DNA of 64,000 nucleotides. Origin: Bryobacterales bacterium. Its GTDB lineage: Bacteria; Acidobacteriota; Terriglobia; Bryobacterales; UBA6623. Below are positions 1 through 64,000 of the stretch, piece after piece. The notes below the pieces were generated by a model, which was given only the letters and a program-made list of their open reading frames with translations, did not search any database and was not told where the DNA came from. How positions within the stretch are numbered: position 1 is the stretch's first letter; each line of letters begins with the position of its first letter. A program made the position numbers and the translations under genes. The stretch lies in contig JAJDTX010000104.1 in assembly GCA_022826925.1 (NCBI GenBank), forward strand, positions 1-64,000. The letters are read 5' to 3'.

Positions 1-433
1 GGTCCAGCCTCCAGTACTCGCGAACCCCCATCCGGGCGTACTCCCGCCGCTTGTACTTGGCATCGTGTTCCGCTGTCGCCGGCGACGCCACCTCCAGCAC
101 GAAATCCGGTGCCTTGCCCTCTTCCCAGATCCGGTACGAACGGCGATTCTCAGGACTCACCCCGAACACCACCTGCACGTCCGGCTGCAGCCAGGCATTG
201 TTGTCGTCACGTCGGTAGTACACCGCCAGTTCCATGGCCACCAGCACGTCCGGGCGCTCCCGGAAGTGGCTCCGCAAGGCCGCCGCCGCTTGCAGCACAG
301 CATCGCCGTGCGAGATGCTCTGCGCGATCCAATTCCGTTCTGGGTATTCGATTTCGTCCGGCTTCGCAGGCGCCTCGGCAACGGCAGTGGCCGGCCCGGC
401 AGATTCGGTGTCTGTGGCGGTCGTGAAGGCCAT
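1..433 (-). CDS. Uma2-family (DUF820) endonuclease-like protein, 3' end cut by window edge
   Basis: The reverse strand reads open from an ATG at 433 to the window edge, giving 144 codons without a stop. The translation has the Uma2/DUF820 layout (restriction-endonuclease-like fold): an early HGDAVLQAAAALRSHF helix near residues 46-61, then MELAVYYRRDDN, LQPDVQVVFG and APDFVLEVASPATAEHD, followed by KYKRREYARMGVREYW. The D of QPDVQVV and the E-V-S of FVLEVASP match the family's PD-(D/E)xK-type positions. The C-terminal part lies outside the window. Uma2 proteins are numerous in cyanobacteria, Chloroflexi and acidobacteria; their substrate is unknown and a nuclease role is inferred from fold. 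The first 22 residues are Ala/Thr/Glu-rich and probably disordered. Confidence 0.85.
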   Translation of the reverse strand, partial: MAFTTATDTESAGPATAVAEAPAKPDEIEYPERNWIAQSISHGDAVLQAAAALRSHFRERPDVLVAMELAVYYRRDDNNAWLQPDVQVVFGVSPENRRSYRIWEEGKAPDFVLEVASPATAEHDAKYKRREYARMGVREYWRLD

Positions 434-1062
434 GTCGCAGGGGGCAGCGCTTGAACGCGCCGCCTAGCGATGATACTAGCACCGTGCCGGGGAGCGGCCA
501 CTGACCTGCCGCTGTCGTGACGCGAGCTTGATTTCCAGCGCTGCTCGCGCCCAAAGCGACGCGGTGCGCAGCTTGCCACTGCGCTCTGACCGGAGCGCCC
601 GCCGTGCGCCAAGCTCCGCCCCCAATCACACCCGGCGTGAGTGGATCCGCACCTTGGAGGCAGATGCAACTAATCGTGATTGTGCTGGTTCGTGCGAGCG
701 GATTCACGGAGCGAACGGCGGTGAGTGGCGGAGCCGAGCTTGGGCAGCTACAGGCCAGCTCGCGCCGCTCTGCGGGCATCGGGTCAGGCGCGGTAGTTAA
801 CGTGGCCGCCGAGCGAGGGTGTCGCGGAAGTTGGCGGGAGGCTATGCCCGATTTCGACCGGGAGATCGAACGCCACGGAAAAAGAGAGTCAATGTCACAA
901 TCTCACCGTAAGCCTGACTCGCTTGTAGACGTTACGAGGAGACAAGGAGTCTAGTTGCCAGTCTGAGCGGCATGTCTGCACACGGCAATCAGCTTTGTCG
1001 CAACTACCATCGTCGGAGCGTCCCACGGCCGAGCCGGCAATTCGTAGCGTGCGAACGCACCG
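434..1062. other. Intergenic stretch with no recognisable gene
   Basis: About 630 bases separate the Uma2 start (433) from the pyrE stop (1063). Short open frames exist on both strands, but none has a recognisable protein motif or convincing ribosome-binding site. I see no tRNA, IS end or palindrome of note. It should hold the promoter of the Uma2 gene. Confidence 0.5.
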
Positions 1063-1728
1063 CTAAGTGTCTTCGGCCGGATCCGGCTCCTTGCGCCTGA
1101 CGTGTCCGAGCGCAGCCTGGGCTGATTTCTCGTCGACCATGTCCCGCTCTAGGTAGTAGGAGATCACATCGCTGATGCGATAAAGGCTGTGAATCGGATA
1201 GCCCTTTTCACGAAGGCCGCGGTCGCCACCCTGCTCGCGATCCACGACCACCAAGATCCGCGCGACTTCCAAGCCTGCCTCGCGCAAGTAAGCGGTAGAC
1301 CAGACTTTCGTCGCGCCAGAAGCGATGACGTCGTCGATCAAAGTGATCTCGCGCTCGGTGTTGCACGTCCCCATGTAAGCGCTGCTGCCGTACTGGCCGC
1401 CCGGGTAGGCCGCCCGCTGCTTGCGCAGCTGGCCGTATGCCAGCGGTTGATCCGTGCCGCGCGAGGCCAGCGCAGCGGCCAGCGCTAGCGGCGTTGCCGT
1501 GTCCGGAATCCCCACGACCTGCTGTGGCCGCCTCGAATCGCCCGCCAAGGCGAAGATCTCGCGGTGCAGTGCGGCACCCAGGGCCTGCAGCAGGTCGAGG
1601 TCGTCGTAGAGCCCGTGCCGCAGGTCAATGAAGATCGGCGTATTGAGCCCGTACTCTTGGCGCACTCGATCGCCCAGCAGGATCAGTCCTCGGCGCCAGA
1701 ATGCGTCGAGGATGGGGTCAGCCTGCAT
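1063..1728 (-). CDS. pyrE: Orotate phosphoribosyltransferase
   Basis: This 221-residue protein is a cytoplasmic type I phosphoribosyltransferase that would join orotate and PRPP to give OMP in pyrimidine synthesis. The PRPP-binding loop is clear at residues 128-141 (ITLIDDVIASGATK), with the paired acidic residues DD. A substrate-side segment VVGIPDTATPLALA lies at 71-84, and the YGQLRKQRAAYPGGQYG stretch (about 98-114) occupies the position of the lysine/arginine-rich loop of OPRTs. Length fits bacterial PyrE (about 210-230). The start is the ATG at 1728, only 15 bases after the stop of the upstream sulfatase on the same strand, so the two may share a transcript although their functions look unrelated. 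Another PRTase is possible but OPRT fits best. Confidence 0.85.
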   Translation of the reverse strand: MQADPILDAFWRRGLILLGDRVRQEYGLNTPIFIDLRHGLYDDLDLLQALGAALHREIFALAGDSRRPQQVVGIPDTATPLALAAALASRGTDQPLAYGQLRKQRAAYPGGQYGSSAYMGTCNTEREITLIDDVIASGATKVWSTAYLREAGLEVARILVVVDREQGGDRGLREKGYPIHSLYRISDVISYYLERDMVDEKSAQAALGHVRRKEPDPAEDT

Positions 1729-1743
1729 CTTTCCCGGAGCGTC

Positions 1744-3258
1744 CTATTGGACTTCTCGCACCGCTGGCATGCCGTCCACGAAGCCGGCGCCGTCCTCCCG
1801 CAATTCCGCGATAGCCAGTTCCCGCATGTGCAAGAGGCGCTCTCGATGTTCGGGCTTGATCGCGAGGTTGTCCAGCTCCTCCGGGTCGGCGCGCAGATCG
1901 TAGAGTTCCTCCAGATCGTTGATCAGCGGGCGGATGTACTTGAAGCGGCCTTCGACCAGCATGACGTACCACGGGACGTTGCTGTGCATGACATCTTCGC
2001 CAGTGGGGATCGTGTCCGTGTCCGAGCCGTACTTTTGGCCCGTCGCTGTGAGCAGGGCGGGATGCGGCCAGGCTCGCTGCGGATCCTCGAGCAGGGGCGT
2101 GAGATCCTCTCCGTGCATCTCCCACGGCAAGTCGATGCCCGCGAAGCTGAATATGGTCGGCACCAAGTCCACGCCCGCCACAGGGTTTGGGGTGACCGCC
2201 CCTTCGGGAATGCGCCCGGGCATCGAGATTACCAGCGGCGAGCGGATGGTGGCGTCGTACGGGGCGACCTTCTGTCGGAAGCCGTGCTGGCCCCACGCGA
2301 AGCCTTGGTCGGAAGTCCAGATCACCAGGGTGTTTTCGCGCTGGCCTGACTCGTCGAGCGCCTTCAGGACGCGGCTGATGCCTTCGTCGAGGGCAAGCAC
2401 GCCTTGGTGGTACTGCCTCACCAAGGAGACCAGCGACTGCCCCCGGTAGGTAGGCGTGCCATTGGGCCCCCTCTGCCAGAAGTTGATCTTCTGCGCCCAG
2501 TCGGGCTTGCCGGGCCGCGGGGGGAAGATATCCGCCGGGGTGTCGAAATCAATCCCCGGATAGGCTTCCATGTGGCGATCCGCCGGCGTGAATGGACTAT
2601 GGACCGCGCCGTAGCACAGCCACAGGTACCACGGCTTGGACTCGTCGCGGCCGTTGCCCTCAATCAGGTCCACCGCCCAGTCGGTGTACTGGTCGGTGGA
2701 GTAGCGCTCGAGCACTTCGGTCTTGCCGCCTTGGTAGGTGATGGGCTGGTCGTAGTAGTAGTTCTGGTTCGTCTCCGTGTACTTGGGGCGGTTCCAGACG
2801 ATCTGGAAATCCCAGTCGCGGCCGTAGCCCGTGTCAGTGCCGGTGTGCCACTTGCCGATCTGAGCGGTGAAGTAGCCGTGCTCCCGGAACACGGCGGGCC
2901 AGAACGGTGCCTTCTCGGGGTCATAGGTGCTGCCGGGGTAGGGGCCCTCCATGCGCATCGATTCGACGCCGAACTGGTGGTGCCCGGTCAGCAGGGTCGC
3001 GCGAGACGGCATGCACCAGGTGCCGATGTAGGCGTACTCGAAGCGGACGCCCCGACTCGCCAGTTGGTCGAGGTTCGGGGTCTGCACCCATGGATACGAC
3101 TCGGGATAGGCTCCCACCGTGCGGTGGGAGTGGTCGTCGGTGTAGAGGAAGAGGATGTTGGGTCGTTCTGGAGTCGCCGGCTGAGCGCCTGCGACGGCGC
3201 AGCTGAGCAGGGCGATGGCGGTCAGGGCGACCAGATGGTGGCGAATCGTTGTGGACAT
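1744..3258 (-). CDS. Exported sulfatase (formylglycine type)
   Basis: This 504-residue type I sulfatase would hydrolyse sulfate esters outside the cytoplasm. I take the ATG at 3258 because it opens a Sec signal peptide (hydrophobic segment about residues 9-24, ending AVAGAQ); the open frame extends upstream to 3411 without a plausible leader. After the signal come the metal-binding pair DDHS (D41, D42), the formylglycine motif C-M-P-S-R at 82-86, the IGKWHTG segment and a late TSDQGFAWGQHG metal motif. The C-x-P-S-R cysteine needs an aerobic FGE or another maturase; none is in the window. The GHHQFG segment after the active site and the SPLVISMPG stretch are typical of the N-sulfoglucosamine/choline-sulfatase-like families; the substrate cannot be assigned. 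It lies 15 bases upstream of pyrE and 103 bases downstream of the M16 peptidase gene. Confidence 0.9.
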   Translation of the reverse strand: MSTTIRHHLVALTAIALLSCAVAGAQPATPERPNILFLYTDDHSHRTVGAYPESYPWVQTPNLDQLASRGVRFEYAYIGTWCMPSRATLLTGHHQFGVESMRMEGPYPGSTYDPEKAPFWPAVFREHGYFTAQIGKWHTGTDTGYGRDWDFQIVWNRPKYTETNQNYYYDQPITYQGGKTEVLERYSTDQYTDWAVDLIEGNGRDESKPWYLWLCYGAVHSPFTPADRHMEAYPGIDFDTPADIFPPRPGKPDWAQKINFWQRGPNGTPTYRGQSLVSLVRQYHQGVLALDEGISRVLKALDESGQRENTLVIWTSDQGFAWGQHGFRQKVAPYDATIRSPLVISMPGRIPEGAVTPNPVAGVDLVPTIFSFAGIDLPWEMHGEDLTPLLEDPQRAWPHPALLTATGQKYGSDTDTIPTGEDVMHSNVPWYVMLVEGRFKYIRPLINDLEELYDLRADPEELDNLAIKPEHRERLLHMRELAIAELREDGAGFVDGMPAVREVQ

Positions 3259-3361
3259 ACGGACCTCGCGGGCAGGCACGATTGTATATCGAGACAGTGC
3301 GGCGTCGGCCAACGCAATGGGCTTTTGGGATCGGGCTGTGGGAAATGGGCCTGGATGCAGT

Positions 3362-4651
3362 TCAGCAAGCCAGGTCTGCGCGCTCGACCCGCCAGCCGTC
3401 CAAGTTGCCAAGCACGGTCAACGCCAAGCGATCTTGCTGGAACCACTCGTCGGCCAGCGCCTGAACGTCAGGAGCCTTCACGGACTCGATCTGGTCATTG
3501 ATCTCATCGAGCGAGCGGACGTGGCCGTGGATCGCTTCCTGGCGCGCCAAGTTCGCCATGCGGCTGCCGGTAGATTCCAAGCCCAGCATGAGGCTGCCCT
3601 TGAGATGCTCCTTGGCTCTGCGGAGCTCAGATTCCGGTGCCAGCCGGTCCTTGAGGTCCCGGAACTCCCGCAGTGCATACTGCAGCACCGTGCGCAGGGC
3701 ATCGAGCGATGTGCCCGCCCCTACAGAGAGGCATCCGGCGTCGGAATACAGGCCCAGGTCGGAATAGACGCTGTAGGCCAGTCCCGCTTCCTCGCGGATC
3801 TTCTGGAACAGCCGGGAGCTGAAGCCGCCGCCGAGCAGCGTGCTGAGCACCAATCCTGCGAATCGCCGGGGGTCGAGTGCGGAGAAGGTCTCCACTCCGA
3901 GCAGCACGTGGACCTGCTCCAAGGAAGGCTTGTCGCGGAGCACGATTTCCGCTTGGCCTTGCGGCGGTTGCTCGGGCCGGATCGTGCCGGCGCCTTCGAG
4001 ACCGCCGAAGTGCCGCTCGGCCGAGCGCACGAATTCGTCGTGCTCGATATTGCCCGCCGCCGCGAGGATTAGATTGGAGGCGCGGAACGTGTCCGCGAAG
4101 AACTGCCGCAAGCGGCTCCGGCCGAATCCTCGGATGGACTGCTGCGTGCCGATGATGGGGCGTCCCATGCCGTGGCCGCGCCAGAAACTGCCCGCGAAGA
4201 TGGTGCCCAGCAGGTAGTCCGGGTTGTCCTCCTCCATCTTGAGCTCCTCGAGGATGACTCCTTTTTCGCGCTCGATCTCGTCTTCGGCAAGGGTTGGGTT
4301 CTGCACCATGTCGGCGAGGATGTCTAAGGCACGCGGCCAGTGCTCGTCCAGCACCTTTGCGGTGAACGCCGTAGTCTCCTTCGACGTGAACGCGTCGAGA
4401 TTCCCGCCCAGTCCGTCAATCTCGCACGCCAGTTCCCGCGCTGAAAAACGGTCGGTGCCCTTGAACACCATGTGCTCGATGAAATGCGTGATCCCGCTCT
4501 CGGGGTCGGTCTCATGCCGGGAACCGGCGTTGAGCCAAACCCCCAAGGAAACAGAGCGGACCGCGGGCATCGATTCGGTGACAACCCGCAAGCCGTTGGG
4601 GAGCGTGGTCTTGTAGATATTGGCGGGCAAGGCGCGCTCCATATTCGCCAT
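3362..4651 (-). CDS. M16-family zinc metallopeptidase
   Basis: The 429-residue product has the M16 (pitrilysin/processing-peptidase-like) inverted zinc motif HFIEH at residues 56-60, with the third ligand glutamate in VILEELKMEE near residue 136. A second, non-catalytic M16 half follows, with the conserved R/Y segment GLAYSVYSDLGLYSDAG near residues 310-326. The size matches single-subunit bacterial M16B enzymes. No signal peptide is visible, so it is probably cytoplasmic, although some homologues are periplasmic. I place the start at the ATG at 4651 (MANMER); ATG 4642 is also possible, whereas the open frame to 4771 would overlap the divergent neighbour's leader. It is divergent from the amidohydrolase gene at 4722, with a 70-base intergenic promoter region. 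Confidence 0.9.
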   Translation of the reverse strand: MANMERALPANIYKTTLPNGLRVVTESMPAVRSVSLGVWLNAGSRHETDPESGITHFIEHMVFKGTDRFSARELACEIDGLGGNLDAFTSKETTAFTAKVLDEHWPRALDILADMVQNPTLAEDEIEREKGVILEELKMEEDNPDYLLGTIFAGSFWRGHGMGRPIIGTQQSIRGFGRSRLRQFFADTFRASNLILAAAGNIEHDEFVRSAERHFGGLEGAGTIRPEQPPQGQAEIVLRDKPSLEQVHVLLGVETFSALDPRRFAGLVLSTLLGGGFSSRLFQKIREEAGLAYSVYSDLGLYSDAGCLSVGAGTSLDALRTVLQYALREFRDLKDRLAPESELRRAKEHLKGSLMLGLESTGSRMANLARQEAIHGHVRSLDEINDQIESVKAPDVQALADEWFQQDRLALTVLGNLDGWRVERADLAC

Positions 4652-4721
4652 CGTAGCAACGCGATGGAGGGCGGTAATCGCGGGTTGGCACGCTAGGCGT
4701 TTCGTGCGATGCTGGGTCCGC

Positions 4722-5636
4722 ATGCGGCGTCGGGAGTTCATCACATCCGTCGCTGGCGCGGCTGTGGGCATTGGCTGCGCGTCGGAGCCCGGCCTGCCGG
4801 AGGAGAGGCGGCAGGCTGCCCGCTTGACGGTCGATTTTCACCAGCACACGAACTACAGGGGCCGCAGCGACGACGAGTTGCTGGCCCACCAACGCAAGAT
4901 GGGAGCAGACCTGACCGTATTGCTGCCTGCCGGATCTAGGTACGGGCTGGCCGCCGAGGCGTACGGGAACGACTCGGTCGTAGCACTGGCAGAGCGGTTC
5001 CCAACAGACTTCGTGTGGTTCGCCAACGAACTCCCGGATATAGAGCAAACGCGGCCGGTGCTTGAGCGCTACTTGGGACTGGGCGCCAAGGGCATTGGCG
5101 AGCAAAAGTTCCCGGTTGCGTGCGATTCGCAGGCCATGCAACTCGTTTACTCGATCGCTCGCGACTATCAAGTCCCCGTCCTGATGCACTTTCAGCACGA
5201 GGCCTATAACACCGGCATAGAGAGATTTCAGGCCATGCTGGAGATGTTCCCGACGGTCGACTTCATCGGACATGCGCAGACGTGGTGGGGCAATATCGAC
5301 GCCAAGCACGACCAATCGGTGATGTACCCCAAGACACCGGTCACGCCCGGCGGTATCACGGACCGCTTGCTATCTGACTTTCCGAATGTTTATGGCGACC
5401 TCTCGGCCGGCTCCGGGCTGAATTCGATGTTGCGCGACGAGGTGCACGCCCGCGGGTTCTTGGAGCGGCACCAGGACCGCCTGCTATGGGCCAGCGACTG
5501 CAACGATACCGTCGGAGAGGGGGAAGATTGCATCGGCGCCAAGGGCCTGGCTGCGCTGCGGCGGCTGGCGCCCGACGATGCCGCGCTTGGCAAGATCTTG
5601 GGGGGCAACGCAGCCCGCCTACTCAAGCTGGCCTGA
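4722..5636 (+). CDS. Exported metal-dependent amidohydrolase (amidohydrolase_2-like)
   Basis: This 304-residue protein begins MRRREFITSVAGAAVGIGC, a twin-arginine-like signal followed by a cysteine (C19) in a lipobox-like context, so it may be a Tat-exported lipoprotein. The mature part is a TIM-barrel amidohydrolase: H-x-H at H40 and H42 (DFHQHTN), then LMHFQHEAYN, FIGHAQTWWG and the C-terminal WASDCND aspartate. This is the amidohydrolase_2 pattern found in hydrolases and decarboxylases of aromatic or sugar-lactone compounds; the exact substrate is unknown. The start ATG at 4722 is chosen because the RRREF signal follows immediately; the frame is open further upstream but into the M16 5' region. 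The next gene, 215 bases downstream on the same strand, is a sulfatase with a similar leader. Confidence 0.85.
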   Translation: MRRREFITSVAGAAVGIGCASEPGLPEERRQAARLTVDFHQHTNYRGRSDDELLAHQRKMGADLTVLLPAGSRYGLAAEAYGNDSVVALAERFPTDFVWFANELPDIEQTRPVLERYLGLGAKGIGEQKFPVACDSQAMQLVYSIARDYQVPVLMHFQHEAYNTGIERFQAMLEMFPTVDFIGHAQTWWGNIDAKHDQSVMYPKTPVTPGGITDRLLSDFPNVYGDLSAGSGLNSMLRDEVHARGFLERHQDRLLWASDCNDTVGEGEDCIGAKGLAALRRLAPDDAALGKILGGNAARLLKLA

Positions 5637-5851
5637 AGCAGATGCGCTGCCGCGACGCGGGGACTGTTTGAGGCCTCGCCTGCGGAGGCGGCACCGCCCT
5701 GCGCTGGCCGGCGTACGGTCCCGGGGAGTTTCAGCGACGCCTCGGCAGCGAGCATGTCAGAGGCTGGCGTGTGTCCAGCGCTGCCAATCTCTGCTCGCAA
5801 CTCGGACCAGTAGCGGCATTCCGCTCGCAACTCAGGAATAATGGGACCGCT

Positions 5852-7255
5852 ATGACAAGCTTGCCCTCGCGACGGGAATTTGCGGCGATGCTGACCGCCG
5901 GCGCCGCTGCGTGTAAACGCACCGAGCCCCCACTCAACGTTTTGTTCGTCGCCTCGGACGATCTCACGTCCACGCTGGGCTGTTACGGCCACCCGGTCGT
6001 CAAGTCCCCGAACATCGATCGCCTCGCCGCGCGCGGAGTTCGATTCGACAACGCGTATTGCCAGTTCCCGTTCTGCGGGCCCAGCCGCGCCTCGCTGATG
6101 ACGGGAATGCGACCCGACACGAGCGGCGTCGTCACCAATGCCATGGTGAACTTCCGGGAGAAGCACCCCGACGCCGTCACCCTCCCGCAGTTGTTCAAGA
6201 ACAGCGGCTGGCGCTCGATGCGCGTCGGAAAGATGTTTCACATGGGCGTCCCTGGCGGAGTCGGGTCGATGAGGCACCAGGACCCGCCGTCGTGGGATGT
6301 CTCGATCAGCCCGCCGGGAGACGAGGACGAAAGCGTCGGGCCGGGTGGCGATCCGAATCCCGACCTGCGCAATGGATTGAAGATGCAGTGGGTCCAAACC
6401 GCCGATGCATCCGGCCAGGCGGATGCCGCGGCTGCCGATACGGCGATCGACTTGCTCGAATCCACGGCCGACCAGCCGTTCTTCCTGGGGCTGGGGTTCG
6501 TGCGGCCGCACGTGCCCTTCGTCGCCCCCACCGAGTTCTTTGACATGTACCCGTTGGAGGACATCGAGCTCATCTCGAACCCGCCCGATGACCTCGACGA
6601 TATTCCACCGCCCGCGAAGAACCTGCGGCCGTTTCTTTGGAATCAGATGGGCATGAGCGAGGAGAACCAGCGCATTTCCCTGCGGGGCTATTACGCCTCG
6701 GTGTCGTTCATGGACGACCAGCTTGGACGCGTGCTCGACGCGCTGGAGCGGCTAGGGCAGGCGGACCGGACGATCGTACTGTTCTTCGGGGACCACGGCT
6801 GGCACCTCGGGGAGCACACGCACTGGCAGAAGATGAGCCTGATGGAGGAGTCCGTCAAGGCGCCGCTGATCATCTCCGCGCCAGGCATGCGCGGCAACGG
6901 CCGCGCTTCGAAGGCCATGGTCGAGTTCGTGGACTTCTATCCCACATTGGCCGACCTATGCGGTTTGACGGCACCTGCTGGTCTGGAGGGCGTGAGCCTG
7001 GCACCATTGCTGGACGATCCATCCGCCTCGGTGAAGGATGCCGCGTTCTCGCAGGTGCAGTGGGAAGACCGCATCTTCGGCCGAACCGTGCGGACAGATC
7101 GGTATCGCTACATCCGCTGGGAAGGGGACGGGGGTGGTGAGGAACTCTACGACCACCAAGCGGACCCGCGCGAGTTCACGAATCTTGTGGCCGACCCCCA
7201 GCACGCTGATGTGCTGGAATCCATGCGGTCCAGGCTCGCAAAGGGACCTGTCTGA
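5852..7255 (+). CDS. Iduronate-2-sulfatase-like exported sulfatase
   Basis: The 467-residue product starts MTSLPSRREFAAMLTAGAAAC: a Tat-like SRREF leader ending in a cysteine, so probably a Tat-exported lipoprotein. Metal ligands DD occur at 36-37 and the formylglycine motif C-G-P-S-R at 75-79, followed by SLMTGMRPDTSGV. The motifs SGWRSMRVGKMFH, FVRPHVPFVAPTEFFDMYP and FFGDHGWHLGEH are those of the iduronate-2-sulfatase-like branch of type I sulfatases. This suggests 2-sulfated uronic acid or related polysaccharide substrates, but the true substrate is not determinable here. ATG 5852 was preferred over the GTG at 5771 because it gives an intact leader. The last 80 bases overlap the 3' end of the PIN toxin gene on the opposite strand. 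Confidence 0.9.
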   Translation: MTSLPSRREFAAMLTAGAAACKRTEPPLNVLFVASDDLTSTLGCYGHPVVKSPNIDRLAARGVRFDNAYCQFPFCGPSRASLMTGMRPDTSGVVTNAMVNFREKHPDAVTLPQLFKNSGWRSMRVGKMFHMGVPGGVGSMRHQDPPSWDVSISPPGDEDESVGPGGDPNPDLRNGLKMQWVQTADASGQADAAAADTAIDLLESTADQPFFLGLGFVRPHVPFVAPTEFFDMYPLEDIELISNPPDDLDDIPPPAKNLRPFLWNQMGMSEENQRISLRGYYASVSFMDDQLGRVLDALERLGQADRTIVLFFGDHGWHLGEHTHWQKMSLMEESVKAPLIISAPGMRGNGRASKAMVEFVDFYPTLADLCGLTAPAGLEGVSLAPLLDDPSASVKDAAFSQVQWEDRIFGRTVRTDRYRYIRWEGDGGGEELYDHQADPREFTNLVADPQHADVLESMRSRLAKGPV

Positions 7256-7607
7256 CCGCGGGCGACAGATTCCTGATGACGAGCGCCATTGCCAGATGAA
7301 GGGCATCCAGCGACTTGACCGGCTCGCAAGGAAACGACCGGCGGGACCGCTCGACAACCTCCAGGTCGATGCTGCGGAGAATCCAAAAGGCTGACGCCCT
7401 TTCGGCGATTGCGTGAAGCCGCAACGATTCACTGGCACTGGTTCCCCCAGTAGCGACGGCGCGCCGGAGCGTCCGATCGCACTCGACGAGCGTCAGGTCC
7501 GAGGCGTGGAAAGCGTCGGCGGAGACAAGTTGCGACCAAGCAAGGCCAGCGCGCTCTTCGTCGAGCAGCCATGCGACGACGGCACTCGTCTCTGCATAGA
7601 GCGTTAC
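7176..7607 (-). CDS. PIN-domain toxin (VapC-like) without a canonical start codon
   Basis: Reading the reverse strand from 7607 gives about 143 residues with a full PIN fold: TLYAETSAVVAWLLDEE at the N-terminus (family first-acidic position, here E), then LTLVECDRTLRR, and the C-terminal VKSLDALHLAMAL aspartate motif. PIN proteins are Mg-dependent RNases that act as type II toxins. The frame follows the antitoxin gene directly, its first possible codons (GTA ACG CTC) overlapping the antitoxin TAA. There is no in-frame ATG, GTG or TTG before or near the PIN start; the first is a TTG at 7424, far inside the domain. Either a non-standard codon is used through translational coupling, or the start has been lost and the toxin is silenced. 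The 3' end overlaps the sulfatase 3' end by 80 bases. Confidence 0.75.
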   Translation of the reverse strand, partial: VTLYAETSAVVAWLLDEERAGLAWSQLVSADAFHASDLTLVECDRTLRRAVATGGTSASESLRLHAIAERASAFWILRSIDLEVVERSRRSFPCEPVKSLDALHLAMALVIRNLSPAVRQVPLRAWTAWIPAHQRAGGRPQDS

Positions 7608-7894
7608 CGTTCTCCCCTGATCTCGTCGAGCAGATCCTGTACAACCCGTGGAGGCAACCGGCCAGTGGGCCTGGGGTAGACGTCCGCGCGGTTCGCCGCA
7701 CCTAGGCGAACCGATCCGGCAAGGACTCGACGCCGCAGCCCGACGTTGGCTTCTTCTTCGGTGGCGTGCGCAGGGGGGCCCAATTCGGCCACGACCCGCC
7801 CGTGACGGGTGATCGCCACGCGCTCGCCCCCCTCAACCATGCGGAGATAGGCGCTCAGGCGGTTCTTGACCTCGCGTACACCTGATGTCTTCAT
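7604..7894 (-). CDS. Phd/YefM-type antitoxin
   Basis: This 96-residue protein begins MKTSGVREVKNRLSAYLRMV, then GGERVAITRHGRVVAELGPP: the standard Phd/YefM DNA-binding dimer domain (VREVKNRLS followed by a turn and I-T-R-H-G-R-V-V-A). A toxin-binding tail follows (about residues 45-96) with PTGRLPPRVVQDLLDEIRGER. It would neutralise the PIN toxin encoded next to it and repress the shared promoter. The ATG at 7894 is preferred to 7915 because family members start one to three residues before the VREVK motif. Its TAA overlaps the first codons of the toxin frame, typical of coupled antitoxin-toxin genes. Confidence 0.85.
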   Translation of the reverse strand: MKTSGVREVKNRLSAYLRMVEGGERVAITRHGRVVAELGPPAHATEEEANVGLRRRVLAGSVRLGAANRADVYPRPTGRLPPRVVQDLLDEIRGER

Positions 7895-8158
7895 CGAATC
7901 GGATTGTAGCTGCATGAATCTACATCGTCAGGCCGTCCCGTCGGTCATGTGTCATGGCTGTCGGCCTCGCCTAGCGCAGTTGCCACCTGCCAACACCGAG
8001 CGGGGGGTGCCCAAGAAGCCGGATGAAAGAACAATGCGCCGCAGCAGTCGAAGCAGACGAGCGCGGACCAAGGAAGCCCAGCCTAGGAGGATCTCGCAGA
8101 CAAGAACAGTCTTGGTCGCCCACTCAGCGGCGGAATCCGCGGCGAATCCTTGCGGGGC

Positions 8159-8323
8159 CTATTCGTCATCGCTCTCGACCCTCTGGCGTCTCAGTGCGCG
8201 GTTCAGGCGGCGCTTGACACGCTTGCCAACTCCAGGTCGGCGCGTGTACGCAAGCAGAAAGCGCCACCGCGAAGTCCAGTCGTGTGCATCACCGTCCATC
8301 TTCTGACGAGGTGCGCGCCGCAT
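8159..8323 (-). CDS. Small basic hypothetical protein (54 aa)
   Basis: An ATG at 8323 opens 54 codons ending with TAG at 8159-8161. The protein is very basic and Trp/Arg-rich in the centre (DWTSRWRFLLAYTRRPG, then GKRVKRRLNRALRRQR) and ends in acidic ESDDE. The pattern W-R-x-L-x-x-Y-x-x-x-P-G followed by V-K-R and N-R-x-x-R-R recalls small hypothetical proteins from many bacteria, but I cannot name a family. It sits alone between the Phd antitoxin and the abiEi promoter. No strong ribosome-binding site was seen. Function is unknown; a nucleic-acid-binding role is only suggested by charge. Confidence 0.4.
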   Translation of the reverse strand: MRRAPRQKMDGDAHDWTSRWRFLLAYTRRPGVGKRVKRRLNRALRRQRVESDDE

Positions 8324-8445
8324 GCGTAGTGGTACTTCCCCTTCTTCGCCACCTAGCTCTGGGCGAGGCGTGTTGCTTCAATTCTACGATGGCCCCAGCG
8401 GCCACGGTGCACTCACCAGCAGTGTTCTGATTGGCCTATCTCCTG

Positions 8446-8489
8446 TACAATCCGTCAATCATGCCGATAAATCCGCATTTAAAGCGGAT
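8446..8489 (+). promoter_or_regulatory. Putative abiEi promoter and palindromic operator
   Basis: TACAAT at 8446-8451 is a good -10 hexamer, with no clear -35 box. Just downstream, ATCCGC (8471-8476) and GCGGAT (8484-8489) form a perfect 6+6 inverted repeat around ATTTAAA, ending 8 bases before the abiEi ATG. AbiEi antitoxins are known to autorepress by binding inverted repeats upstream of their genes, so this is the likely operator (inference). No Shine-Dalgarno sequence precedes the ATG at 8498. Confidence 0.5.
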
Positions 8490-8497
8490 AATCAATC

Positions 8498-9325
8498 ATG
8501 CTTCATGATCAGCGGTCTGCTCTGTCTAGATTTGCCAGCGGCCTGCTTTCCGAGGGCCGGACGGTCTTCACCGCCGAGGAAGCCGAGCAGGCGCTCGGCG
8601 TCGGGCACGGCGCATTTCTGGACGCCGCTGAGCGGCTTCAACGACGGCGGGCGCTCCTGAACCCGCGGCAGGGATTCTACATCGTAGTTCCACCGCAATT
8701 CGCATCGTCGGGGGCACCGCCGCCGGCCTGGTATATCGACGACCTCATGCGCCATGAGGGCCAACCCTACTATGTCGGGCTCCTCAATGCCGCCGAGTTG
8801 CACGGAGCGACACATCAGGCTGTCATGGAGTTTCAAGTTGTCTCGCCAAAGCGTCTCCCGAGGATCCGTGCCGGACGTAGATTGATGGTCTTCTATTTCC
8901 GCAAGGACATGGATGGAGTGAAGCCCGCGATCGAGGCGCGCAAGACCGATACCGGGATCATGAAGATCTCTTCGGCCGCGTTGACGGCCCTAGATCTGCT
9001 GCGCTATCCCCAGGCGTCGGGTGGCAGCGACAATGTCGCCACGGTGCTCTTGGACCTCGGACAGAAAATCGACCCCCAGGAACTCGCCGCCCTTTCTGAA
9101 TTCGTTGAGCGGACCGTGGTGCAGCGCCTAGGCTATCTGCTGGAGCATCTCGGCCACGGTTCGAGGACGGGACCGATGTTGGAGGCGTTGCAGAGACGAG
9201 GATCGCCGCTCTGGACTGAACTCGACCGGGAGGAGGCCCGGGACCCAGACTTCGCGCCCGAGCCGCGCGAGTACGATGCTCGCTGGCACGTCGTCGTGCG
9301 GCGGGTGCCGGAGGTCGATGAATGA
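8498..9325 (+). CDS. AbiEi-type antitoxin / transcriptional repressor without adjacent AbiEii
   Basis: The 275-residue product has the AbiEi architecture. An N-terminal winged-helix (about residues 10-70, FTAEEAEQALGVGHGAFLDA then LQRRRALLNPRQGFYIV) is followed by the conserved middle domain PPAWYIDDLMRHEGQPYYVG and LNAAELHGATHQAVMEFQVV. The ISSAALTALDLLRYP segment comes at about 149-163. AbiEi is the antitoxin of type IV abortive-infection systems; it represses its operon and counters the AbiEii nucleotidyltransferase. In intact loci abiEii overlaps or follows abiEi. Here the ATG overlapping the abiEi stop gives only about 20 codons, and the next gene (9393-9632, minus strand) is unrelated. 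The antitoxin is therefore an orphan and may now act as a solitary regulator. Confidence 0.8.
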   Translation: MLHDQRSALSRFASGLLSEGRTVFTAEEAEQALGVGHGAFLDAAERLQRRRALLNPRQGFYIVVPPQFASSGAPPPAWYIDDLMRHEGQPYYVGLLNAAELHGATHQAVMEFQVVSPKRLPRIRAGRRLMVFYFRKDMDGVKPAIEARKTDTGIMKISSAALTALDLLRYPQASGGSDNVATVLLDLGQKIDPQELAALSEFVERTVVQRLGYLLEHLGHGSRTGPMLEALQRRGSPLWTELDREEARDPDFAPEPREYDARWHVVVRRVPEVDE

Positions 9326-9392
9326 TCCCTTCTTAGGAGAGTGCGGCGCGGACACGGCTGTATTGGGCACGTTGGTATAGAACAACAGCCCG

Positions 9393-9632
9393 CTACTCCT
9401 CTTCCATCACTATGTAGAGCGGGTCACGATTCGAGACGTCGACCAATTCCTCGCCACCGTTCCATGTCGGTAGCGGAGGGAGGTCCGTTGCTGGCGATTC
9501 GGACGACGCAGGCTCAGGGAGGACATGCATCAGGCCGGCCTCCACAGGCCGAGACATCGTGATCCCACTCTTGGCAGCCTCGTCTCGGAGTCGCTGCACG
9601 ACGGAGTCGGCGATGTTCAGCGTTACCTTCAC
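9393..9632 (-). CDS. Orphan VapB-type (ribbon-helix-helix) antitoxin
   Basis: The 79-residue frame begins (GTG at 9632) KVTLNIADSVVQRLRDEAAK followed by SGITMSRPVEAGL: a MetJ/Arc-type ribbon-helix-helix DNA-binding domain of the VapB kind. The tail LPPLPTWNGGEELVDVSNRD ending in LYIVMEEE is the standard VapC-binding end of this VapB family. A TTG at 9647 could give five more residues. In intact loci vapC begins within a few bases of this stop, but the 67 bases between 9393 and the AbiEi stop hold no PIN gene. A short reading-frame fragment just after the stop is discussed in the findings. Confidence 0.75.
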   Translation of the reverse strand: MKVTLNIADSVVQRLRDEAAKSGITMSRPVEAGLMHVLPEPASSESPATDLPPLPTWNGGEELVDVSNRDPLYIVMEEE

Positions 9633-9779
9633 ATGAAAACCATACAAGTGTTCAACTGCGGGTCGCTGAGGGCGGTCCCGACGGCATCCGGGCGCGTGTC
9701 GAGCAATGCGCCGGGGTGGATGGGCGGAAGAGGGGTCTTGGTAGAATGCTGAGGCCCAGCCGTGAGGATCAAAACCGTC

Positions 9780-12587
9780 ATGTCCGTTTCCAATCTGCGC
9801 ATTTTCCAGCTCTCGTTGCTCGTTGCAGTGTTTGCCTCTGCCCTGCCGCTAGCCGGGCAGGAGACTGTCTCGGTGCGCGTGCGTTTCGGCATCTCAGATG
9901 TTGTCGAAACCAAGTGGGACGGCTCGGCCTCGGTCTCAGGCGGTGAATTGCTAAAGACCGCTGACTGGCACCCGAGGCCGGAGAACTCAGTCGATCCGGC
10001 AGGAAGCTGGCGGTTTTCGACGCACAAGGGAGTGAACTACAACTGGCGCGCCTATGAGAACATCCCGGACCGGTCCGTCCAGCCGTATTACTGGACGCCG
10101 GGCGTGGTCTTGGACATCAGGGGCACTTCCGGCGCTGAAGTGCGAATCGCCACGCCTCAAGGCGACTTCGGATTTCCGCTGGGCGACGTGCGCTTGGGCA
10201 AACCACTGGAATTGTTAGGCGGCTCTGCCGTGGTCGACATGGTTCCCACTGTTGAGAAGTTGAGCGGCCCCGAAGCTGAAGACGACTACCCAGCAGTGCT
10301 TGGAGGGGCCAATGGTTCTGCCCGCACGGCGTGGGTGGCGTTTCGCGACGGAGCCGATGTAGTGCTGACGCGAAACCTCCAAGGTGACGCGTGGGGTCCG
10401 GTCGAAACCGTCACCGAGGCTCCCGGGGACATCCACATGGTCCAGCTCGGGCGCGCTGGCGACGGGACGGTGTGGTTTGTTTGGGCCGAACAACGCGCTG
10501 GCAATTTCGATCTCTATGGAAGGTCTCTCAAGGAGGGCTCGTGGGGGTCCACAGTGCGTCTGACCGAGGCTCCCCAGCCCGACGTGCTGCCGAACATGGC
10601 GACCACGACAGGTGGCGACATCTGGTTGGTTTGGCAGGGCTTCCGCGACGGCCAGTCCGACATCTTCGCCAAGCGCTACGTCGGCGGCCAGTGGGTGCCC
10701 GCCCAGCGAGTGTCAACTTCCATGGCCAACGACTGGGAGCCGGCGGTGGCTGCCGGGCGCGACAACGAGATCCATATCGCCTGGGACAGCTACGGATCTG
10801 GCAACTACGACGTGCTGATGCGCACTTGGGACGGCGAGCGCTGGGCTGCGGGCCCCGCGCCGATCGCTGACACGCCGCTGTATGAGGCGCACGTCTCGCT
10901 CGCGGTGGACGGCCAGAACCGCATCTGGGCGGCTTGGAACGAGAGCGGTCTGAACTGGGGCAAGGACACGGGCTTCCTGCTGCCGGTTGAAGGCACGCTT
11001 CTGTACGAGTACCGTCAGACGCGAGTGGCGGTTCTCGATGGCATCGAGTGGCAGGTCCCGGCGGACGATATCAACGCTTCGCTGCCTAGTCACATGGACA
11101 GTCGGCACAACGACTTCCCGAAGCTGGTCGCCGATGATGACGGGCGAATCTGGCTGTTCAGCCGGACCCGCACGATCCGGCAGCGCGACATGCCCGACGA
11201 TACGCCCCTGCACCGTGCGGTGTGGGAGATCTGGGGCAGCACTCTGGATGGCGACGAGTGGACCACTCCGTACGAGTTTCCGTCCAGTGGCGGGCGGCAG
11301 GATGTGCGCTGGGGTGTCGCGCCGGACGGAGCCGGCAACTTGGTCGCCGCGTGGCAGTCCGATCGCCGCGACTACTACGACTTTCTCTACCAGCACACAG
11401 ATGTCTTCTCGGCCAAGCTGCCTTCGCTGGGACGTGCTGCCGCTGCGCCGGATTTGCGCGTCAGGCCCGAACGGGTAGTGCGATTTCATAACGTGGTCCC
11501 CACTGAGGTGGAGGACCTCAAGCGAGTGCGCGGCTACGAGATCAGTTCCGGGGGCAAGACCTACAAGATCTACCGAGGCGATACCCACAGGCACACGGAG
11601 TTCTCGATGGACGGCAACAACGATGGCTCCCTCTTCCAGACGTATCGTTACGCGCTCGACGCGGCCAGCCTCGATTACCTGCTCGTCAGCGAGCACAACT
11701 TCCAGGGGGGGCCGGACAACCCGTACATCAACTGGGTATTGCAGCAGGCCGCCGATCTCTTCTCCGTCGGCGGCACCTTCCAGCCGTTCTACGGATACGA
11801 GCGCTCAGTCCGGTACCCGGACGGCCATCGCAACATCCTGCTGCCCACGCGCGGCACCCCGACCCTGCCCATTCTTCCCGAAGAGTCCAGCCACGCCAGC
11901 GGGGCGGGCCGACTGTACGAGTACCTGCGCGGCAATGGCGGCATCGCGATCTCCCACACCTCGGCGACGGGCATGGGAACGGATTGGCGTGACAACGATC
12001 CAGAGGTCGAACCCTTGGTTGAGATTTTCCAAGGAGACCGTGTGTCCGCCGAATACGAAGGCGCTCCGCTAGCGGCGGACGGCAATCGCCCGACTACGCA
12101 GGCGGGCGGATTCGAGCCCGCGGGATATGTCTGGAACGCATGGGCGAAGGGCTACAAGCTCGGCGTGCAAGCCGCTTCGGATCACTTGTCAACCCACTAC
12201 TCCTATGCCTGCACCATCGCGGAGGACTTCACGCGCGAGGGGCTGATCGACGCAATGAAGCAGCGTCACAGCTACGGTGCCACGGACAATATCGTGCTGG
12301 ACTACCGCATGGAGGCCAATGGGGGCGAATACCTTCAAGGCGACATCGTAAAGGTCGACGGAGACTTCCGCCTGACGGTAAACATCCTGGGCAGTTCGCC
12401 GATCCGCCAGATCGACATCATCAAGAACCAAGAATTCCTGTACACGCGCCAGAAGCTCCCGCAGGACTTCGAGTTCAGCTACGAGGACGCGGGCAAGACA
12501 GCGGGCGAAGACTACTACTACGTCAGGGTCGAGCAGAACGACGGCAATGTCGCGTGGTCCTCTCCGATCTGGGTGACGACGAACTAG
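9780..12587 (+). CDS. Exported beta-propeller plus DUF3604 (PHP-like) hydrolase
   Basis: About 935 residues, with a Sec signal (hydrophobic core about 9-24, ending PLAGQ). Residues about 150-560 hold repeated sheets of the form AWVAFRD, VWFVWAEQRAGNFDLYGR, IWLVWQGFRDGQSDIFAKR and IHIAWDSYGSGNYDVLMR, spaced as propeller blades (BNR/sialidase-like). The C-terminal 330 residues are a DUF3604/PHP-like metal hydrolase: GDTHRHTEFSMDG near 600-612 supplies H-x-H, followed by LLVSEHNFQGG, YGYERSVRYPDGHRNI, AISHTSATGMG and VEIFQGDR. A small C-terminal beta-domain ends YYYVRVEQNDG. The GTG at 9762 would add six residues; ATG 9780 keeps a clean leader. Its TAG overlaps the amidase TAG on the other strand in a shared CTAG. 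Substrate unknown; a related protein lies at 55115-57694. Confidence 0.85.
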   Translation: MSVSNLRIFQLSLLVAVFASALPLAGQETVSVRVRFGISDVVETKWDGSASVSGGELLKTADWHPRPENSVDPAGSWRFSTHKGVNYNWRAYENIPDRSVQPYYWTPGVVLDIRGTSGAEVRIATPQGDFGFPLGDVRLGKPLELLGGSAVVDMVPTVEKLSGPEAEDDYPAVLGGANGSARTAWVAFRDGADVVLTRNLQGDAWGPVETVTEAPGDIHMVQLGRAGDGTVWFVWAEQRAGNFDLYGRSLKEGSWGSTVRLTEAPQPDVLPNMATTTGGDIWLVWQGFRDGQSDIFAKRYVGGQWVPAQRVSTSMANDWEPAVAAGRDNEIHIAWDSYGSGNYDVLMRTWDGERWAAGPAPIADTPLYEAHVSLAVDGQNRIWAAWNESGLNWGKDTGFLLPVEGTLLYEYRQTRVAVLDGIEWQVPADDINASLPSHMDSRHNDFPKLVADDDGRIWLFSRTRTIRQRDMPDDTPLHRAVWEIWGSTLDGDEWTTPYEFPSSGGRQDVRWGVAPDGAGNLVAAWQSDRRDYYDFLYQHTDVFSAKLPSLGRAAAAPDLRVRPERVVRFHNVVPTEVEDLKRVRGYEISSGGKTYKIYRGDTHRHTEFSMDGNNDGSLFQTYRYALDAASLDYLLVSEHNFQGGPDNPYINWVLQQAADLFSVGGTFQPFYGYERSVRYPDGHRNILLPTRGTPTLPILPEESSHASGAGRLYEYLRGNGGIAISHTSATGMGTDWRDNDPEVEPLVEIFQGDRVSAEYEGAPLAADGNRPTTQAGGFEPAGYVWNAWAKGYKLGVQAASDHLSTHYSYACTIAEDFTREGLIDAMKQRHSYGATDNIVLDYRMEANGGEYLQGDIVKVDGDFRLTVNILGSSPIRQIDIIKNQEFLYTRQKLPQDFEFSYEDAGKTAGEDYYYVRVEQNDGNVAWSSPIWVTTN

Positions 12588-14230
12588 GCCGGCCCGGTTC
12601 CCGGATGCATGCGCGGCACCGCGCGGTGCCGCGTGGACTGCTCGAACGAGTGCGCGAGGCCGATCAACCTCGGCTCCGACCAAGCCGCGCCGAAGAACGA
12701 CACGCCCACGGGCAAGCCGTGTACGAGCCCGCCGGGAACGGTGACATGCGGATATCCGGCCCGCGCCGCGGCCGACGAGCAGCTGGGGAACGAAGACCGG
12801 TCGCCATGCACCAGGTCGGTGACCCAGGCCGGCCCCGTCGTCGGAGCGGCCAGCGCGTCGAGTTCGCGCTCGCCCAACGTGGTGTCGATAGCAGCCCTGC
12901 AGCGGTCGCGGCTCGCTGCGACGGTATCGAGATAGGCCTGTTCCGTAAGCGGCCCTTTTCCCTCGGCCATCTCAAGGACTTCTTGACCGAAGTAGGGCAT
13001 CTCGTCCGCACTGTGCTGCTCGTTGAAGCGAATCACATCCGCCAGCGTGCGCACCCTTGCATCAGCCGAGAGCTGGGATAGGTAGTCGTTGAGGCCGGCC
13101 TTGAATTCATACAGCATCAGTTCGAAGCCGGGACGATTCGTCTCGTCGATGCCGGGCAAATCAGCGATGTCGATCAGCTCCGCCCCGTTGTCTCGCATGA
13201 CGGCCGCTGCCTCGTCGAGGATCTGGTCGATGGCGCTGTGCCGGCCCCAGTACTCTCGCAGCAATCCGATGCGAGCGCCGCGCAGCGCGTCCACCGTGAG
13301 GAATTCGGCATAGTTCCCCGGCGCCCGCTCCGCGCTGGAGCGCGTGGCCGGATCCAGCGGGTCCGTGCCGGCCAGCGCCCCGAGCAGTTCGGCCGCGTCG
13401 GCCACGGTGCGGGCCATTGGTCCCGCCGTGTCTTGGGTGTGCGAGATCGGGACGATCCCGGTCCGGCTGACCAAGCCTACCGTCGGCTTGATCCCTACGA
13501 TGCCGTTGACAGAGGAAGGGCAGACGATCGAACCGTTGGTCTCGGTGCCGATCGCAAGCGGCGCAAGGCCCGCCGAAACGGCCACTGCCGAGCCCGAGCT
13601 GGACCCGCAGGGATTGCGATCCAGAAAGTGCGGATTGCGCGTCAGCCCGCCGCGGGCGCTCCAGCCGCTTGTGGACCGCCTCGAGCGAAAGTTGGCCCAC
13701 TCGCTGAGGTTGGTCTTCGCAATGAGCAGCGCGCCGGCGGCGCGCAGCCTGGAGGCCACTGCCGAGTCCCGAGCGACGCCTGAATCGACTAAGGCCAGCG
13801 AACCGGCGGTGGTCTGCATGCGGTCCGCTGTGTCAATGTTGTCCTTCAGCATGACCGGGATGCCGTGCAACGGCCCGCGCACCTGCCCGGCTCGTCGCTC
13901 GGCATCGAGCCGGGCGGCGTCGCTGAGAGCCTCGGGATTGACCTCGATGACCGAATTGAGGCTCGGCCCGGCGGTGTCGATGGCCTGGATTCGATCTAGC
14001 AATGCCTCGCAAATCGAGCGGGCTGTCCATTGACCGGAAGCGAGTCCGGCGCGCAGCTCCGCAACCGAGGCCCGCATCGGGTCAAATTCGGCGCTTGGCT
14101 GCGCCGACGGTCGGCGTCGACCGTTGGCACAGCCCTGCAGGGCCGCGCTTGCGGCGAGCAGCAGGAGGTCGCGGCGGCGCGGCGAGGTTCCCGCGGGATC
14201 GCGTGCCGCAGTTGTACTGTCCGCGCTCAC
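12584..14230 (-). CDS. Amidase-signature hydrolase, probable Tat lipoprotein
   Basis: 548 residues. The N-terminus has RRRDLLLLAASAALQGC, a twin-arginine leader with a lipobox cysteine at residue 34. The amidase-signature catalytic triad is complete: Lys129 (MLKDNID), cis-Ser210 in the Gly/Ser loop CGSSSGSAV, and nucleophile Ser234 in TETNGSIVCPSS, with the usual 24-residue spacing between the serines. Downstream motifs GIKPTVGLVSRTGIVPIS and QDTAGPMARTVADAA are standard. The enzyme would hydrolyse amide bonds in the periplasm or at the outer face; many exported acidobacterial and proteobacterial homologues have unknown substrates. It is separated by only 4 bases from the stop of the upstream glycosidase-like gene on the same strand, so the two are probably co-transcribed. 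It is not GatA: no gatB or gatC is nearby and it is exported. Confidence 0.9.
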   Translation of the reverse strand: MSADSTTAARDPAGTSPRRRDLLLLAASAALQGCANGRRRPSAQPSAEFDPMRASVAELRAGLASGQWTARSICEALLDRIQAIDTAGPSLNSVIEVNPEALSDAARLDAERRAGQVRGPLHGIPVMLKDNIDTADRMQTTAGSLALVDSGVARDSAVASRLRAAGALLIAKTNLSEWANFRSRRSTSGWSARGGLTRNPHFLDRNPCGSSSGSAVAVSAGLAPLAIGTETNGSIVCPSSVNGIVGIKPTVGLVSRTGIVPISHTQDTAGPMARTVADAAELLGALAGTDPLDPATRSSAERAPGNYAEFLTVDALRGARIGLLREYWGRHSAIDQILDEAAAVMRDNGAELIDIADLPGIDETNRPGFELMLYEFKAGLNDYLSQLSADARVRTLADVIRFNEQHSADEMPYFGQEVLEMAEGKGPLTEQAYLDTVAASRDRCRAAIDTTLGERELDALAAPTTGPAWVTDLVHGDRSSFPSCSSAAARAGYPHVTVPGGLVHGLPVGVSFFGAAWSEPRLIGLAHSFEQSTRHRAVPRMHPGTGPA

Positions 14231-14234
14231 TGCC

Positions 14235-16055
14235 TCACTCCGGGGCTAGCAGGGAGTAAGTTCGGAACGCTTCGAACAGCCGCCCCGCGCCATCCAGTCC
14301 GATCGCCCGGACCGACAGGGTCGTCGGGTAAGACTGCGCGAGTTCGGCGGGAATGTTGAAACTGCCCGCCTGGGTTGTGCCCAGCACTCTCGCGCCGCGG
14401 GCCGAGCCTGCCGCCTCGGCCATCCACAGCCACACGGTGCGCTTGGCCGCGATGGTGTTCTTCAGCAGCGTCGCGTTGAAGTCGTGTGCCCGGCCTGCTC
14501 GCAGCTCGTTGCCGTCGGGCAATTGGATCTCGAACGGCAGTTCCGAGGGCGAGTACTCCACTTCGCGAAACCGAGGCAGTTTCGATTCGAGGATGAAGGA
14601 TTTGTTGTAGTCCTGTTTCTTGCCTTCGCGCCGAACGTAGAGCACCCAATCGTGGGTGTCGTCGGGCGTGCGCGAACGGTAGCGGTCGCCCTTGAATTTC
14701 TTCTTCTGATCGAGCCACGCCCCGTTTGCGGGGTTGTACCAGCTGACCGAATACTCCTGCTTGGGCATGACCATCTCGATCAGTCCGGGCGTTTCGGCGT
14801 AGACGACGTGTTCGATCCCCACGGTCCGCTCCGAGTACCGCGGCACCCGGTGCAAGGCCAGCGCGGCTCCGCCGACGATCCGATAGTGCGGCTGGAGGTC
14901 GTAGTAGCGCGACTGCGAGAAGAACTGTTTCAGCGGCACCATCTGTTCGGCGAATGGAGATGCGGCTGATGTGTCTTCGGCGTTGAGCGTGACGTAGTGG
15001 CCGCGCACTGCGGCGTTCCAGGCTTGGCGGCGTGCCGCCGGGGGGTTGGCGCCCTGGCCGACTCCCGTGTTGACAAACGGAGCGCGGTTGAGCTCGTACT
15101 CGATCGCGGCCAAGGCAGGGTCGACCCGGTTCTGGACGAAGTAGTCCTGCCAGCCGTCCTCGGCCAGCGGTGCCGAGGTAACTGTCGCGCCGGTAGACAT
15201 CGGATGGGCGTAGGGGTCGTGCTTGCGGAGCGAGCTGGCGAGCTGCTTGAGCAGCTTGCCCGCCGCCTCGTGGCTTTCCCACTCCAGCAATATCTGCCAG
15301 GTCACGCTATAGGCCGCGTAGCGGGCGCACAGGTAGCGGATGTACCGGTCCTTTTCTCGCAAGCGCGGGAACAGCTCGTCCAGTTCGTCGCCGGAATTGC
15401 CTAGCACGAGATCGATGACGATTCCGAGCTTGTGCAAGTGCTCGACGCGGCGATCGAGTGCGCGAAAGTGCTCGATGTCTGGTTCGCCAGCCTCGCTGAA
15501 CACCTTGCGGCTCGCGCCGAGCGGGGGGACTGCCAGCGCCCGGACGTGCGTGAAGCCCTGCTCCGATCGTCTCTCGGCGGTGGCCTCGAATTCCGCCCAG
15601 GGCGTTTCCGCCAGCCCCAGCAGGCTGTCGCCGAGCCAGAAATGGGGCGTGTTCGTCAGGGGGTACCTGAAGTAGCGGGTGTTGAACACCTCGATGAATC
15701 CTGGTGTCTGCGCGGGCAGGGCCTCGAAGCTGCCGGTCTGTTTGTCGAGATTCCCGATGTTGGAAATGAGGCGATAGTCCCAGCGGCCCTCGAAGTCGGG
15801 CGAGAAGCGCAGCACGAACCTGCCGCCGCCGTCCCAAAAGGCTGGCATGACCTTGGTTCGTCCGCCCTTCGGCGAGCGGTACTCGGCACGCAGTTCGACA
15901 TCGGTGAACGGCGAGGAGTGCTTGGCGGCTTCGCTTGCGCCGAGCTCGACGACGATCTCGCACGGATCGTAGACCGGAACGGACTCGCACGCGTCGATGT
16001 CTTGGGCCGGCAACGCCGCAGCCGCCGCAAGTGCTAAGGCAACAATCGCAACCAT
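14235..16055 (-). CDS. DUF5060/DUF4038-type glycoside-hydrolase-like protein
   Basis: About 606 residues, with a Sec leader (VAIVALALAAAAALPAQ) from the ATG at 16055; the frame stays open to 16109. Residues about 25-110 form a DUF5060-like beta domain (VYDPCEIVVELG, FTDVELRAEY, MPAFWDGGGRFVLRFSPDFE, GRWDYRL). The TIM-barrel-like part (about 120-450) carries YFRYPLTNTPHFWLGDSLLG, FTHVRALA, LHKLGIVIDLVLG and LLEWESHEAAG, resembling DUF4038 proteins related to GH140 apiosidases. A C-terminal beta domain follows (EYSVSWYNPANGAW). The candidate acid/base in the LLEWESHE region is an inference. It precedes the amidase by 4 bases, suggesting both act on one exported substrate. Substrate is not predictable. 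Confidence 0.7.
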   Translation of the reverse strand: MVAIVALALAAAAALPAQDIDACESVPVYDPCEIVVELGASEAAKHSSPFTDVELRAEYRSPKGGRTKVMPAFWDGGGRFVLRFSPDFEGRWDYRLISNIGNLDKQTGSFEALPAQTPGFIEVFNTRYFRYPLTNTPHFWLGDSLLGLAETPWAEFEATAERRSEQGFTHVRALAVPPLGASRKVFSEAGEPDIEHFRALDRRVEHLHKLGIVIDLVLGNSGDELDELFPRLREKDRYIRYLCARYAAYSVTWQILLEWESHEAAGKLLKQLASSLRKHDPYAHPMSTGATVTSAPLAEDGWQDYFVQNRVDPALAAIEYELNRAPFVNTGVGQGANPPAARRQAWNAAVRGHYVTLNAEDTSAASPFAEQMVPLKQFFSQSRYYDLQPHYRIVGGAALALHRVPRYSERTVGIEHVVYAETPGLIEMVMPKQEYSVSWYNPANGAWLDQKKKFKGDRYRSRTPDDTHDWVLYVRREGKKQDYNKSFILESKLPRFREVEYSPSELPFEIQLPDGNELRAGRAHDFNATLLKNTIAAKRTVWLWMAEAAGSARGARVLGTTQAGSFNIPAELAQSYPTTLSVRAIGLDGAGRLFEAFRTYSLLAPE

Positions 16056-16202
16056 CACTTCTGTGAGGATAAAACGGCCCGCTCCGCCGTGCGGGCCGCG
16101 GTGCTGCAAATTCTCTCAGGCCAGCGGTTGGGTGCGCGATGGCGGCAGCGTCGACACACGGGTCCCGCAGCTTTGGGCCCCGTCCGAGCGCAGCCCCGAC
16201 AT

Positions 16203-16232
16203 CGCGGCGCAGACCGTCGCGGCGCAGACCGT
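16203..16232. repeat. 15-bp tandem duplication in a divergent promoter region
   Basis: The unit cgcggcgcagaccgt occurs twice head to tail, followed by a partial third copy (cgcgg). It lies in the 270-base gap between the divergent glycosidase-like gene and tilS. It may be slippage or a repeated binding site; nothing else in the gap is recognisable. Confidence 0.6.
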
Positions 16233-16328
16233 CGCGGTCGTGCGCATTGCGGACTCTCGCTTGCGCCGGGCCCGCCAGAGTCGAGCTGGGACGGCAGTGC
16301 CTGACGGACGGTCGTCTACAGTGAGTGT

Positions 16329-17723
16329 GTGCTGGTCAAGCTGCGCAAGCGTATCGACCGGGAGCGGATGTTTGCCGCCGAGGGGACGATTGGCGCCGCT
16401 GTTTCGGGAGGTGCCGACTCTGTCGCGTTGCTCCACGCGCTACGGGCGCTATTTCCTGATCGTGAGATCGCGGCTGTGCATCTGAATCACTGCCTGCGCG
16501 GCGCCGACTCGGATGCCGACGAAGAGTTCGTACGGAAGCTCGCGGCCAAGCTCGGCTGCAAGCACTTCGTGCGCCGAGAGGATGTCGCCTTGGGTGGAGG
16601 CAACCTCGAACGGGCCGGCCGGCATGCCCGCTACCGATTCTTTGAGGAGCTCCTCGCGGACGGTTCCTGTTCGGAAATCGCGACGGGTCACACGCAATCC
16701 GATCAAGCCGAGACCGTGCTCTTCCGACTGTTGCGAGGCGCTTGCGGCAGCGGGCTGAGCGGCGTCTGGCCCGTCTATCGCGAGCGTATTTTCAGGCCGA
16801 TGCTGGATGTGACGCGCGCAGAAGTGCTGGAGTATCTCGAGCGCAGCGGCCTGGATTGGCGGGAGGACGCTTCCAATTCCGACTCGAGTTTCGCCCGCAA
16901 TCGGCTGCGCCACGGACTCTTGCCGCAACTACGCCGAGAATGGAATTCAAACCTCGATTCGGCCTTGGCGCACACCGCGGATTGGGCGGTGGAAGAAGAG
17001 CGCTTCTGGAACCGCCGAATTGCGGTGCTGAGCGAGCGCTGTGCCGAGCACGGCTCGGCGGAGATCATCTTGGATGTCCACGAGCTGCAAGCGCTTGGCG
17101 TCGCTGAGCAGCGTCGCGTGCTGCTGGCGGTGCTGAAAGACCCTGCACTCGGCTGCAGCAACTTGGGATTCGAGCATGTCGAGTCCCTGCGCGCCCTGGT
17201 GCTAGACCGATGCGGTAGCGGCGTCGTTGAGCTGCCTGGCGTGCGCGCCGAGCGATCTTTCGGCCACGTTCGCCTGCACCGCCAAGGCGCCGCGGAACGG
17301 ACGGCCTACGATCTGCCGCTACCTGTGCCCGGCCAAGTGCCCCTGCCGGGGGCGGATAGACGCGTCATCAGCACCCGCGTTCTCGAAACTGCTTCGGCAG
17401 CAATGCTGTACGATAGGAATGCAATTGTATTGCTTGACTGGGATCGTGTCCCGAAGTCGCTACGGCTCCGAAGCTGGCGTGACGGAGACCGTTACAAGCC
17501 GTCCGGTTTGGACTCGCCGAAAAAGATCAAGGATCTGTTTCAGCAGAGCCGGGTCAGCGCGTGGAACCGGGCGGGCTGGCCGGTCGTCGCTTCGGACGGC
17601 GCGGACGGGGGCCGTATCGTCTGGGCGCGGGCCTTCGGCCCCGCGGACGAATTCGCGGTACGGCCGACGAGCCAGCGGGCGCTGGTCGTGGAAGAGGTCA
17701 GGGCTGACGAGGCAGGCTGGTAG
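16329..17723 (+). CDS. tilS: tRNA(Ile)-lysidine synthetase
   Basis: This 464-residue protein has the PP-loop ATPase signature SGGADS at 26-31, followed by AVHLNHCLRGADSDADEEFV, EERARY-like RAGRHARYRFFEELL and ATGHTQSDQAETVLFRLLRG, all diagnostic for TilS. A C-terminal TilS substrate-binding domain ends with RLRSWRDGDRYKPSG and KKIKDLFQQ. The enzyme attaches lysine to C34 of the AUA-reading tRNA-Ile, using ATP, and is essential. The start is a GTG at 16329; no earlier in-frame start is evident. The gene lies 65 bases upstream of ftsH in the same direction, the tilS-ftsH order found in many bacteria. Confidence 0.95.
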   Translation: MLVKLRKRIDRERMFAAEGTIGAAVSGGADSVALLHALRALFPDREIAAVHLNHCLRGADSDADEEFVRKLAAKLGCKHFVRREDVALGGGNLERAGRHARYRFFEELLADGSCSEIATGHTQSDQAETVLFRLLRGACGSGLSGVWPVYRERIFRPMLDVTRAEVLEYLERSGLDWREDASNSDSSFARNRLRHGLLPQLRREWNSNLDSALAHTADWAVEEERFWNRRIAVLSERCAEHGSAEIILDVHELQALGVAEQRRVLLAVLKDPALGCSNLGFEHVESLRALVLDRCGSGVVELPGVRAERSFGHVRLHRQGAAERTAYDLPLPVPGQVPLPGADRRVISTRVLETASAAMLYDRNAIVLLDWDRVPKSLRLRSWRDGDRYKPSGLDSPKKIKDLFQQSRVSAWNRAGWPVVASDGADGGRIVWARAFGPADEFAVRPTSQRALVVEEVRADEAGW

Positions 17724-17788
17724 CCAAAAACGCCGTTCGATGCGTCTAACGTATTGAGCGGCGACGCAGCTGGCAAGGATTCAACAAA

Positions 17789-19705
<1,917 letters not shown>

Positions 19706-19713
19706 GCGCGCGC

Positions 19714-20220
19714 CTAGAACGGAATGTCGTCGTCGTCCTGCGACGGTGGGGGCGAGCTAGCCGGCTCGCGTGACGGCGCCGGCTGTCCGCCGCCTCCTCC
19801 CGGAGCAGCGCCCGAGCCGCCTTGGCCGTAGCCGCCACCCTGGCCGCTTGGGCGATAGCCGCCGCCTTCCTCTCCCGGACCACCGCGGCCGCCTAGCAGC
19901 ATCAAGCCGAATGAGTCGCACACCACTTCCGTGCTATAGCGCTTTTCGCCATTGCGGTCTTCCCAAGAACGTTTCTGCAAGCGGCCTTCGACAAAGACCT
20001 TCTTACCCTTCGTGAGGTACTGAGCGACGCGCTCACCTCGCCACAGCACGACATCGTGCCAATCGGTTTTGTCCTTCCAATCGCCAGTGGCCGCATCCTT
20101 GACGCGGGCGGTCGTGGCGAGCGTAAAGCTACTCACGGACGTGCCGCTAGCGGTCTGCCTAGTCTCGGCGTCCTTGCCGAGATTGCCGATGAGCATGACT
20201 TTGTTCAGACTGGAGGCCAT
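19714..20220 (-). CDS. ssb: Single-stranded DNA-binding protein
   Basis: 168 residues from the ATG at 20220. The OB-fold covers residues 1-110 (LNKVMLIGNLGKDAETRQTA, WHDVVLWRGERVAQYLTKGK, KVFVEGRLQKRSWED). It is followed by a Gly/Gln/Pro-rich linker and the acidic tip DDDDIPF that recruits replication and repair partners. SSB coats single-stranded DNA as a tetramer. ATG 20229 would add three residues. It is a single-gene unit between ftsH (convergent) and the propeller gene (divergent, 60 bases). Confidence 0.95.
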   Translation of the reverse strand: MASSLNKVMLIGNLGKDAETRQTASGTSVSSFTLATTARVKDAATGDWKDKTDWHDVVLWRGERVAQYLTKGKKVFVEGRLQKRSWEDRNGEKRYSTEVVCDSFGLMLLGGRGGPGEEGGGYRPSGQGGGYGQGGSGAAPGGGGGQPAPSREPASSPPPSQDDDDIPF

Positions 20221-20280
20221 GGTCTCCACGGTACAATCAATGGCTCGCAGATTACAACCGACTCGCGCCCGTAGGTGCCG

Positions 20281-21288
20281 ATGAAATCCACTGCCCCAGC
20301 CATCCTGTCAGCCCTCAGCGCAGCTGCCCCTGCGACCGCCGCGCAGCCGGATCTGCTCGTCGTAGAAAAGAAGAACAATTCCGTTGGCTTCTACACTTCG
20401 GCGGGCCAGCGCGTGGGAGAAGTGCTGGTCGGCGAGACCCCGCACGAGGTGGCGCTGTCCCATGACGGACGTTTCGCGTATGTGTCCGACAACGGCGTGC
20501 TGTGGATGGACTACGAAGGCCCCGGCGGCAATACGATCTCCATCATCGATCTTCAGGTGCGCAGGTGTGTCGGCACCCTGCCGCTAGGCAAGTTTCACCG
20601 CCCGCACGGCATCGGGATTGATCCGCGCTCAAGCCGCGCGTTCGTGACGTCGGAGAACCCGGACCGGATCGTGCTGGTCGACCTCGACGCGCGGGCTGTC
20701 ATCAACGACTTTGACAACGGCGGCGTGGATCCCCACATGGTCACGTTCGGCCCGGACGGCTGGGGATACGTCTCCAACACGGCCAGCGGCACGGTGGGAG
20801 CCGTGCATGCCGCGACCGGCGAACTGCGCCTGATCGAGGTGGGCAAGGGCCCCCAGGGCAGCCTGTTGTCCCGCGATGGCACGAAACTGTGGGTGACCTG
20901 CCGGGACGAGGGTCGCATCGACGTGATCGATACGGCCTCCAAGTCCGTAACTGGCTCGATCCCCACGGGGCCGGGCGTGAATCGTATCGTCGCCACGGAC
21001 GACGAGGGCTTGCTGGTGTACTCCCTGCAGACTGGCGAGGCGGTCGGAATCGCCGATCCGCATACGCTGACGGAACTTGCGCAGATCCCCTTGGGCGGGG
21101 CGCCGCTGTCGATTTCGCTGTCCAAGGACGACCGCCACGCATTCGCCGGCGTGCAGGACGAAGATCAGATCTGGATCGTGTCGGTGCGCGACCGCAAGGT
21201 CGTGCAGGTGATTGACACGCCGCCCGGAATGGGACCAGATCCCGTCATCGAAATCGGCACCTACCAGCCGTCGAGAGCGAGGCCATGA
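20281..21288 (+). CDS. Exported YVTN/YncE-type beta-propeller protein
   Basis: 335 residues with a short Sec-type leader ([17 protein letters not shown]). The mature protein consists of about seven repeats of the propeller form, e.g. [80 protein letters not shown] and [20 protein letters not shown]. This is the YVTN/YncE 40-residue repeat. Such proteins act in the periplasm or at the surface as binding scaffolds; no enzyme motif is seen. The ATG at 20281 is preferred to the GTG at 20275. Its TGA overlaps the larB ATG in ATGA, so translation is coupled to larB, an odd partner for an exported propeller. Confidence 0.85.
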
Positions 21289-22031
21289 ACGACCAACGAC
21301 TGCGGGCCTTTCTGGAGGATGTGCGCGAGGGGCGCCGCGATGTCGAGAGCGCAGTCGACGAGTTGCGCCACATGCCCTACGAAGACCTCGGCTTCGCCAA
21401 GGTCGACCACCACCGGGAGTTGCGCCACGGGATGCCCGAGGTGATCCTTGGCCAGGGCAAGACTCCCGACGAGGTCCGCGCGATTTCCGAGAAACTGCTC
21501 GAGCGCTCCCCCAACTTGCTGGTCACGCGGGCGTCGCAGGCGATGTTCGAGGCCGTGCGGGAGCTCAGCGACCAAGCCGAGCACTTCCCGCGCTCGGGCG
21601 CGGTGCGGGTTTGGGGCGAGCGGAGCAAGCTGGGGAAGGCCAAGATCGCCGTGGTCTGCGCCGGTACCAGCGACATTCCGGTGGCTGAGGAAGCCACCGT
21701 GACGGCCGAGGTGATGGGCAACGAGGTCGACACGATCTACGATGTCGGCGTCGCTGGAATCCACCGGCTGCTGTCGAAGATCGACCGCATTCAGGCCGCT
21801 CGCGTGGTGATCTGCTGTGCGGGCATGGAGGGAGCGCTTCCCAGCGCGCTGGGCGGCCTGGTCTCGATTCCAGTGATCGCCGTGCCGACCAGCGTGGGCT
21901 ACGGGGCCAGCTTCAACGGGCTCTCGGCTCTGCTCGGCATGCTGAACTCTTGCTCCAGCAACGTGTCCGTCGTCAACATCGACAACGGCTTCGGCGCTGC
22001 CTATGTCGCCACGTTGATCAACCGTCTCTGA
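21285..22031 (+). CDS. larB: Nickel-pincer cofactor biosynthesis protein LarB
   Basis: 248 residues. The C-terminal half is PurE-like, with the LarB signatures [69 protein letters not shown] and [10 protein letters not shown]. LarB carboxylates nicotinic acid adenine dinucleotide and cleaves it to the mononucleotide in the first step of making the (SCS)Ni pincer cofactor of lactate racemase and relatives. LarC and LarE, which add sulfur and nickel, are not in this window, nor is a LarA-type enzyme. It sits in the middle of a + strand trio: 4-base overlap with the propeller gene and 25 bases before the ThuA gene. Confidence 0.93.
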
Positions 22032-22056
22032 CTTCGCCTGTGCGAAACTAGCGGTC

Positions 22057-22890
22057 ATGAAACTCCGGAATTTGATCACAGTGGCCGCGCTGGCCGGGCT
22101 GCTGCTGTCGACGGCTGCACCCGCCGCTGCCCAGGACGCCGACGAAAAGAAGCACCTGCTGGTGCTCGGCGGTTCCGACTTCTTCGCGCACGACTCGGTG
22201 TCGCACGCGATGTTCACCATGGCCAAGATCGGCGAGCGCACCGGCCTGTTCGACGTGCGCTTCCGCACGGACATGGAACTGATGACCAAGCAGAAGCTGA
22301 AAGGCAACCGCAAGAACCTCGACTATTTCGACGCCGTGATGTTTTACACGCAGGGCGACCTGAAGGTCAGCGAGGAACAGAAGGCTGACCTGATGCGCTT
22401 CGTCAAGGAGGACGGCAAGGCGATCTTGGTGGCGCACAGCGGCACGGACTCGTTTCGAGAGACTTGGCCGGAATACATCGACATGGTAGGCGGCGCCTTC
22501 ATCAACCATCCTTGGCACCAGAAGATTCGGGTCCGGGTGGAGGATCGCACGCATCCGATCAGCCGCCACTTCCCGGCCGAGTTCGAGATCACCGACGAGA
22601 TCTACCAAGTGGACCACTACGACCGGTCGAAGGTGCGCGTGCTGATGGGCATGGACATTTCGAGCGTCGACATGACCAAGAAGGGCGTCCGGCGCACCGA
22701 TGGTGACTTCGCCCTGGCATGGGTGCGGGAATTCGGCAAGGGGCGGGTCTTCACCTGCCTGCTGGGGCACCGTTTCGAAGTCTGGGACAACCCCGCCATC
22801 CAGAAGATGTGGTTGGAGGCCTTCCGCTGGGCGGTTGGGATCACGAACGGCGAAAATGCTTCGCTGCCGCTCCCGACAGACGACGACTGA
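22057..22890 (+). CDS. Exported ThuA-domain protein
   Basis: 277 residues with a Sec signal (about 5-25, ending APAAAQ). The ThuA (trehalose-utilisation-like, class I glutamine amidotransferase-like fold) domain shows HLLVLGGSDFFAHDSVS, LDYFDAVMFYTQGDLKVSEE, GKAILVAHSGTDSF, VGGAFINHPWHQKIRV, THPISRHFPAEFEITDEIYQ and KGRVFTCLLGHRFEVWDNPA. ThuA-like proteins occur in sugar-oxidation and keto-sugar pathways, often beside Gfo/Idh and isomerase genes; their exact reaction is poorly established. The 3' end overlaps the response-regulator gene on the other strand by 50 bases. Confidence 0.88.
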   Translation: MKLRNLITVAALAGLLLSTAAPAAAQDADEKKHLLVLGGSDFFAHDSVSHAMFTMAKIGERTGLFDVRFRTDMELMTKQKLKGNRKNLDYFDAVMFYTQGDLKVSEEQKADLMRFVKEDGKAILVAHSGTDSFRETWPEYIDMVGGAFINHPWHQKIRVRVEDRTHPISRHFPAEFEITDEIYQVDHYDRSKVRVLMGMDISSVDMTKKGVRRTDGDFALAWVREFGKGRVFTCLLGHRFEVWDNPAIQKMWLEAFRWAVGITNGENASLPLPTDDD

Positions 22891-23602
22891 GACCTGGGCC
22901 GGGCTCGGCCACAAAGCGGTAGCCCAGGCCGCGCACGGTGACCAAGTGGCGCGGCTTGGCCGGATCCGGCTCGATGGATCGGCGCAGGCGGACAATGAAA
23001 TTGTCGATCGCTCGCGTGTCGGTGTCCTCCCGCACGCCCCAGACGTCTTCGAGCAGGTTCTTGCGAGAGACGCTGCGGCCCTCGTGAGCGATCAAATAGT
23101 GCAGCAATTTGACCTCTGTCAGAGTCAGGCTGCGTGACTCGCCCTCCACTTCGATGCGCTGGTTGGCGAAGTCTACGGTCCTGCCGTTGAACTCGTACCT
23201 GTCCGGCACGGCCTGCATCTGCTCGCCGGCGCTCCAGCGGTGTCGGCGCAGCAGGCCGCGGATGCGGGCCAGCAGCACTGCCAGTTCGAACGGCTTGGGC
23301 AGATAGTCGTCGGCTCCGGCCGCCAGCCCTTCGACGATGTCCTGCGGACGGCGGCGCGCCGTGAGCATCATCACCGGGACGAAGCAGCCTCGCGACCTCA
23401 GCTCGCGGACCAGGTGAAAGCCGTCGATGCCGGGCAGCATCACGTCTACGAGCAGCGCGTCGAAGGCCGGGCTTTCCTTGATCGCGGACAGCCCGGCTTC
23501 GCCTGTGGGGGCGATGTGCGTGGCGAAGCCTTCGGCCTCGAGGTTGAATTGCAAACCCTTGGCGAGATTCGTCTCGTCTTCGACGATGAGGATCCGTTTC
23601 AT
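22841..23602 (-). CDS. OmpR/PhoB-family response regulator
   Basis: 253 residues. Receiver domain (1-120): acidic pocket EDE at 8-10, phospho-acceptor D53 in LLVDVMLPGIDG, conserved T in MMLTAR and K in LPKPFE. The C-terminal winged helix (about 140-235) has VEGESRSLTLTEVKLLHYL, LEDVWG and FIVRLRRSIEPDP, ending with the wing segment LVTVRGLGYRFV. A 20-residue basic tail (SRRLSGAAAKHFRRS) extends past the usual end. It is the partner of the histidine kinase whose stop overlaps its start in ATGA. The target promoter is unknown. Confidence 0.95.
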   Translation of the reverse strand: MKRILIVEDETNLAKGLQFNLEAEGFATHIAPTGEAGLSAIKESPAFDALLVDVMLPGIDGFHLVRELRSRGCFVPVMMLTARRRPQDIVEGLAAGADDYLPKPFELAVLLARIRGLLRRHRWSAGEQMQAVPDRYEFNGRTVDFANQRIEVEGESRSLTLTEVKLLHYLIAHEGRSVSRKNLLEDVWGVREDTDTRAIDNFIVRLRRSIEPDPAKPRHLVTVRGLGYRFVAEPGPGLSRRLSGAAAKHFRRS

Positions 23603-24501
23603 GCCCTAGCCGTCAGGGGCAGTTCGATCGTGAACGTGCTGCCGCGACCCTTGCCCGGACTCTCCCCGAAGACCCGTCCGCCATGCCGCTTGGCAACGGA
23701 CTGCACGATATACAGGCCCAGCCCGGTGCCCTTCGGCCGGAACGTGCCTTGGACGCGATAGAAGCGTCGGAAGACGCGCCTGAGCTCGTCGCTGTCGATG
23801 CCGATGCCGTTGTCGCGGATACGGACTGCCACCCGCGAGCCGAGCTTGGACATCTCGATCTCCACATTGGCGCGCTCGTCGGAATACTTGATCGAGTTGT
23901 CGATCAGGTTGGAGATCGCCGCCGCCAACTCGTCCCTGTTGCCAAGCACGATGGGGGTGTCGCCCTCTTCGAACTCGCTGCGGAAGCGCAGCGCCCCGTC
24001 GCGCAGGCTGTGGCTGTGCTGCAGCCGGCCAATGCAGTCTTGGACCACGGCTCCAAGATCCACCGGTATCCGCTGCCGCTTGCGCTTGCTGCGGGTGGAC
24101 CCGGCCAACAGCACCTGCTCGATCGTGCCCTGCAGGCGATCCATGTCCGAGAGCATCGTCTGGTAGAACTCTTGCTGCTGGTCTGCGTCAAGTTCTCTGG
24201 ATTGCAGGGTTTGCAGGTATAGCCGCAGAGAGGCGACGGGAGTCTTGAGTTCGTGGGTGACAGCGTTGATAAAGGCGTCGTGCTTCTCGTTGCGCCGGAT
24301 CTCCCGTACCAGGAACACCGTGTTGAGGACGAGTCCGGCAACTAGGGTCAGCCCTGCCAGGACGCCTAGCACGACCAGCACGCCGCCTGGCCAGTTGGCG
24401 ACCAACCAGCCAATATTCAGCGCCACGGCCAAGGCGACCAGGCACGCCCCTAGGGCGATCCAGAAGATGACCGAGAGCCTGCGATGGCCGGGGAGTTCCA
24501 C
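23599..24501 (-). CDS. Sensor histidine kinase with a membrane-only input domain
   Basis: 300 residues: two transmembrane segments (about 10-35 and 40-66) joined by only a few residues (WPGG), then HisKA with the phospho-acceptor H83 in AVTHELKTP, and HATPase_c with N box NLIDNSIKYSD, G1 RIRDNGIGID, F box FRRFYRV and G2 GTGLGLYIVQ. With no extracytoplasmic sensor domain it resembles intramembrane-sensing kinases, which respond to envelope stress or to partner membrane proteins (inference). Transcription runs kinase then regulator, with a 4-base overlap. Confidence 0.93.
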   Translation of the reverse strand: MELPGHRRLSVIFWIALGACLVALAVALNIGWLVANWPGGVLVVLGVLAGLTLVAGLVLNTVFLVREIRRNEKHDAFINAVTHELKTPVASLRLYLQTLQSRELDADQQQEFYQTMLSDMDRLQGTIEQVLLAGSTRSKRKRQRIPVDLGAVVQDCIGRLQHSHSLRDGALRFRSEFEEGDTPIVLGNRDELAAAISNLIDNSIKYSDERANVEIEMSKLGSRVAVRIRDNGIGIDSDELRRVFRRFYRVQGTFRPKGTGLGLYIVQSVAKRHGGRVFGESPGKGRGSTFTIELPLTARA

Positions 24502-24913
24502 TCTGCCTTCATGATACGTATGTGTCCTCTAATCTCCGTGTCGGGGTTCGACAGCCGGTCGAAATCCCGCCTGAGGCCGTATCCCATCTGCCACTTGCGC
24601 GTTCCCATGCCACTCATGGCGACCTGACTCGCCATCTAGGCAGCTTGCCACGCGTCAGACCTGCGATTTCCGGGGAATTCTGCCTGCACCTGAACGACAC
24701 TGACGGCGCGCGGTCGCTTGCTGCGTGCACCGCAAGGCCTGCGAAGGCCGTCACTTGATGGTCAAGCGCTGCCCAGAGGCGCTCGGTCAAGATTGGCCAG
24801 TTTTTTCAAATCTGCCAGGCTTTTGCAACTTGGCCATTGACTGCGGTTTGACTCTGTGTTCAAATTGGCGCGCATTCGGTGAATCGAACCGTCGAGGGCA
24901 AGGAGGGCATCTG
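24502..24913. other. Long leader/intergenic region before the TonB receptor gene
   Basis: About 410 bases lie between the divergent kinase gene and the receptor start. No gene, tRNA or riboswitch consensus was recognised. Two TTGGCCA heptamers (24793-24799 and 24831-24837) and two TTGACT hexamers (24837-24842, 24848-24853) lie in an A/T-rich patch and could be promoter or regulator sites. AGGAGG near 24900-24905 is a good ribosome-binding site for ATG 24914 and decides that start. Confidence 0.45.
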
Positions 24914-27900
24914 ATGACCAAAGCCGCAATCGCCGTGACGTTCCTGGTGGCGACAGCCATCATCACACCAAGCAGCTGGGCGCAGACCACGCAAGGTCAG
25001 ATCAACGGGCGTGTCACAGACACCTCCGGCGCCATGATTCCGGGCGCTGAAATCGAGGTTGTGAATCCCTCGACCGGGGTTGCCCAGAAGATCAGCGCTA
25101 ACGAGGTGGGGCAGTACGTCATCTACCTGCCCTTCGGCACCTACGATGTGCGGGTGTCGTCTCTCGGCTTCGGTACGAAGGTCACCACGGGAGTCCTCGT
25201 CACGACCGCTTCGGAAACCACAGTCGACGTCGAGCTCGATGTTGAGACCGTGGCGGAGCAGGTCAGTGTCTCTGCGGCCGTGGCCCAGCTGGAGACCAGC
25301 GACACGACCATCGGTGCGGCGATCGAGGAGAATCTGATGCGCCATGCCCCCATTGCCGTGCAGGGGCAGAAGCGTCGACCGTACCAATACATTTCCCTGT
25401 CCCCCGGCGTGAACAACACGAATGGACGCGGCAACGTTGCTGGGTCACGCACGCTCAATACCGTCATCATGCTCGATGGCCTCTCGACGGAAACCACCAA
25501 CAACGGAGTTGGTGAGCAGGCGACTGGCACCGAGCCCAGCGTGGAAGCTATCGGCGAATACAAGCTCCTGTTGAGCAACATGAACGCCGAGTACGGGCGT
25601 AGCAGCGGCGGGTTGATCACTTACGCGACCAAATCCGGAACCAATGATCTGCACGGGTCCGTCTGGAACTTTCACAACAATTCGTTCCTCAACGCCCGCC
25701 CTTGGCAGGCGGCTGAGCGCGAGAACAGCCGCAACAACGAATTCGGTATTGCCGGCGGCGGCCCCGTTTTCATTCCGAAGGTATACGACGGACGAAACAA
25801 GACCTTCTTCTGGTCGACTCTTGCCTATTACCGGCAGAGCGCCACGGGCCGTCCGACCAACTTCCTGACCCTGCCGACGGCAGCGATGCGTAGCGGGGAC
25901 TTTTCCCATGCCGCCCTGAACCCGCTCTACGACAGGAAGGACCAGTACACAGACGCCAACAATCAGGTTTGGTTCCGGCAGTTCGCCAACAATCAGATTC
26001 CCATGAGCCGGCAGAGCCGGGTAAGCGCGAACGTCATGCAGCTTCTGCCGATTCCCACAGCGCGAGACACTCCCGAGCTGAACCACATTGGCGCTGTCTC
26101 AAGCACGTTCAACCCATGGGACATGACGACCAAGATTGACCACCAGTTCAACTCGAGCCACCGACTGTCGGCGTTTTATATGTACGGCACGGCACCGCGG
26201 ATCGAGACTGACCCGGGAGGGATTCTGGACGCAAGCTTCGGAAGAACGGCGTTCAACTCGTTCCAGCGCATACGCGCCGACTATTCCTGGGTGCAGAGCC
26301 CGAGGGTCGTTCACCAGATCTTATTCGGATTCAACTTCCAGGAGAACGGAAGAGAGCAGAACAACTTCGGCCAAGGGCTGTCCGGCCAGTTCGGACTCTC
26401 CGGTATGCCGAGCAACGAGTGCCCTTGGATTCAACTGGCGAGGGCATCGAGCTTCGGGGTCTCGATCTGCGCGAATGCCCCCTCGAATCGAGAGTCGAAG
26501 CTGATTCCGAACTGGGCCTACAGCACTCTCTGGAACAAGGGCCGGCACACGATCAAGTTCGGCTACCAAGGGCAGTACTGGCGCATCAATCGACATGATC
26601 AAGGAGGCTTTGCCGGGGGCTTGACTGTCGGCTCGGCCGGCACCTACCTGTTTGGGGTTTCGGAAGGTAATCTCGGCAGCGAGACCAAGAACACGGACGG
26701 CTCGGGTGGCTTTCACTTGGCCGATTTCTACCTTGGTCTGCCGAACTTCGTCGGAACCGCGGCCGGCCTCGCGCTGGAAGAGCGGGAGGCCTACCACGCC
26801 TTGTACCTGCAAGATGACTGGAAGCTGTTGCCCAGGCTGACTTTGAACTTGGGCATCCGCTGGGACGTGCAGATGCCGTTCAAGGAGAACCGCGGCCAAT
26901 TCTCCGGCTTCGACCCTACGCTTGCGAACCCGGGCATCAGCGGCGACTACCGCGGAGCGGTCGAATTCTACGGGATGACCGAGGGGGCGAACGGCAAGCT
27001 TCGGGTCGGACCGGCCACCTATGGCAACTTCGGGCCGCGGCTTGGCTTGGCGTACCAAATCACCGACAAGCTAGTCTTTCGAGCGGGTGCCGGAATACAG
27101 TACATGGCCATCCAGAACACGAACGTGAGATCCGTAAACCGGGTTGGGCACGAGGCGCGCGGAAATCCGCCCCAGCGGACCAGCCCATTCGCTACGTACT
27201 ACGAGTGGGATAACGGGTTCCCGGCGTCGCAACTGGGCACGCCCCCCTTCATCGATCCAGCCTTCCTGAACAACCAGTCAGTGACGAATTGGATGAACCC
27301 GCAAACCATCGGGACGCCGCCCTCGCTCTACATGATCACGGGCGGCTTCCAGCGCCAATTCGGCGATTGGGTGCTTGAGACCACGTTCTATTCGAACATG
27401 GGCCGCAACAACGCGGACCACGAGCGCATCAACGACTTGCACCCGGACTACTGGCACCTAGGACCGCTGCTCAACCTGGAAATCAGCGATCCGGCGGTGG
27501 CTGCCGCCGGTTTCGGCAAGCCGTATCCCGAGTTTCCCGACAACCTGCCGCTACACCGCGCCCTGCGGCGCTTTCCCCAGTACGGCAACGTCTCCAACGA
27601 TGCCGGGATCAACACGGGAATGAACTACAACGCGTTCATGCTGAAGGCGACCAAGCGCTATTCGAACGGCCTCTCGTTCCTCGGGCACTGGACGGTAGCG
27701 AAGCAATTGGGGGATGTCGACTGGGCGCCTGGCGCTTTCGGAAGCAACACCCGGAACTCGTACAACAGAAAGCTGGACAAGCGCGTGAATCGCTACGACA
27801 CGACTCACCGGGCGGTCTTCAACTACTCGTATGACCTCCCGTTCGGCCCGGGCCAGAGGTGGGGCGGCACCAGCGCCTTCAGCAATTACGTGCTAAGCGG

Positions 27901-28417
27901 GTGGACGATCTCGGGCGTCCAGGAGTATGTCAACGGCTTTCCGATCTCAACTAGCGGGGGATTATCGGTGGGCATCCCGGGCGGGGTCCGGAACTTGGCG
28001 GACCGTGCCCCGGGCGTGCCGTGGAGAAGTTCGATTGCCTGTGGCGACATGGTTTTCGGGGATCCTAACCGGAACTACATCCTCAACGCCGGGAATCCTA
28101 GCCAGGTCACTCCCAGCAGGCCTCAGGCGTGGCTCCCGCCCGGAGATTTCGTCGAGGGGAACGCGCCAGAGGTTGACCAGGAGACCCGGCAGTGTCCGAA
28201 CTTCAATGAGGATTTGTCCGTAGTCAAGCGGATTCCCCTCGCAACCGAGAAAGTAAAGCTTCAAATCGGGGCGGATTGCTTCAACTGCCTGAATCGGCAT
28301 CGTTGGATCGCCGGCCGCTTCGGCAACAACATCAACAGCTCGACCTTCGGACGAATCGTCCCGGAACAGCCCAAGGGCCCGCGGACGATTCAGCTGCGCA
28401 TGCGTGTCGAGTGGTGA
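24914..28417 (+). CDS. Oar-like TonB-dependent outer-membrane receptor
   Basis: 1167 residues from ATG 24914, with a Sec signal (AVTFLVATAIITPSSWAQ). Residues about 27-110 are a carboxypeptidase-regulatory-like domain (GQINGRVTDTSGAMIPGAEI, NEVGQYVIYLPFGTYDVRVS). A plug-like region follows (VIMLDGLSTETTNNG, NAEYGRSSGGLITYATKSGT, NDLHGSVWNFHNNSFLNARP), then a long beta-barrel with aromatic-rich strands (FSGFDPTLANPG, LGLAYQITDKLVFRAGAGIQ, FNYSYDLPFGPGQRWGG). It ends IQLRMRVEW, an aromatic C-terminus typical of barrel proteins. This type is expanded in Acidobacteriota and Myxococcota (Oar). It would import or bind large ligands, perhaps oligosaccharides or peptides, using TonB energy. The next gene is convergent. 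Confidence 0.92.
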   Translation: MTKAAIAVTFLVATAIITPSSWAQTTQGQINGRVTDTSGAMIPGAEIEVVNPSTGVAQKISANEVGQYVIYLPFGTYDVRVSSLGFGTKVTTGVLVTTASETTVDVELDVETVAEQVSVSAAVAQLETSDTTIGAAIEENLMRHAPIAVQGQKRRPYQYISLSPGVNNTNGRGNVAGSRTLNTVIMLDGLSTETTNNGVGEQATGTEPSVEAIGEYKLLLSNMNAEYGRSSGGLITYATKSGTNDLHGSVWNFHNNSFLNARPWQAAERENSRNNEFGIAGGGPVFIPKVYDGRNKTFFWSTLAYYRQSATGRPTNFLTLPTAAMRSGDFSHAALNPLYDRKDQYTDANNQVWFRQFANNQIPMSRQSRVSANVMQLLPIPTARDTPELNHIGAVSSTFNPWDMTTKIDHQFNSSHRLSAFYMYGTAPRIETDPGGILDASFGRTAFNSFQRIRADYSWVQSPRVVHQILFGFNFQENGREQNNFGQGLSGQFGLSGMPSNECPWIQLARASSFGVSICANAPSNRESKLIPNWAYSTLWNKGRHTIKFGYQGQYWRINRHDQGGFAGGLTVGSAGTYLFGVSEGNLGSETKNTDGSGGFHLADFYLGLPNFVGTAAGLALEEREAYHALYLQDDWKLLPRLTLNLGIRWDVQMPFKENRGQFSGFDPTLANPGISGDYRGAVEFYGMTEGANGKLRVGPATYGNFGPRLGLAYQITDKLVFRAGAGIQYMAIQNTNVRSVNRVGHEARGNPPQRTSPFATYYEWDNGFPASQLGTPPFIDPAFLNNQSVTNWMNPQTIGTPPSLYMITGGFQRQFGDWVLETTFYSNMGRNNADHERINDLHPDYWHLGPLLNLEISDPAVAAAGFGKPYPEFPDNLPLHRALRRFPQYGNVSNDAGINTGMNYNAFMLKATKRYSNGLSFLGHWTVAKQLGDVDWAPGAFGSNTRNSYNRKLDKRVNRYDTTHRAVFNYSYDLPFGPGQRWGGTSAFSNYVLSGWTISGVQEYVNGFPISTSGGLSVGIPGGVRNLADRAPGVPWRSSIACGDMVFGDPNRNYILNAGNPSQVTPSRPQAWLPPGDFVEGNAPEVDQETRQCPNFNEDLSVVKRIPLATEKVKLQIGADCFNCLNRHRWIAGRFGNNINSSTFGRIVPEQPKGPRTIQLRMRVEW

Positions 28418-28472
28418 CCGGGGGGGCTGGCCAAGCATAGAACGCAGCGGGCCTTGCTTCCCTGGGTCGCGA

Positions 28473-28507
28473 GGCCGGCTCGTTCTTTGATTCGACGAGT
28501 GCCGGCC
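28473..28507. terminator. Bidirectional stem-loop between convergent genes
   Basis: GGCCGGCTCGT (28473-28483) can pair with ACGAGTGCCGGCC (28495-28507) over 11 base pairs with a 2-base bulge, loop of 11. It lies between the stops of the TonB receptor and CRTAC1-A. There is no T-run, so intrinsic termination is plausible but not proven. Confidence 0.45.
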
Positions 28508-28519
28508 CCGCGGCGCGGC

Positions 28520-30277
28520 TCATGGGGCGCTCTTGCCGAATCTCTCGGTCCGTACGATCCCCGCGCCCTCCTTGACGTAGATCAGCTGGTCAGAGCCCAC
28601 GCCCGAAAGTGTCTCTGACCCTGTGTTCGGCCATTCCACTCGGAGCGAGTCCACTTGGGTCGCCCGCCCAAGGCCGAAATGCAGTCGAAAATCATTCACG
28701 GACAGATAGCTGTCTTGGCTATGGACCTCCTGCACCTGTAACAGCCGCCCGGAACGAACGTAGACGCGTGCGCCGATCGCCGTACGGTTTGACGCCGTGC
28801 CAACGAGCTTTACCTTGAGCCAGTGGTTGGCCGAGCCGACATCGCACCGGATCAGCGAAGGCGGCTCGTTCATGTTCATCACCAAGACGTCCATGTCGCC
28901 ATCGTTGTCGAAATCGCCGAAGGCGCAGCCGCGGCTCGAGTGCGGCGCCGTGAGCCCCGGCCCGCACTGCTCTGTGACGTTGGCGAACAGCCCGTTCCCG
29001 AGGTTCCGAAACAGGAACCGCGGACCGCGGTACGGGTAGTCGGGATTGACCGCTTCAACCTCCGGATAGACGCTGCCAGCGACATAGAAGAGGTCAGCCC
29101 GGCCGTCGTTGTCAAAGTCGACCAGCCCCGCTCCCCACTCCAAGTGCCTGACGCTGGCTTGCAGTCCGGCCATCGACGACTCGTCTGAGAAATACCCGTC
29201 GCCGTCGTTGCGGTACAGGCCCGGGATGTCATCTGCGAAGTGGGTCTTGACAATGTCGAGCTTGCCATCGGATGAATAGTCCCCGATCGCCAGTCCCATG
29301 CCTGCCTGGGCCACGCCATCGGGGCTGTAGGCGAGTCCGCGTTCGGCCGCGATGTCGCTGAACGTGCCGTCCCTGTTGTTTCGCAGCAGGATGCTTGGGC
29401 TGGAGTCGCAGGCGAGGTAGATGTCGTGCCAGCCATCATCGTTGTAGTCCGTGTTCATCGCTGTCAGGCCGTAGCCCTGCAGGTCGCCGATCTGCGCATC
29501 TTCCGAAACGTCGGTGAACGTCCCGTCGCCGTTATTGCGGTATAGGATGTGCGACCCCTTGACCAAGCCTTGGGGGCCGTAGGCTACCGGCACGCCCTTC
29601 CAGGTGGTCCGACCCTTGGGCGGCAGATTCTCCAGGCTCTCGGCCCCGATGTAGTTCGCGACGAAGAGATCCAAGTGCCCATCCCTGTCGTAGTCGATGA
29701 ACGTGCAGCCGGTGCTCCAACTCCGCTGCTCTCCCCCAACGCCCGCTTCATCGGTCACGTCTGAGAAGGTCCCGTCGCCGTTATTGCGGTACAGGACGTT
29801 CTTTCCTCGGTAGGTGATGAACAAGTCATCAAATCCGTCGTTGTCGTAGTCTCCGATGCAGACGCCATTGGCCCAGCCGGTCTTGGTCAGGCCTGCTTCG
29901 CGAGTGACATCCGTGAAGGTCCCGTTGCGGTTGTTGCGGTATAGGCGATTCGTGGCGATGTCGTGATCTGGAATGCCGCTCCGACGCGAGCCGTTCAGCA
30001 GCAGGATGTCGAGCCAGCCGTCGTTGTCGTAGTCGTAGAAGGCTACTCCGCAGCCATTCGCCTCCGAGATATAGTCCGACGTGTCGGCCTCGCCGTAGTA
30101 GATTGTGCGAGTGAGGCCGGCCTCCTGTGCCACGTCGACAAAGCGAGCCCTGTACCCGCTCGTGCCGCCGCCCCTTGTGAACTCGCGCTCGGCCTCGCCC
30201 TCGATGCGCTGGCCCAGGGCGGAGGGGAGCGCCGCAACGCCCCAAGGCCACATTTTGAGGAGGCGTCGCCTTGTCAC
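28520..30277 (-). CDS. CRTAC1-type FG-GAP/ASPIC-UnbV protein (copy A)
   Basis: 585 residues. The start MTRRRLLKMWPWGVAALPSALG looks like a twin-arginine leader. The body is a VCBS/FG-GAP propeller with acidic metal-binding loops D-x-D-x-D-G repeated throughout (FYDYDNDGWLD, GDYDNDGFDD, IDYDRDGHLD, NTDYNDDGWHD, GDYSSDGKLD, VDFDNDGRAD, GDFDNDGDMD) and YRNNGDGTFTDVT-type linkers. The last 110 residues are ASPIC/UnbV (HWLKVKLVGTASNRTAIGAR, VQEVHSQDSYLSVNDFRLHF, VDSLRVEWP). Family function is unknown; an exported binding or adhesion-like role is inferred. It is closest to copy B and lacks the paired cysteines found in copies B, C and D (TTWKGVPVAYGPQG instead of CxWKG...CGPRG). It stands alone, divergent from the ankyrin gene. 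Confidence 0.9.
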   Translation of the reverse strand: MTRRRLLKMWPWGVAALPSALGQRIEGEAEREFTRGGGTSGYRARFVDVAQEAGLTRTIYYGEADTSDYISEANGCGVAFYDYDNDGWLDILLLNGSRRSGIPDHDIATNRLYRNNRNGTFTDVTREAGLTKTGWANGVCIGDYDNDGFDDLFITYRGKNVLYRNNGDGTFSDVTDEAGVGGEQRSWSTGCTFIDYDRDGHLDLFVANYIGAESLENLPPKGRTTWKGVPVAYGPQGLVKGSHILYRNNGDGTFTDVSEDAQIGDLQGYGLTAMNTDYNDDGWHDIYLACDSSPSILLRNNRDGTFSDIAAERGLAYSPDGVAQAGMGLAIGDYSSDGKLDIVKTHFADDIPGLYRNDGDGYFSDESSMAGLQASVRHLEWGAGLVDFDNDGRADLFYVAGSVYPEVEAVNPDYPYRGPRFLFRNLGNGLFANVTEQCGPGLTAPHSSRGCAFGDFDNDGDMDVLVMNMNEPPSLIRCDVGSANHWLKVKLVGTASNRTAIGARVYVRSGRLLQVQEVHSQDSYLSVNDFRLHFGLGRATQVDSLRVEWPNTGSETLSGVGSDQLIYVKEGAGIVRTERFGKSAP

Positions 30278-30392
30278 GGTTGGTAGAAAGCCCCGCGAGA
30301 GCCTTGCAAACGGACATGCCCCCGAGCGAGAATCTTGGCTTATCTTACCGGAGCGTCAAACGAGCAGTCTGATCTCAAGGGCCGGTTTGGGG

Positions 30393-33053
30393 ATGGTGGC
30401 CGCCATGCTGGCGATAGGCCACCTTACGCCGGCGTATTCGCAACGGCGCCTCGTGGACGTTGCTCTCTTGAGGGCTTCTGAGTCCGCAGACGCTCCGAGC
30501 GTCCGCCAGTTGCTCGAGCAGGGTGCCGAGATTGACGCCCGCAACGACCACGGCACGACGCCTCTGACGATTGCCGCGCTGGAGGGTCATCGGCCGGTCG
30601 TGAGGATTCTTATCTCCGCGGGCGCGGACATTCGGAGCACGGACGACCGCGGCATGACGGCCTTGATGGCCGCCGCCTCGGAGGGACACACGGAGATTGT
30701 CCGGGACCTGCTGAATGCGAGTGCGAATGCAAATACGCAGGATGACCAAGGCCGAACAGCTCTGATGCTGGCTGTCGGGGAAGTCCGGCTCGGCGCAGTC
30801 CGGGCGCTCTTGGAATCCGCAGATATTGACATCCGGAACGACGCAGGTCAGACCGCCCTTCTGATCGCGGCGGCTACTGGCCACGAGCCAGTGACCGAGG
30901 CGCTGATCGAAGCCGGTGCCAATCTGGGCCACGCTGACGACTCCGGGCAAACGCCCCTGATGGCCGCCGCGTTCCGGGGGCATTCCAGCGTGGTCGAAGC
31001 GCTGATAGGGGCAGGTGCGAACCTCGACGCCCGAGGCGCAGAGGGGGCGAGTGTCGCCGCCGCCGGCATGGAAATCCCAGTGGGGCGCGTGACCGCCCTG
31101 ATGCTCGCGGCAGCTAGGGGCGCGACTCCGGTCGTAACTGCGCTACTGAGGGCAGGCGCGACGACGGCAGCGAGATCGATCGATGGCCGTACCGCCCTTA
31201 TGTTCGCTGCGTCGAGCGGGCACACGGAGATCGTACGGCTATTGCTAGAGCACGGTTCTGAAATTGACGCCGTCGATGATCTCAAGGAGTCGGCTCTTGT
31301 CCAAGCGGCTTTGCTGGGGCACATCGACGTCGTGCAGGAGCTCAAGCGCCGGGGAGCGGCTTCCACGCCGAGCGAAGACCTTCTCTTCGCTGCGCGAGTC
31401 GGGGGGGCCGAAGAGGCCGAGGCCGCACTGTCAGGCGGCGCTGACCCCGATACCAGCGATAGCCGGGGCGTGACAGCCCTGATGATCGCATCCCTGCACG
31501 GCCACCTAGGGGTGGTTCGCTCACTGATTGCGAGAGACGCCGACATCAACCGCCAGAGCATGCCAGGGGCACCCGTCGCGGTCCAGAGCGGAACGTTGGA
31601 GGAAGGCGGGGTTTCTGCCCTTATGCTCGCTTCAACAGAAGGCCATCTTGGGATCGCAAAAGCGCTGCTGGCAGCGGGTGCCGACATTGCCTTGGCCAGC
31701 CCCGTCGGCTGGACAGCCCTGCTGATGGCCGCATGGGAAGGCCAGACAGCCGTTGTGGAGAGTCTTCTGGCAGCAGGAGCGGATCTCAACGCCCGCGGCG
31801 AAGGCGGTCGGACGCCACTAATCCTTGCCGTCTCCAAGGGATTGCCGACGATGGTCCGGATCCTGCTCGAAGCCGGTGCCGACATCGACGCCCAAGCTGA
31901 CGACGGCAGCACGGCGATCATGGTTGCTGTTTCATCAGGGGACCTCACGATGCTCCGGACCCTGCTGGCCGGCGACGCTGACTTGAACCTACCGTCGATC
32001 GACGGACGCACCGCATTGCTGGTCGCGGCCAGCAGGGGGGATGTAGCTGTCCTCGAAATGCTCACGACGGCGGGTGCCGAGGTGAGCGCCAGGATGCACG
32101 ACGGCAGGACGGCGCTCATGCTCGCCGCGGCCAGCGGACAGACTGATGCGATTCGATTCCTTCTGGACCATGGTGCGGAAGCGGGCAAGTCTGACGAGCG
32201 CGGCAGAACCGCGTTGGTGCATGCCGCCTTGGCCGGCCATGACCAAGCGGCATTGCTGCTCGAGAGCGCCGGGGCGGGCGAGGATCTAGATGAATTGCTG
32301 CGGATCGTCGCTGCCACCGGGCGGGCTGACAGAGTAGCGGGATTAGTGAGCGCGGGAGCCCAAGTCAATGGCCGTGACGCTGAGCGGAACACTCCGCTGA
32401 TGCTCGCCGCAGCTGCCGGCCACGCATCTGTAGTGGCCGAGCTCGTGGCCCGAGGGGCGGACGTGAACGCCGAAATGCCGGATGGAGGAACGGTTCTCAT
32501 GCTGGCGGCGGGCCAGAACCGGAGGGAAGCGGTGGAGGCCCTGTTGGAGAGCGGAGCCCGGCCGGATGCCCGCACGCCGGAGGGCCGAACAGCATTGATG
32601 ATGGCGTGCTTCGAAGGCTTCTCGACAACGGCTCAGACCCTGTTGGATCATGGTGCGAGCCCTGACCTCGCGGATACGTCGGGGGGCACGGCGCTCATGT
32701 TTGCCGCGGCCGAGGGGCACGCGGAAACGATCGAGGTACTGCTGGCCGGCGGGGCTGATCCGAACCTTAGGCGGGCCGATGGTGTCGCCCCGCTCATGTT
32801 GGCCTCATCCACAGGCACGCTTGGGGGCGTACGGCATCTCGTCGAAGCAGGCGCTGACCTCGCTGCCGCGGATTCGCGGGGCTTCACCGCGTTGCTCATT
32901 GCCGCCTCCCGCGGGCAGACGCTCGTCGTGGAGTATCTTCTCGCGCGAGGCGCCGACCCGCATGCGCGGACAGCTGCCGGGGAGACCGCGATCTCGCTTG
33001 CGGAGTCGAAAGGGTATCGCAGGACCGTGAGCCTGCTCTCGGACGGGCGCTGA
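30393..33053 (+). CDS. Long ankyrin-repeat protein (about 26 repeats), probably exported
   Basis: About 886 residues from ATG 30393, with a short hydrophobic leader (AAMLAIGHLTPAYS); the frame is open back to 30105 but that part runs antisense through copy A. The rest is almost wholly ankyrin units of 31-33 residues, of the form DGRTALMLAAASGQTDAIRF then LLDHGAEAG. I count about 26, with weaker units near the ends. Two units are interrupted by similar inserts of about 16 residues (near 31030-31090 and 31550-31610). No enzyme domain is attached, so it should be a protein-binding scaffold. The leader suggests a periplasmic site, but a cytoplasmic one is possible. It lies between CRTAC1-A and CRTAC1-B and ends in a hairpin shared with copy B. 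Confidence 0.9.
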   Translation: MVAAMLAIGHLTPAYSQRRLVDVALLRASESADAPSVRQLLEQGAEIDARNDHGTTPLTIAALEGHRPVVRILISAGADIRSTDDRGMTALMAAASEGHTEIVRDLLNASANANTQDDQGRTALMLAVGEVRLGAVRALLESADIDIRNDAGQTALLIAAATGHEPVTEALIEAGANLGHADDSGQTPLMAAAFRGHSSVVEALIGAGANLDARGAEGASVAAAGMEIPVGRVTALMLAAARGATPVVTALLRAGATTAARSIDGRTALMFAASSGHTEIVRLLLEHGSEIDAVDDLKESALVQAALLGHIDVVQELKRRGAASTPSEDLLFAARVGGAEEAEAALSGGADPDTSDSRGVTALMIASLHGHLGVVRSLIARDADINRQSMPGAPVAVQSGTLEEGGVSALMLASTEGHLGIAKALLAAGADIALASPVGWTALLMAAWEGQTAVVESLLAAGADLNARGEGGRTPLILAVSKGLPTMVRILLEAGADIDAQADDGSTAIMVAVSSGDLTMLRTLLAGDADLNLPSIDGRTALLVAASRGDVAVLEMLTTAGAEVSARMHDGRTALMLAAASGQTDAIRFLLDHGAEAGKSDERGRTALVHAALAGHDQAALLLESAGAGEDLDELLRIVAATGRADRVAGLVSAGAQVNGRDAERNTPLMLAAAAGHASVVAELVARGADVNAEMPDGGTVLMLAAGQNRREAVEALLESGARPDARTPEGRTALMMACFEGFSTTAQTLLDHGASPDLADTSGGTALMFAAAEGHAETIEVLLAGGADPNLRRADGVAPLMLASSTGTLGGVRHLVEAGADLAAADSRGFTALLIAASRGQTLVVEYLLARGADPHARTAAGETAISLAESKGYRRTVSLLSDGR

Positions 33054-33086
33054 GCGGCTGGCTGGGGTTCGCAGCCGGACCGCTCA
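33051..33086. terminator. Stop-to-stop bidirectional terminator hairpin
   Basis: Bases 33051-33064 (TGAGCGGCTGGCTG) pair with 33072-33086 (CAGCCGGACCGCTCA): 14 base pairs with one G-T pair and one bulged A, loop GGGTTCG. The 5' arm begins with the TGA of the ankyrin gene and the 3' arm ends with the complement of the TGA of CRTAC1-B, so the stem runs exactly from one stop codon to the other. It is a strong candidate for termination in both directions, although no T-tract follows. Confidence 0.7.
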
Positions 33087-34838
33087 CAACGTTACCGAAC
33101 GAACGATTCCGTTGCCCTCCTCGATATGGAGAAGGCGATCAGCGGGCAGCTCGCGGAATTGTTCGCGCAGCCCGTTCGGCCAGCGGACGCTTAGCTCGTC
33201 GACCTTGGAGTTCGAGCCGAGGCCGAAATGCAGCCGTAGGTCGTTGACCGAGTAATAGCTGGACTGGCTCTGCACCTCCTGCACCTGCCGCCGCCCTCCG
33301 GCCTGCAGCTCAATCCGGGCACCGATCGCCGTCCGGTTTGACTCGACGCCGAACAGCTTGACCTTGAGCCAGTGATTGCCTGTGGAGACATCCGCCCGGA
33401 TCAGGGATGGCGGTTCATTCATGTTCATGACCACGACGTCCAAGTCTCCGTCGTTATCGAAGTCGCCGAAGGCGCAGCCTCTACTCGAGTGCGGCGTCGT
33501 CAGGCCGCTGCCGCACTGGTCGGTGACGTTAGCGAACGAGCCGTCTCGCATGTTGCGGAACAAGAACCTCGGCCCGCGATAGGGATAGCGGGGATTGAAT
33601 CGTTCCACCCTCGGGAAGAGGTTCCCAACGGAATAGAACAGGTCCGGCCAGCTGTCGTTGTCGAAGTCCACCAGTCCCGTGCCCCACTGGATGTGCTGCG
33701 TCACGACATGCAGGCCCGCCGCTACCGACATGTCGGCGAAGGTCCCGTTGCCGAAATTCCTGTACAGCGCGGGCATCTCGTCCGCGAACAGGGTCTTGAC
33801 AATGTCAAGCTTTCCGTCCCCGTCATAGTCGCCGGTTGCCAGGCCCATTCCGGCCTGTTCCCGCCCATCCTCGCTATAGGCAACTCCGCACTCGACCGCG
33901 ATGTCTGTGAACGTGCCGTCGCGGTTGTTTCGGTACAGGATGCTCGGAGTGGAATCGCAGGCCACATAGATATCCGGCCAGCCGTCCTCGTTGACATCCG
34001 TCACGAGCGCGGTCATGCCGTAGTACCCGTGCGGGTTGTGCATCCCGGCCTCCTCGCTCACGTCGGAGAACGTGCCGTCGCCATTGTTGCGATACAGGTA
34101 GTTCTTCGTGCCCGGCATCCCGCGCGGACCGCAAAAGACCGGAACACCCTTCCATTCGCAGTTGTTGCCCTGGCCCGGCAGGGGAACCCTCTCAAGGTCG
34201 ATGTCCACGTAGTTCGAAACGAACAGGTCTAGGTGCCCGTCACGGTCGTAATCGACAAAGGTCGCGCCCGCGTTCCAGCGATCCGGGAAGCCGCTTAGCC
34301 CGGCCTCTTCGGTGACGTCGGAGAATGTGCCGTCGCCGTTGTTGCGGTACAGGACGTTCTGGCCCCAGTAGGTGACGAAGAGATCGTCGTTGCCGTCGTT
34401 GTCGAAGTCCCCGATGCAGACGCTGTTAGCCCAGCCGGATCGGACCAGTCCGGCTTCTTCGGTGACGTCGGAGAACGTGCCGTCGCGGTTGTTCTTGTAG
34501 AGGCGGTTCGTCGGCGTCGCTCCCGCTGGAAGGCCGTCAAGCCGAGTTCCGTTCAAGACGAAGATGTCTAGCCATCCGTCGCTGTCGTAGTCGTAGAACG
34601 CCACGCCGCAGCCATTTGCTTCGACTATGTAGCGCACCTGCTCGCTGCTGCCGTAGTAGACCGTATCCGTCAGGCCAGCGTCCTTGGCAACGTCTGTGAA
34701 TTGCACCCCATACGGCGTGTCCGGCACGGATTCCGAAGTTGCGCCCAGCAGGCCGCCGCTGGCGACGGACGCCCACCCTGCCGCGCCTGCGGCAGTGCCG
34801 AGCTTCAGCAGGCGCCGTCGGGACAGGATCACGATCAC
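33084..34838 (-). CDS. CRTAC1-type FG-GAP/ASPIC-UnbV protein (copy B)
   Basis: 584 residues with a twin-arginine leader (SRRRLLKLGTAAGAAGWASV). The FG-GAP propeller carries the same D-x-D-x-D-G loops as copy A (FYDYDSDGWLD, GDFDNDGNDD, VDYDRDGHLD, TDVNEDGWPD, GDYDGDGKLD, VDFDNDSWPD, GDFDNDGDLD), and the C-terminus is ASPIC/UnbV (HWLKVKLFGVESNRTAIGAR, QSQSSYYSVNDLRLHFGLG). A central loop has two cysteines, NCEWKGVPVFCGPRG, likely disulfide-bonded. It is the most similar relative of copy A (long identical stretches such as ANGCGVAFYDYD and VLYRNNGDGTFSDVT). It is the last gene of the minus-strand run; its ATG overlaps the TGA of copy C (ATGA). Confidence 0.92.
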   Translation of the reverse strand: MIVILSRRRLLKLGTAAGAAGWASVASGGLLGATSESVPDTPYGVQFTDVAKDAGLTDTVYYGSSEQVRYIVEANGCGVAFYDYDSDGWLDIFVLNGTRLDGLPAGATPTNRLYKNNRDGTFSDVTEEAGLVRSGWANSVCIGDFDNDGNDDLFVTYWGQNVLYRNNGDGTFSDVTEEAGLSGFPDRWNAGATFVDYDRDGHLDLFVSNYVDIDLERVPLPGQGNNCEWKGVPVFCGPRGMPGTKNYLYRNNGDGTFSDVSEEAGMHNPHGYYGMTALVTDVNEDGWPDIYVACDSTPSILYRNNRDGTFTDIAVECGVAYSEDGREQAGMGLATGDYDGDGKLDIVKTLFADEMPALYRNFGNGTFADMSVAAGLHVVTQHIQWGTGLVDFDNDSWPDLFYSVGNLFPRVERFNPRYPYRGPRFLFRNMRDGSFANVTDQCGSGLTTPHSSRGCAFGDFDNDGDLDVVVMNMNEPPSLIRADVSTGNHWLKVKLFGVESNRTAIGARIELQAGGRRQVQEVQSQSSYYSVNDLRLHFGLGSNSKVDELSVRWPNGLREQFRELPADRLLHIEEGNGIVRSVTL

Positions 34839-36544
34839 TCCGCCGGGATGCTTGGCGAGCGCGCCGTGATGCCCTCGCCCTCGGTGATTTCCAGGAATTG
34901 GTTGGCAGACAGATCTGTGAGCGTGTTGCGGGATGAGTGCGAGGGCCAGTCCACGACGACCGTCTGCACCTTGGCGCTGTCTCCCAGCCCGAAATGCAGC
35001 CTCAGGTCGTTGCTCGACAGGTAGCTGGAACCCGACCGGACTTCTTGGACCAGAACCCTGGCATCCGCGCGCACCGTCACGCGAGCGCCGATCGCGCTAC
35101 GGTTGGACTTGGTTCCGACCAGCCGCAGCGAAAGGAACCCACCGGCAGGGGTGGAGTCGTTGCGCAGGAGACTCGGGCGTTCGTTCATGTTGTTCACGAA
35201 TATGTCCGTGTCGCCATCGTTGTCATAGTCCCCGACGGCTACCCCGCGGCTTGAATGCCTGGCCAGCAAGGCCGATCCGTCCGGCGGCTGGACCGGCTCG
35301 AGGCCTTGCCCGCCGAGATTCCTGTACAGCAGCCGAGTCTGGCGATAGGGATTGTTGGGAACGAGCCCTTCGAGTTCCGGGTAGGTGTGTCCGTTCGCAA
35401 CGAAGATATCGGGCCAAGAATCGCGGTCGAAATCAAGGGCTGCGACGCCCCAGCCCATATAGTCGGCGCTGATGCCCGCGCCCATGGAATGCACCCTGTC
35501 CTCGAATGCCCCCGCCGCCGAGTTGAGGTAGATGTTCGAGGTCTCTTCGATGAAATTGGTCTTGACGATGTCGAGAAGGCCGTCGCCATCGATATCCGCA
35601 GCTGCCGACCCCATGCCGGCCTGCACGTGGCCATGCTCGTCGAGCGCCACTCCGGCGAAGACCCCCACATCCGCGAAGGAGCCGTTTCCGTCGTTCTCAA
35701 GCAGCATGCTGGGTTGCGAATCTACCGCGACGAACACGTCCGGCCAGCCGTCGAGATTGTAGTCCAGCGACGTGACTGACAGCGAGTAACGTCCCGGGCC
35801 ATCGGCTACGCCAGATGCCTGCGAGACCTCTTCAAACCGGCTGCCGCCGAGGTTGCGGTACAACTGGTTGGTCTCTCCCGGCAAGCCTCGAGGGCCGCAC
35901 AGCACAGCCTGCCCCTTCCATCGGCAGGTAGGCGCGCTGCCCTTTGATGGGACGCGGTCCTTGTCGAACACCAAGTAGTTTGCGACGAACAGGTCGAGCA
36001 GGCCGTCAAGATCGTAATCGAGGAACGCGCACCCGGTTGACCAGCGCATTTCCCCGCCAAGGCCTGATTCCTGGGTGACGTCTGCGAACCGCCCTTGACG
36101 AGTGTTGCGGAACAGTCGGTTCTCGCCGAAGTACGTGACAAACAGGTCATCGAAGCCGTCGTTGTCAACGTCTCCGACACAGACGCCCTGCCCCCATCCG
36201 GCGCTTTGCAATCCGGTCGGGTCTGTGACGTCGGCAAAGGTGCCGTCTCCGTTGTTGCGGTATAGGCGGTTGCTGGGAGCCTCGCCGGGAGGGAAGCCCT
36301 CGAATGTGGTGGCAGAGACAAAGAATGCGTCGAGCGATCCGTCGCGGTCGTAGTCTAGGAGGGCCAGTCCGGAGCCGATCGCCTCCAAGATGAAGTCCTT
36401 GCGGTCGTCTCGACCACTGTGGAAGACATCGTTCAGGCCGACGTCCGCCGCGACATCAACGAATGCGACCTGCCCGGCTTCGGCGGGCGCAGCCCACGCC
36501 GAGGCCGCCAGAACGAGAGCGATGGTCAGTCGCGGCACGGGCAC
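34835..36544 (-). CDS. CRTAC1-type FG-GAP/ASPIC-UnbV protein (copy C)
   Basis: About 569 residues if translation starts at the GTG at 36544, which gives a Sec signal (LTIALVLAASAWAAPAEAG), has AGGA just upstream and leaves a 7-base gap to the TPR stop; the frame is open to 36613 inside the TPR gene. FG-GAP loops include LDYDRDGSLD, GDVDNDGFDD, LDYDLDGLLD, LDYNLDGWPD, ADIDGDGLLD, LDFDRDSWPD and GDYDNDGDTD. The two-cysteine loop TCRWKGQAVLCGPRG is present, and the ASPIC/UnbV tail is LRLVGTKSNRSAIGARVTV and SGSSYLSSNDLRLHFGLGD. It is more divergent than A and B and lacks several of their other cysteines. Co-transcription with the TPR and cytochrome genes is very likely. Confidence 0.9.
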   Translation of the reverse strand: MPVPRLTIALVLAASAWAAPAEAGQVAFVDVAADVGLNDVFHSGRDDRKDFILEAIGSGLALLDYDRDGSLDAFFVSATTFEGFPPGEAPSNRLYRNNGDGTFADVTDPTGLQSAGWGQGVCVGDVDNDGFDDLFVTYFGENRLFRNTRQGRFADVTQESGLGGEMRWSTGCAFLDYDLDGLLDLFVANYLVFDKDRVPSKGSAPTCRWKGQAVLCGPRGLPGETNQLYRNLGGSRFEEVSQASGVADGPGRYSLSVTSLDYNLDGWPDVFVAVDSQPSMLLENDGNGSFADVGVFAGVALDEHGHVQAGMGSAAADIDGDGLLDIVKTNFIEETSNIYLNSAAGAFEDRVHSMGAGISADYMGWGVAALDFDRDSWPDIFVANGHTYPELEGLVPNNPYRQTRLLYRNLGGQGLEPVQPPDGSALLARHSSRGVAVGDYDNDGDTDIFVNNMNERPSLLRNDSTPAGGFLSLRLVGTKSNRSAIGARVTVRADARVLVQEVRSGSSYLSSNDLRLHFGLGDSAKVQTVVVDWPSHSSRNTLTDLSANQFLEITEGEGITARSPSIPAE

Positions 36545-36551
36545 GGGAATC

Positions 36552-38450
36552 CTAGCGCTCGCCGGGCGCAGATCCGGGCGCCTCCTTCTTTCGAAGCCGC
36601 TGGATCCTGGCATTACGCGTTCGCCTTGCCTCGTCTTCGTTTCGCTTAAACAGCTGGAACTGCTGCTGCGCCAAGTCGCTCTGCCCGAGTTGACGGTACA
36701 GCCGCGCCAGCACGTAGCGCGCGCGGTTCAGCGCCGGATCCAACTCCACTGCCAGCAGATACGCCTGCACAGCGTCCTCCCATCGCTCGAGCAGCTCGTA
36801 AGCCCTGCCCAAATCCGACCGAACGTCTGCGTCTTCAGGGTCGGCCGCGGCTGCGGCCGTCAAGTACGGCAGGGCCATTTCGCCCTCGCGCAATTGGACG
36901 TGGATTCTCCCCAGCCGCTTCTTGGCGGCTCCCGAATGCGGGTGAATCTCGAGCTCGTCCAGGCACGCTTGCCGCGCTTGGTCGTACTGCGAGTTCCAGA
37001 GGTAATAGTCCGCGAGTTCGATGCGGATCTGGGTGTCGAGCGGGCAGGCCTCGATTGCCGCGAGGAACTCGGCTTCAGCCTCGGCCTTTTCCTGTGCCGC
37101 GAAGTTCATCGCCCTGACCAGCCGCGCCCGGCACGAGCCGGGGTGCTCGCGCACCAGCGAGTCGAAGTACTCAAGCGCGACTTGCCGGAACACCTCTGCC
37201 CTAAATGTCTGGACGGCCTGCAAGGGACTAGCCGAGAGAGACTGATCGTTGGCCGCGAGAGCCGCTGACTTGTAGTCGTCGAGCCAGACGTGAACGGTCA
37301 TCTTCAGGTATTCGCGCAGCCATTCATCCCCTGTGTCGCTGAGTCGCTCAAGCACCGCGAGGGCATCTTCGAAGCGCCCCTCGATGACCGCTTGGGTGAC
37401 TTGCGCCCAGTCGGCTGACGCAGAGCCGTCGAGACGCGCGAGCAGCGTTGCATTGATCTCACGACCCACCATTGGCATGGGGGGCAAGCGTTCAGGATCG
37501 ACAGCAGGCAACGACCGCAGGATGCCCTCGAACTCCACCTTCGTCCCGATCTCGGCGACCTGCTCCTTTGGCAGCATGCTCTTATCGATCGGCATCTTGG
37601 GTACGGCAGGGAGCAGGCTCCAATAGCGTTCCAGCGCGAGCCTCGAAGGAACATCGAGCCCCAAGATTGCGAGCATGCGGGCAAGGGGAAAGAATATGGA
37701 CGCGTTGAACGGGTCCAGTTCCGCTGCTTCGAGATACTTGATCGCCGCCACTTGAAAGACCTGCTGGCTCTCGAACACCCGGGCGGCTGCGAGGTGAGTC
37801 TCCTTTGATTCCGGGTGCGACACCGCCTGCTCGTTCGCAATCCTCTCGGCGAGATCGAGGTAGGCCTGTCCAATGGAATAGAGCACGTTAGGAGCCTCGT
37901 CCCCGGCCATCGGTAGCGCCCGCCCGAAAGCTTGGATGGCTTCCCCGTAGCGGAGATTGGCAGCGTATGCCTGCCCAAGGTGCAGTGCGGTCTCGAAGGT
38001 TTGCTGCAGCCCGTGAGCGGTCTCCAGATGCGGGAGGGCCTCTTCCGGGCGCTCGACATTGAGGTACGAGACGCCCAAGTACAGCCGGCTACCGACCATC
38101 GCCCTGTCGATCTCGATACCCGACTCGAAAGCCTCGATTGCATTCAGGTAGTCGCCTTGGTAGTAGTAGACCAACCCCAGGTTGTGATAAACCCTGGGCA
38201 CTGCCGTCGGGTATCGACGCAGGATCGCGCGGTACTCCGATGCAGCACCTGCAAGTTCCCCCTGCTGTTCGAGACTCTTGGCAGCGCGGAAATGAGTCTC
38301 GATGAGCTCGTAGTCAGCTGGCGCGAGGCGAGCTTGCTGCGCACCTGCCACCACCGTTGCAGCTAGCAAGGCAATCGTGAGGCGGCGGGATCCGGGTGAT
38401 GGCCTTGCCGGCTTGGCGGGACTCAGCCGGATGTCGAGTGCGCGAGCCAT
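36552..38450 (-). CDS. Exported TPR-repeat protein (632 aa)
   Basis: 632 residues. A basic N-terminus and hydrophobic stretch (RRLTIALLAATVVAGAQQ, about 22-39) act as a signal peptide or anchor. TPR units follow through most of the length, e.g. PRVYHNLGLVYYYQGDYLNA, IEAFESGIEIDRAMVGSRLY, ETALHLGQAYAANLRYGEAI and, near the C-terminus, DVRSDLGRAYELLERWEDAV. The end is highly charged (KRNEDEARRTRNARIQRLRK). It starts 8 bases after the stop of the seven-haem cytochrome and ends 7 bases before CRTAC1-C, so it links the two in one transcript. Cytochrome c554-type domains and TPRs are often fused in one protein in this group of bacteria; here they are separate genes. It would be a scaffold for the exported complex. 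Confidence 0.88.
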   Translation of the reverse strand: MARALDIRLSPAKPARPSPGSRRLTIALLAATVVAGAQQARLAPADYELIETHFRAAKSLEQQGELAGAASEYRAILRRYPTAVPRVYHNLGLVYYYQGDYLNAIEAFESGIEIDRAMVGSRLYLGVSYLNVERPEEALPHLETAHGLQQTFETALHLGQAYAANLRYGEAIQAFGRALPMAGDEAPNVLYSIGQAYLDLAERIANEQAVSHPESKETHLAAARVFESQQVFQVAAIKYLEAAELDPFNASIFFPLARMLAILGLDVPSRLALERYWSLLPAVPKMPIDKSMLPKEQVAEIGTKVEFEGILRSLPAVDPERLPPMPMVGREINATLLARLDGSASADWAQVTQAVIEGRFEDALAVLERLSDTGDEWLREYLKMTVHVWLDDYKSAALAANDQSLSASPLQAVQTFRAEVFRQVALEYFDSLVREHPGSCRARLVRAMNFAAQEKAEAEAEFLAAIEACPLDTQIRIELADYYLWNSQYDQARQACLDELEIHPHSGAAKKRLGRIHVQLREGEMALPYLTAAAAADPEDADVRSDLGRAYELLERWEDAVQAYLLAVELDPALNRARYVLARLYRQLGQSDLAQQQFQLFKRNEDEARRTRNARIQRLRKKEAPGSAPGER

Positions 38451-38458
38451 AGGGGCTG

Positions 38459-39631
38459 CTACCTCACGACTCGGATCCAGTGGTCACTGAACAGGGAGTG
38501 CCGCATCACGCGTTCTGTCGGCATGTGGCAACTTGCGCAATTCGCCGATGCCACAGGGCAGACTGTGCCATTCTCGCGCACGGCCGTGTCGTGACACGAG
38601 AGGCACGACTCGTCGAAGGAGGCCGCCTCGTCCGCAACGTCGTGATGCGGGTCGTGGCACCTCGTGCACGCGAGCTCTCCGAAAGTCTCGTTGAAACAAC
38701 GGCTTAAGACGATGCGCTGGCTGGGGAAGCGGACGCTGTGCGGGGTCTGTTCCAGCAGGGCCAAAGCGTCAAAATCATTGTCCCGCGGCGGGTTTCCGTG
38801 GCATGCCCCGCACATTTGTGCTTGCTGGAATCCTGACAGCGCGATGGGGTTGAAGATCGATCCGTCCACGGACTCACCATTCATCGCGGCTTCGACGTGT
38901 GTCCGGCCCGGGCCGTGGCAGCGCTCGCAGCGAATCCCCATTTCGTCCGCCGAGGGAGCCGGGGAGTGTCCGTCGTATCCGGTTGTGTGGCAGCCGAAGC
39001 ATTCAACCACCTCCTCGGTGGTCAGTCCCCGCCCGAGGCCCTCGACAGCATTCTGCGGGTCGTACTTCGACGCCCCGGTGGTGAAGTCTATCGCACCGAG
39101 ACTCTCATACCAGGTCAACCGGCTCTCCACCCAGCCGCTGGCGTTGGTGCGGCCAATGGGCGTGATCCCCTTCGTTCCGCTGCCGAAGGCCCACTCGAGC
39201 ACGGCCCCGCTCGATTCCTCGGCATCGGCCGCTTCGAGCCGGATCGCGCCCCGAGAGTTGTCGGAGAGTGTCAGCGTGAAGCCCGAAACGCGGTCAAATC
39301 GACTGAACGGCAGGGAGCTCGCAAGTTCCGGCACCAAGCCAGCCCGCCGAAGGGAGCGAGCGTGGTTGCTCAGGCTCTGGCTGGAATAGATGTCCTGGTG
39401 GCAAGCCTTGCAGGCCTGAGAACCGCTGTACTCGGACTCGTGTTGCCAGAATCGCACCGGATCGCTCAGCTGCATTGTCTGTCCGGCTCCGCAGGCTGCC
39501 ACAAGCCCGGACAACAACGCGCCCCGGAAGGCCAGCCGAATGCATCTGAATCGGACTGCTGCCAGCGCCCTTCGCGCGCGCGCACGCAGCTCCAGCCGCT
39601 CACGTTCCGACGACCTGCCATGTGCAGCCAC
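38459..39631 (-). CDS. Seven-haem c-type cytochrome (cytochrome c554-like), probable lipoprotein
   Basis: I count seven CxxCH haem-binding motifs: CKACH, CFGCH, CERCH, CGACH, CTRCH, CLSCH and CASCH. The spacing and surroundings (GSQACKACHQDIYSSQSLSNHA, GIRCERCHGPGRTHVEAA, ELACTRCHDPHHD, NCASCHMPTERVMRHSLFSD) resemble the cytochrome c554/multihaem family. The leader LLSGLVAACGAG gives a lipobox cysteine, so it is likely membrane-anchored on the outside. Start choice is uncertain: GTG 39631 avoids overlap with the DUF1501 gene; the frame is open to 39703. No catalytic haem pattern is evident, so I infer electron transfer. It stands between the DUF1501 gene (16 bases) and the TPR gene (8 bases). 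Confidence 0.88.
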   Translation of the reverse strand: MAAHGRSSERERLELRARARRALAAVRFRCIRLAFRGALLSGLVAACGAGQTMQLSDPVRFWQHESEYSGSQACKACHQDIYSSQSLSNHARSLRRAGLVPELASSLPFSRFDRVSGFTLTLSDNSRGAIRLEAADAEESSGAVLEWAFGSGTKGITPIGRTNASGWVESRLTWYESLGAIDFTTGASKYDPQNAVEGLGRGLTTEEVVECFGCHTTGYDGHSPAPSADEMGIRCERCHGPGRTHVEAAMNGESVDGSIFNPIALSGFQQAQMCGACHGNPPRDNDFDALALLEQTPHSVRFPSQRIVLSRCFNETFGELACTRCHDPHHDVADEAASFDESCLSCHDTAVRENGTVCPVASANCASCHMPTERVMRHSLFSDHWIRVVR

Positions 39632-39647
39632 GCAGCGAGCCGGCCCC

Positions 39648-41312
39648 CTACACGCCGTTCGCGAGCATAAAGGGCAAGTGGGACGATTCGTTCCTGCCGG
39701 CACCCTTTGGGTCCACTCCGGCCAGCTTGAGCGCCGTGGAATAGATATGGCCGTGATTCGGCATGATGAACCCGTTCGACGGCTCGCTATAACCGTTCCG
39801 GAAATGCCCGTCGCGGTCGTAGCGCGGATCCAGATCCCCGGTCAGCGGGTGGATGGGGATCGGCTGGAACGTCTTCTGCCCGACCCATCCGAACTGTGTG
39901 CCACGGCGGACGCGCGGGCCGAGGAACGCGCAAGAATTGACCGGGTTGTGGGCGCTAATGTCTTGGGAGAGGATCTGTGTTCTTTTCTCGGCCTGGTCCA
40001 AGTCTGAATTCGCGAGGATACTCTTGATGCTGCCTCCCACGGTCCTTCCGAACTCGCTGGCCAGCACAATGGTCGTGAAGTCGTAATAGGATTTCCCCGT
40101 GTTTCTGTACTCGGTCTCCTTGAGTTTTCTCACGAACGTCTTGAGCGGAGTCCAGAGCTCGTTGCGCATCATTTCCCGTTGGTCGAACGGGTAGCCGGAG
40201 AGGATCTTCTCGCGGGACCAGTGATGGTCGAATCCTCGGACCAGGCGGTTCTCGAGCCACCCTGCACAGCTCAGGCCCTTGGTCATCATCTCGAACATCA
40301 TCATGGCCTGCACGTTGATGTTGGGGGTGTACTTGCTGCGCGGCAGGGTCTGGTTGATGAGTTCGAAGTGGATTTCCTCGTCACTTGGGTCGACCCGGAA
40401 TTCCTCTCTCAGTCCCGGGTCGAGGAACATTGACCGGGTGTCGATGCTTCGGTCGCCGCTCTCGCTGAGCCGCTTGTAGATGTCCAAGGCCGACGCGAAG
40501 CTCTGGAGTTCCGGGCTGTTTTGATCGGCGAGCAGGGCACTGCGAGACTGCTCTAGGAAACTCTGGACGGAGTGGTTGCGCTCGTCAGTGCGCATCGAGA
40601 CCGCCTGTTGGATCATTCGCCGGGTGAACTTCGGTGTCTGCGGGTAGATCATGTGCGCCCAAGGGGGCCCGAGCGCATGGTAAATCCCCGTGCCCTCCGG
40701 ATAGGCTGCGATGTCGAGCTCGCCATCGGACAGCCACCTGTGCCAGTTCAGGTTGGGCAGCAGGTACGGTCGTCCCGCCTCTGCGCAGAAGGCCTGTAGG
40801 ACAGTTCGCTCGTCCGGTTCCCGCCTAGCCTTCATATCCACGGCGTACTGGCCGTAGTGGGCCTTGAAACGGTCCCGGGTGTGCCCGCTTCCCGTCAGGG
40901 CGCTGGAGAGGATCGCCATCTCCCCGAACAGTTCCCGGCCGTCTTCCGCCAGCGGGCCGTGAAAGATCTCGCCGTAACGGCGGAACTGCTCGGCAGACAG
41001 ATCCTTGGTGCGGTAAATGTGTTCCGAGAGCACGCCCCAATCGTCTGGATTCCTGGGAAGGTCTGAGAAGTTGGCATCGTTGCGGGCAGGAACGACCGGG
41101 CCGAACATGTCATAGCTCATCCAGGCCCCTTCCATGAACCAGTAGACGAGGAAGCGAGGCTGCGACGCCTCTTTGGCATGATCCTTGACCGCGCCTGCCA
41201 ACGCGGGGCTGACAGAGTCCAGGCCCCCGCTAAGCCAGTAGCTGAGGAAGTCGGTGGCTGCGAGGGCACCGGCCGCGCGGGCGCCTCTGGACAGGAACTT
41301 CCTCCGCTTCAT
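39648..41312 (-). CDS. Tat-exported DUF1501 protein (alkaline-phosphatase-like fold)
   Basis: 554 residues from ATG 41312, with the twin-arginine signal MKRRKFLSRGARAAGALAAT. Motifs RFLVYWFMEGAWMSYDMFGP, SEHIYRTKDLSAEQFRRYGE, SSALTGSGHTRDRFKAHYGQ, the central VQAMMMFEMMTKGLSCAGWL and GFDHHWSREKILSGY, and the late TTIVLASEFGRTVGG and FIMPNHGHIYSTALKLAGVD fit DUF1501, a member of the alkaline-phosphatase/sulfatase superfamily. DUF1501 genes are classically paired with planctomycete-type cytochrome (PSCyt/PSD1) genes, as here: the upstream gene on the same strand carries PSCyt-like and DUF1588-like parts. No function is established. The intergenic gap to that gene (185 bases) contains an 11-bp inverted repeat. 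Confidence 0.85.
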   Translation of the reverse strand: MKRRKFLSRGARAAGALAATDFLSYWLSGGLDSVSPALAGAVKDHAKEASQPRFLVYWFMEGAWMSYDMFGPVVPARNDANFSDLPRNPDDWGVLSEHIYRTKDLSAEQFRRYGEIFHGPLAEDGRELFGEMAILSSALTGSGHTRDRFKAHYGQYAVDMKARREPDERTVLQAFCAEAGRPYLLPNLNWHRWLSDGELDIAAYPEGTGIYHALGPPWAHMIYPQTPKFTRRMIQQAVSMRTDERNHSVQSFLEQSRSALLADQNSPELQSFASALDIYKRLSESGDRSIDTRSMFLDPGLREEFRVDPSDEEIHFELINQTLPRSKYTPNINVQAMMMFEMMTKGLSCAGWLENRLVRGFDHHWSREKILSGYPFDQREMMRNELWTPLKTFVRKLKETEYRNTGKSYYDFTTIVLASEFGRTVGGSIKSILANSDLDQAEKRTQILSQDISAHNPVNSCAFLGPRVRRGTQFGWVGQKTFQPIPIHPLTGDLDPRYDRDGHFRNGYSEPSNGFIMPNHGHIYSTALKLAGVDPKGAGRNESSHLPFMLANGV

Positions 41313-41416
41313 TGCTTGTTCGAACCTCAACCCCGCCGGGCGTCGGTTCGATTATAGGCTGGGCGCCCCGCGCGCTCAAGCACCTCCGGGGGGATTGACT
41401 GCATGCACGGGGAGTT

Positions 41417-41484
41417 GACCGTTGCCTGGTGCAGTTCTGAGCGTTCGAGCTTGGATGCGCAGCCGATCGCGGGAGGCAACGGTC
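41417..41484. repeat. Perfect 11-bp inverted repeat inside the operon
   Basis: GACCGTTGCCT (41417-41427) and AGGCAACGGTC (41474-41484) are exact inverted copies separated by 46 bases, in the 185-base gap between the PSCyt-like gene and the DUF1501 gene. It could fold as an RNA stem that attenuates or processes the transcript, or be a regulator site. There is no T-run after it. Confidence 0.6.
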
Positions 41485-41497
41485 GCCAGCGACGGGG

Positions 41498-44400
41498 TCA
41501 GGGGCTGCGCGGCTGGCCTCCGAATCGCATCGTTACCATCCGCTTGACGAGTGGACGGATTCGCAAGTCAGTGGAGACGGCGAAATCGTAGAGCGCCTTG
41601 TACTCATCTCTTTGGTCTTGGTATACGCGCAGTGGGCGATGGAACAGCATGTCGTGATGATGGTTGATGAATGCCCGCACGAACCGCTCCTTGCGAACCA
41701 CTTGGGAGGCGAACGCGCTGAGGCCATCTCCTTTGAACGGATAGTCTGGAACGACGCCCCGGTCGCTGTCGTCAATCGGCTGGTGGTCGTCATCCACGGT
41801 GCGGTAGTGCCCGTGGACATCCCAACGCTCTCTCTGATAGGCCAGGGGCGTTAGCAACTTGTGGCAGGAGTAGCAAATGCTGCTGGGATCCGTCGTGCTG
41901 ACGACTTCGTCGCGGGCATCTTCAACCGCGTCGGACACCTCGAATTGCACGCCCAAGGCGAATGTCAGCACTTGGGCGGGATAGGTGAACTTCGGAAGGC
42001 CCGGCTTGCCTTCCAAATAGCCCTCCATCGTCAGGAATCCGGTGGGGCCGTGCACGGGTCGGCGCTCGATCCTGCGCCAATCCGGACCGACCGTGTAGTC
42101 GGCGGTAAACAGCTCTCGATAGGACACGTCGTTCGTCGCGATGTAGGTCCAGAGCCGCGCCGGTTCGTCGCTCGCCGGCGTGCCGCGCGACCGGAATACT
42201 CCGCGGGCGCGATGGAAGAAAAACTCCCGAAATTCCTCGGACGACAGATAGTCGTCGATCAAGGGCTCGATCTGCCCACCCCTCGAGAAGCGCCGCAGCT
42301 CGTCGTTGGTCGGAATTCTCCCCACCAGGTCGAGCGCAATCCGGACGAGCTTCCGTGCAGGCGTCGCGTTCTGGCTGTCGGTCGGCATCACGAACTCGGG
42401 ATGCTGAAGCAGGGCTTCAATCAGCCCTGCCCAGCCGGGGCGAGGAGATTGCAGCGAGGGCACGGCAAAGCGGGGTGTCGGCGTGGCAGCGCCTTCAATG
42501 CGGAGACCGAGGTCGCTGGCGTCGTGGGTCCAGCGGAACGACAGCTGTTTGCCCCCGGGATGGTAGGTCCCGGTGGCATTGAGGAGCGCGGTCTCGCCAA
42601 CATTGAAAGTCGGCGGCGCCTCCACGAACGCCACGGGAGCAAACGAACTTCCATGAACGTCGAACGGGACCCAATCGGCATGGGTGTGCCCTCCGGGCGT
42701 CCACACGTGCACGCTGTACCATCCAGGGCGGTACTCCCCGCCTTGCACGGGCCGGTAGCGGGCCCAGACTCGCTTGGAGGGATCGACAGTCTGATCCTTG
42801 ATGGGTTCCCCGCTGTTGGCGGGAGGGTAGTGCAAGATATCCTCGCCGTACATCCGGCCCCGGCCTGGCAGGTTGCGCACGAGCTTGTCGGCAGCCCAGC
42901 CGCTGGAAGCCTCGAAGGCGTGTTCCGAGGAGTTGTCCACCACTATTTCCTGCCCACCGCCAAGCGGGACAAACTTCACTGCGTCGGCCACGATGACCTT
43001 GGACGCGGAATCCACCCCTCGGTTGCTGACTTCGACGAAGTCGCCCGGCCCTTCGAGCAGGACCTTTGCGAGGATCAGTTCCCACTGCGTCTCACCCTTC
43101 TCGTCAAGCGTGCTCTCGGACTGGTCCAGGAACGTCGTTGCAAAGCCCGGCGCCCGCCGCCTGTCTTGTGTGCCGGAGCTGGCCGCCACGCTCGCTGAAT
43201 GAATTTCCACCAGCGCCGAGGTTGCTGCGCGGGGGACCCTCGGCCAGCTCAGGTAGACGTTGTACTCGCCGTCTTCCGGTATTCGCAGCGCGACAGTGGC
43301 AGATGCCAAGCGGTTATCCACGGTGCGCCGCTCCAGGTGGTTGCTTCCCACCACATCGAGATCCATGTCGTACTTCTTCTTTGGCTCGCCCGCCCGGCTG
43401 CGCTCCCCGTCCTTTGCGACCGGCTCCCACTCGCCGGAAAACGTACATTCGGGGTCGAGATTGTCGAGGACGACCGCCTCATCCGATTCGATGCCGTTGA
43501 GGACCCGCACGAATCGCACGGCATCAAAGACCGTTATGTGGTTTCCGGGGCGGGCCACCAGGCGAACGAGGTGATCAGGATTGGAAGACTCGAAGGCGAA
43601 GGGGCGGTCTCCCACGCGAACCCACGGACTGCTGTCCGGCTCCGAAGTCTGGTCAATCAAGTAACGCGACACGGAAGCCTTGGCAGAGTCGAGGGCAACG
43701 TCGACTTGGCGGCGATCCCGGCGTCCATCGGGATCCTCGACGTTGAGGGTGAAGCGCACGATTCTGCGGTCCTCGGCCCGGCCCTGGAGGTCTCTCACCA
43801 AGTGCAAGGCCTGGTCAATCTCAGCCTCGGATGGCTTGGAGAAGAGAATCCGCTGGTAGAGCGTCCGCACGTTGCGGACGGCGGCCCGTCTTGCACGGTC
43901 AACGAAGATGTCCGGATCGAATCCTTCGAAGAGGACCCCGCCCGGGGCCGAAACGAAGCGCCGTGCCAGTTCGCGCGCGATTTCTTGCAGGCCGGAGACA
44001 TAGCTCGCGGTCATCGTGCGGGTCTGGTCGAAACTGCTGCGGAAGTCCGCCCCGCCCAATGCTTGAGCTTTGTTGCTGAACAGGTCGTCCCCGGAGGCGG
44101 CGAGCCATTCGGGTCCGAAGAGGGTCTCAACGGACCGCCTGATCTGGAAATAGCTCAGGCGGCGCTGTGCCCGGTCCGACTGTTCCTTTCCGTCGAACGG
44201 GAGCAGGAGGCTGCTAGGAAACCGTTCGTCAGGTTGATCGCCGGCACCTAGGCTCTCGCGATCCAGCCTTACAGCTAGGTCTCTGGCAAACCCTGCGATG
44301 TTGGCGATCTCGGAGTCGTCCAGAGCGCCGGACTTCGGCATGCGCAGGTCAGGATCCTGACTTCCTACTCGGCTAGGGATCGCCATCGGATCCGAGGGGT

Positions 44401-44668
44401 CCAGCAATCCCTGTTCCAGCATCAGGCTGAAGGTGGCATTGGGCGACTCGAGAACCTGAAAAGTCTGCGACGCTTGAGCGCTATGGCATAGCTTGCAGCC
44501 ATTGGCGCTGCGTGCGAGCACGGGATAGATCTCCGTTCGAAAGCGCTCAGCAAGCTGCGCAAGCGAGCTAGTGCGGTCTACAGGCGCGCTAAGGGCCCCC
44601 GGGACTGTGGCAAGGAGGGCCAACGTCCAAGCCGCGCCGGTGGCGAGCAAACGCGTCCGAACTTGCAT
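41498..44668 (-). CDS. Exported PSCyt1 / golvesin-like / DUF1588-like fusion protein with two haem motifs
   Basis: 1056 residues with a Sec signal (AAWTLALLATVPGALSAP). N-terminal cytochrome-like part: RFRTEIYPVLARSANGCKLC and CH at 58-62, as in planctomycete cytochrome PSCyt1. Residues about 420-580 contain a beta-rich golvesin-like carbohydrate/peptide-binding pattern (GEYNVYLSWPRVPRAATSAL, ASKVIVADAVKFVPLGG), with an earlier partial match (HITVFDAVRFVRV). Then a PSCyt2/DUF1549-like stretch (ALDLVGRIPTNDELRRFS, DDYLSSEEFREFFFHRARG) and a C-terminal DUF1588/DUF1585-like part with SICYSCHKLLTPLAYQRERW (haem motif near 934-938). It heads the minus-strand run that continues with DUF1501. It resembles a fusion of proteins usually seen as DUF1549-, DUF1588- and DUF1592-type cytochrome partners. 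Reaction unknown. Confidence 0.75.
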   Translation of the reverse strand: MQVRTRLLATGAAWTLALLATVPGALSAPVDRTSSLAQLAERFRTEIYPVLARSANGCKLCHSAQASQTFQVLESPNATFSLMLEQGLLDPSDPMAIPSRVGSQDPDLRMPKSGALDDSEIANIAGFARDLAVRLDRESLGAGDQPDERFPSSLLLPFDGKEQSDRAQRRLSYFQIRRSVETLFGPEWLAASGDDLFSNKAQALGGADFRSSFDQTRTMTASYVSGLQEIARELARRFVSAPGGVLFEGFDPDIFVDRARRAAVRNVRTLYQRILFSKPSEAEIDQALHLVRDLQGRAEDRRIVRFTLNVEDPDGRRDRRQVDVALDSAKASVSRYLIDQTSEPDSSPWVRVGDRPFAFESSNPDHLVRLVARPGNHITVFDAVRFVRVLNGIESDEAVVLDNLDPECTFSGEWEPVAKDGERSRAGEPKKKYDMDLDVVGSNHLERRTVDNRLASATVALRIPEDGEYNVYLSWPRVPRAATSALVEIHSASVAASSGTQDRRRAPGFATTFLDQSESTLDEKGETQWELILAKVLLEGPGDFVEVSNRGVDSASKVIVADAVKFVPLGGGQEIVVDNSSEHAFEASSGWAADKLVRNLPGRGRMYGEDILHYPPANSGEPIKDQTVDPSKRVWARYRPVQGGEYRPGWYSVHVWTPGGHTHADWVPFDVHGSSFAPVAFVEAPPTFNVGETALLNATGTYHPGGKQLSFRWTHDASDLGLRIEGAATPTPRFAVPSLQSPRPGWAGLIEALLQHPEFVMPTDSQNATPARKLVRIALDLVGRIPTNDELRRFSRGGQIEPLIDDYLSSEEFREFFFHRARGVFRSRGTPASDEPARLWTYIATNDVSYRELFTADYTVGPDWRRIERRPVHGPTGFLTMEGYLEGKPGLPKFTYPAQVLTFALGVQFEVSDAVEDARDEVVSTTDPSSICYSCHKLLTPLAYQRERWDVHGHYRTVDDDHQPIDDSDRGVVPDYPFKGDGLSAFASQVVRKERFVRAFINHHHDMLFHRPLRVYQDQRDEYKALYDFAVSTDLRIRPLVKRMVTMRFGGQPRSP

Positions 44669-44820
44669 CTGGCCGTGGCTGGCGGGAGCCAGTCCCGACT
44701 AGCGTAGCTGCTTCCCACGCCCGGTGTCATCGCCATTCTTGGGCGGGTGCGCACGATTGGCGAGAAGACCCGGTAGGAACTTCGCGCCCGCGACCTAGAA
44801 TTCGATTACGCTGGGAACAG

Positions 44821-45723
44821 ATGCGAGAGCAGATTCGAAACACGTTGTCCAGGCGTGAAGCGCTTCGCCCGCTGGCATTGTTGCCGTCCATGGCTTTAGC
44901 CGGCACTCCGCAAGCAGTCGGCCAGGATCCGAGGCTCAAGACTGCCATCTGTGCCTATTCCTTCCGCAAGGCGCTTGGGGACGGATCGCTGAGCTATCTG
45001 GACTTGGTGGACATGGCTGTCGAGCACCGCATCGATGGCATTGATTCGACCGTGTATTGGTTTCCTCGCGAGAACTTGGGCGGGTTTCTCGCTGCTTTCC
45101 GCCGCAAAGCCTACCTCGCGGCGGTAGAACTGCCGAGCATTGCGATACGTACCGACCTCTGCCGCCCCGATGCGCGCGCTAAGGACAGGGAAGTGGCGTG
45201 GCTGCGGCACTGGGTGGATGTCTCGTACGAACTTGGCTCGAGCCACATCCGCGTGTTTGGCGGCAACGTGCCGCAGGGAAGCTCGGAGGACGAGGCCGCG
45301 AAGTGGGTGGCGGAGATCCTCAAGCGGGCCGGAGACTACGCGGCAGGCAAGGGAGTCGTGCTCGGATTGGAGAACCATGGAGGCATCACCGCGCGGGCCG
45401 AGCGCATCATCCAGATCGTGCGCGCCGTCGACCACCCGAACGTCGGCATCAATCTCGACACGGGGAATTTCCGCAGCGACCCGTACCCGCAGATTGAGAT
45501 GTGCCTGCCCTACGCCGTGAATTCGCAGTTCAAGGTCGAAATGCGGGACGAACAGGGCAACCACACACCCTCGGACTGGGATCGCATCGTCCGGATGTTC
45601 GCCAACGCGGGATACCGCGGCTACATGGCCTTGGAGTATGAGGCGGCCGAGGATCCGTTCACCGCAGTACCGCGCCACCTTGCCCGACTGCGGAACTTGG
45701 CGGCGAAGTACGGCGAAGCTTGA
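44821..45723 (+). CDS. Exported sugar phosphate isomerase/epimerase-like protein (AP_endonuc_2 TIM barrel)
   Basis: 300 residues. Leader LSRREALRPLALLPSMALAG with a twin-arginine pair. The TIM barrel has the xylose-isomerase-like/AP_endonuc_2 signatures KTAICAYSFRKALGDG, GIDSTVYWFP, SSHIRVFGGNVP, GVVLGLENHGGITARAERII, NVGINLDTGNFRS, NSQFKVEM and YRGYMALEYEAAEDP; E and D/H in these motifs bind the metal. Such proteins act as keto-sugar or inosose isomerases, epimerases or dehydratases and often accompany Gfo/Idh and ThuA genes in sugar catabolism; here the protein appears exported. It converges on the TPR gene with a 9-base gap. Confidence 0.85.
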   Translation: MREQIRNTLSRREALRPLALLPSMALAGTPQAVGQDPRLKTAICAYSFRKALGDGSLSYLDLVDMAVEHRIDGIDSTVYWFPRENLGGFLAAFRRKAYLAAVELPSIAIRTDLCRPDARAKDREVAWLRHWVDVSYELGSSHIRVFGGNVPQGSSEDEAAKWVAEILKRAGDYAAGKGVVLGLENHGGITARAERIIQIVRAVDHPNVGINLDTGNFRSDPYPQIEMCLPYAVNSQFKVEMRDEQGNHTPSDWDRIVRMFANAGYRGYMALEYEAAEDPFTAVPRHLARLRNLAAKYGEA

Positions 45724-45732
45724 GCGGCCGGG

Positions 45733-46800
45733 CTAGTCGGGAAAGGGTCGCGACTGCACGGCCTCTAGAAAGGCTGGGTTCTGGCGCCGCAGCTTCAGCG
45801 ACAGTTCCTTCTCCTCGCGCGCCTTGGCCCGATCGCGCAGCCGGAAATGGACTTGTGAGAGCAGCAGGTGCGGCTGCGGATGGCGCGGCTCCAGCTCCAC
45901 CGCGGCATCTAGGGCGTCGAGGGCTGCTTCCCAGTCCTTCAGGCCGATGTGTGCGCGGGCCAGGGCGATCCGGGCAGGCATGTAGTCGGACCGGAGTTCG
46001 ATAGCCCTTTGCAGCGGTGCCAAGGCATCTGCGTACCGCGCCTGCTTGACGAGCCAATCGCCGTAGAAGAAGTGCGGTTCCTCGTAACCCGGGTCGAGTT
46101 CCATGGCGCGGCGGAGCAGCGGCAGTGCCTCGTCAAAGCGACCATCCTTTTGCAGGTGCCACGCAAGCTCGAAATTGGCGCGCGCCGAGTCGGGGAATCG
46201 CTTGGCGGCCTGCGATGCTAGGCCGAGTCCGTCGCTGAGGTTGCCGGCTTCCCGCAGAGCGTGAATCGTCATGTAGTGCAAGTCTTCGATCCCGGGCTGT
46301 AGCCGCAGCGCCCGCGCGGCGACTTCGGCAGCCTCGCGGTGATAGCGCCCCTTGCCGTACTCCACCGCCATGATCTGCATGAGTTTGAAGTGGTCGGGTC
46401 TTAGCTCGAGCGCGTTCCGCCAGGCCTGCAGGGCTTCGTCGCCCCGTCCGAGCTTCTGTGCGACCACGCCGCGCAGGTAGTGGGCGTTGAAGTCGTCCGG
46501 GTTGGACGCCGTCGCGCGCGCCAGCACTGGCGCGGCCTGTTCGAACTGGCCCGCCGAGAAGTGCATGTAGCCGAGATTGAATAACGCGGGGAAGTAGTCC
46601 GGGGACGCCTCTAGCGCTTGCCGCCAGAGCTTGGCCGCCTCTTGTGGCTGGCCGCCTTGAGCGAGAGCGAGCCCGCGGTCGGTCAGTGCGGCCGCGTCAC
46701 CCGCTTGCGCTAGGGCCGCGATCGGAACGGCCGCCGCGAGAATCCCCGCTAGCGCCGCGACCGCGCGGCAGGGCGCAATTCCGGGCTCGCTGGCTGTCAT
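45733..46800 (-). CDS. Exported TPR-repeat protein (355 aa)
   Basis: 355 residues. Signal peptide VAALAGILAAAVPIAALAQAG (about 14-34). The rest is consecutive TPR units, about nine, e.g. AAALTDRGLALAQGGQPQEA, FPALFNLGYMHFSAGQFEQA, FNAHYLRGVVAQKLGRGDEA, ANFELAWHLQKDGRFDEALP and MPARIALARAHIGLKDWEAA. It is a scaffold in the periplasm. Its ATG overlaps the TGA of CRTAC1-D (ATGA), so the two are translationally coupled and likely work together. This pair repeats the TPR/CRTAC1 neighbourhood seen at 34.8-38.5 kb with the gene order reversed. Confidence 0.9.
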   Translation of the reverse strand: MTASEPGIAPCRAVAALAGILAAAVPIAALAQAGDAAALTDRGLALAQGGQPQEAAKLWRQALEASPDYFPALFNLGYMHFSAGQFEQAAPVLARATASNPDDFNAHYLRGVVAQKLGRGDEALQAWRNALELRPDHFKLMQIMAVEYGKGRYHREAAEVAARALRLQPGIEDLHYMTIHALREAGNLSDGLGLASQAAKRFPDSARANFELAWHLQKDGRFDEALPLLRRAMELDPGYEEPHFFYGDWLVKQARYADALAPLQRAIELRSDYMPARIALARAHIGLKDWEAALDALDAAVELEPRHPQPHLLLSQVHFRLRDRAKAREEKELSLKLRRQNPAFLEAVQSRPFPD

Positions 46801-48548
46801 GGCTGAGCCTTGGCCGCGCCGGAGCCTTCGACGAGCAGCCAGTCGGCATCGGCCTGCACTCCCGGAAACGCCTCTTCTGCGCCGCTGGGCCAGCGGACGA
46901 GAATCGACTCGACCGCAGCTGCTTCCCCAAGCCCGAAGTGGGCGCGCAGATCGTTGTGCGAGACATAGCTCGACTGGCTCATCACGGCACGGCTCTGGCT
47001 GCTCTCCCCCGCCTTGATGGTGATCAGCGCGCCAATCGCCGAATGGTTGGAGCGAGTGCCTTGGAGCCTGAAGCGCACCCAGTGGCGCTCGGTGCTCAGG
47101 TCGTTGCGCAACAACGAGACCGGCGCGGACATGTTCATCACTAGCACGTCCAGATCCCCGTCATTGTCGAAATCGCCGAAAGCGGCGCCTCGGCTGGACC
47201 GGATCTGGGCTAGCCCCGGGCCGGCGAGGGCCGTCACGTCCTCGAAGCGCTCCCCGTCAAGATTGCGGTACACCAGATTCGACTGCACGAACGTCTCGGC
47301 GATCTTGGTCTGGTGGTCAAGTTCGGGGTAGACGTGGCCGTTGACCTGGAAGATGTCCTGCCAGCCGTCGTTGTCCAGATCGACGAACTCCACGCCCCAT
47401 CCGACGTACTGCGGATTGGAGGCAAGCCCGGCGCGGACGCAGATGTCCTCGAAGTACAGGCCCTCGTTGTTGCGGTAGAGATTGGGGTAGTCGTCGGCGA
47501 AATTCGTCTTCACCAGGTCGAGCCAGCCGTCCCCATCGAAATCGCCGACGCCCACGCCCATGCCGCCCTGCTCGAACCCGTGCTCGTTGAAGGCCACGCC
47601 GGTCTCGGTGGCGTAATCGGTGAAGGTGCCATCGCCGTTGTTGAGGAACAGGATGCTGGGCGTGGAATCGCAGGCGATGTAGATGTCCTGCCAGCCGTCC
47701 CCGTCAAAGTCCGCCGCCGCCGCCGTGAAGGCGTAATAGTCCCGTACGTCTCGCACCCCGGATGACTCGCTGACGTCCTCGAAGCGGCCGTCGCCGAGAT
47801 TGCGGTAGAGAGTGACATTGCCGAATGGCAGGCCGCGCGGCCCGCAGTAAACCGGCATTCCCTTCCACTCGCAGTTCGAAGTCTTGCCCGGCGGGGGAGC
47901 GGTCTTCGGGTCGAATTGCTGATACTGCGTCACCAGCAAGTCGAGCAGGCCGTCGCGGTCGTAGTCCACGAAAGTGCACCCCGAGCTCCACTGCTGCTGC
48001 GACCCCGCTACGCCCGCTTCGGTTGCGATTTCCGAGAAGGTGCCGTCGCCGTCGTTGCGATACAGGGCGTCGGTACCCCAATAGGCCACGAACAGATCGG
48101 TCGTCCCGCTGTTGTCAAAATCGCCGGCACACACCGCGCTACCCCAGCCCGAGCGCCGCAGTCCGCTAGAGGCGGTCACATCTTCGAAACCGTCTTCTCC
48201 GACATTGCGATAGAGACGGTTCGAGGGGGCGTCCGTATCGGGGAACCCCTCCAAGCGCGAGCCGTTGACCAAGAAGGCGTCCAGCCTAGAGTCGCCGTCG
48301 TAGTCGACGAATGCCAGCCCCGAGCCGTTGGATTCGATGATGTAGCGCTTCGCCTCCGTGCCGCCGTAGGTGAACTCCAGATCGAGGCCCAGCTCCCCGG
48401 CCGCGTCGCCGAAGCTCGCGTGCCAAGGCAGTCCGGAAGCTTGGACCGCCTTTACGGGCTGGGCATTGGAGCTAGCGACTCCTTGGGCGCGAAGGGCGGT
48501 CGGCAGCAGGGCAGCCAAGCAAAGCGGCAGCAACGACAGGCCTCGCAT
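46797..48548 (-). CDS. CRTAC1-type FG-GAP/ASPIC-UnbV protein (copy D)
   Basis: 583 residues from ATG 48548, with a Sec signal (LSLLPLCLAALLPTALRAQG); the frame is open to 48602 but without a leader. FG-GAP loops: VDYDGDSRLD, GDFDNSGTTD, VDYDRDGLLD, ADFDGDGWQD, GDFDGDGWLD, VDLDNDGWQD and GDFDNDGDLD. The paired-cysteine loop NCEWKGMPVYCGPRG is present. ASPIC/UnbV tail: HWVRFRLQGTRSNHSAIGAL and MSQSSYVSHNDLRAHFGLGE. It is Sec-exported like copy C, whereas A and B have twin-arginine leaders. It is the upstream gene of a two-gene unit with the 355-residue TPR protein and lies 150 bases downstream of thrS on the same strand. Confidence 0.92.
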   Translation of the reverse strand: MRGLSLLPLCLAALLPTALRAQGVASSNAQPVKAVQASGLPWHASFGDAAGELGLDLEFTYGGTEAKRYIIESNGSGLAFVDYDGDSRLDAFLVNGSRLEGFPDTDAPSNRLYRNVGEDGFEDVTASSGLRRSGWGSAVCAGDFDNSGTTDLFVAYWGTDALYRNDGDGTFSEIATEAGVAGSQQQWSSGCTFVDYDRDGLLDLLVTQYQQFDPKTAPPPGKTSNCEWKGMPVYCGPRGLPFGNVTLYRNLGDGRFEDVSESSGVRDVRDYYAFTAAAADFDGDGWQDIYIACDSTPSILFLNNGDGTFTDYATETGVAFNEHGFEQGGMGVGVGDFDGDGWLDLVKTNFADDYPNLYRNNEGLYFEDICVRAGLASNPQYVGWGVEFVDLDNDGWQDIFQVNGHVYPELDHQTKIAETFVQSNLVYRNLDGERFEDVTALAGPGLAQIRSSRGAAFGDFDNDGDLDVLVMNMSAPVSLLRNDLSTERHWVRFRLQGTRSNHSAIGALITIKAGESSQSRAVMSQSSYVSHNDLRAHFGLGEAAAVESILVRWPSGAEEAFPGVQADADWLLVEGSGAAKAQP

Positions 48549-48698
48549 AGTGCAACCGGAAACGGCTCGAATCCTGAGTATGGCACAGCCTTCAGGCGTC
48601 AATGTCCGCAGCGAAGCGGTCGCACCTGCTCCGCTTCAGCCCCTTGTCGGGGGATCCCGCTGGCCATGCCGGGCCCCTTGGCTTGCCGCCGCATGCGG

Positions 48699-50642
48699 TC
48701 AAGCGTTAGCCGCTCGCGATTCGATTAGCGGGCGGATGTCGGCGAGGAATTCGGCCGGGGTGCGAGCGCCGGTGTCGCCCTTGCGACGGTGGCGCACCGC
48801 CACTAGCCCGCTGTCGGCCTCGCGCTGGCCAACTACCAGCATGTAAGGGACCTTCTGCAACTGCGCCTCGCGGATCTTGAAGCCAATCTTTTCGCTGCGA
48901 CGGTCCACTTCAACGCGCAGGCCCGCCGTGCGCAATTCGTTGGCTACAGAGTCGGCATACTCGATCTGGCTGTCCGTGATTGGCAGGACGGTGGCTTGCA
49001 CCGGCGCCAGCCATAGCGGGAACGCGCCGGCGTAGTGTTCGATCAACACGCCGAAGAAACGCTCCACGGAGCCCCACAGCGCGCGATGCACCATCACGGG
49101 CTGGTGGGTCTGGCCGTCCGAGCCGACGTATTCCAATTCGAAGCGGCGCGGCAGGTTGAAGTCGAATTGGATGGTGGACAGCTGCCACGAGCGCCCGATC
49201 GCATCCACCATCTTGATGTCGATCTTAGGACCATAGAAGGCTGCCTCGTCCGGCATTACTTTCGCCTCGATGTCCCGCTTGCGCAGCGCTTCGAAGAGGC
49301 TGTCTTCTGCCAGTTTCCATTCTTCGGGAGTGCCCGCGTACTTCGAGCTGGTCCCGCCGTCCCAAGTTGACAGTTCGACAGTGAAGTCGGAAAAACCGAA
49401 CACCCGCAATACTTCCATGGCTAGGTCGACACAGCCGATCACCTCGGATTCGACTTGGTCCGGCGTGCAGAAGATGTGTGCATCGTCTTGGGTGAATCCG
49501 CGCACGCGCAGCAGGCCGTGCATCACGCCTGAGCGCTCGTAGCGGTAGACGGTCCCCAGCTCGGCCAGCCTCACTGGCAGGTCTCGGTAGCTGCGCAGCG
49601 CGTTCTTGTAGATCAGGATGTGGAACGGACAGTTCATCGGCTTGAGCTGGTACAGAGAGTCGTCCAACTCCATGGGCTTGAACATGTCGTCCTGATAGAA
49701 CTCGGAGTGCCCCGACGTCTCCCACAAGCCGTGGCGCGCCACGTGCGGCGTCGATACGAGCCCGTATCCGCGAGAGACGAGCTGGTCGCGCAGCCAGTCT
49801 TCCATCACCCGCCGGACCGTGCCCCCCTTGGGATGCCAGAAGATCAGGCCCGGCCCGGCGAGATCTTGGATGCTGAACAGGTCCAGCTCCTTGCCCAGCT
49901 TTCGGTGGTCCCGCCGCTTGGCTTCCTCAAGCCGGTTCAGGTGGGCTGAGAGCGCCTTCTTGGAAAAGAATGCCGTGCCGTAGACGCGCTGCAGGCGCTC
50001 GCGTTTCTCGTCGCCCTTCCAGTAGGCCCCGGCCACCGATAGCAGCTTGAACGCCTTGATCCGGCCCATGGACGGGATGTGGGGCCCGCGGCAGAAGTCA
50101 GAGAACAGGTTTCCGGTCCTGTAAACGGAAACGCGGGGATCGTCGGTCTTTTCCTCGATCAGCTCGCATTTCATGAACTCGCCTTGCCTCTCGTACTCGG
50201 CGAGCGCTTCGTCCCGTGGAATCCAGACGCGTTCGTTCTTGGGGTTCCGCTTGACGATCTCGCCCATGCGAGCTTCGATCTTTTCGAGGTCATCGGGAGT
50301 GAATGGCGTCTCCCGGTACATGTCGTAGAAGAAGCCTTGGTCGGTTGGAGGGCCGACGCCGAGCTTGGTTTCCGGGTAGAGCTCCAAGGTCGCCGCGGCC
50401 AGCAAATGCGCCGCCGAATGGCGGTACACTTCCAGCGCCTCCTCGTCGCGGTCAGTCAGAAAGCGAACCGCGGAATCTTGCTCCAGCGCAGTGCCCAGGT
50501 CTGCCAGTTCGCCATCGATCTTGGCGACCAGCGCGGCGCGCGCCAGTCCCGGGCTGATCTGTTCGGCTACCGCTAAAGCGGTGGTGCCCGCCTCGACCTG
50601 CATTTGATTGCCGTCGGGCAGGGTGACTGCGATGTTCGACAT
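48699..50642 (-). CDS. thrS: Threonyl-tRNA synthetase
   Basis: 647 residues with the full bacterial layout: TGS domain (1-62, VTLPDGNQMQVEAGTTALAV), editing domain with HSAAHLLAAA and FCRGPHIPSMG, and class II core with motif 2 YRYERSGVMHGLLRVRGFTQ and motif 3 MVHRALWGSVERFFGVLIEH. The zinc-site region includes LKPMNCPFHILIYK, and the C-terminal anticodon-binding domain starts near VQATVLPITD. It charges tRNA-Thr. I see no T-box leader in the 230 bases upstream. Confidence 0.97.
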   Translation of the reverse strand: MSNIAVTLPDGNQMQVEAGTTALAVAEQISPGLARAALVAKIDGELADLGTALEQDSAVRFLTDRDEEALEVYRHSAAHLLAAATLELYPETKLGVGPPTDQGFFYDMYRETPFTPDDLEKIEARMGEIVKRNPKNERVWIPRDEALAEYERQGEFMKCELIEEKTDDPRVSVYRTGNLFSDFCRGPHIPSMGRIKAFKLLSVAGAYWKGDEKRERLQRVYGTAFFSKKALSAHLNRLEEAKRRDHRKLGKELDLFSIQDLAGPGLIFWHPKGGTVRRVMEDWLRDQLVSRGYGLVSTPHVARHGLWETSGHSEFYQDDMFKPMELDDSLYQLKPMNCPFHILIYKNALRSYRDLPVRLAELGTVYRYERSGVMHGLLRVRGFTQDDAHIFCTPDQVESEVIGCVDLAMEVLRVFGFSDFTVELSTWDGGTSSKYAGTPEEWKLAEDSLFEALRKRDIEAKVMPDEAAFYGPKIDIKMVDAIGRSWQLSTIQFDFNLPRRFELEYVGSDGQTHQPVMVHRALWGSVERFFGVLIEHYAGAFPLWLAPVQATVLPITDSQIEYADSVANELRTAGLRVEVDRRSEKIGFKIREAQLQKVPYMLVVGQREADSGLVAVRHRRKGDTGARTPAEFLADIRPLIESRAANA

Positions 50643-50874
50643 GGGTTCGGAAACGCGGCTGGTGACCGCGCTAGGTGTGCAAAGTACTCATTGTAGAACG
50701 GTTTGCCGCGATGCGATCCTGCTGGCAGTGCGAGCTGCCGCACGCTGCGCAGTGGCGATTGACTTCCAGTTGGCACGGTCCTTACCGGGACTGATCTTGG
50801 CCTGGCAGCTCGAGACCGCACGCAGCGCCGTTTCCGGCCCGGTCGATCCGCTAGGTGGCTCGCCCGCAGTTGGC

Positions 50875-51549
50875 TCAGTATCGTTCGTACACTTGGCGCT
50901 CGTCGGCGATGCCTGCCGCAGTCAGGAGTTCTTGGAGTTGCGCGACTAATTCGCGCTGGCCGCAGAAGTAGGCATCTGGGCTGCTCAGGCCCGCCAGCGC
51001 CTCGGCGATGTGGGCCGCCACGCGCCCGCGCCTGCCGTCCCAGCCGGGGTCGTCACCGCTGACGGTCGGTACGAAGCGGAAGCCGGCGTGCCGAGCTGCC
51101 AGTGCCTCGAGTTCGTCCCGAAACAGCAATTCGGAAGAGTGCCTGGCACCGAGCAGCAGGACTGCTTCAGCCGCAGGGTTAGCTCGGAGTTGCTCCAGCA
51201 GGATGGCGCGCATCGGGGACACGCCCGTGCCGGCGGCGAAGTAAACGGCTGGCCTTGCCGCATCCAATAGGCGCATCTTTCCGCCGGGCTCGCTACATTC
51301 CGTTCGATCGCCTCGCCGCAAGCTTCGCAGATGGCTCCCGAACGCGCCCTCGTGTTGCACGCACAACTCGATCCGTCCGCTCGGATCGGGCGGCGAAGCG
51401 ATGGAGTAGTAGCGCGTCTGCCGGGCCCCGCCGACTGGTGCGCTGAGGGCGACATATTGACCCGCTTCGTGTCGGAAGGGGGCCTGGAAGACGAACCAGC
51501 TGACCCGAGGCGTCATCAAAAAGTGCTCGAGCAGTTCTAGGACGGGCAT
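50875..51549 (-). CDS. Ferredoxin/flavin-NADP reductase-like oxidoreductase
   Basis: 224 residues. FAD-binding barrel with RYYSIASPP (R-x-Y-S motif) near 46-54, PGGKMRL for FAD phosphate contact, then an NAD(P)-binding domain with YFAAGTGVSPMRAILLEQLR, LLLGARHSSELLFRDELEAL and YFCGQRELVAQLQELLTAAG. It ends in VYERY with a C-terminal aromatic residue. This is a single-subunit FNR-like reductase; no ferredoxin or flavodoxin domain is attached. It is 40 bases upstream of neither partner in an obvious pathway (neighbours: CbiX-like, thrS). It likely transfers electrons between NAD(P)H and a ferredoxin, flavodoxin or oxygenase. Confidence 0.9.
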   Translation of the reverse strand: MPVLELLEHFLMTPRVSWFVFQAPFRHEAGQYVALSAPVGGARQTRYYSIASPPDPSGRIELCVQHEGAFGSHLRSLRRGDRTECSEPGGKMRLLDAARPAVYFAAGTGVSPMRAILLEQLRANPAAEAVLLLGARHSSELLFRDELEALAARHAGFRFVPTVSGDDPGWDGRRGRVAAHIAEALAGLSSPDAYFCGQRELVAQLQELLTAAGIADERQVYERY

Positions 51550-51588
51550 CAGGGGTCCATTGTCCCAGCCCGCAAGCCAGCCTTGCGG

Positions 51589-51984
51589 CTAGGGTTGCTC
51601 GCCATCAGCCAGCAAGGCCCGGGCGCGCGCGGCCAGTATCGCCGCGAGTTCGGGATGGCCGTCCAGCGGCGGTGACGCTTGCAGCGTCAGCTCGGGGTGC
51701 TGCGGGCGGATCTGGTCGATCAGCCGAGGTAGGTCCTCGGTCAGGTGGCGGCCCATGGTCAGGAAGTAGGGCGTGATCAGGATTCGTCGTGCGCCTTGTT
51801 GCGCGAGTTGCTCGACTGCCTCGCCAAGGCTGGGATGGGCGAGCTCTAGGAACGCCGCCCGGAAAACCGCGATCTGGGCGCGTCGCGCGGCCTCCACCGC
51901 GACTGCTTCCACGGCCTCGTTGGCGGCGGCAACTCGGGAGCCGTGGGCGAACACGATCAGCCCGATAGTGTTGGGCAGGCTCAA
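51589..51984 (-). CDS. CbiX/SirB-like chelatase family protein
   Basis: 131 residues if started at the TTG at 51984 (SLPNTIGLIVFAHGSR); the frame is open to 52275, but that part is antisense to the symporter. The short CbiX fold shows IVFAHGSR near the N-terminus, AFLELAHPSLGEAVEQLAQQ, RILITPYFLTMGRHLTEDLP and GHPELAAILAARAR. These are the conserved substrate-binding histidine and C-terminal GHP motif of small sirohydrochlorin cobalt/iron chelatases. No other cobalamin or sirohaem gene is nearby, so the metal is unknown. It is divergent from the symporter: the start codons are only 18 bases apart. Confidence 0.8.
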   Translation of the reverse strand: MSLPNTIGLIVFAHGSRVAAANEAVEAVAVEAARRAQIAVFRAAFLELAHPSLGEAVEQLAQQGARRILITPYFLTMGRHLTEDLPRLIDQIRPQHPELTLQASPPLDGHPELAAILAARARALLADGEQP

Positions 51985-52002
51985 GGTATACTCTCGGTTT
52001 CG

Positions 52003-53586
52003 ATGGATGCCCTCATTATCACTCTCTACTTTGCGGCGGTCTTCGGGGTGGGCTTCTACCACTCGCGGAACAAGAACACCACGACCGAGTATTTTCTCGC
52101 TGGCAAGCACATCGGCTGGTTTGCGGTAGGCGCGACGCTGTTCTCCACCAACATCGGCAGCGAGCACGTGATCGGCCTCGCGGGGTCTGGTGCTTCGAGC
52201 GGCCTGGCGGTCGGCACCTACGAGTGGTCGGCCAGTTTCTGCTTGCTGCTGCTGGCTTGGATCTTCATCCCTCAATACCTGCGCAGCCGCATCTTCACGA
52301 TGCCCGAGTTCCTCGAGAAGCGCTTCAGCCCCGGCTGCCGCTGGTACCTGACGACCGTGTCGCTGCTGGCCTACGTGCTGACGAAGATCTCCGTGGCGCT
52401 ATTCGCGGCGGGGATCCTGGCGCGGGAGATCTTCGGCTGGGACTACATGACAACCGCCGTGCTGCTGGTGATCGCGACCGGGATCTACACCATTACGGGC
52501 GGGCTGTCGGCGGTGATCTACACGGACCTGCTGCAGGCTTTCATCATGGTCGGCGGCTCGGGCTACCTGACCTGGCTCGGCCTGAGCGAGGCCGGCGGAT
52601 TCGGAGCGCTGCGGGAGGCGCTGCCCGATGATTTCTTCCACATCGTCAAAGACATAAACCATCCCGAGTACCCTTGGCTGGGGACCACGCTGGGCACGAT
52701 GATCCTAGGCACTTGGTATTGGTGCACAGATCAGGTCATCGTCCAGAAAACGCTGAGCGCTCGCAGCCTGCCGCACGCCCGCGGCGGCGCGATCTTCGCC
52801 TCGGCGCTGAAGATCACCCCGGTCTTCATCTTGGTGCTGCCCGGCCTGATCGCGAGGGCGCTCTGGCCTGCCGAGGCCACGGGCGATACGGCGTTCCCGT
52901 TGCTGGTCGAGCGGCTGCTGCCGCCGGGCTTGTCCGGCCTGATGATCGCTGCGCTATTGGCCGCCCTCATGTCTTCGCTGAGCAGCGTGCTGAACTCCTG
53001 CTCCACGCTCGTCACGATGGACATCTACAAGAAGCTTCATCCCGAGGCGAGCGAGAGGCGCCTGGTCTACGTCGGTCGGCTGATCACTGGCGTGGTCGTG
53101 CTCGTGAGCATTTTGTGGATTCCGATGATCCGCTATCTGAGCGGGGAGGTCTATCAGTACCTACAGAGCGTGCAGGCGTACATCGGCGCGCCGATCACCG
53201 CGACGTTCCTGCTCGGGATTCTGTGGAAAGGCGGCACGTCGCGGGCAGCGATCTCAACGCTGATCTTCGGCGGACTGGCCGGGGGCGGGCGCTTTGCCTT
53301 GGACATCCTGTATAAGGCCTACGGCTTCAGCCTCGGGCCGCTCGAGCCGTTGGTGCAGATCCCGTTCCTCAACTACAGCGTCGGGGTATTTGCGGCCTGC
53401 CTGGGGCTGTTCTGGGCAGTGAGCAAGCTCGACGAGAAGCCCGTCGCGGCGCGGATCGCCGGACTGACGTTTGATTGGCAGCGACGCTCGAGCGAGGGCG
53501 CGGCTGCGGGCACCGAAAAGTTGCTCCACGTGATGACCTCGCTCGTCGGCCTGGCTGTGCTGATGCTGTGGTTCCACTTCCGGTAG
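52003..53586 (+). CDS. Sodium:solute symporter (SLC5 family)
   Basis: 527 residues from ATG 52003 (MDALIITLYFAAVFGVGFYH). About 13-14 transmembrane segments are visible. Family motifs: TTTEYFLAGKHIGWFAVGAT, GSEHVIGLAGSGASSGLAVG (sodium-site region), WIFIPQYLRSRIFTMPEFLE, TGIYTITGGLSAVIYTDLLQ, WYWCTDQVIVQKTLSARSLP and AALMSSLSSVLNSCSTLVTM. It imports a solute, probably a sugar or sugar acid, using the sodium gradient. This resembles sugar-importing SLC5 subfamilies, but the substrate is not assignable. Its stop lies 19 bases inside the following TPR gene. Confidence 0.93.
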   Translation: MDALIITLYFAAVFGVGFYHSRNKNTTTEYFLAGKHIGWFAVGATLFSTNIGSEHVIGLAGSGASSGLAVGTYEWSASFCLLLLAWIFIPQYLRSRIFTMPEFLEKRFSPGCRWYLTTVSLLAYVLTKISVALFAAGILAREIFGWDYMTTAVLLVIATGIYTITGGLSAVIYTDLLQAFIMVGGSGYLTWLGLSEAGGFGALREALPDDFFHIVKDINHPEYPWLGTTLGTMILGTWYWCTDQVIVQKTLSARSLPHARGGAIFASALKITPVFILVLPGLIARALWPAEATGDTAFPLLVERLLPPGLSGLMIAALLAALMSSLSSVLNSCSTLVTMDIYKKLHPEASERRLVYVGRLITGVVVLVSILWIPMIRYLSGEVYQYLQSVQAYIGAPITATFLLGILWKGGTSRAAISTLIFGGLAGGGRFALDILYKAYGFSLGPLEPLVQIPFLNYSVGVFAACLGLFWAVSKLDEKPVAARIAGLTFDWQRRSSEGAAAGTEKLLHVMTSLVGLAVLMLWFHFR

Positions 53587-55007
53587 TCGACGGCTTTCCA
53601 CTGGCGTGCGTCGCCCTTGCGGCGGTCGGTCTGGCCGCCACGCTTGCCGGTTGTTCGCCCCGGGATGGCGATGCCATGCCCGCAGTCCCGGAGCTGGCAG
53701 CCGAATCCCTTCCGGCACCTGTCGTGCCTAAGGCGCGAAGCCTTATCGATGGCGTGGCCGCGAGCCCGGCTGACCCTTGGGCGAACGGTGATCTGGCGAT
53801 GTTGCTGCACGCTCACAAGCGTCTGTCGGCGGCGCAGGCCCTGTATCGGCGCGCCGCGACGCTGTCCGGCGGAGAGTTTCGCTGGACGTACCTGCTGGGC
53901 ATCGCGCAACACGAGAGCGGGCAGCACGCGCAGGCGGCGGGTTCGCTTCGGATGGCCTTGGATATCCGCTCATACGGCCTGGCCTGGATTCGCCTGGGAG
54001 AGTCGCTGTCGGCCGGGGGACAGTTGGAAGCAGCTGCGGATGCGCTCCGTGCCGCGTCGAACATGGACGGCAATGCCGCGTACGTCTCCTATGCCTTGGG
54101 CAAGGTGCTGCTGGAACTCGGCGAGACTGCCGAAGCGCTTGAATTGCTGGAACGAGCGCTCGCGCTCGCGCCCGACGCGGGTGCCATCCGCCACACCCTG
54201 GGCACGGCCTATCGCTCGGCGGGCGAGCACGAGTTGGCGCAGCGCACGCTCGCGCAGATCGGGGCGGCCGCCGACCGGCAGCCGATGCTGGAGGATGCCT
54301 TCTACGAAAGCGTGCTCGGCCTTGCGGTGGACGCGCGTCACTTCCTGAATCGGGGCCGAAGCCTCGATTCTGCGGGCCAGACAGCCGAGGCCATCGAGGC
54401 GTATCAGCAAGCGATCGAGCTCGATCCCAGCATGGCGCAGGCCCACGCCAACCTGGTCGGCTCATTCGGGCGCACCGGCGAAATCGACCGGGCCGAGGAG
54501 CACTACGCCACGGCACTCGCGCTGAATCCGAACCTCGAGGAGCTCCACAACAACTGGGGAGTTGTGCAAGCATCCCGAGGCGACCCCGCCGCGGCCGCGG
54601 CCGCGTTTCGCAGAGCCTTGGAACTGAATCCGAACTCGGCGGGTGCCAATGCCAATCTCGGTGTAGCCCTGCTCGAGGCCGGGCAGTTGGACGAGGCTGC
54701 GCGACGCTTCCGAGAGGCCGTCAAGAGCGATCCGACGAACCGTCCCGCGCGCATGAACCTGGGCACGCTGGCCTTGGAGGAGGACCGTCCCGGAGAGGCG
54801 GTCGAGCACCTCGAAGCCGCCTTGAGGGGTGACGAGGACGGCAGCGAGCCGTTCGTGCGCTATGCCCTCGGGCATGCCTACCAACGCACCGGACGCGCGG
54901 CTGATGCGCGGCGGTCTTTCGAGCTGGCCCTGCAGGTGGCGGAGAATCGCGGCCCCGCCGACTTGGCGGCTCAGATTCGCGCGGATCTCGAAGCCCTACC
55001 GCAATAG
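53568..55007 (+). CDS. TPR-repeat lipoprotein
   Basis: About 479 residues from the GTG at 53568, which overlaps the symporter's last 19 bases; the frame is open upstream to 53475 but there it runs through the symporter. Hydrophobic leader ACVALAAVGLAATLAGCSP ends in a lipobox cysteine. TPR units fill the rest: AYVSYALGKVLLELGETAEA, GAIRHTLGTAYRSAGEHELA, AQAHANLVGSFGRTGEIDRA, LEELHNNWGVVQASRGDPAA, AGANANLGVALLEAGQLDEA and EPFVRYALGHAYQRTGRAAD. An outer-membrane-anchored scaffold is likely. Coupled to the symporter and 107 bases upstream of the DUF3604-type gene. Confidence 0.88.
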   Translation: MVPLPVVDGFPLACVALAAVGLAATLAGCSPRDGDAMPAVPELAAESLPAPVVPKARSLIDGVAASPADPWANGDLAMLLHAHKRLSAAQALYRRAATLSGGEFRWTYLLGIAQHESGQHAQAAGSLRMALDIRSYGLAWIRLGESLSAGGQLEAAADALRAASNMDGNAAYVSYALGKVLLELGETAEALELLERALALAPDAGAIRHTLGTAYRSAGEHELAQRTLAQIGAAADRQPMLEDAFYESVLGLAVDARHFLNRGRSLDSAGQTAEAIEAYQQAIELDPSMAQAHANLVGSFGRTGEIDRAEEHYATALALNPNLEELHNNWGVVQASRGDPAAAAAAFRRALELNPNSAGANANLGVALLEAGQLDEAARRFREAVKSDPTNRPARMNLGTLALEEDRPGEAVEHLEAALRGDEDGSEPFVRYALGHAYQRTGRAADARRSFELALQVAENRGPADLAAQIRADLEALPQ

Positions 55008-55114
55008 CGGGAATCAGCCGTTGCGGCTGTCTTGTTCGCGGTCTGGTGCCGGGGATCGGTGGAACCGCGGCGGCCAACAGGATATTCTGGACAGCGGCGG
55101 GAGGCCCGATTGAC

Positions 55115-57694
55115 ATGCGCGTTGCGCGATCCAGAACTGTTCTTGCTCTCGGCCTGCTTGGGCTTCTGATTTGGGGCCTGGCGGCTCAGGATACCGGGAC
55201 GAGCCGTGCGGACTACCTGACGCCGGAACTTCGCGACCGCGTCGAAGCTCTCAAGCTTGACGCCCCACAGCACTCGTCCGATGTCAGCGTGCTCGCGCAA
55301 CGGCTGGACACGCTCTGGGAGTGGGCCAACGCGTACTCGCTGACCGGCGGGCCCGTGCCGGGTGGTTTCCCTCAACTCACGGCGAACGCTAACCGGGCGT
55401 TGCGGAGGCTGCCGGACGGTGGCGCCCAGCTCCCGGTGGCCGCCATCTCGGGCTTCGTCGAACAATTCACGCGCGAGTTCCAGATCAAGGACGAGACCCC
55501 CACTGCGCTGGGCCCGCTCGAACTCTCCTCGCAAGGACCCCATCGCGCGGGCGAGTTCATTACCATTCGCGAGACTTATACGGTTGGGGACATGCCCATG
55601 GCGGTCGGCGGCGGAATCGCGGTAGGGCAGGGCCGAGGTGGCGGATTGCAGACCAATGATCCCGGCGCTGCAGGTTATGTCACGGCGACGACCTCGAACC
55701 CGGATGCCGTACTGGCAGCGGCCGAGCCTTGGGGTCGCTGGGTCACCTTCGAGACTCGCTCTACGATTGCCTTCCGACTCAGCGGCGCGGAACTGCGCAA
55801 GGGTGACACCGTCACTCTCACGTTCGGTGACCGCAGCGGTGGCGGCCCCGGCTTGAAGCTCCAGAATTGGTCAAACGACCTAGTCGTGTTCAAGACCTTC
55901 TTGGATTTGGAGGGCAAGGGCTGGCTGCTTAGTCCGCGCTGGCCTTCGATCGAGGTGATCGGCGAGGACCGCGTGCAGTTCGTCAACGCCGTCGCGCCGT
56001 CAGTGGTGGAGCCGGGAGAGAAGTTCGTGCTAGCGGTGAGATCGGAGGATCGATTCAGGAACCTGGCTTCTGGGGGTACTCCGGCCTACGAGGTGCTGCT
56101 CAATGGCAGCAGGCAGCGAGAGATTCCGGCCGGCGCTGCGGCGTTGCAGGAACTGGACGGCATCGTTCTCGACACGCCGGGCGTCTACCGCTTCGAGGTG
56201 CGGTCCGAGGACGGGGCCATTCGGGGAACGAGCAATCCAGTGCGGGTGGAAGCGTCGCCGGACACGAGGATCTTCTGGGGCGAGACCCACGGACACACCG
56301 GCTTCGCTGAGGGCCAGGGGTCTCCGGACGGCTACTTTAAGTTCGGCCGGGATGTCGCCCGCCTCGACTTCTTGAGCCTGTCCGAGCATGACATTTGGAT
56401 GGATGATTTCGAATGGAAGACGCTTCAAGAGATGGTCCACAAGTATCACGTGCCAGGACGATTCACGGCGATCCTCGGCTTCGAGTGGACCTCGCGCCTG
56501 CTATACGGCGGCCACCACAACGTGTTCTTCCGCAATACCCCGGGACGTTCGCGCGTGCCAAACCAAAAGGCTCCGTTGCTGGACGAACTGTACGAGGGGT
56601 TGAAGCGGGGCAACGACACGGACGACGTGCTGGTCATACCCCATGCCCACCAGCCTGGAGACTGGACCAACAGCGATAGCTCTGTGGAGCGACTGGTCGA
56701 GATTCAGTCCGGGCACGGCACGTTCGATTGGTTCGGAGACAAGTACTTGCGGAACGGCTACCGGGTCGGCTTCGTGGGTGCTTCGGACAACCACACCGGC
56801 CATCCCGGGTTCAGCGGCATGACCAACCGTCAGCTCGGCGGGCTGGCCGCCGTTCTGGCGGCCGAGAACACGCCCGACCGGATCTTCGACGGACTGCGCA
56901 ACCGCGCGACGTATGCGACCACTGGCGAGCGGATCATACTGGAGGCCACTTTGAACGGCGCGGGGATCGGGCAGGAACTGGCCCGCGCCGACGAGAGGAC
57001 GATCAGTTGTACGGTCAACGGGACCGCCGCCGTTGACTCGATTGATGTGATCAAGAACGGGACGGTGGTCTACACGCAGCGCTATCTGCAATCAGAGGTC
57101 GGCTCCGAAACACACGTGCAGGTTAGCTTCGAAGCCTCGACGGACGTGCCGGGCGAGCGGAGCGTGCCGCGGGGGGATCGCCCTTGGAAGGGCGTGATCC
57201 GCGTCGAAGGGGCGGAGCTGGCGGGTTATGCGGAACCTTGGTACCGGCATCCGAGCACTTACAAGGGCCGGATGGACGGCGGGCAACTCCATTTCGAGAT
57301 GCACACGCGCGGACGCAGCACCGCTCTCGTGCTGCGCCTGCAGAACGCGAGCGCCAACACGAAAGTCATCGTAGACATGGAGACGACGAGGGAGCGTCTG
57401 GGATCGGGCGGGTACCAGCGAACGCCGCAGCGCCTGCCCGCGAGGAGCGAGGCGTTCCGGCTCGGCGACCTCGGCGGAGAGGTTGAGCGCAGGGAGTATC
57501 AGGTGCTCGAGCATACGGATGCCCTGTCTGTCCAGCTGGTGCCGTCAAACGGGGCCCTGGACCGACACTTCACCTATACCGACAAAGATTCGCCAGCAGC
57601 CTCCGACTACTACTATCTGCGCGTGCGGCAAATCGACGGAGCGGTGGCGTGGTCCAGTCCGTTCTGGGTCGGTCCGGCGACGCAGTCGCCCTAG
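55115..57694 (+). CDS. Exported DUF3604-type PHP-like hydrolase
   Basis: 859 residues with a Sec signal (VLALGLLGLLIWGLAAQ). An N-terminal beta-rich part (about 100-390) contains VGGGIAVGQGRGGGLQTNDP and GDTVTLTFGDRSGGG. The metal-hydrolase part follows: IFWGETHGHTGFAEGQGSPD (H-x-H), FLSLSEHDIWMDDFEW, ILGFEWTSRLLYGGHHNVFF, VIPHAHQPGDWTNSD, VEIQSGHGTFDWFG and VGFVGASDNHTGHPGFSG. These histidines and aspartates follow the DUF3604/PHP pattern. The C-terminal part resembles that of the protein at 9780-12587 (IDVIKNGTVVYTQRYL, DYYYLRVRQIDGAVAWSSPF). Reaction and substrate are unknown. It is preceded by the symporter and TPR lipoprotein on the same strand. Confidence 0.85.
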   Translation: MRVARSRTVLALGLLGLLIWGLAAQDTGTSRADYLTPELRDRVEALKLDAPQHSSDVSVLAQRLDTLWEWANAYSLTGGPVPGGFPQLTANANRALRRLPDGGAQLPVAAISGFVEQFTREFQIKDETPTALGPLELSSQGPHRAGEFITIRETYTVGDMPMAVGGGIAVGQGRGGGLQTNDPGAAGYVTATTSNPDAVLAAAEPWGRWVTFETRSTIAFRLSGAELRKGDTVTLTFGDRSGGGPGLKLQNWSNDLVVFKTFLDLEGKGWLLSPRWPSIEVIGEDRVQFVNAVAPSVVEPGEKFVLAVRSEDRFRNLASGGTPAYEVLLNGSRQREIPAGAAALQELDGIVLDTPGVYRFEVRSEDGAIRGTSNPVRVEASPDTRIFWGETHGHTGFAEGQGSPDGYFKFGRDVARLDFLSLSEHDIWMDDFEWKTLQEMVHKYHVPGRFTAILGFEWTSRLLYGGHHNVFFRNTPGRSRVPNQKAPLLDELYEGLKRGNDTDDVLVIPHAHQPGDWTNSDSSVERLVEIQSGHGTFDWFGDKYLRNGYRVGFVGASDNHTGHPGFSGMTNRQLGGLAAVLAAENTPDRIFDGLRNRATYATTGERIILEATLNGAGIGQELARADERTISCTVNGTAAVDSIDVIKNGTVVYTQRYLQSEVGSETHVQVSFEASTDVPGERSVPRGDRPWKGVIRVEGAELAGYAEPWYRHPSTYKGRMDGGQLHFEMHTRGRSTALVLRLQNASANTKVIVDMETTRERLGSGGYQRTPQRLPARSEAFRLGDLGGEVERREYQVLEHTDALSVQLVPSNGALDRHFTYTDKDSPAASDYYYLRVRQIDGAVAWSSPFWVGPATQSP

Positions 57695-57822
57695 CCGGCT
57701 TGGCTGCACCGGCGGGCCGATCCCGAGCCTCTCGGCGATCCTGTCCAGCCGGACACCCGGCCTAGTCCGAGGCTGCTTTCCCAGCCCGAGCGCCAGTTCC
57801 GCAGGCGGCGACACCAGTTCCG

Positions 57823-57845
57823 GGGCCCCGAGCGCGCTCTCGGGC
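57823..57845. terminator. Possible terminator hairpin between convergent genes
   Basis: GGCCCCGAG (57823-57831) pairs with CTCGGGCC (57838-57845) with one bulged C and a 6-base loop. It lies between the convergent DUF3604-type gene and the RND permease. No T-run follows, so confidence is modest. Confidence 0.35.
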
Positions 57846-57875
57846 CGAGCGTCCCGGCTACGGCCGCCGAGCTTC

Positions 57876-60800
57876 CTAGTCCCCCGCCGGAGGAGAATCA
57901 CCCTGCACGGATGGAATCGCTTGCAGACTGCCGCGCCTGTCGCCCCGGAAGAGCCGTCGCAACACGCCCCGGATGTCGTCCAGAATCAGATACTGGGCCG
58001 GCACCATGACCAAGGTCACAACTGTGGAGAAGAGCACCCCTGAAGCTAGGGCCAGTGCCATCGGAATCAAGAACTGTGCTTGGAGGCTCGTCTCAAGCAG
58101 CAGTGGCGTCAAGCCCGCCGCCGTGGTGAGGGAAGTCAGCAGGATCGCGCGGAAGCGCGCCTCTCCTGCGAGCTGCACCGCTGTCTTTAGGGAACCCAGC
58201 TTGCGGGAATAATTGCGGATGAACGTGACTAGCACCAAGCCGTCGTTGACCACGATTCCGGCCAGCGCCGCCATTCCGCACACGGAGACGAAGCTGAGTT
58301 CTACGCCGCGGATCCAATGCCCCCAGATTGCCCCGACCATTCCAAGGGGAATCGAACTCAGAATGATTGCTGGCAGGATGTAGCTCTTCATGGGAATCGC
58401 CAGCATCGCGTACATAACGAAAACCGCGACGAGGAAGCCCTGGGCAAGCCCTCCCATGGACTCGGCGAAGTCTGCCTCGTCGCCCTCGAGCGAGTAGCTC
58501 AAGCCCGGATACCGTTCCATCAGTTGCGGCAGGAAGTCCGACTGCAAGGCGCCTATGATCTCGCCGCTGGTTGTGATCGTCTCGTCGACATCGGCCTGAA
58601 CGTTGATGGTCCGGCTGCGGTCTACGCGAGTGATCGACGCCGGACCGCGTCCGATCGACGCGACAGCCACGGTCGAGAACGGCACTTCGTCGCCCGCAGG
58701 GGTCCGGACCCGCATGCGCTCCATGTCTCCGAGAGAGCGCCGGTCCTGGCGGGGATAGCGGACCATCACCCTGAGGTCATCGCGTCCGCGCTGAATGCGC
58801 TGGGCCTCCTCGCCGAAGAAGCCCTGTCGGACCTGACGCCCGAGATTCTCCAGTGTCAGTCCGTAGGCTCTGCCCTCGGAGGTCAGTGCCAGCTCAACCT
58901 CCGGTTTGCCTCCCCGGTAGGAATCCGTGACCTCGATGACGCCGGGATACTGCGACAGGCGGGCTTTCGTCATCTCCGCCGCTTCTAGGACGGTGGCAAT
59001 GTCCAACGCGGTGAATTGCAGGTCGATCGCCTTGCCGCCCCCGATCAGATTGTGGGTGATCGTCAGTTCCACCGCTCCGGGAATCTGGCCTACCTTCTCG
59101 CGCCAGCGGCCGGCGATCTCGTCCGAACTGATGGCTCGGTCCTCAGATGGAATCAGTTCGATATTGACTTCCCCAAGGTGCTCGCCTTGGAACTCGCCCT
59201 CCAGTGCCGTGCCGCGGCTCTGCAGCTCGCGGAACGGATGTTCTCCCACCGAACTGACCATGCGTCGAAACGGGTCTTGACCTAGCTCGGCGGTCAGCTC
59301 GCGGCGCAATTCCACGGCGCTTCGCTCGATTCGCGCCACCCTCGCAGCTGTCACTTCGGCCGGGGACTCTTGCGGCATCGTCAGCAGCGCCACCACATCC
59401 TCGGAATCGACGGTGGGAAACAGGATCAAACGGACGTGGCCGGCCCCGATCATGCCGGCTGTAACCAAGACGCTGACCACGGCGAGCGCAAGAGTGGCGT
59501 ATCGCCATTCCAAAGCGGTCCGCAGAATGGGTCTGTAGACACGGCGAATGAACCAGGCCACCGCATTCGAGAACGCATCGAAGAAGGCATTCGTGGTGCG
59601 GGCGAGGGCGTTCGGGGAGCTGTGCTCCGCGGGCTTCTTGTAGTGAGACAGGTGGTAGGGAAGGATAAGGTTCGATTCGACGAGAGAGAACAACAGCGTC
59701 GGGATGATGATGAGGGGAAACCCGATGATCATCTTGCCCAGCGAACCTGGCACGAAGAGCATCGGGGCGAACGCGGCCATCGTGGTCAGCACGCCGAACG
59801 TCACCGGCACCAGAACTTCGCGTGTCCCCTTGATCGCTCCGCTGGCCCCCTTGCCGGTCCGCAGTTGCGTGGCGTGAATGTTCTCGCCGACCACGATCGC
59901 ATCGTCGACCACAACCCCGAGCACGAGAATGAACGAGTACAGCGAGACCATGTTGATCGACGTACCGTGCAGGGGCATCACCGCGATCGAGCCTAGGAAG
60001 GCAACCGGAATGCCGACCGTGACCCAGAATGCCAGCCGCAGCCGCAGGAACAGCGCCAGCACGACGAACACGAGCAGCAGTCCCGTCAGCGCGTTCTCGC
60101 CGAGGAGGTCAAGGCGACTCCGCAGCAGGCGGGCGTTGTCCCGCCAAGTCACCATCTCGATTCCGTCGGGCAGGGTGGGTGCCGTGGCGGCGACATAGCT
60201 ATGCACCACCTCGGCCACCTCATCCGCGCTCTGGTCGCCGATCCGGTATACCTGGACCACCACCGCGGGCTTGCCGTCAAGCATCGCGGAAATTGCGATT
60301 TCTTCGAATCCGTCAACGACCGTCGCGACGTCGCTTAGGTAGATCTTGGTGCCATCGGGACGGACCAGCAAGGGGAGACTCTCGTACTGCTCACCCGAAT
60401 ACGCTTGTCCTTCCGTCCGCAAGAGGACTTCCCCGACATCGGTCTTGATGGAGCCCCCCGGCAGATCGACCGAGAAGTTTCGGACCGCGGCGGCGACATC
60501 GTCGAATGTCAGGCGCCACCGGCGTAAGGCGTCCTCGGAAACCTCGATCGAGATCTCGTACGGCGGGGCGTTCCGCAGATCCGCTTGGGAGATGTCGGGC
60601 AAGGCGGTGAGTTCGTCCCTGACGCGCTCGCCCAGTCGTTTCAGCGTCGCGAGATCGGTCTCCCCGGCGATCGAGACATTGATCGCCTGAAACCGCCGCA
60701 TCATCTCTCGGATAATCGGCTTGTCCACCTCCTCGGGGAACGTGTCGATCGCATCGACCTTGGTTTTCACGTCCTCCATGAGCGTGCGCACGTCGTATCC

Positions 60801-61094
60801 GGACTCGACCTCGAGCGCCATCGAGCCCCGGCCCTCGGTGGCTGTCGACGTGATCCGCTTGATCCCTTCGATCCCTTGCACGGCCTCCTCGAGCCGGACG
60901 CAAATCGCCTCTTCCACGTCTTCTGGGCCGGCGCCGCGATATTCGACCGCGACCGTTATCACGTCGAGCGCGAATTCTGCATAGACTTCCCGCTTGAGAT
61001 TCGCCAGGGCGTAGACACCGCTCGCGACGATCACGAGGAGCAGCAGGTTTGCAACGACACCGTTGCGGACAAACCATGCGATCGGCCCCTTCAC
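57876..61094 (-). CDS. RND-family efflux transporter permease
   Basis: 1072 residues starting at a GTG (61094) with GGGGAGG upstream. The first membrane helix (NLLLLVIVASGVYALANLKR), two large periplasmic loops and the RND core helices are visible: VTVGIPVAFLGSIAVMPLHG, the charged helix FILVLGVVVDDAIVVGENI with the essential DD, VPVTFGVLTTMAAFAPMLFV, and in the second half MYAMLAIPMKSYILPAIILS and SVCGMAALAGIVVNDGLVLV. It would pump out small molecules or lipids using the proton gradient, as the AcrB-like inner-membrane part of a tripartite pump. No periplasmic adaptor (HlyD-like) or TolC gene is in the flanking sequence, unusual for this family. The tail is short and polar. Confidence 0.93.
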   Translation of the reverse strand: MKGPIAWFVRNGVVANLLLLVIVASGVYALANLKREVYAEFALDVITVAVEYRGAGPEDVEEAICVRLEEAVQGIEGIKRITSTATEGRGSMALEVESGYDVRTLMEDVKTKVDAIDTFPEEVDKPIIREMMRRFQAINVSIAGETDLATLKRLGERVRDELTALPDISQADLRNAPPYEISIEVSEDALRRWRLTFDDVAAAVRNFSVDLPGGSIKTDVGEVLLRTEGQAYSGEQYESLPLLVRPDGTKIYLSDVATVVDGFEEIAISAMLDGKPAVVVQVYRIGDQSADEVAEVVHSYVAATAPTLPDGIEMVTWRDNARLLRSRLDLLGENALTGLLLVFVVLALFLRLRLAFWVTVGIPVAFLGSIAVMPLHGTSINMVSLYSFILVLGVVVDDAIVVGENIHATQLRTGKGASGAIKGTREVLVPVTFGVLTTMAAFAPMLFVPGSLGKMIIGFPLIIIPTLLFSLVESNLILPYHLSHYKKPAEHSSPNALARTTNAFFDAFSNAVAWFIRRVYRPILRTALEWRYATLALAVVSVLVTAGMIGAGHVRLILFPTVDSEDVVALLTMPQESPAEVTAARVARIERSAVELRRELTAELGQDPFRRMVSSVGEHPFRELQSRGTALEGEFQGEHLGEVNIELIPSEDRAISSDEIAGRWREKVGQIPGAVELTITHNLIGGGKAIDLQFTALDIATVLEAAEMTKARLSQYPGVIEVTDSYRGGKPEVELALTSEGRAYGLTLENLGRQVRQGFFGEEAQRIQRGRDDLRVMVRYPRQDRRSLGDMERMRVRTPAGDEVPFSTVAVASIGRGPASITRVDRSRTINVQADVDETITTSGEIIGALQSDFLPQLMERYPGLSYSLEGDEADFAESMGGLAQGFLVAVFVMYAMLAIPMKSYILPAIILSSIPLGMVGAIWGHWIRGVELSFVSVCGMAALAGIVVNDGLVLVTFIRNYSRKLGSLKTAVQLAGEARFRAILLTSLTTAAGLTPLLLETSLQAQFLIPMALALASGVLFSTVVTLVMVPAQYLILDDIRGVLRRLFRGDRRGSLQAIPSVQGDSPPAGD

Positions 61095-61603
61095 GAAGAC
61101 CCTCCCCGTCCGACGCGCCTCTCCGTGTCGTCTTGGCTCGTCCCCGCTGCCGCCTGCAGGGGCAACCTGAAAGAGTCCTCACCGCGCGCGTGGCGTTTCC
61201 CCGCTACACGGAACTGCTCTCGTGCCCGCTTCACATGCCTCCGTCCGAATTTCTTCGCCATCTGTGCCGTCGCTCGACCAGGAACAGGGAAGCATGGGCC
61301 GCTCCGCTCGCTGCCGATCCTGCTCATTCGGCTAGTCCAAGATATCCCATGTGAGAGTATCTAGCATTCAGGAACAGTCCTTATCGTCGAAGCTGCGCCC
61401 GCTTCCGGGCGGAGGAGCTGGGGCAGCCCAGCCTGCCGGGGCTTCAGGCGAAGGCGGCTGAGTGTATCCCCGCGGCCGAGCTGGACGAATTTCGCGGTCG
61501 GCCGACTTGCTAAACGATGGCGGGCTGCCTGGGGCTAGAGCTCTTGGAGGTTCGTATTGGTGCCCCCTGGAGCACCTGCTTCCAGACCGCGCCCCGGTCA
61601 CCT
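61095..61603. other. Intergenic region upstream of the RND permease
   Basis: About 500 bases without a convincing gene. A basic 78-codon frame ends by overlapping the RND start (GTGA), but shows no domain and is not called. A hairpin CGCCCG-CTTC-CGGGCG (61396-61411) lies downstream of the Gfo/Idh stop and could terminate that transcript. No adaptor gene is present. Confidence 0.5.
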
Positions 61604-62806
61604 TCATGGGATTGTAATCGCGTTCCCGTCGCGAATCGCCCGGTTCACACAGTGCGACGTTGCCGCGGATTCGACGCCGGCCCGGAGGTGTGCGTTCGGC
61701 AGGGCCCTGCTCCGCACGCACGCCAGCCAGTCTCGCAGGTTGTCGAGGGTGCCGGTTCCATCGACCCGCTCGCTCCACGACGAGCTGTCGGAGCGCCGAT
61801 ACCCGTAGGTCGGCTCGGGCAGGTTTACCGCTTCAAGCGGCATCGTGCCCTCTTCGTATATCGCGTAGCCGTCGCGGTTCAGGATCATCATGGCCTTGTC
61901 CCCGCGAAACTCGATTCCGCATCCGAGCAGCCCGAAAGTCATGTTGCCTTCGAAGACAGCGGTGTAACCCTCGGGGAAGGCCATTGTGGCGACAACGGTG
62001 TCGGGCGCTTCCAGCCAGTGGTTGGTGTACGTTGTGCCGAAAGCGCGGACTTCGCTGACCTGCGCGCTTCCCATGTACCACTGGATGACATCGATCCAAT
62101 GTGTCATCAGGTCGGTGACGCTTCCGCCGCCGAAGTCCCAGAAGAACCGCCAGAAATGGAAGCGCGTCGCGTCGAAAGGCTGCTGCGGGGCCGGCCCGAG
62201 CCAGCCGTCCCAGTCCAATTGGTTCAGATCAATCTCTTCGGTTGCCCGCGCCCTAAACCCAGCGTAGTTCTGTGACCAGTGGCAGCGGACGAACGTAATC
62301 TTGCCCAGCGCCCCTTGGGCGACGAGTTCCTTGGCCTCGAGGAAATGGCCCCAACTCCGCTGCTGGGTTCCCGTTGCGACGACCCGATGGGACGAGTCAA
62401 CCGCTTCGAGCAGCGCTTCGCCCTCGTTCAGGCTGTGCGTGACGGGCTTTTCCACATAGATGTCTTTGCCCGCTTGCAGCGCTTGCAGCGTCATCGGCAC
62501 GTGCCAGTGATCTGGAGTAGCGATGATGACGGCGTCCACCTCCCGGCTGTCCAAGGCGCGACGGTAGTCCGCGCATGCCTGCACCCGGGAATCGCTGTGA
62601 GGGAGGGCTTCCTGCATGCGAAGTCTGTATGCGTCCGACACCGCGCGCAGTTCGGTGCCTTCGATTTGACCCAGATGGGCCGCCAGCCCGCGACCGCGTT
62701 CCCCGCAGCCGATCAATGCGATGCCAATGCGGTCATTGGCTCCCAGCACTCCGCGCGCCGCTATGGCGGTCTGGGTAGGTGAGATGGGAACAATGTCCGC
62801 ACACAT
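61604..62806 (-). CDS. Gfo/Idh/MocA-family oxidoreductase
   Basis: 400 residues. The Rossmann domain shows IGIALIGCGERGRGLAAHLG (G-x-G-x-x-G) and DAVIIATPDHWHVPMTLQAL; the EKP motif KDIYVEKPVTHSLNEGEALL follows, then the C-terminal alpha/beta domain with WDFGGGSVTDLMTHWIDVIQ and GVESAATSHCVNRAIRDGNA. The family oxidises or reduces sugars, inositols or modified glycans with NAD(P). Unlike many acidobacterial relatives there is no obvious twin-arginine leader, although the N-terminus (SPTQTAIAARGVLGAND) is longer than usual and could be a degenerate leader. It lies 65 bases downstream of the truncated amidohydrolase gene on the same strand. Confidence 0.92.
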   Translation of the reverse strand: MCADIVPISPTQTAIAARGVLGANDRIGIALIGCGERGRGLAAHLGQIEGTELRAVSDAYRLRMQEALPHSDSRVQACADYRRALDSREVDAVIIATPDHWHVPMTLQALQAGKDIYVEKPVTHSLNEGEALLEAVDSSHRVVATGTQQRSWGHFLEAKELVAQGALGKITFVRCHWSQNYAGFRARATEEIDLNQLDWDGWLGPAPQQPFDATRFHFWRFFWDFGGGSVTDLMTHWIDVIQWYMGSAQVSEVRAFGTTYTNHWLEAPDTVVATMAFPEGYTAVFEGNMTFGLLGCGIEFRGDKAMMILNRDGYAIYEEGTMPLEAVNLPEPTYGYRRSDSSSWSERVDGTGTLDNLRDWLACVRSRALPNAHLRAGVESAATSHCVNRAIRDGNAITIP

Positions 62807-62871
62807 GCTGGGAATCCCGGCCGAGCAAGCCCGCCCACGATTGTAGTGGCCTCGGGCGAGTCTGCGAGGCT

Positions 62872-64000
62872 CTACAGAGGCATCAGAGTGCCCGCGACAA
62901 ACACGGCGTGCATGTCGCGCAAGTGGTGGATGTTGTCGAGGGGGTTCGCGTTGAGAATTACCACGTCGGCCACTCGGCCCGGCAGGATCGCGCCCGATTC
63001 GCGGTCGATCCCCAGCGCCGCCGCGCTGCCGCCGGAGAAGGCTTGGATCACTTCCATCGGAGACAGGCCCGCCTCGGTCATCAACACGGCCTCGCGATAC
63101 TCCGCGTAACCCTCGAAGCTCAGCGGAAAGCCGGACCCGCTGGCCAGAGCGATGGTCACTCCGGCCTCGGCCAGCTTGCTCAGATTGCGGCGGGCGACAT
63201 CAAACCGGCGAGACTTGAGCGCCCTGTCCGGGTCGAGGGCCTGCGTCACTTGAACCGGCCCGCGCAGCTGGCCGGAAATCCCCGGAGGGAGCGAGCGTCT
63301 CAGATAGCGGTCGTCAATCCACGCCGGGCGGTCTTCGTATGCGAAGCCGGTGGACTCGGCGAACAGGGCGGGTGCGTAGGTGACGCCCAGTGCCACGAAT
63401 TCGCTGATGAGTTCTGTTCCGACCTCCAAGTCGTGGATGCTCGCGGAGACTACCCTCGCGCCGGCGCGAATGGCCGCGCGGGCAAGCCCCGCCCGATGGG
63501 TGACGATGGCCGCCGGGACTCTCCGTCGCTTGGCGCGCTCGACCGTTGCGACGGCCAGTCGCGTGTTCCCGTCGTCGGGGCGGGGAGCGTCCGCGTCACG
63601 GAATTCGATGAATCCTGCCCCTGCTCTCACCAGGTTATCCACCGCCCGCCTCGCTGCCTTGGGGGTGCGAACTGTCTCGAACGCCGATTCGAGAGCGCTG
63701 CCGCGGAACGCCGCAGGGACAGCGGCGCAGATCGTGCGGACCTGCGTCACGACCCGCGCGGTCTTGGCCGCAGATTGCGCGGCCCGCAGCTGGGCCGGCT
63801 GGGGAGCGAGGGTCGCTGTTGTCGTCACGCCGTACGACACATAGCTGGCAAGGTGGCGCAGGATCGAGCCTTGGCTGAAATGGTCTTGGGGCAGGTCGGG
63901 GCTGCGCACCAAGCCGGCAAGCCCGCGAATGTTGATGATTCCGGGGATCACGGTTTTGCCGGACGCGTCAACCACCAGCGCGCCTGTGGGTGCTGCGGCC
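62872..64000 (-). CDS. Amidohydrolase-superfamily protein with degenerate metal site (5' end beyond window)
   Basis: The frame runs to the window edge, so the N-terminus is missing. It has the imidazolonepropionase-like layout: GALVVDASGKTVIPGIINIR at the start of the barrel, AAIVTHRAGLARAAIRAGAR, and the C-terminal LSPMEVIQAFSGGSAAALGI and GAILPGRVADVVILNANPLD. The usual first metal motif H-x-H after PGxI is replaced by INIRGLAG, the metal-bridging lysine position reads FIEF (E for K), and the C-terminal metal aspartate region reads LASGSGFPLSFEGY. The protein is therefore probably catalytically inactive or uses altered chemistry. It may be exported (N-terminus not seen). Confidence 0.8.
   Translation of the reverse strand, partial: AAAPTGALVVDASGKTVIPGIINIRGLAGLVRSPDLPQDHFSQGSILRHLASYVSYGVTTTATLAPQPAQLRAAQSAAKTARVVTQVRTICAAVPAAFRGSALESAFETVRTPKAARRAVDNLVRAGAGFIEFRDADAPRPDDGNTRLAVATVERAKRRRVPAAIVTHRAGLARAAIRAGARVVSASIHDLEVGTELISEFVALGVTYAPALFAESTGFAYEDRPAWIDDRYLRRSLPPGISGQLRGPVQVTQALDPDRALKSRRFDVARRNLSKLAEAGVTIALASGSGFPLSFEGYAEYREAVLMTEAGLSPMEVIQAFSGGSAAALGIDRESGAILPGRVADVVILNANPLDNIHHLRDMHAVFVAGTLMPL

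Follow-up and report, generated by a model that had tools for sequence, protein, structure and literature searches.

A linked gene pair for an exported heptaheme cytochrome and a TPR protein in a Bryobacterales genome

Described cytochrome-associated TPR proteins and the locus

NrfG and CcmI are periplasmic TPR proteins whose genes accompany that of a c-type cytochrome, which they are proposed to bind; most genera keep CcmH and CcmI as two proteins, and some have them as a fusion (review, PMC3601427). NrfG/CcmI with NrfA-type cytochromes are the nearest described precedent (PMC3601427) for the gene pair that we analyzed in a window of 64,000 nucleotides (contig JAJDTX010000104.1 of assembly GCA_022826925.1, positions 1 to 64,000). 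The likeness is limited on both sides of the pair. The TPR protein of the window is far larger than NrfG/CcmI and matched their models below the cut-offs only (NrfG, 19 bits against 306; TPR_CcmH_CycH, 20.2 bits against 42), while the cytochrome, unlike NrfA, carries seven CXXCH motifs and gave no full-length match to it. Cytochrome c554, octaheme nitrite reductases, and other multiheme folds of the PDB are alike to it in the heme-binding stretches but not over the whole chain. Among the titles and opening abstracts listed by searches of an open-access library, none described cytochrome-TPR fusions or this gene set.

In the ORF list, the cytochrome gene, the TPR gene, and two CRTAC1-type ORFs follow one another in that order, all on the minus strand. 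As called by the ORF lister, the cytochrome begins at a GTG at position 39703, which makes it overlap with the upstream gene by 56 nt; the start at 39631 that was used in the preliminary description is also an in-frame GTG and abolishes this overlap, giving a gene at 38459..39631. Its product ends in CASCHMPTERVMRHSLFSDHWIRVVR, followed by the stop at 38459, i.e., in SDHWIRVVR; the end quoted in the preliminary description lacked the last five residues, IRVVR. With seven CXXCH motifs and a Pfam score of 33.6 bits against a cut-off of 20.8, the protein belongs to the cytochrome c554-like multiheme cytochromes (Cytochrome_C554, PF13435), although this match spans residues 228-264 only; Cytochrome_C7 was matched as well. 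We also considered lipoprotein anchoring, and dropped it because the lipobox-like VAAC of the window protein is missing in most relatives. A structure model from a five-sequence alignment was unusable (mean pLDDT 43.8). A profile of 13 cytochromes gave local matches of up to 51 bits over heme-binding stretches of PDB entries, among them 6r2q, 6i5b, 6qvm, MccA, cytochrome c554, and octaheme nitrite reductases, and no solved chain covered the whole cytochrome, the longest stretches reaching at most about 125 of the 323 profile positions. Since these matches are local and the model is unusable, electron transfer is its putative activity, as judged from the heme motifs alone.

An 8-nt spacer (38451..38458, minus strand) separates the cytochrome stop from the ATG of the TPR gene at 38450, which lies in a different reading frame from the cytochrome; the coordinates thus bear out the gene boundary as first described, with a TPR start 8 bases past the stop and a leader of its own. 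In the other orthologous loci (below), the spacer varies from about -14 to +32, depending on the true start. The TPR gene (36552..38450) encodes 632 aa with a signal-like hydrophobic stretch at the N-terminus and a TPR_2 match of 85 bits. Its predicted structure is all-helical (pLDDT 66.0, pTM 0.37), with confident helical-repeat blocks at about residues 41-180 and 460-610 and a low-confidence middle. Next comes a CRTAC1-type protein with FG-GAP and UnbV/ASPIC domains (34835..36613), whose start as called overlaps the TPR stop by 62 nt, and then a second CRTAC1-type protein identified by Pfam (33084..34838), which shares 4 nt with the gene before it. On the other side, a minus-strand gene with a twin-arginine-like leader (39648..41330), for which neither Pfam nor NCBIfam gave a match, adjoins the pair in close relatives only. 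The PSCyt2/PSCyt3-like large protein beyond it (41498..44668, minus strand), likewise confined to near relatives, matches PSCyt2/PSCyt3 weakly, below the cut-offs, and Golvesin_C above the cut-off. Elsewhere in the window, a further TPR-CRTAC1 pair with a 4-nt overlap occupies 45733-48602 without an adjoining cytochrome, and a 982-aa ORF at 30105-33053 shows a repeat pattern that reads as that of an ankyrin-repeat protein.

Conservation of the pair and its neighbors

Among 100 genomes, 12 (its own included) carry the cytochrome at E≤1e-100, at a total of 15 loci, and the next match lay at 1.1e-57; these 12 genomes are related, nine of them belonging to one genus. In all 15 loci, the TPR gene is separate and lies directly downstream of the cytochrome gene, with identities as low as 47% for the cytochrome and about 35% for the TPR protein. 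A TPR ortholog (E≤1e-40) is present in the 12 genomes with the cytochrome and in one more of the 100, G056, whose match sets in at base 4 of a contig, which makes 13 genomes; this count draws on the best 12 or fewer candidates per genome, so that distant TPR orthologs may escape it. The copy numbers of the two genes agree in each of the 12 genomes, including three with two of each (G008, G068, and G084), and both of the same-genus genomes without a cytochrome ortholog (G003 and G005) are without a TPR ortholog as well. The link also persists at one locus (L061) beyond which there is only a convergent CRTAC1 paralog of 36% identity. This obligate co-occurrence and gene linkage lend good support to the idea that the two products act together. 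Direct binding of the two proteins is a further prediction, and adjacency and co-occurrence would fit co-regulation without contact as well.

The association is also seen outside the clade of the window cytochrome. By a count of genes within 250 nt, based on crude gene calls and related rows and with one of the 14 clade rows lost, a same-strand TPR neighbor was seen for 19 of 58 stand-alone cytochromes, compared to 13 of 353 controls; the control genes come from the same loci, which are already rich in such genes. The crude gene call shows no TPR neighbor for the other 39 of the 58. CRTAC1 neighbors were counted in the same way for 10 of the 58 cytochromes and 9 of the 353 controls. At the orthologous loci themselves, a CRTAC1-type gene adjoins the pair in most cases. 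The genome of the window holds 26 UnbV/ASPIC matches, many with adjoining TPR genes, and two TPR-containing CRTAC1-like ORFs. Another of its loci (L223:3185-10864) contains a 925-aa ORF with five CXXCH motifs and TPRs, placed between a CRTAC1 gene and a TPR-containing ORF.

Fused homologues and the gene boundary

The preliminary description regarded the pair as a split of a known fusion in which a c554-like cytochrome with CHMP...DHxI is followed by TPRs in one polypeptide. Proteins of this kind do exist in the phylum and in the genome of the window itself, which encodes five remote homologues of the cytochrome as single polypeptides. Three of them (L012, L014, and L016; 25-28% identity) have the cytochrome first and the TPRs after it, the TPR matches of L014 falling below Pfam cut-offs, but the reverse order also occurs, since L013 and L015 begin with weak, subthreshold TPR matches and continue with the cytochrome. 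Among relatives, we distinguish class A fusions (L109-L113), with a TPR_12-type tail in L109, the one scanned, and a sister family, class B, in which a heptaheme cytochrome, a PpiC-type parvulin, and TPRs form one polypeptide of about 630 aa.

A search of 257 genomes of the order yielded class B cytochromes (E≤1e-45) in 24. We examined 22 of the 32 matches listed, along with three loci from a search of the phylum, which used the whole fused protein and the best three candidates per genome, whereas the search of the order used the cytochrome part alone. Fused forms (L114-L118, L185-L187, L189-L199, L203, and L204) account for 21 of the 23 class B rows on the tree described below. At L116 and L191, an additional short heptaheme gene adjoins the fusion. 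At two loci (L201:3378-6769 and L202:1443-4883), the cytochrome instead ends in DHWIRVVRR and a stop, and a separate parvulin-TPR gene with its own leader follows; in a fused protein from the same genome as L202 (L203:595-2547, genome G271), the chain runs through DHWIRVVPALG into the parvulin. The split pair forms one branch with a support of 100 inside the class B clade, which may reflect either fission or an ancestral state. The expectation of a matching junction therefore holds for class B, whose fused and split forms share the DHWIRVV column, but not for the window pair. The two families are alike in their seven hemes, in the DHWIRV end of the cytochrome, in TPRs that come after it, and in the related CRTAC1 genes beside some of the loci. 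They differ in that class B is mostly one polypeptide with an inserted parvulin, its cytochrome is about 28% identical to that of the window, and its TPRs are not orthologous to the window TPR protein; Pfam found no rotamase (PpiC) domain in either window protein, which places the pair outside class B. Class B fusions can adjoin CRTAC1 genes from the window's own CRTAC1 subtree. On a tree of 66 CRTAC1 proteins, 21 of 22 rows labeled "winclade" and seven of eight class B rows stand opposite all 18 rows of the upstream-TPR clade across a branch with a support of 100, a split that we use as a hint only because long branches meet there.

On an IQ-TREE phylogeny of 107 cytochrome domains, the window cytochrome falls into a clade of 14 rows (SH-aLRT, 100) without a single fused row, and the clades neighboring it are mostly stand-alone. 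This was a quick tree with many open forks and an uncertain root (the chosen outgroup did not form one side of a branch); it leaves out three proteins at contig ends (L059, L188, and L200) and L013, which has eight hemes at a different spacing, and L015 is not among the scored rows. Fused rows comprise class B, class A, and remote rows, class A being nested in a clade (support, 97) of mostly stand-alone cytochromes; the fused/not-fused label requires four changes, and TPR fusions appear in several separate clades. A profile of the window TPR family, built from 11 sequences, scored the 15 family members at 826-1084 bits, TPR proteins without a heptaheme domain at ranks 16-73 with at most 159 bits, and the best cytochrome-fused tail at 48 bits (rank 74; about 90 residues aligned). 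Since members score high by construction, the telling contrast is that between the fused tails and the other TPR proteins, and by this measure the window TPR protein is not an ortholog of the fused tails. In its own genome, the further matches at E≤1e-8 (contigs C45, C8, and C87) include no fused tail. With both domains never in one polypeptide at the 15 orthologous loci, no fusion in the window clade, and fused tails that differ from the window TPR protein, reading the window pair as a known fusion cut in two finds no support here.

The position of the gene boundary had also been taken as an argument for a partnership. Under closer inspection, however, the tail after the last CXXCH is short in every unfused group, with a median of 28 residues when a TPR gene lies downstream (21 rows), 34 when it lies upstream (13 rows), 35 in cytochromes without a TPR neighbor (39 rows, including one outlier of 195 residues, probably L190_5415), and 27 in split class B (2 rows). 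The histidine of DHxI is invariant in a 13-sequence alignment and probably serves as a heme ligand, in which case the cytochrome domain would end right after it. We therefore discarded the junction as evidence: homologues without a TPR neighbor end there too, and what the boundary marks is no more than the end of the cytochrome domain.

A proposed partnership and its rivals

We propose that the two genes encode exported proteins that are partners of each other, one a heptaheme c-type cytochrome and the other a TPR solenoid dedicated to it alone; both would be translated from one message, probably a shared transcript, and inherited together. The two are predicted to bind each other, most likely in the periplasm or at the outer membrane, where the TPR protein may act as a scaffold that keeps the cytochrome in a redox assembly with the neighboring CRTAC1-type proteins as third partners. 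Their genes would have been separate since the ancestor of the window clade rather than being the remains of a broken fusion. As a whole, we consider this model moderately probable.

One alternative is that the TPR protein serves in maturation like NrfG/CcmI: it would bind the apocytochrome, perhaps at its conserved DHWIRVV end, and hand it to the heme-attachment machinery while staying outside the working complex. The parvulin, a folding domain, between cytochrome and TPRs in the sister family points in this direction, but we regard this role as rather unlikely for an exported protein of 632 aa that matches NrfG and TPR_CcmH_CycH below threshold only, that has no heme-lyase family among the neighbors scanned against Pfam, and whose fused counterparts retain the TPRs in the same chain as the cytochrome. 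Alternatively, the TPR protein may primarily be a partner of the CRTAC1 proteins, the cytochrome being merely co-transcribed: its nearest relatives in the same genome, on C45, C8, and C87, have CRTAC1 genes next to them or nearby but no adjoining stand-alone cytochrome gene, and the TPR-CRTAC1 pair at 45733-48602 does without a cytochrome altogether. Against this stands the fact that the window TPR subfamily was met only with this cytochrome, bar the one copy at a contig end, and that L061 keeps the TPR-cytochrome link while the close CRTAC1 gene is gone, which makes such a role improbable.

Fission of an ancestral cytochrome-TPR fusion at the domain junction would account for the shared domain order of fused homologues in the same genome, and the class B proteins, whose split (L201 and L202) and fused (L203) forms meet at the same DHWIRVV column, offer a parallel. 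But the fully supported 14-row clade holds no fused member, the clades near it are mostly stand-alone, the best fused tail reaches 48 bits at rank 74 as opposed to at least 826 for true family members, and the class B tail opens with a parvulin, a domain missing from the window TPR protein; we consider fission very improbable. The partnership of two separately encoded, exported proteins remains our preferred reading.

More tentatively, it is possible that Acidobacteriota of this order possess a modular exported redox complex that unites a heptaheme cytochrome and its dedicated TPR solenoid with CRTAC1-type proteins and is encoded, according to lineage, by separate genes, as cytochrome-TPR fusions, or as cytochrome-parvulin-TPR fusions, of which the window would represent the never-fused form. 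The case separates a genuine linkage signal from a coincidence at a domain junction, and as a by-product it yields a cytochrome-parvulin-TPR architecture known both fused and split. It predicts a testable protein-protein partnership in poorly cultured acidobacteria, for families whose physiology is unknown, and, if true, the modular complex would provide a biochemical context for the bacterial CRTAC1-type proteins.
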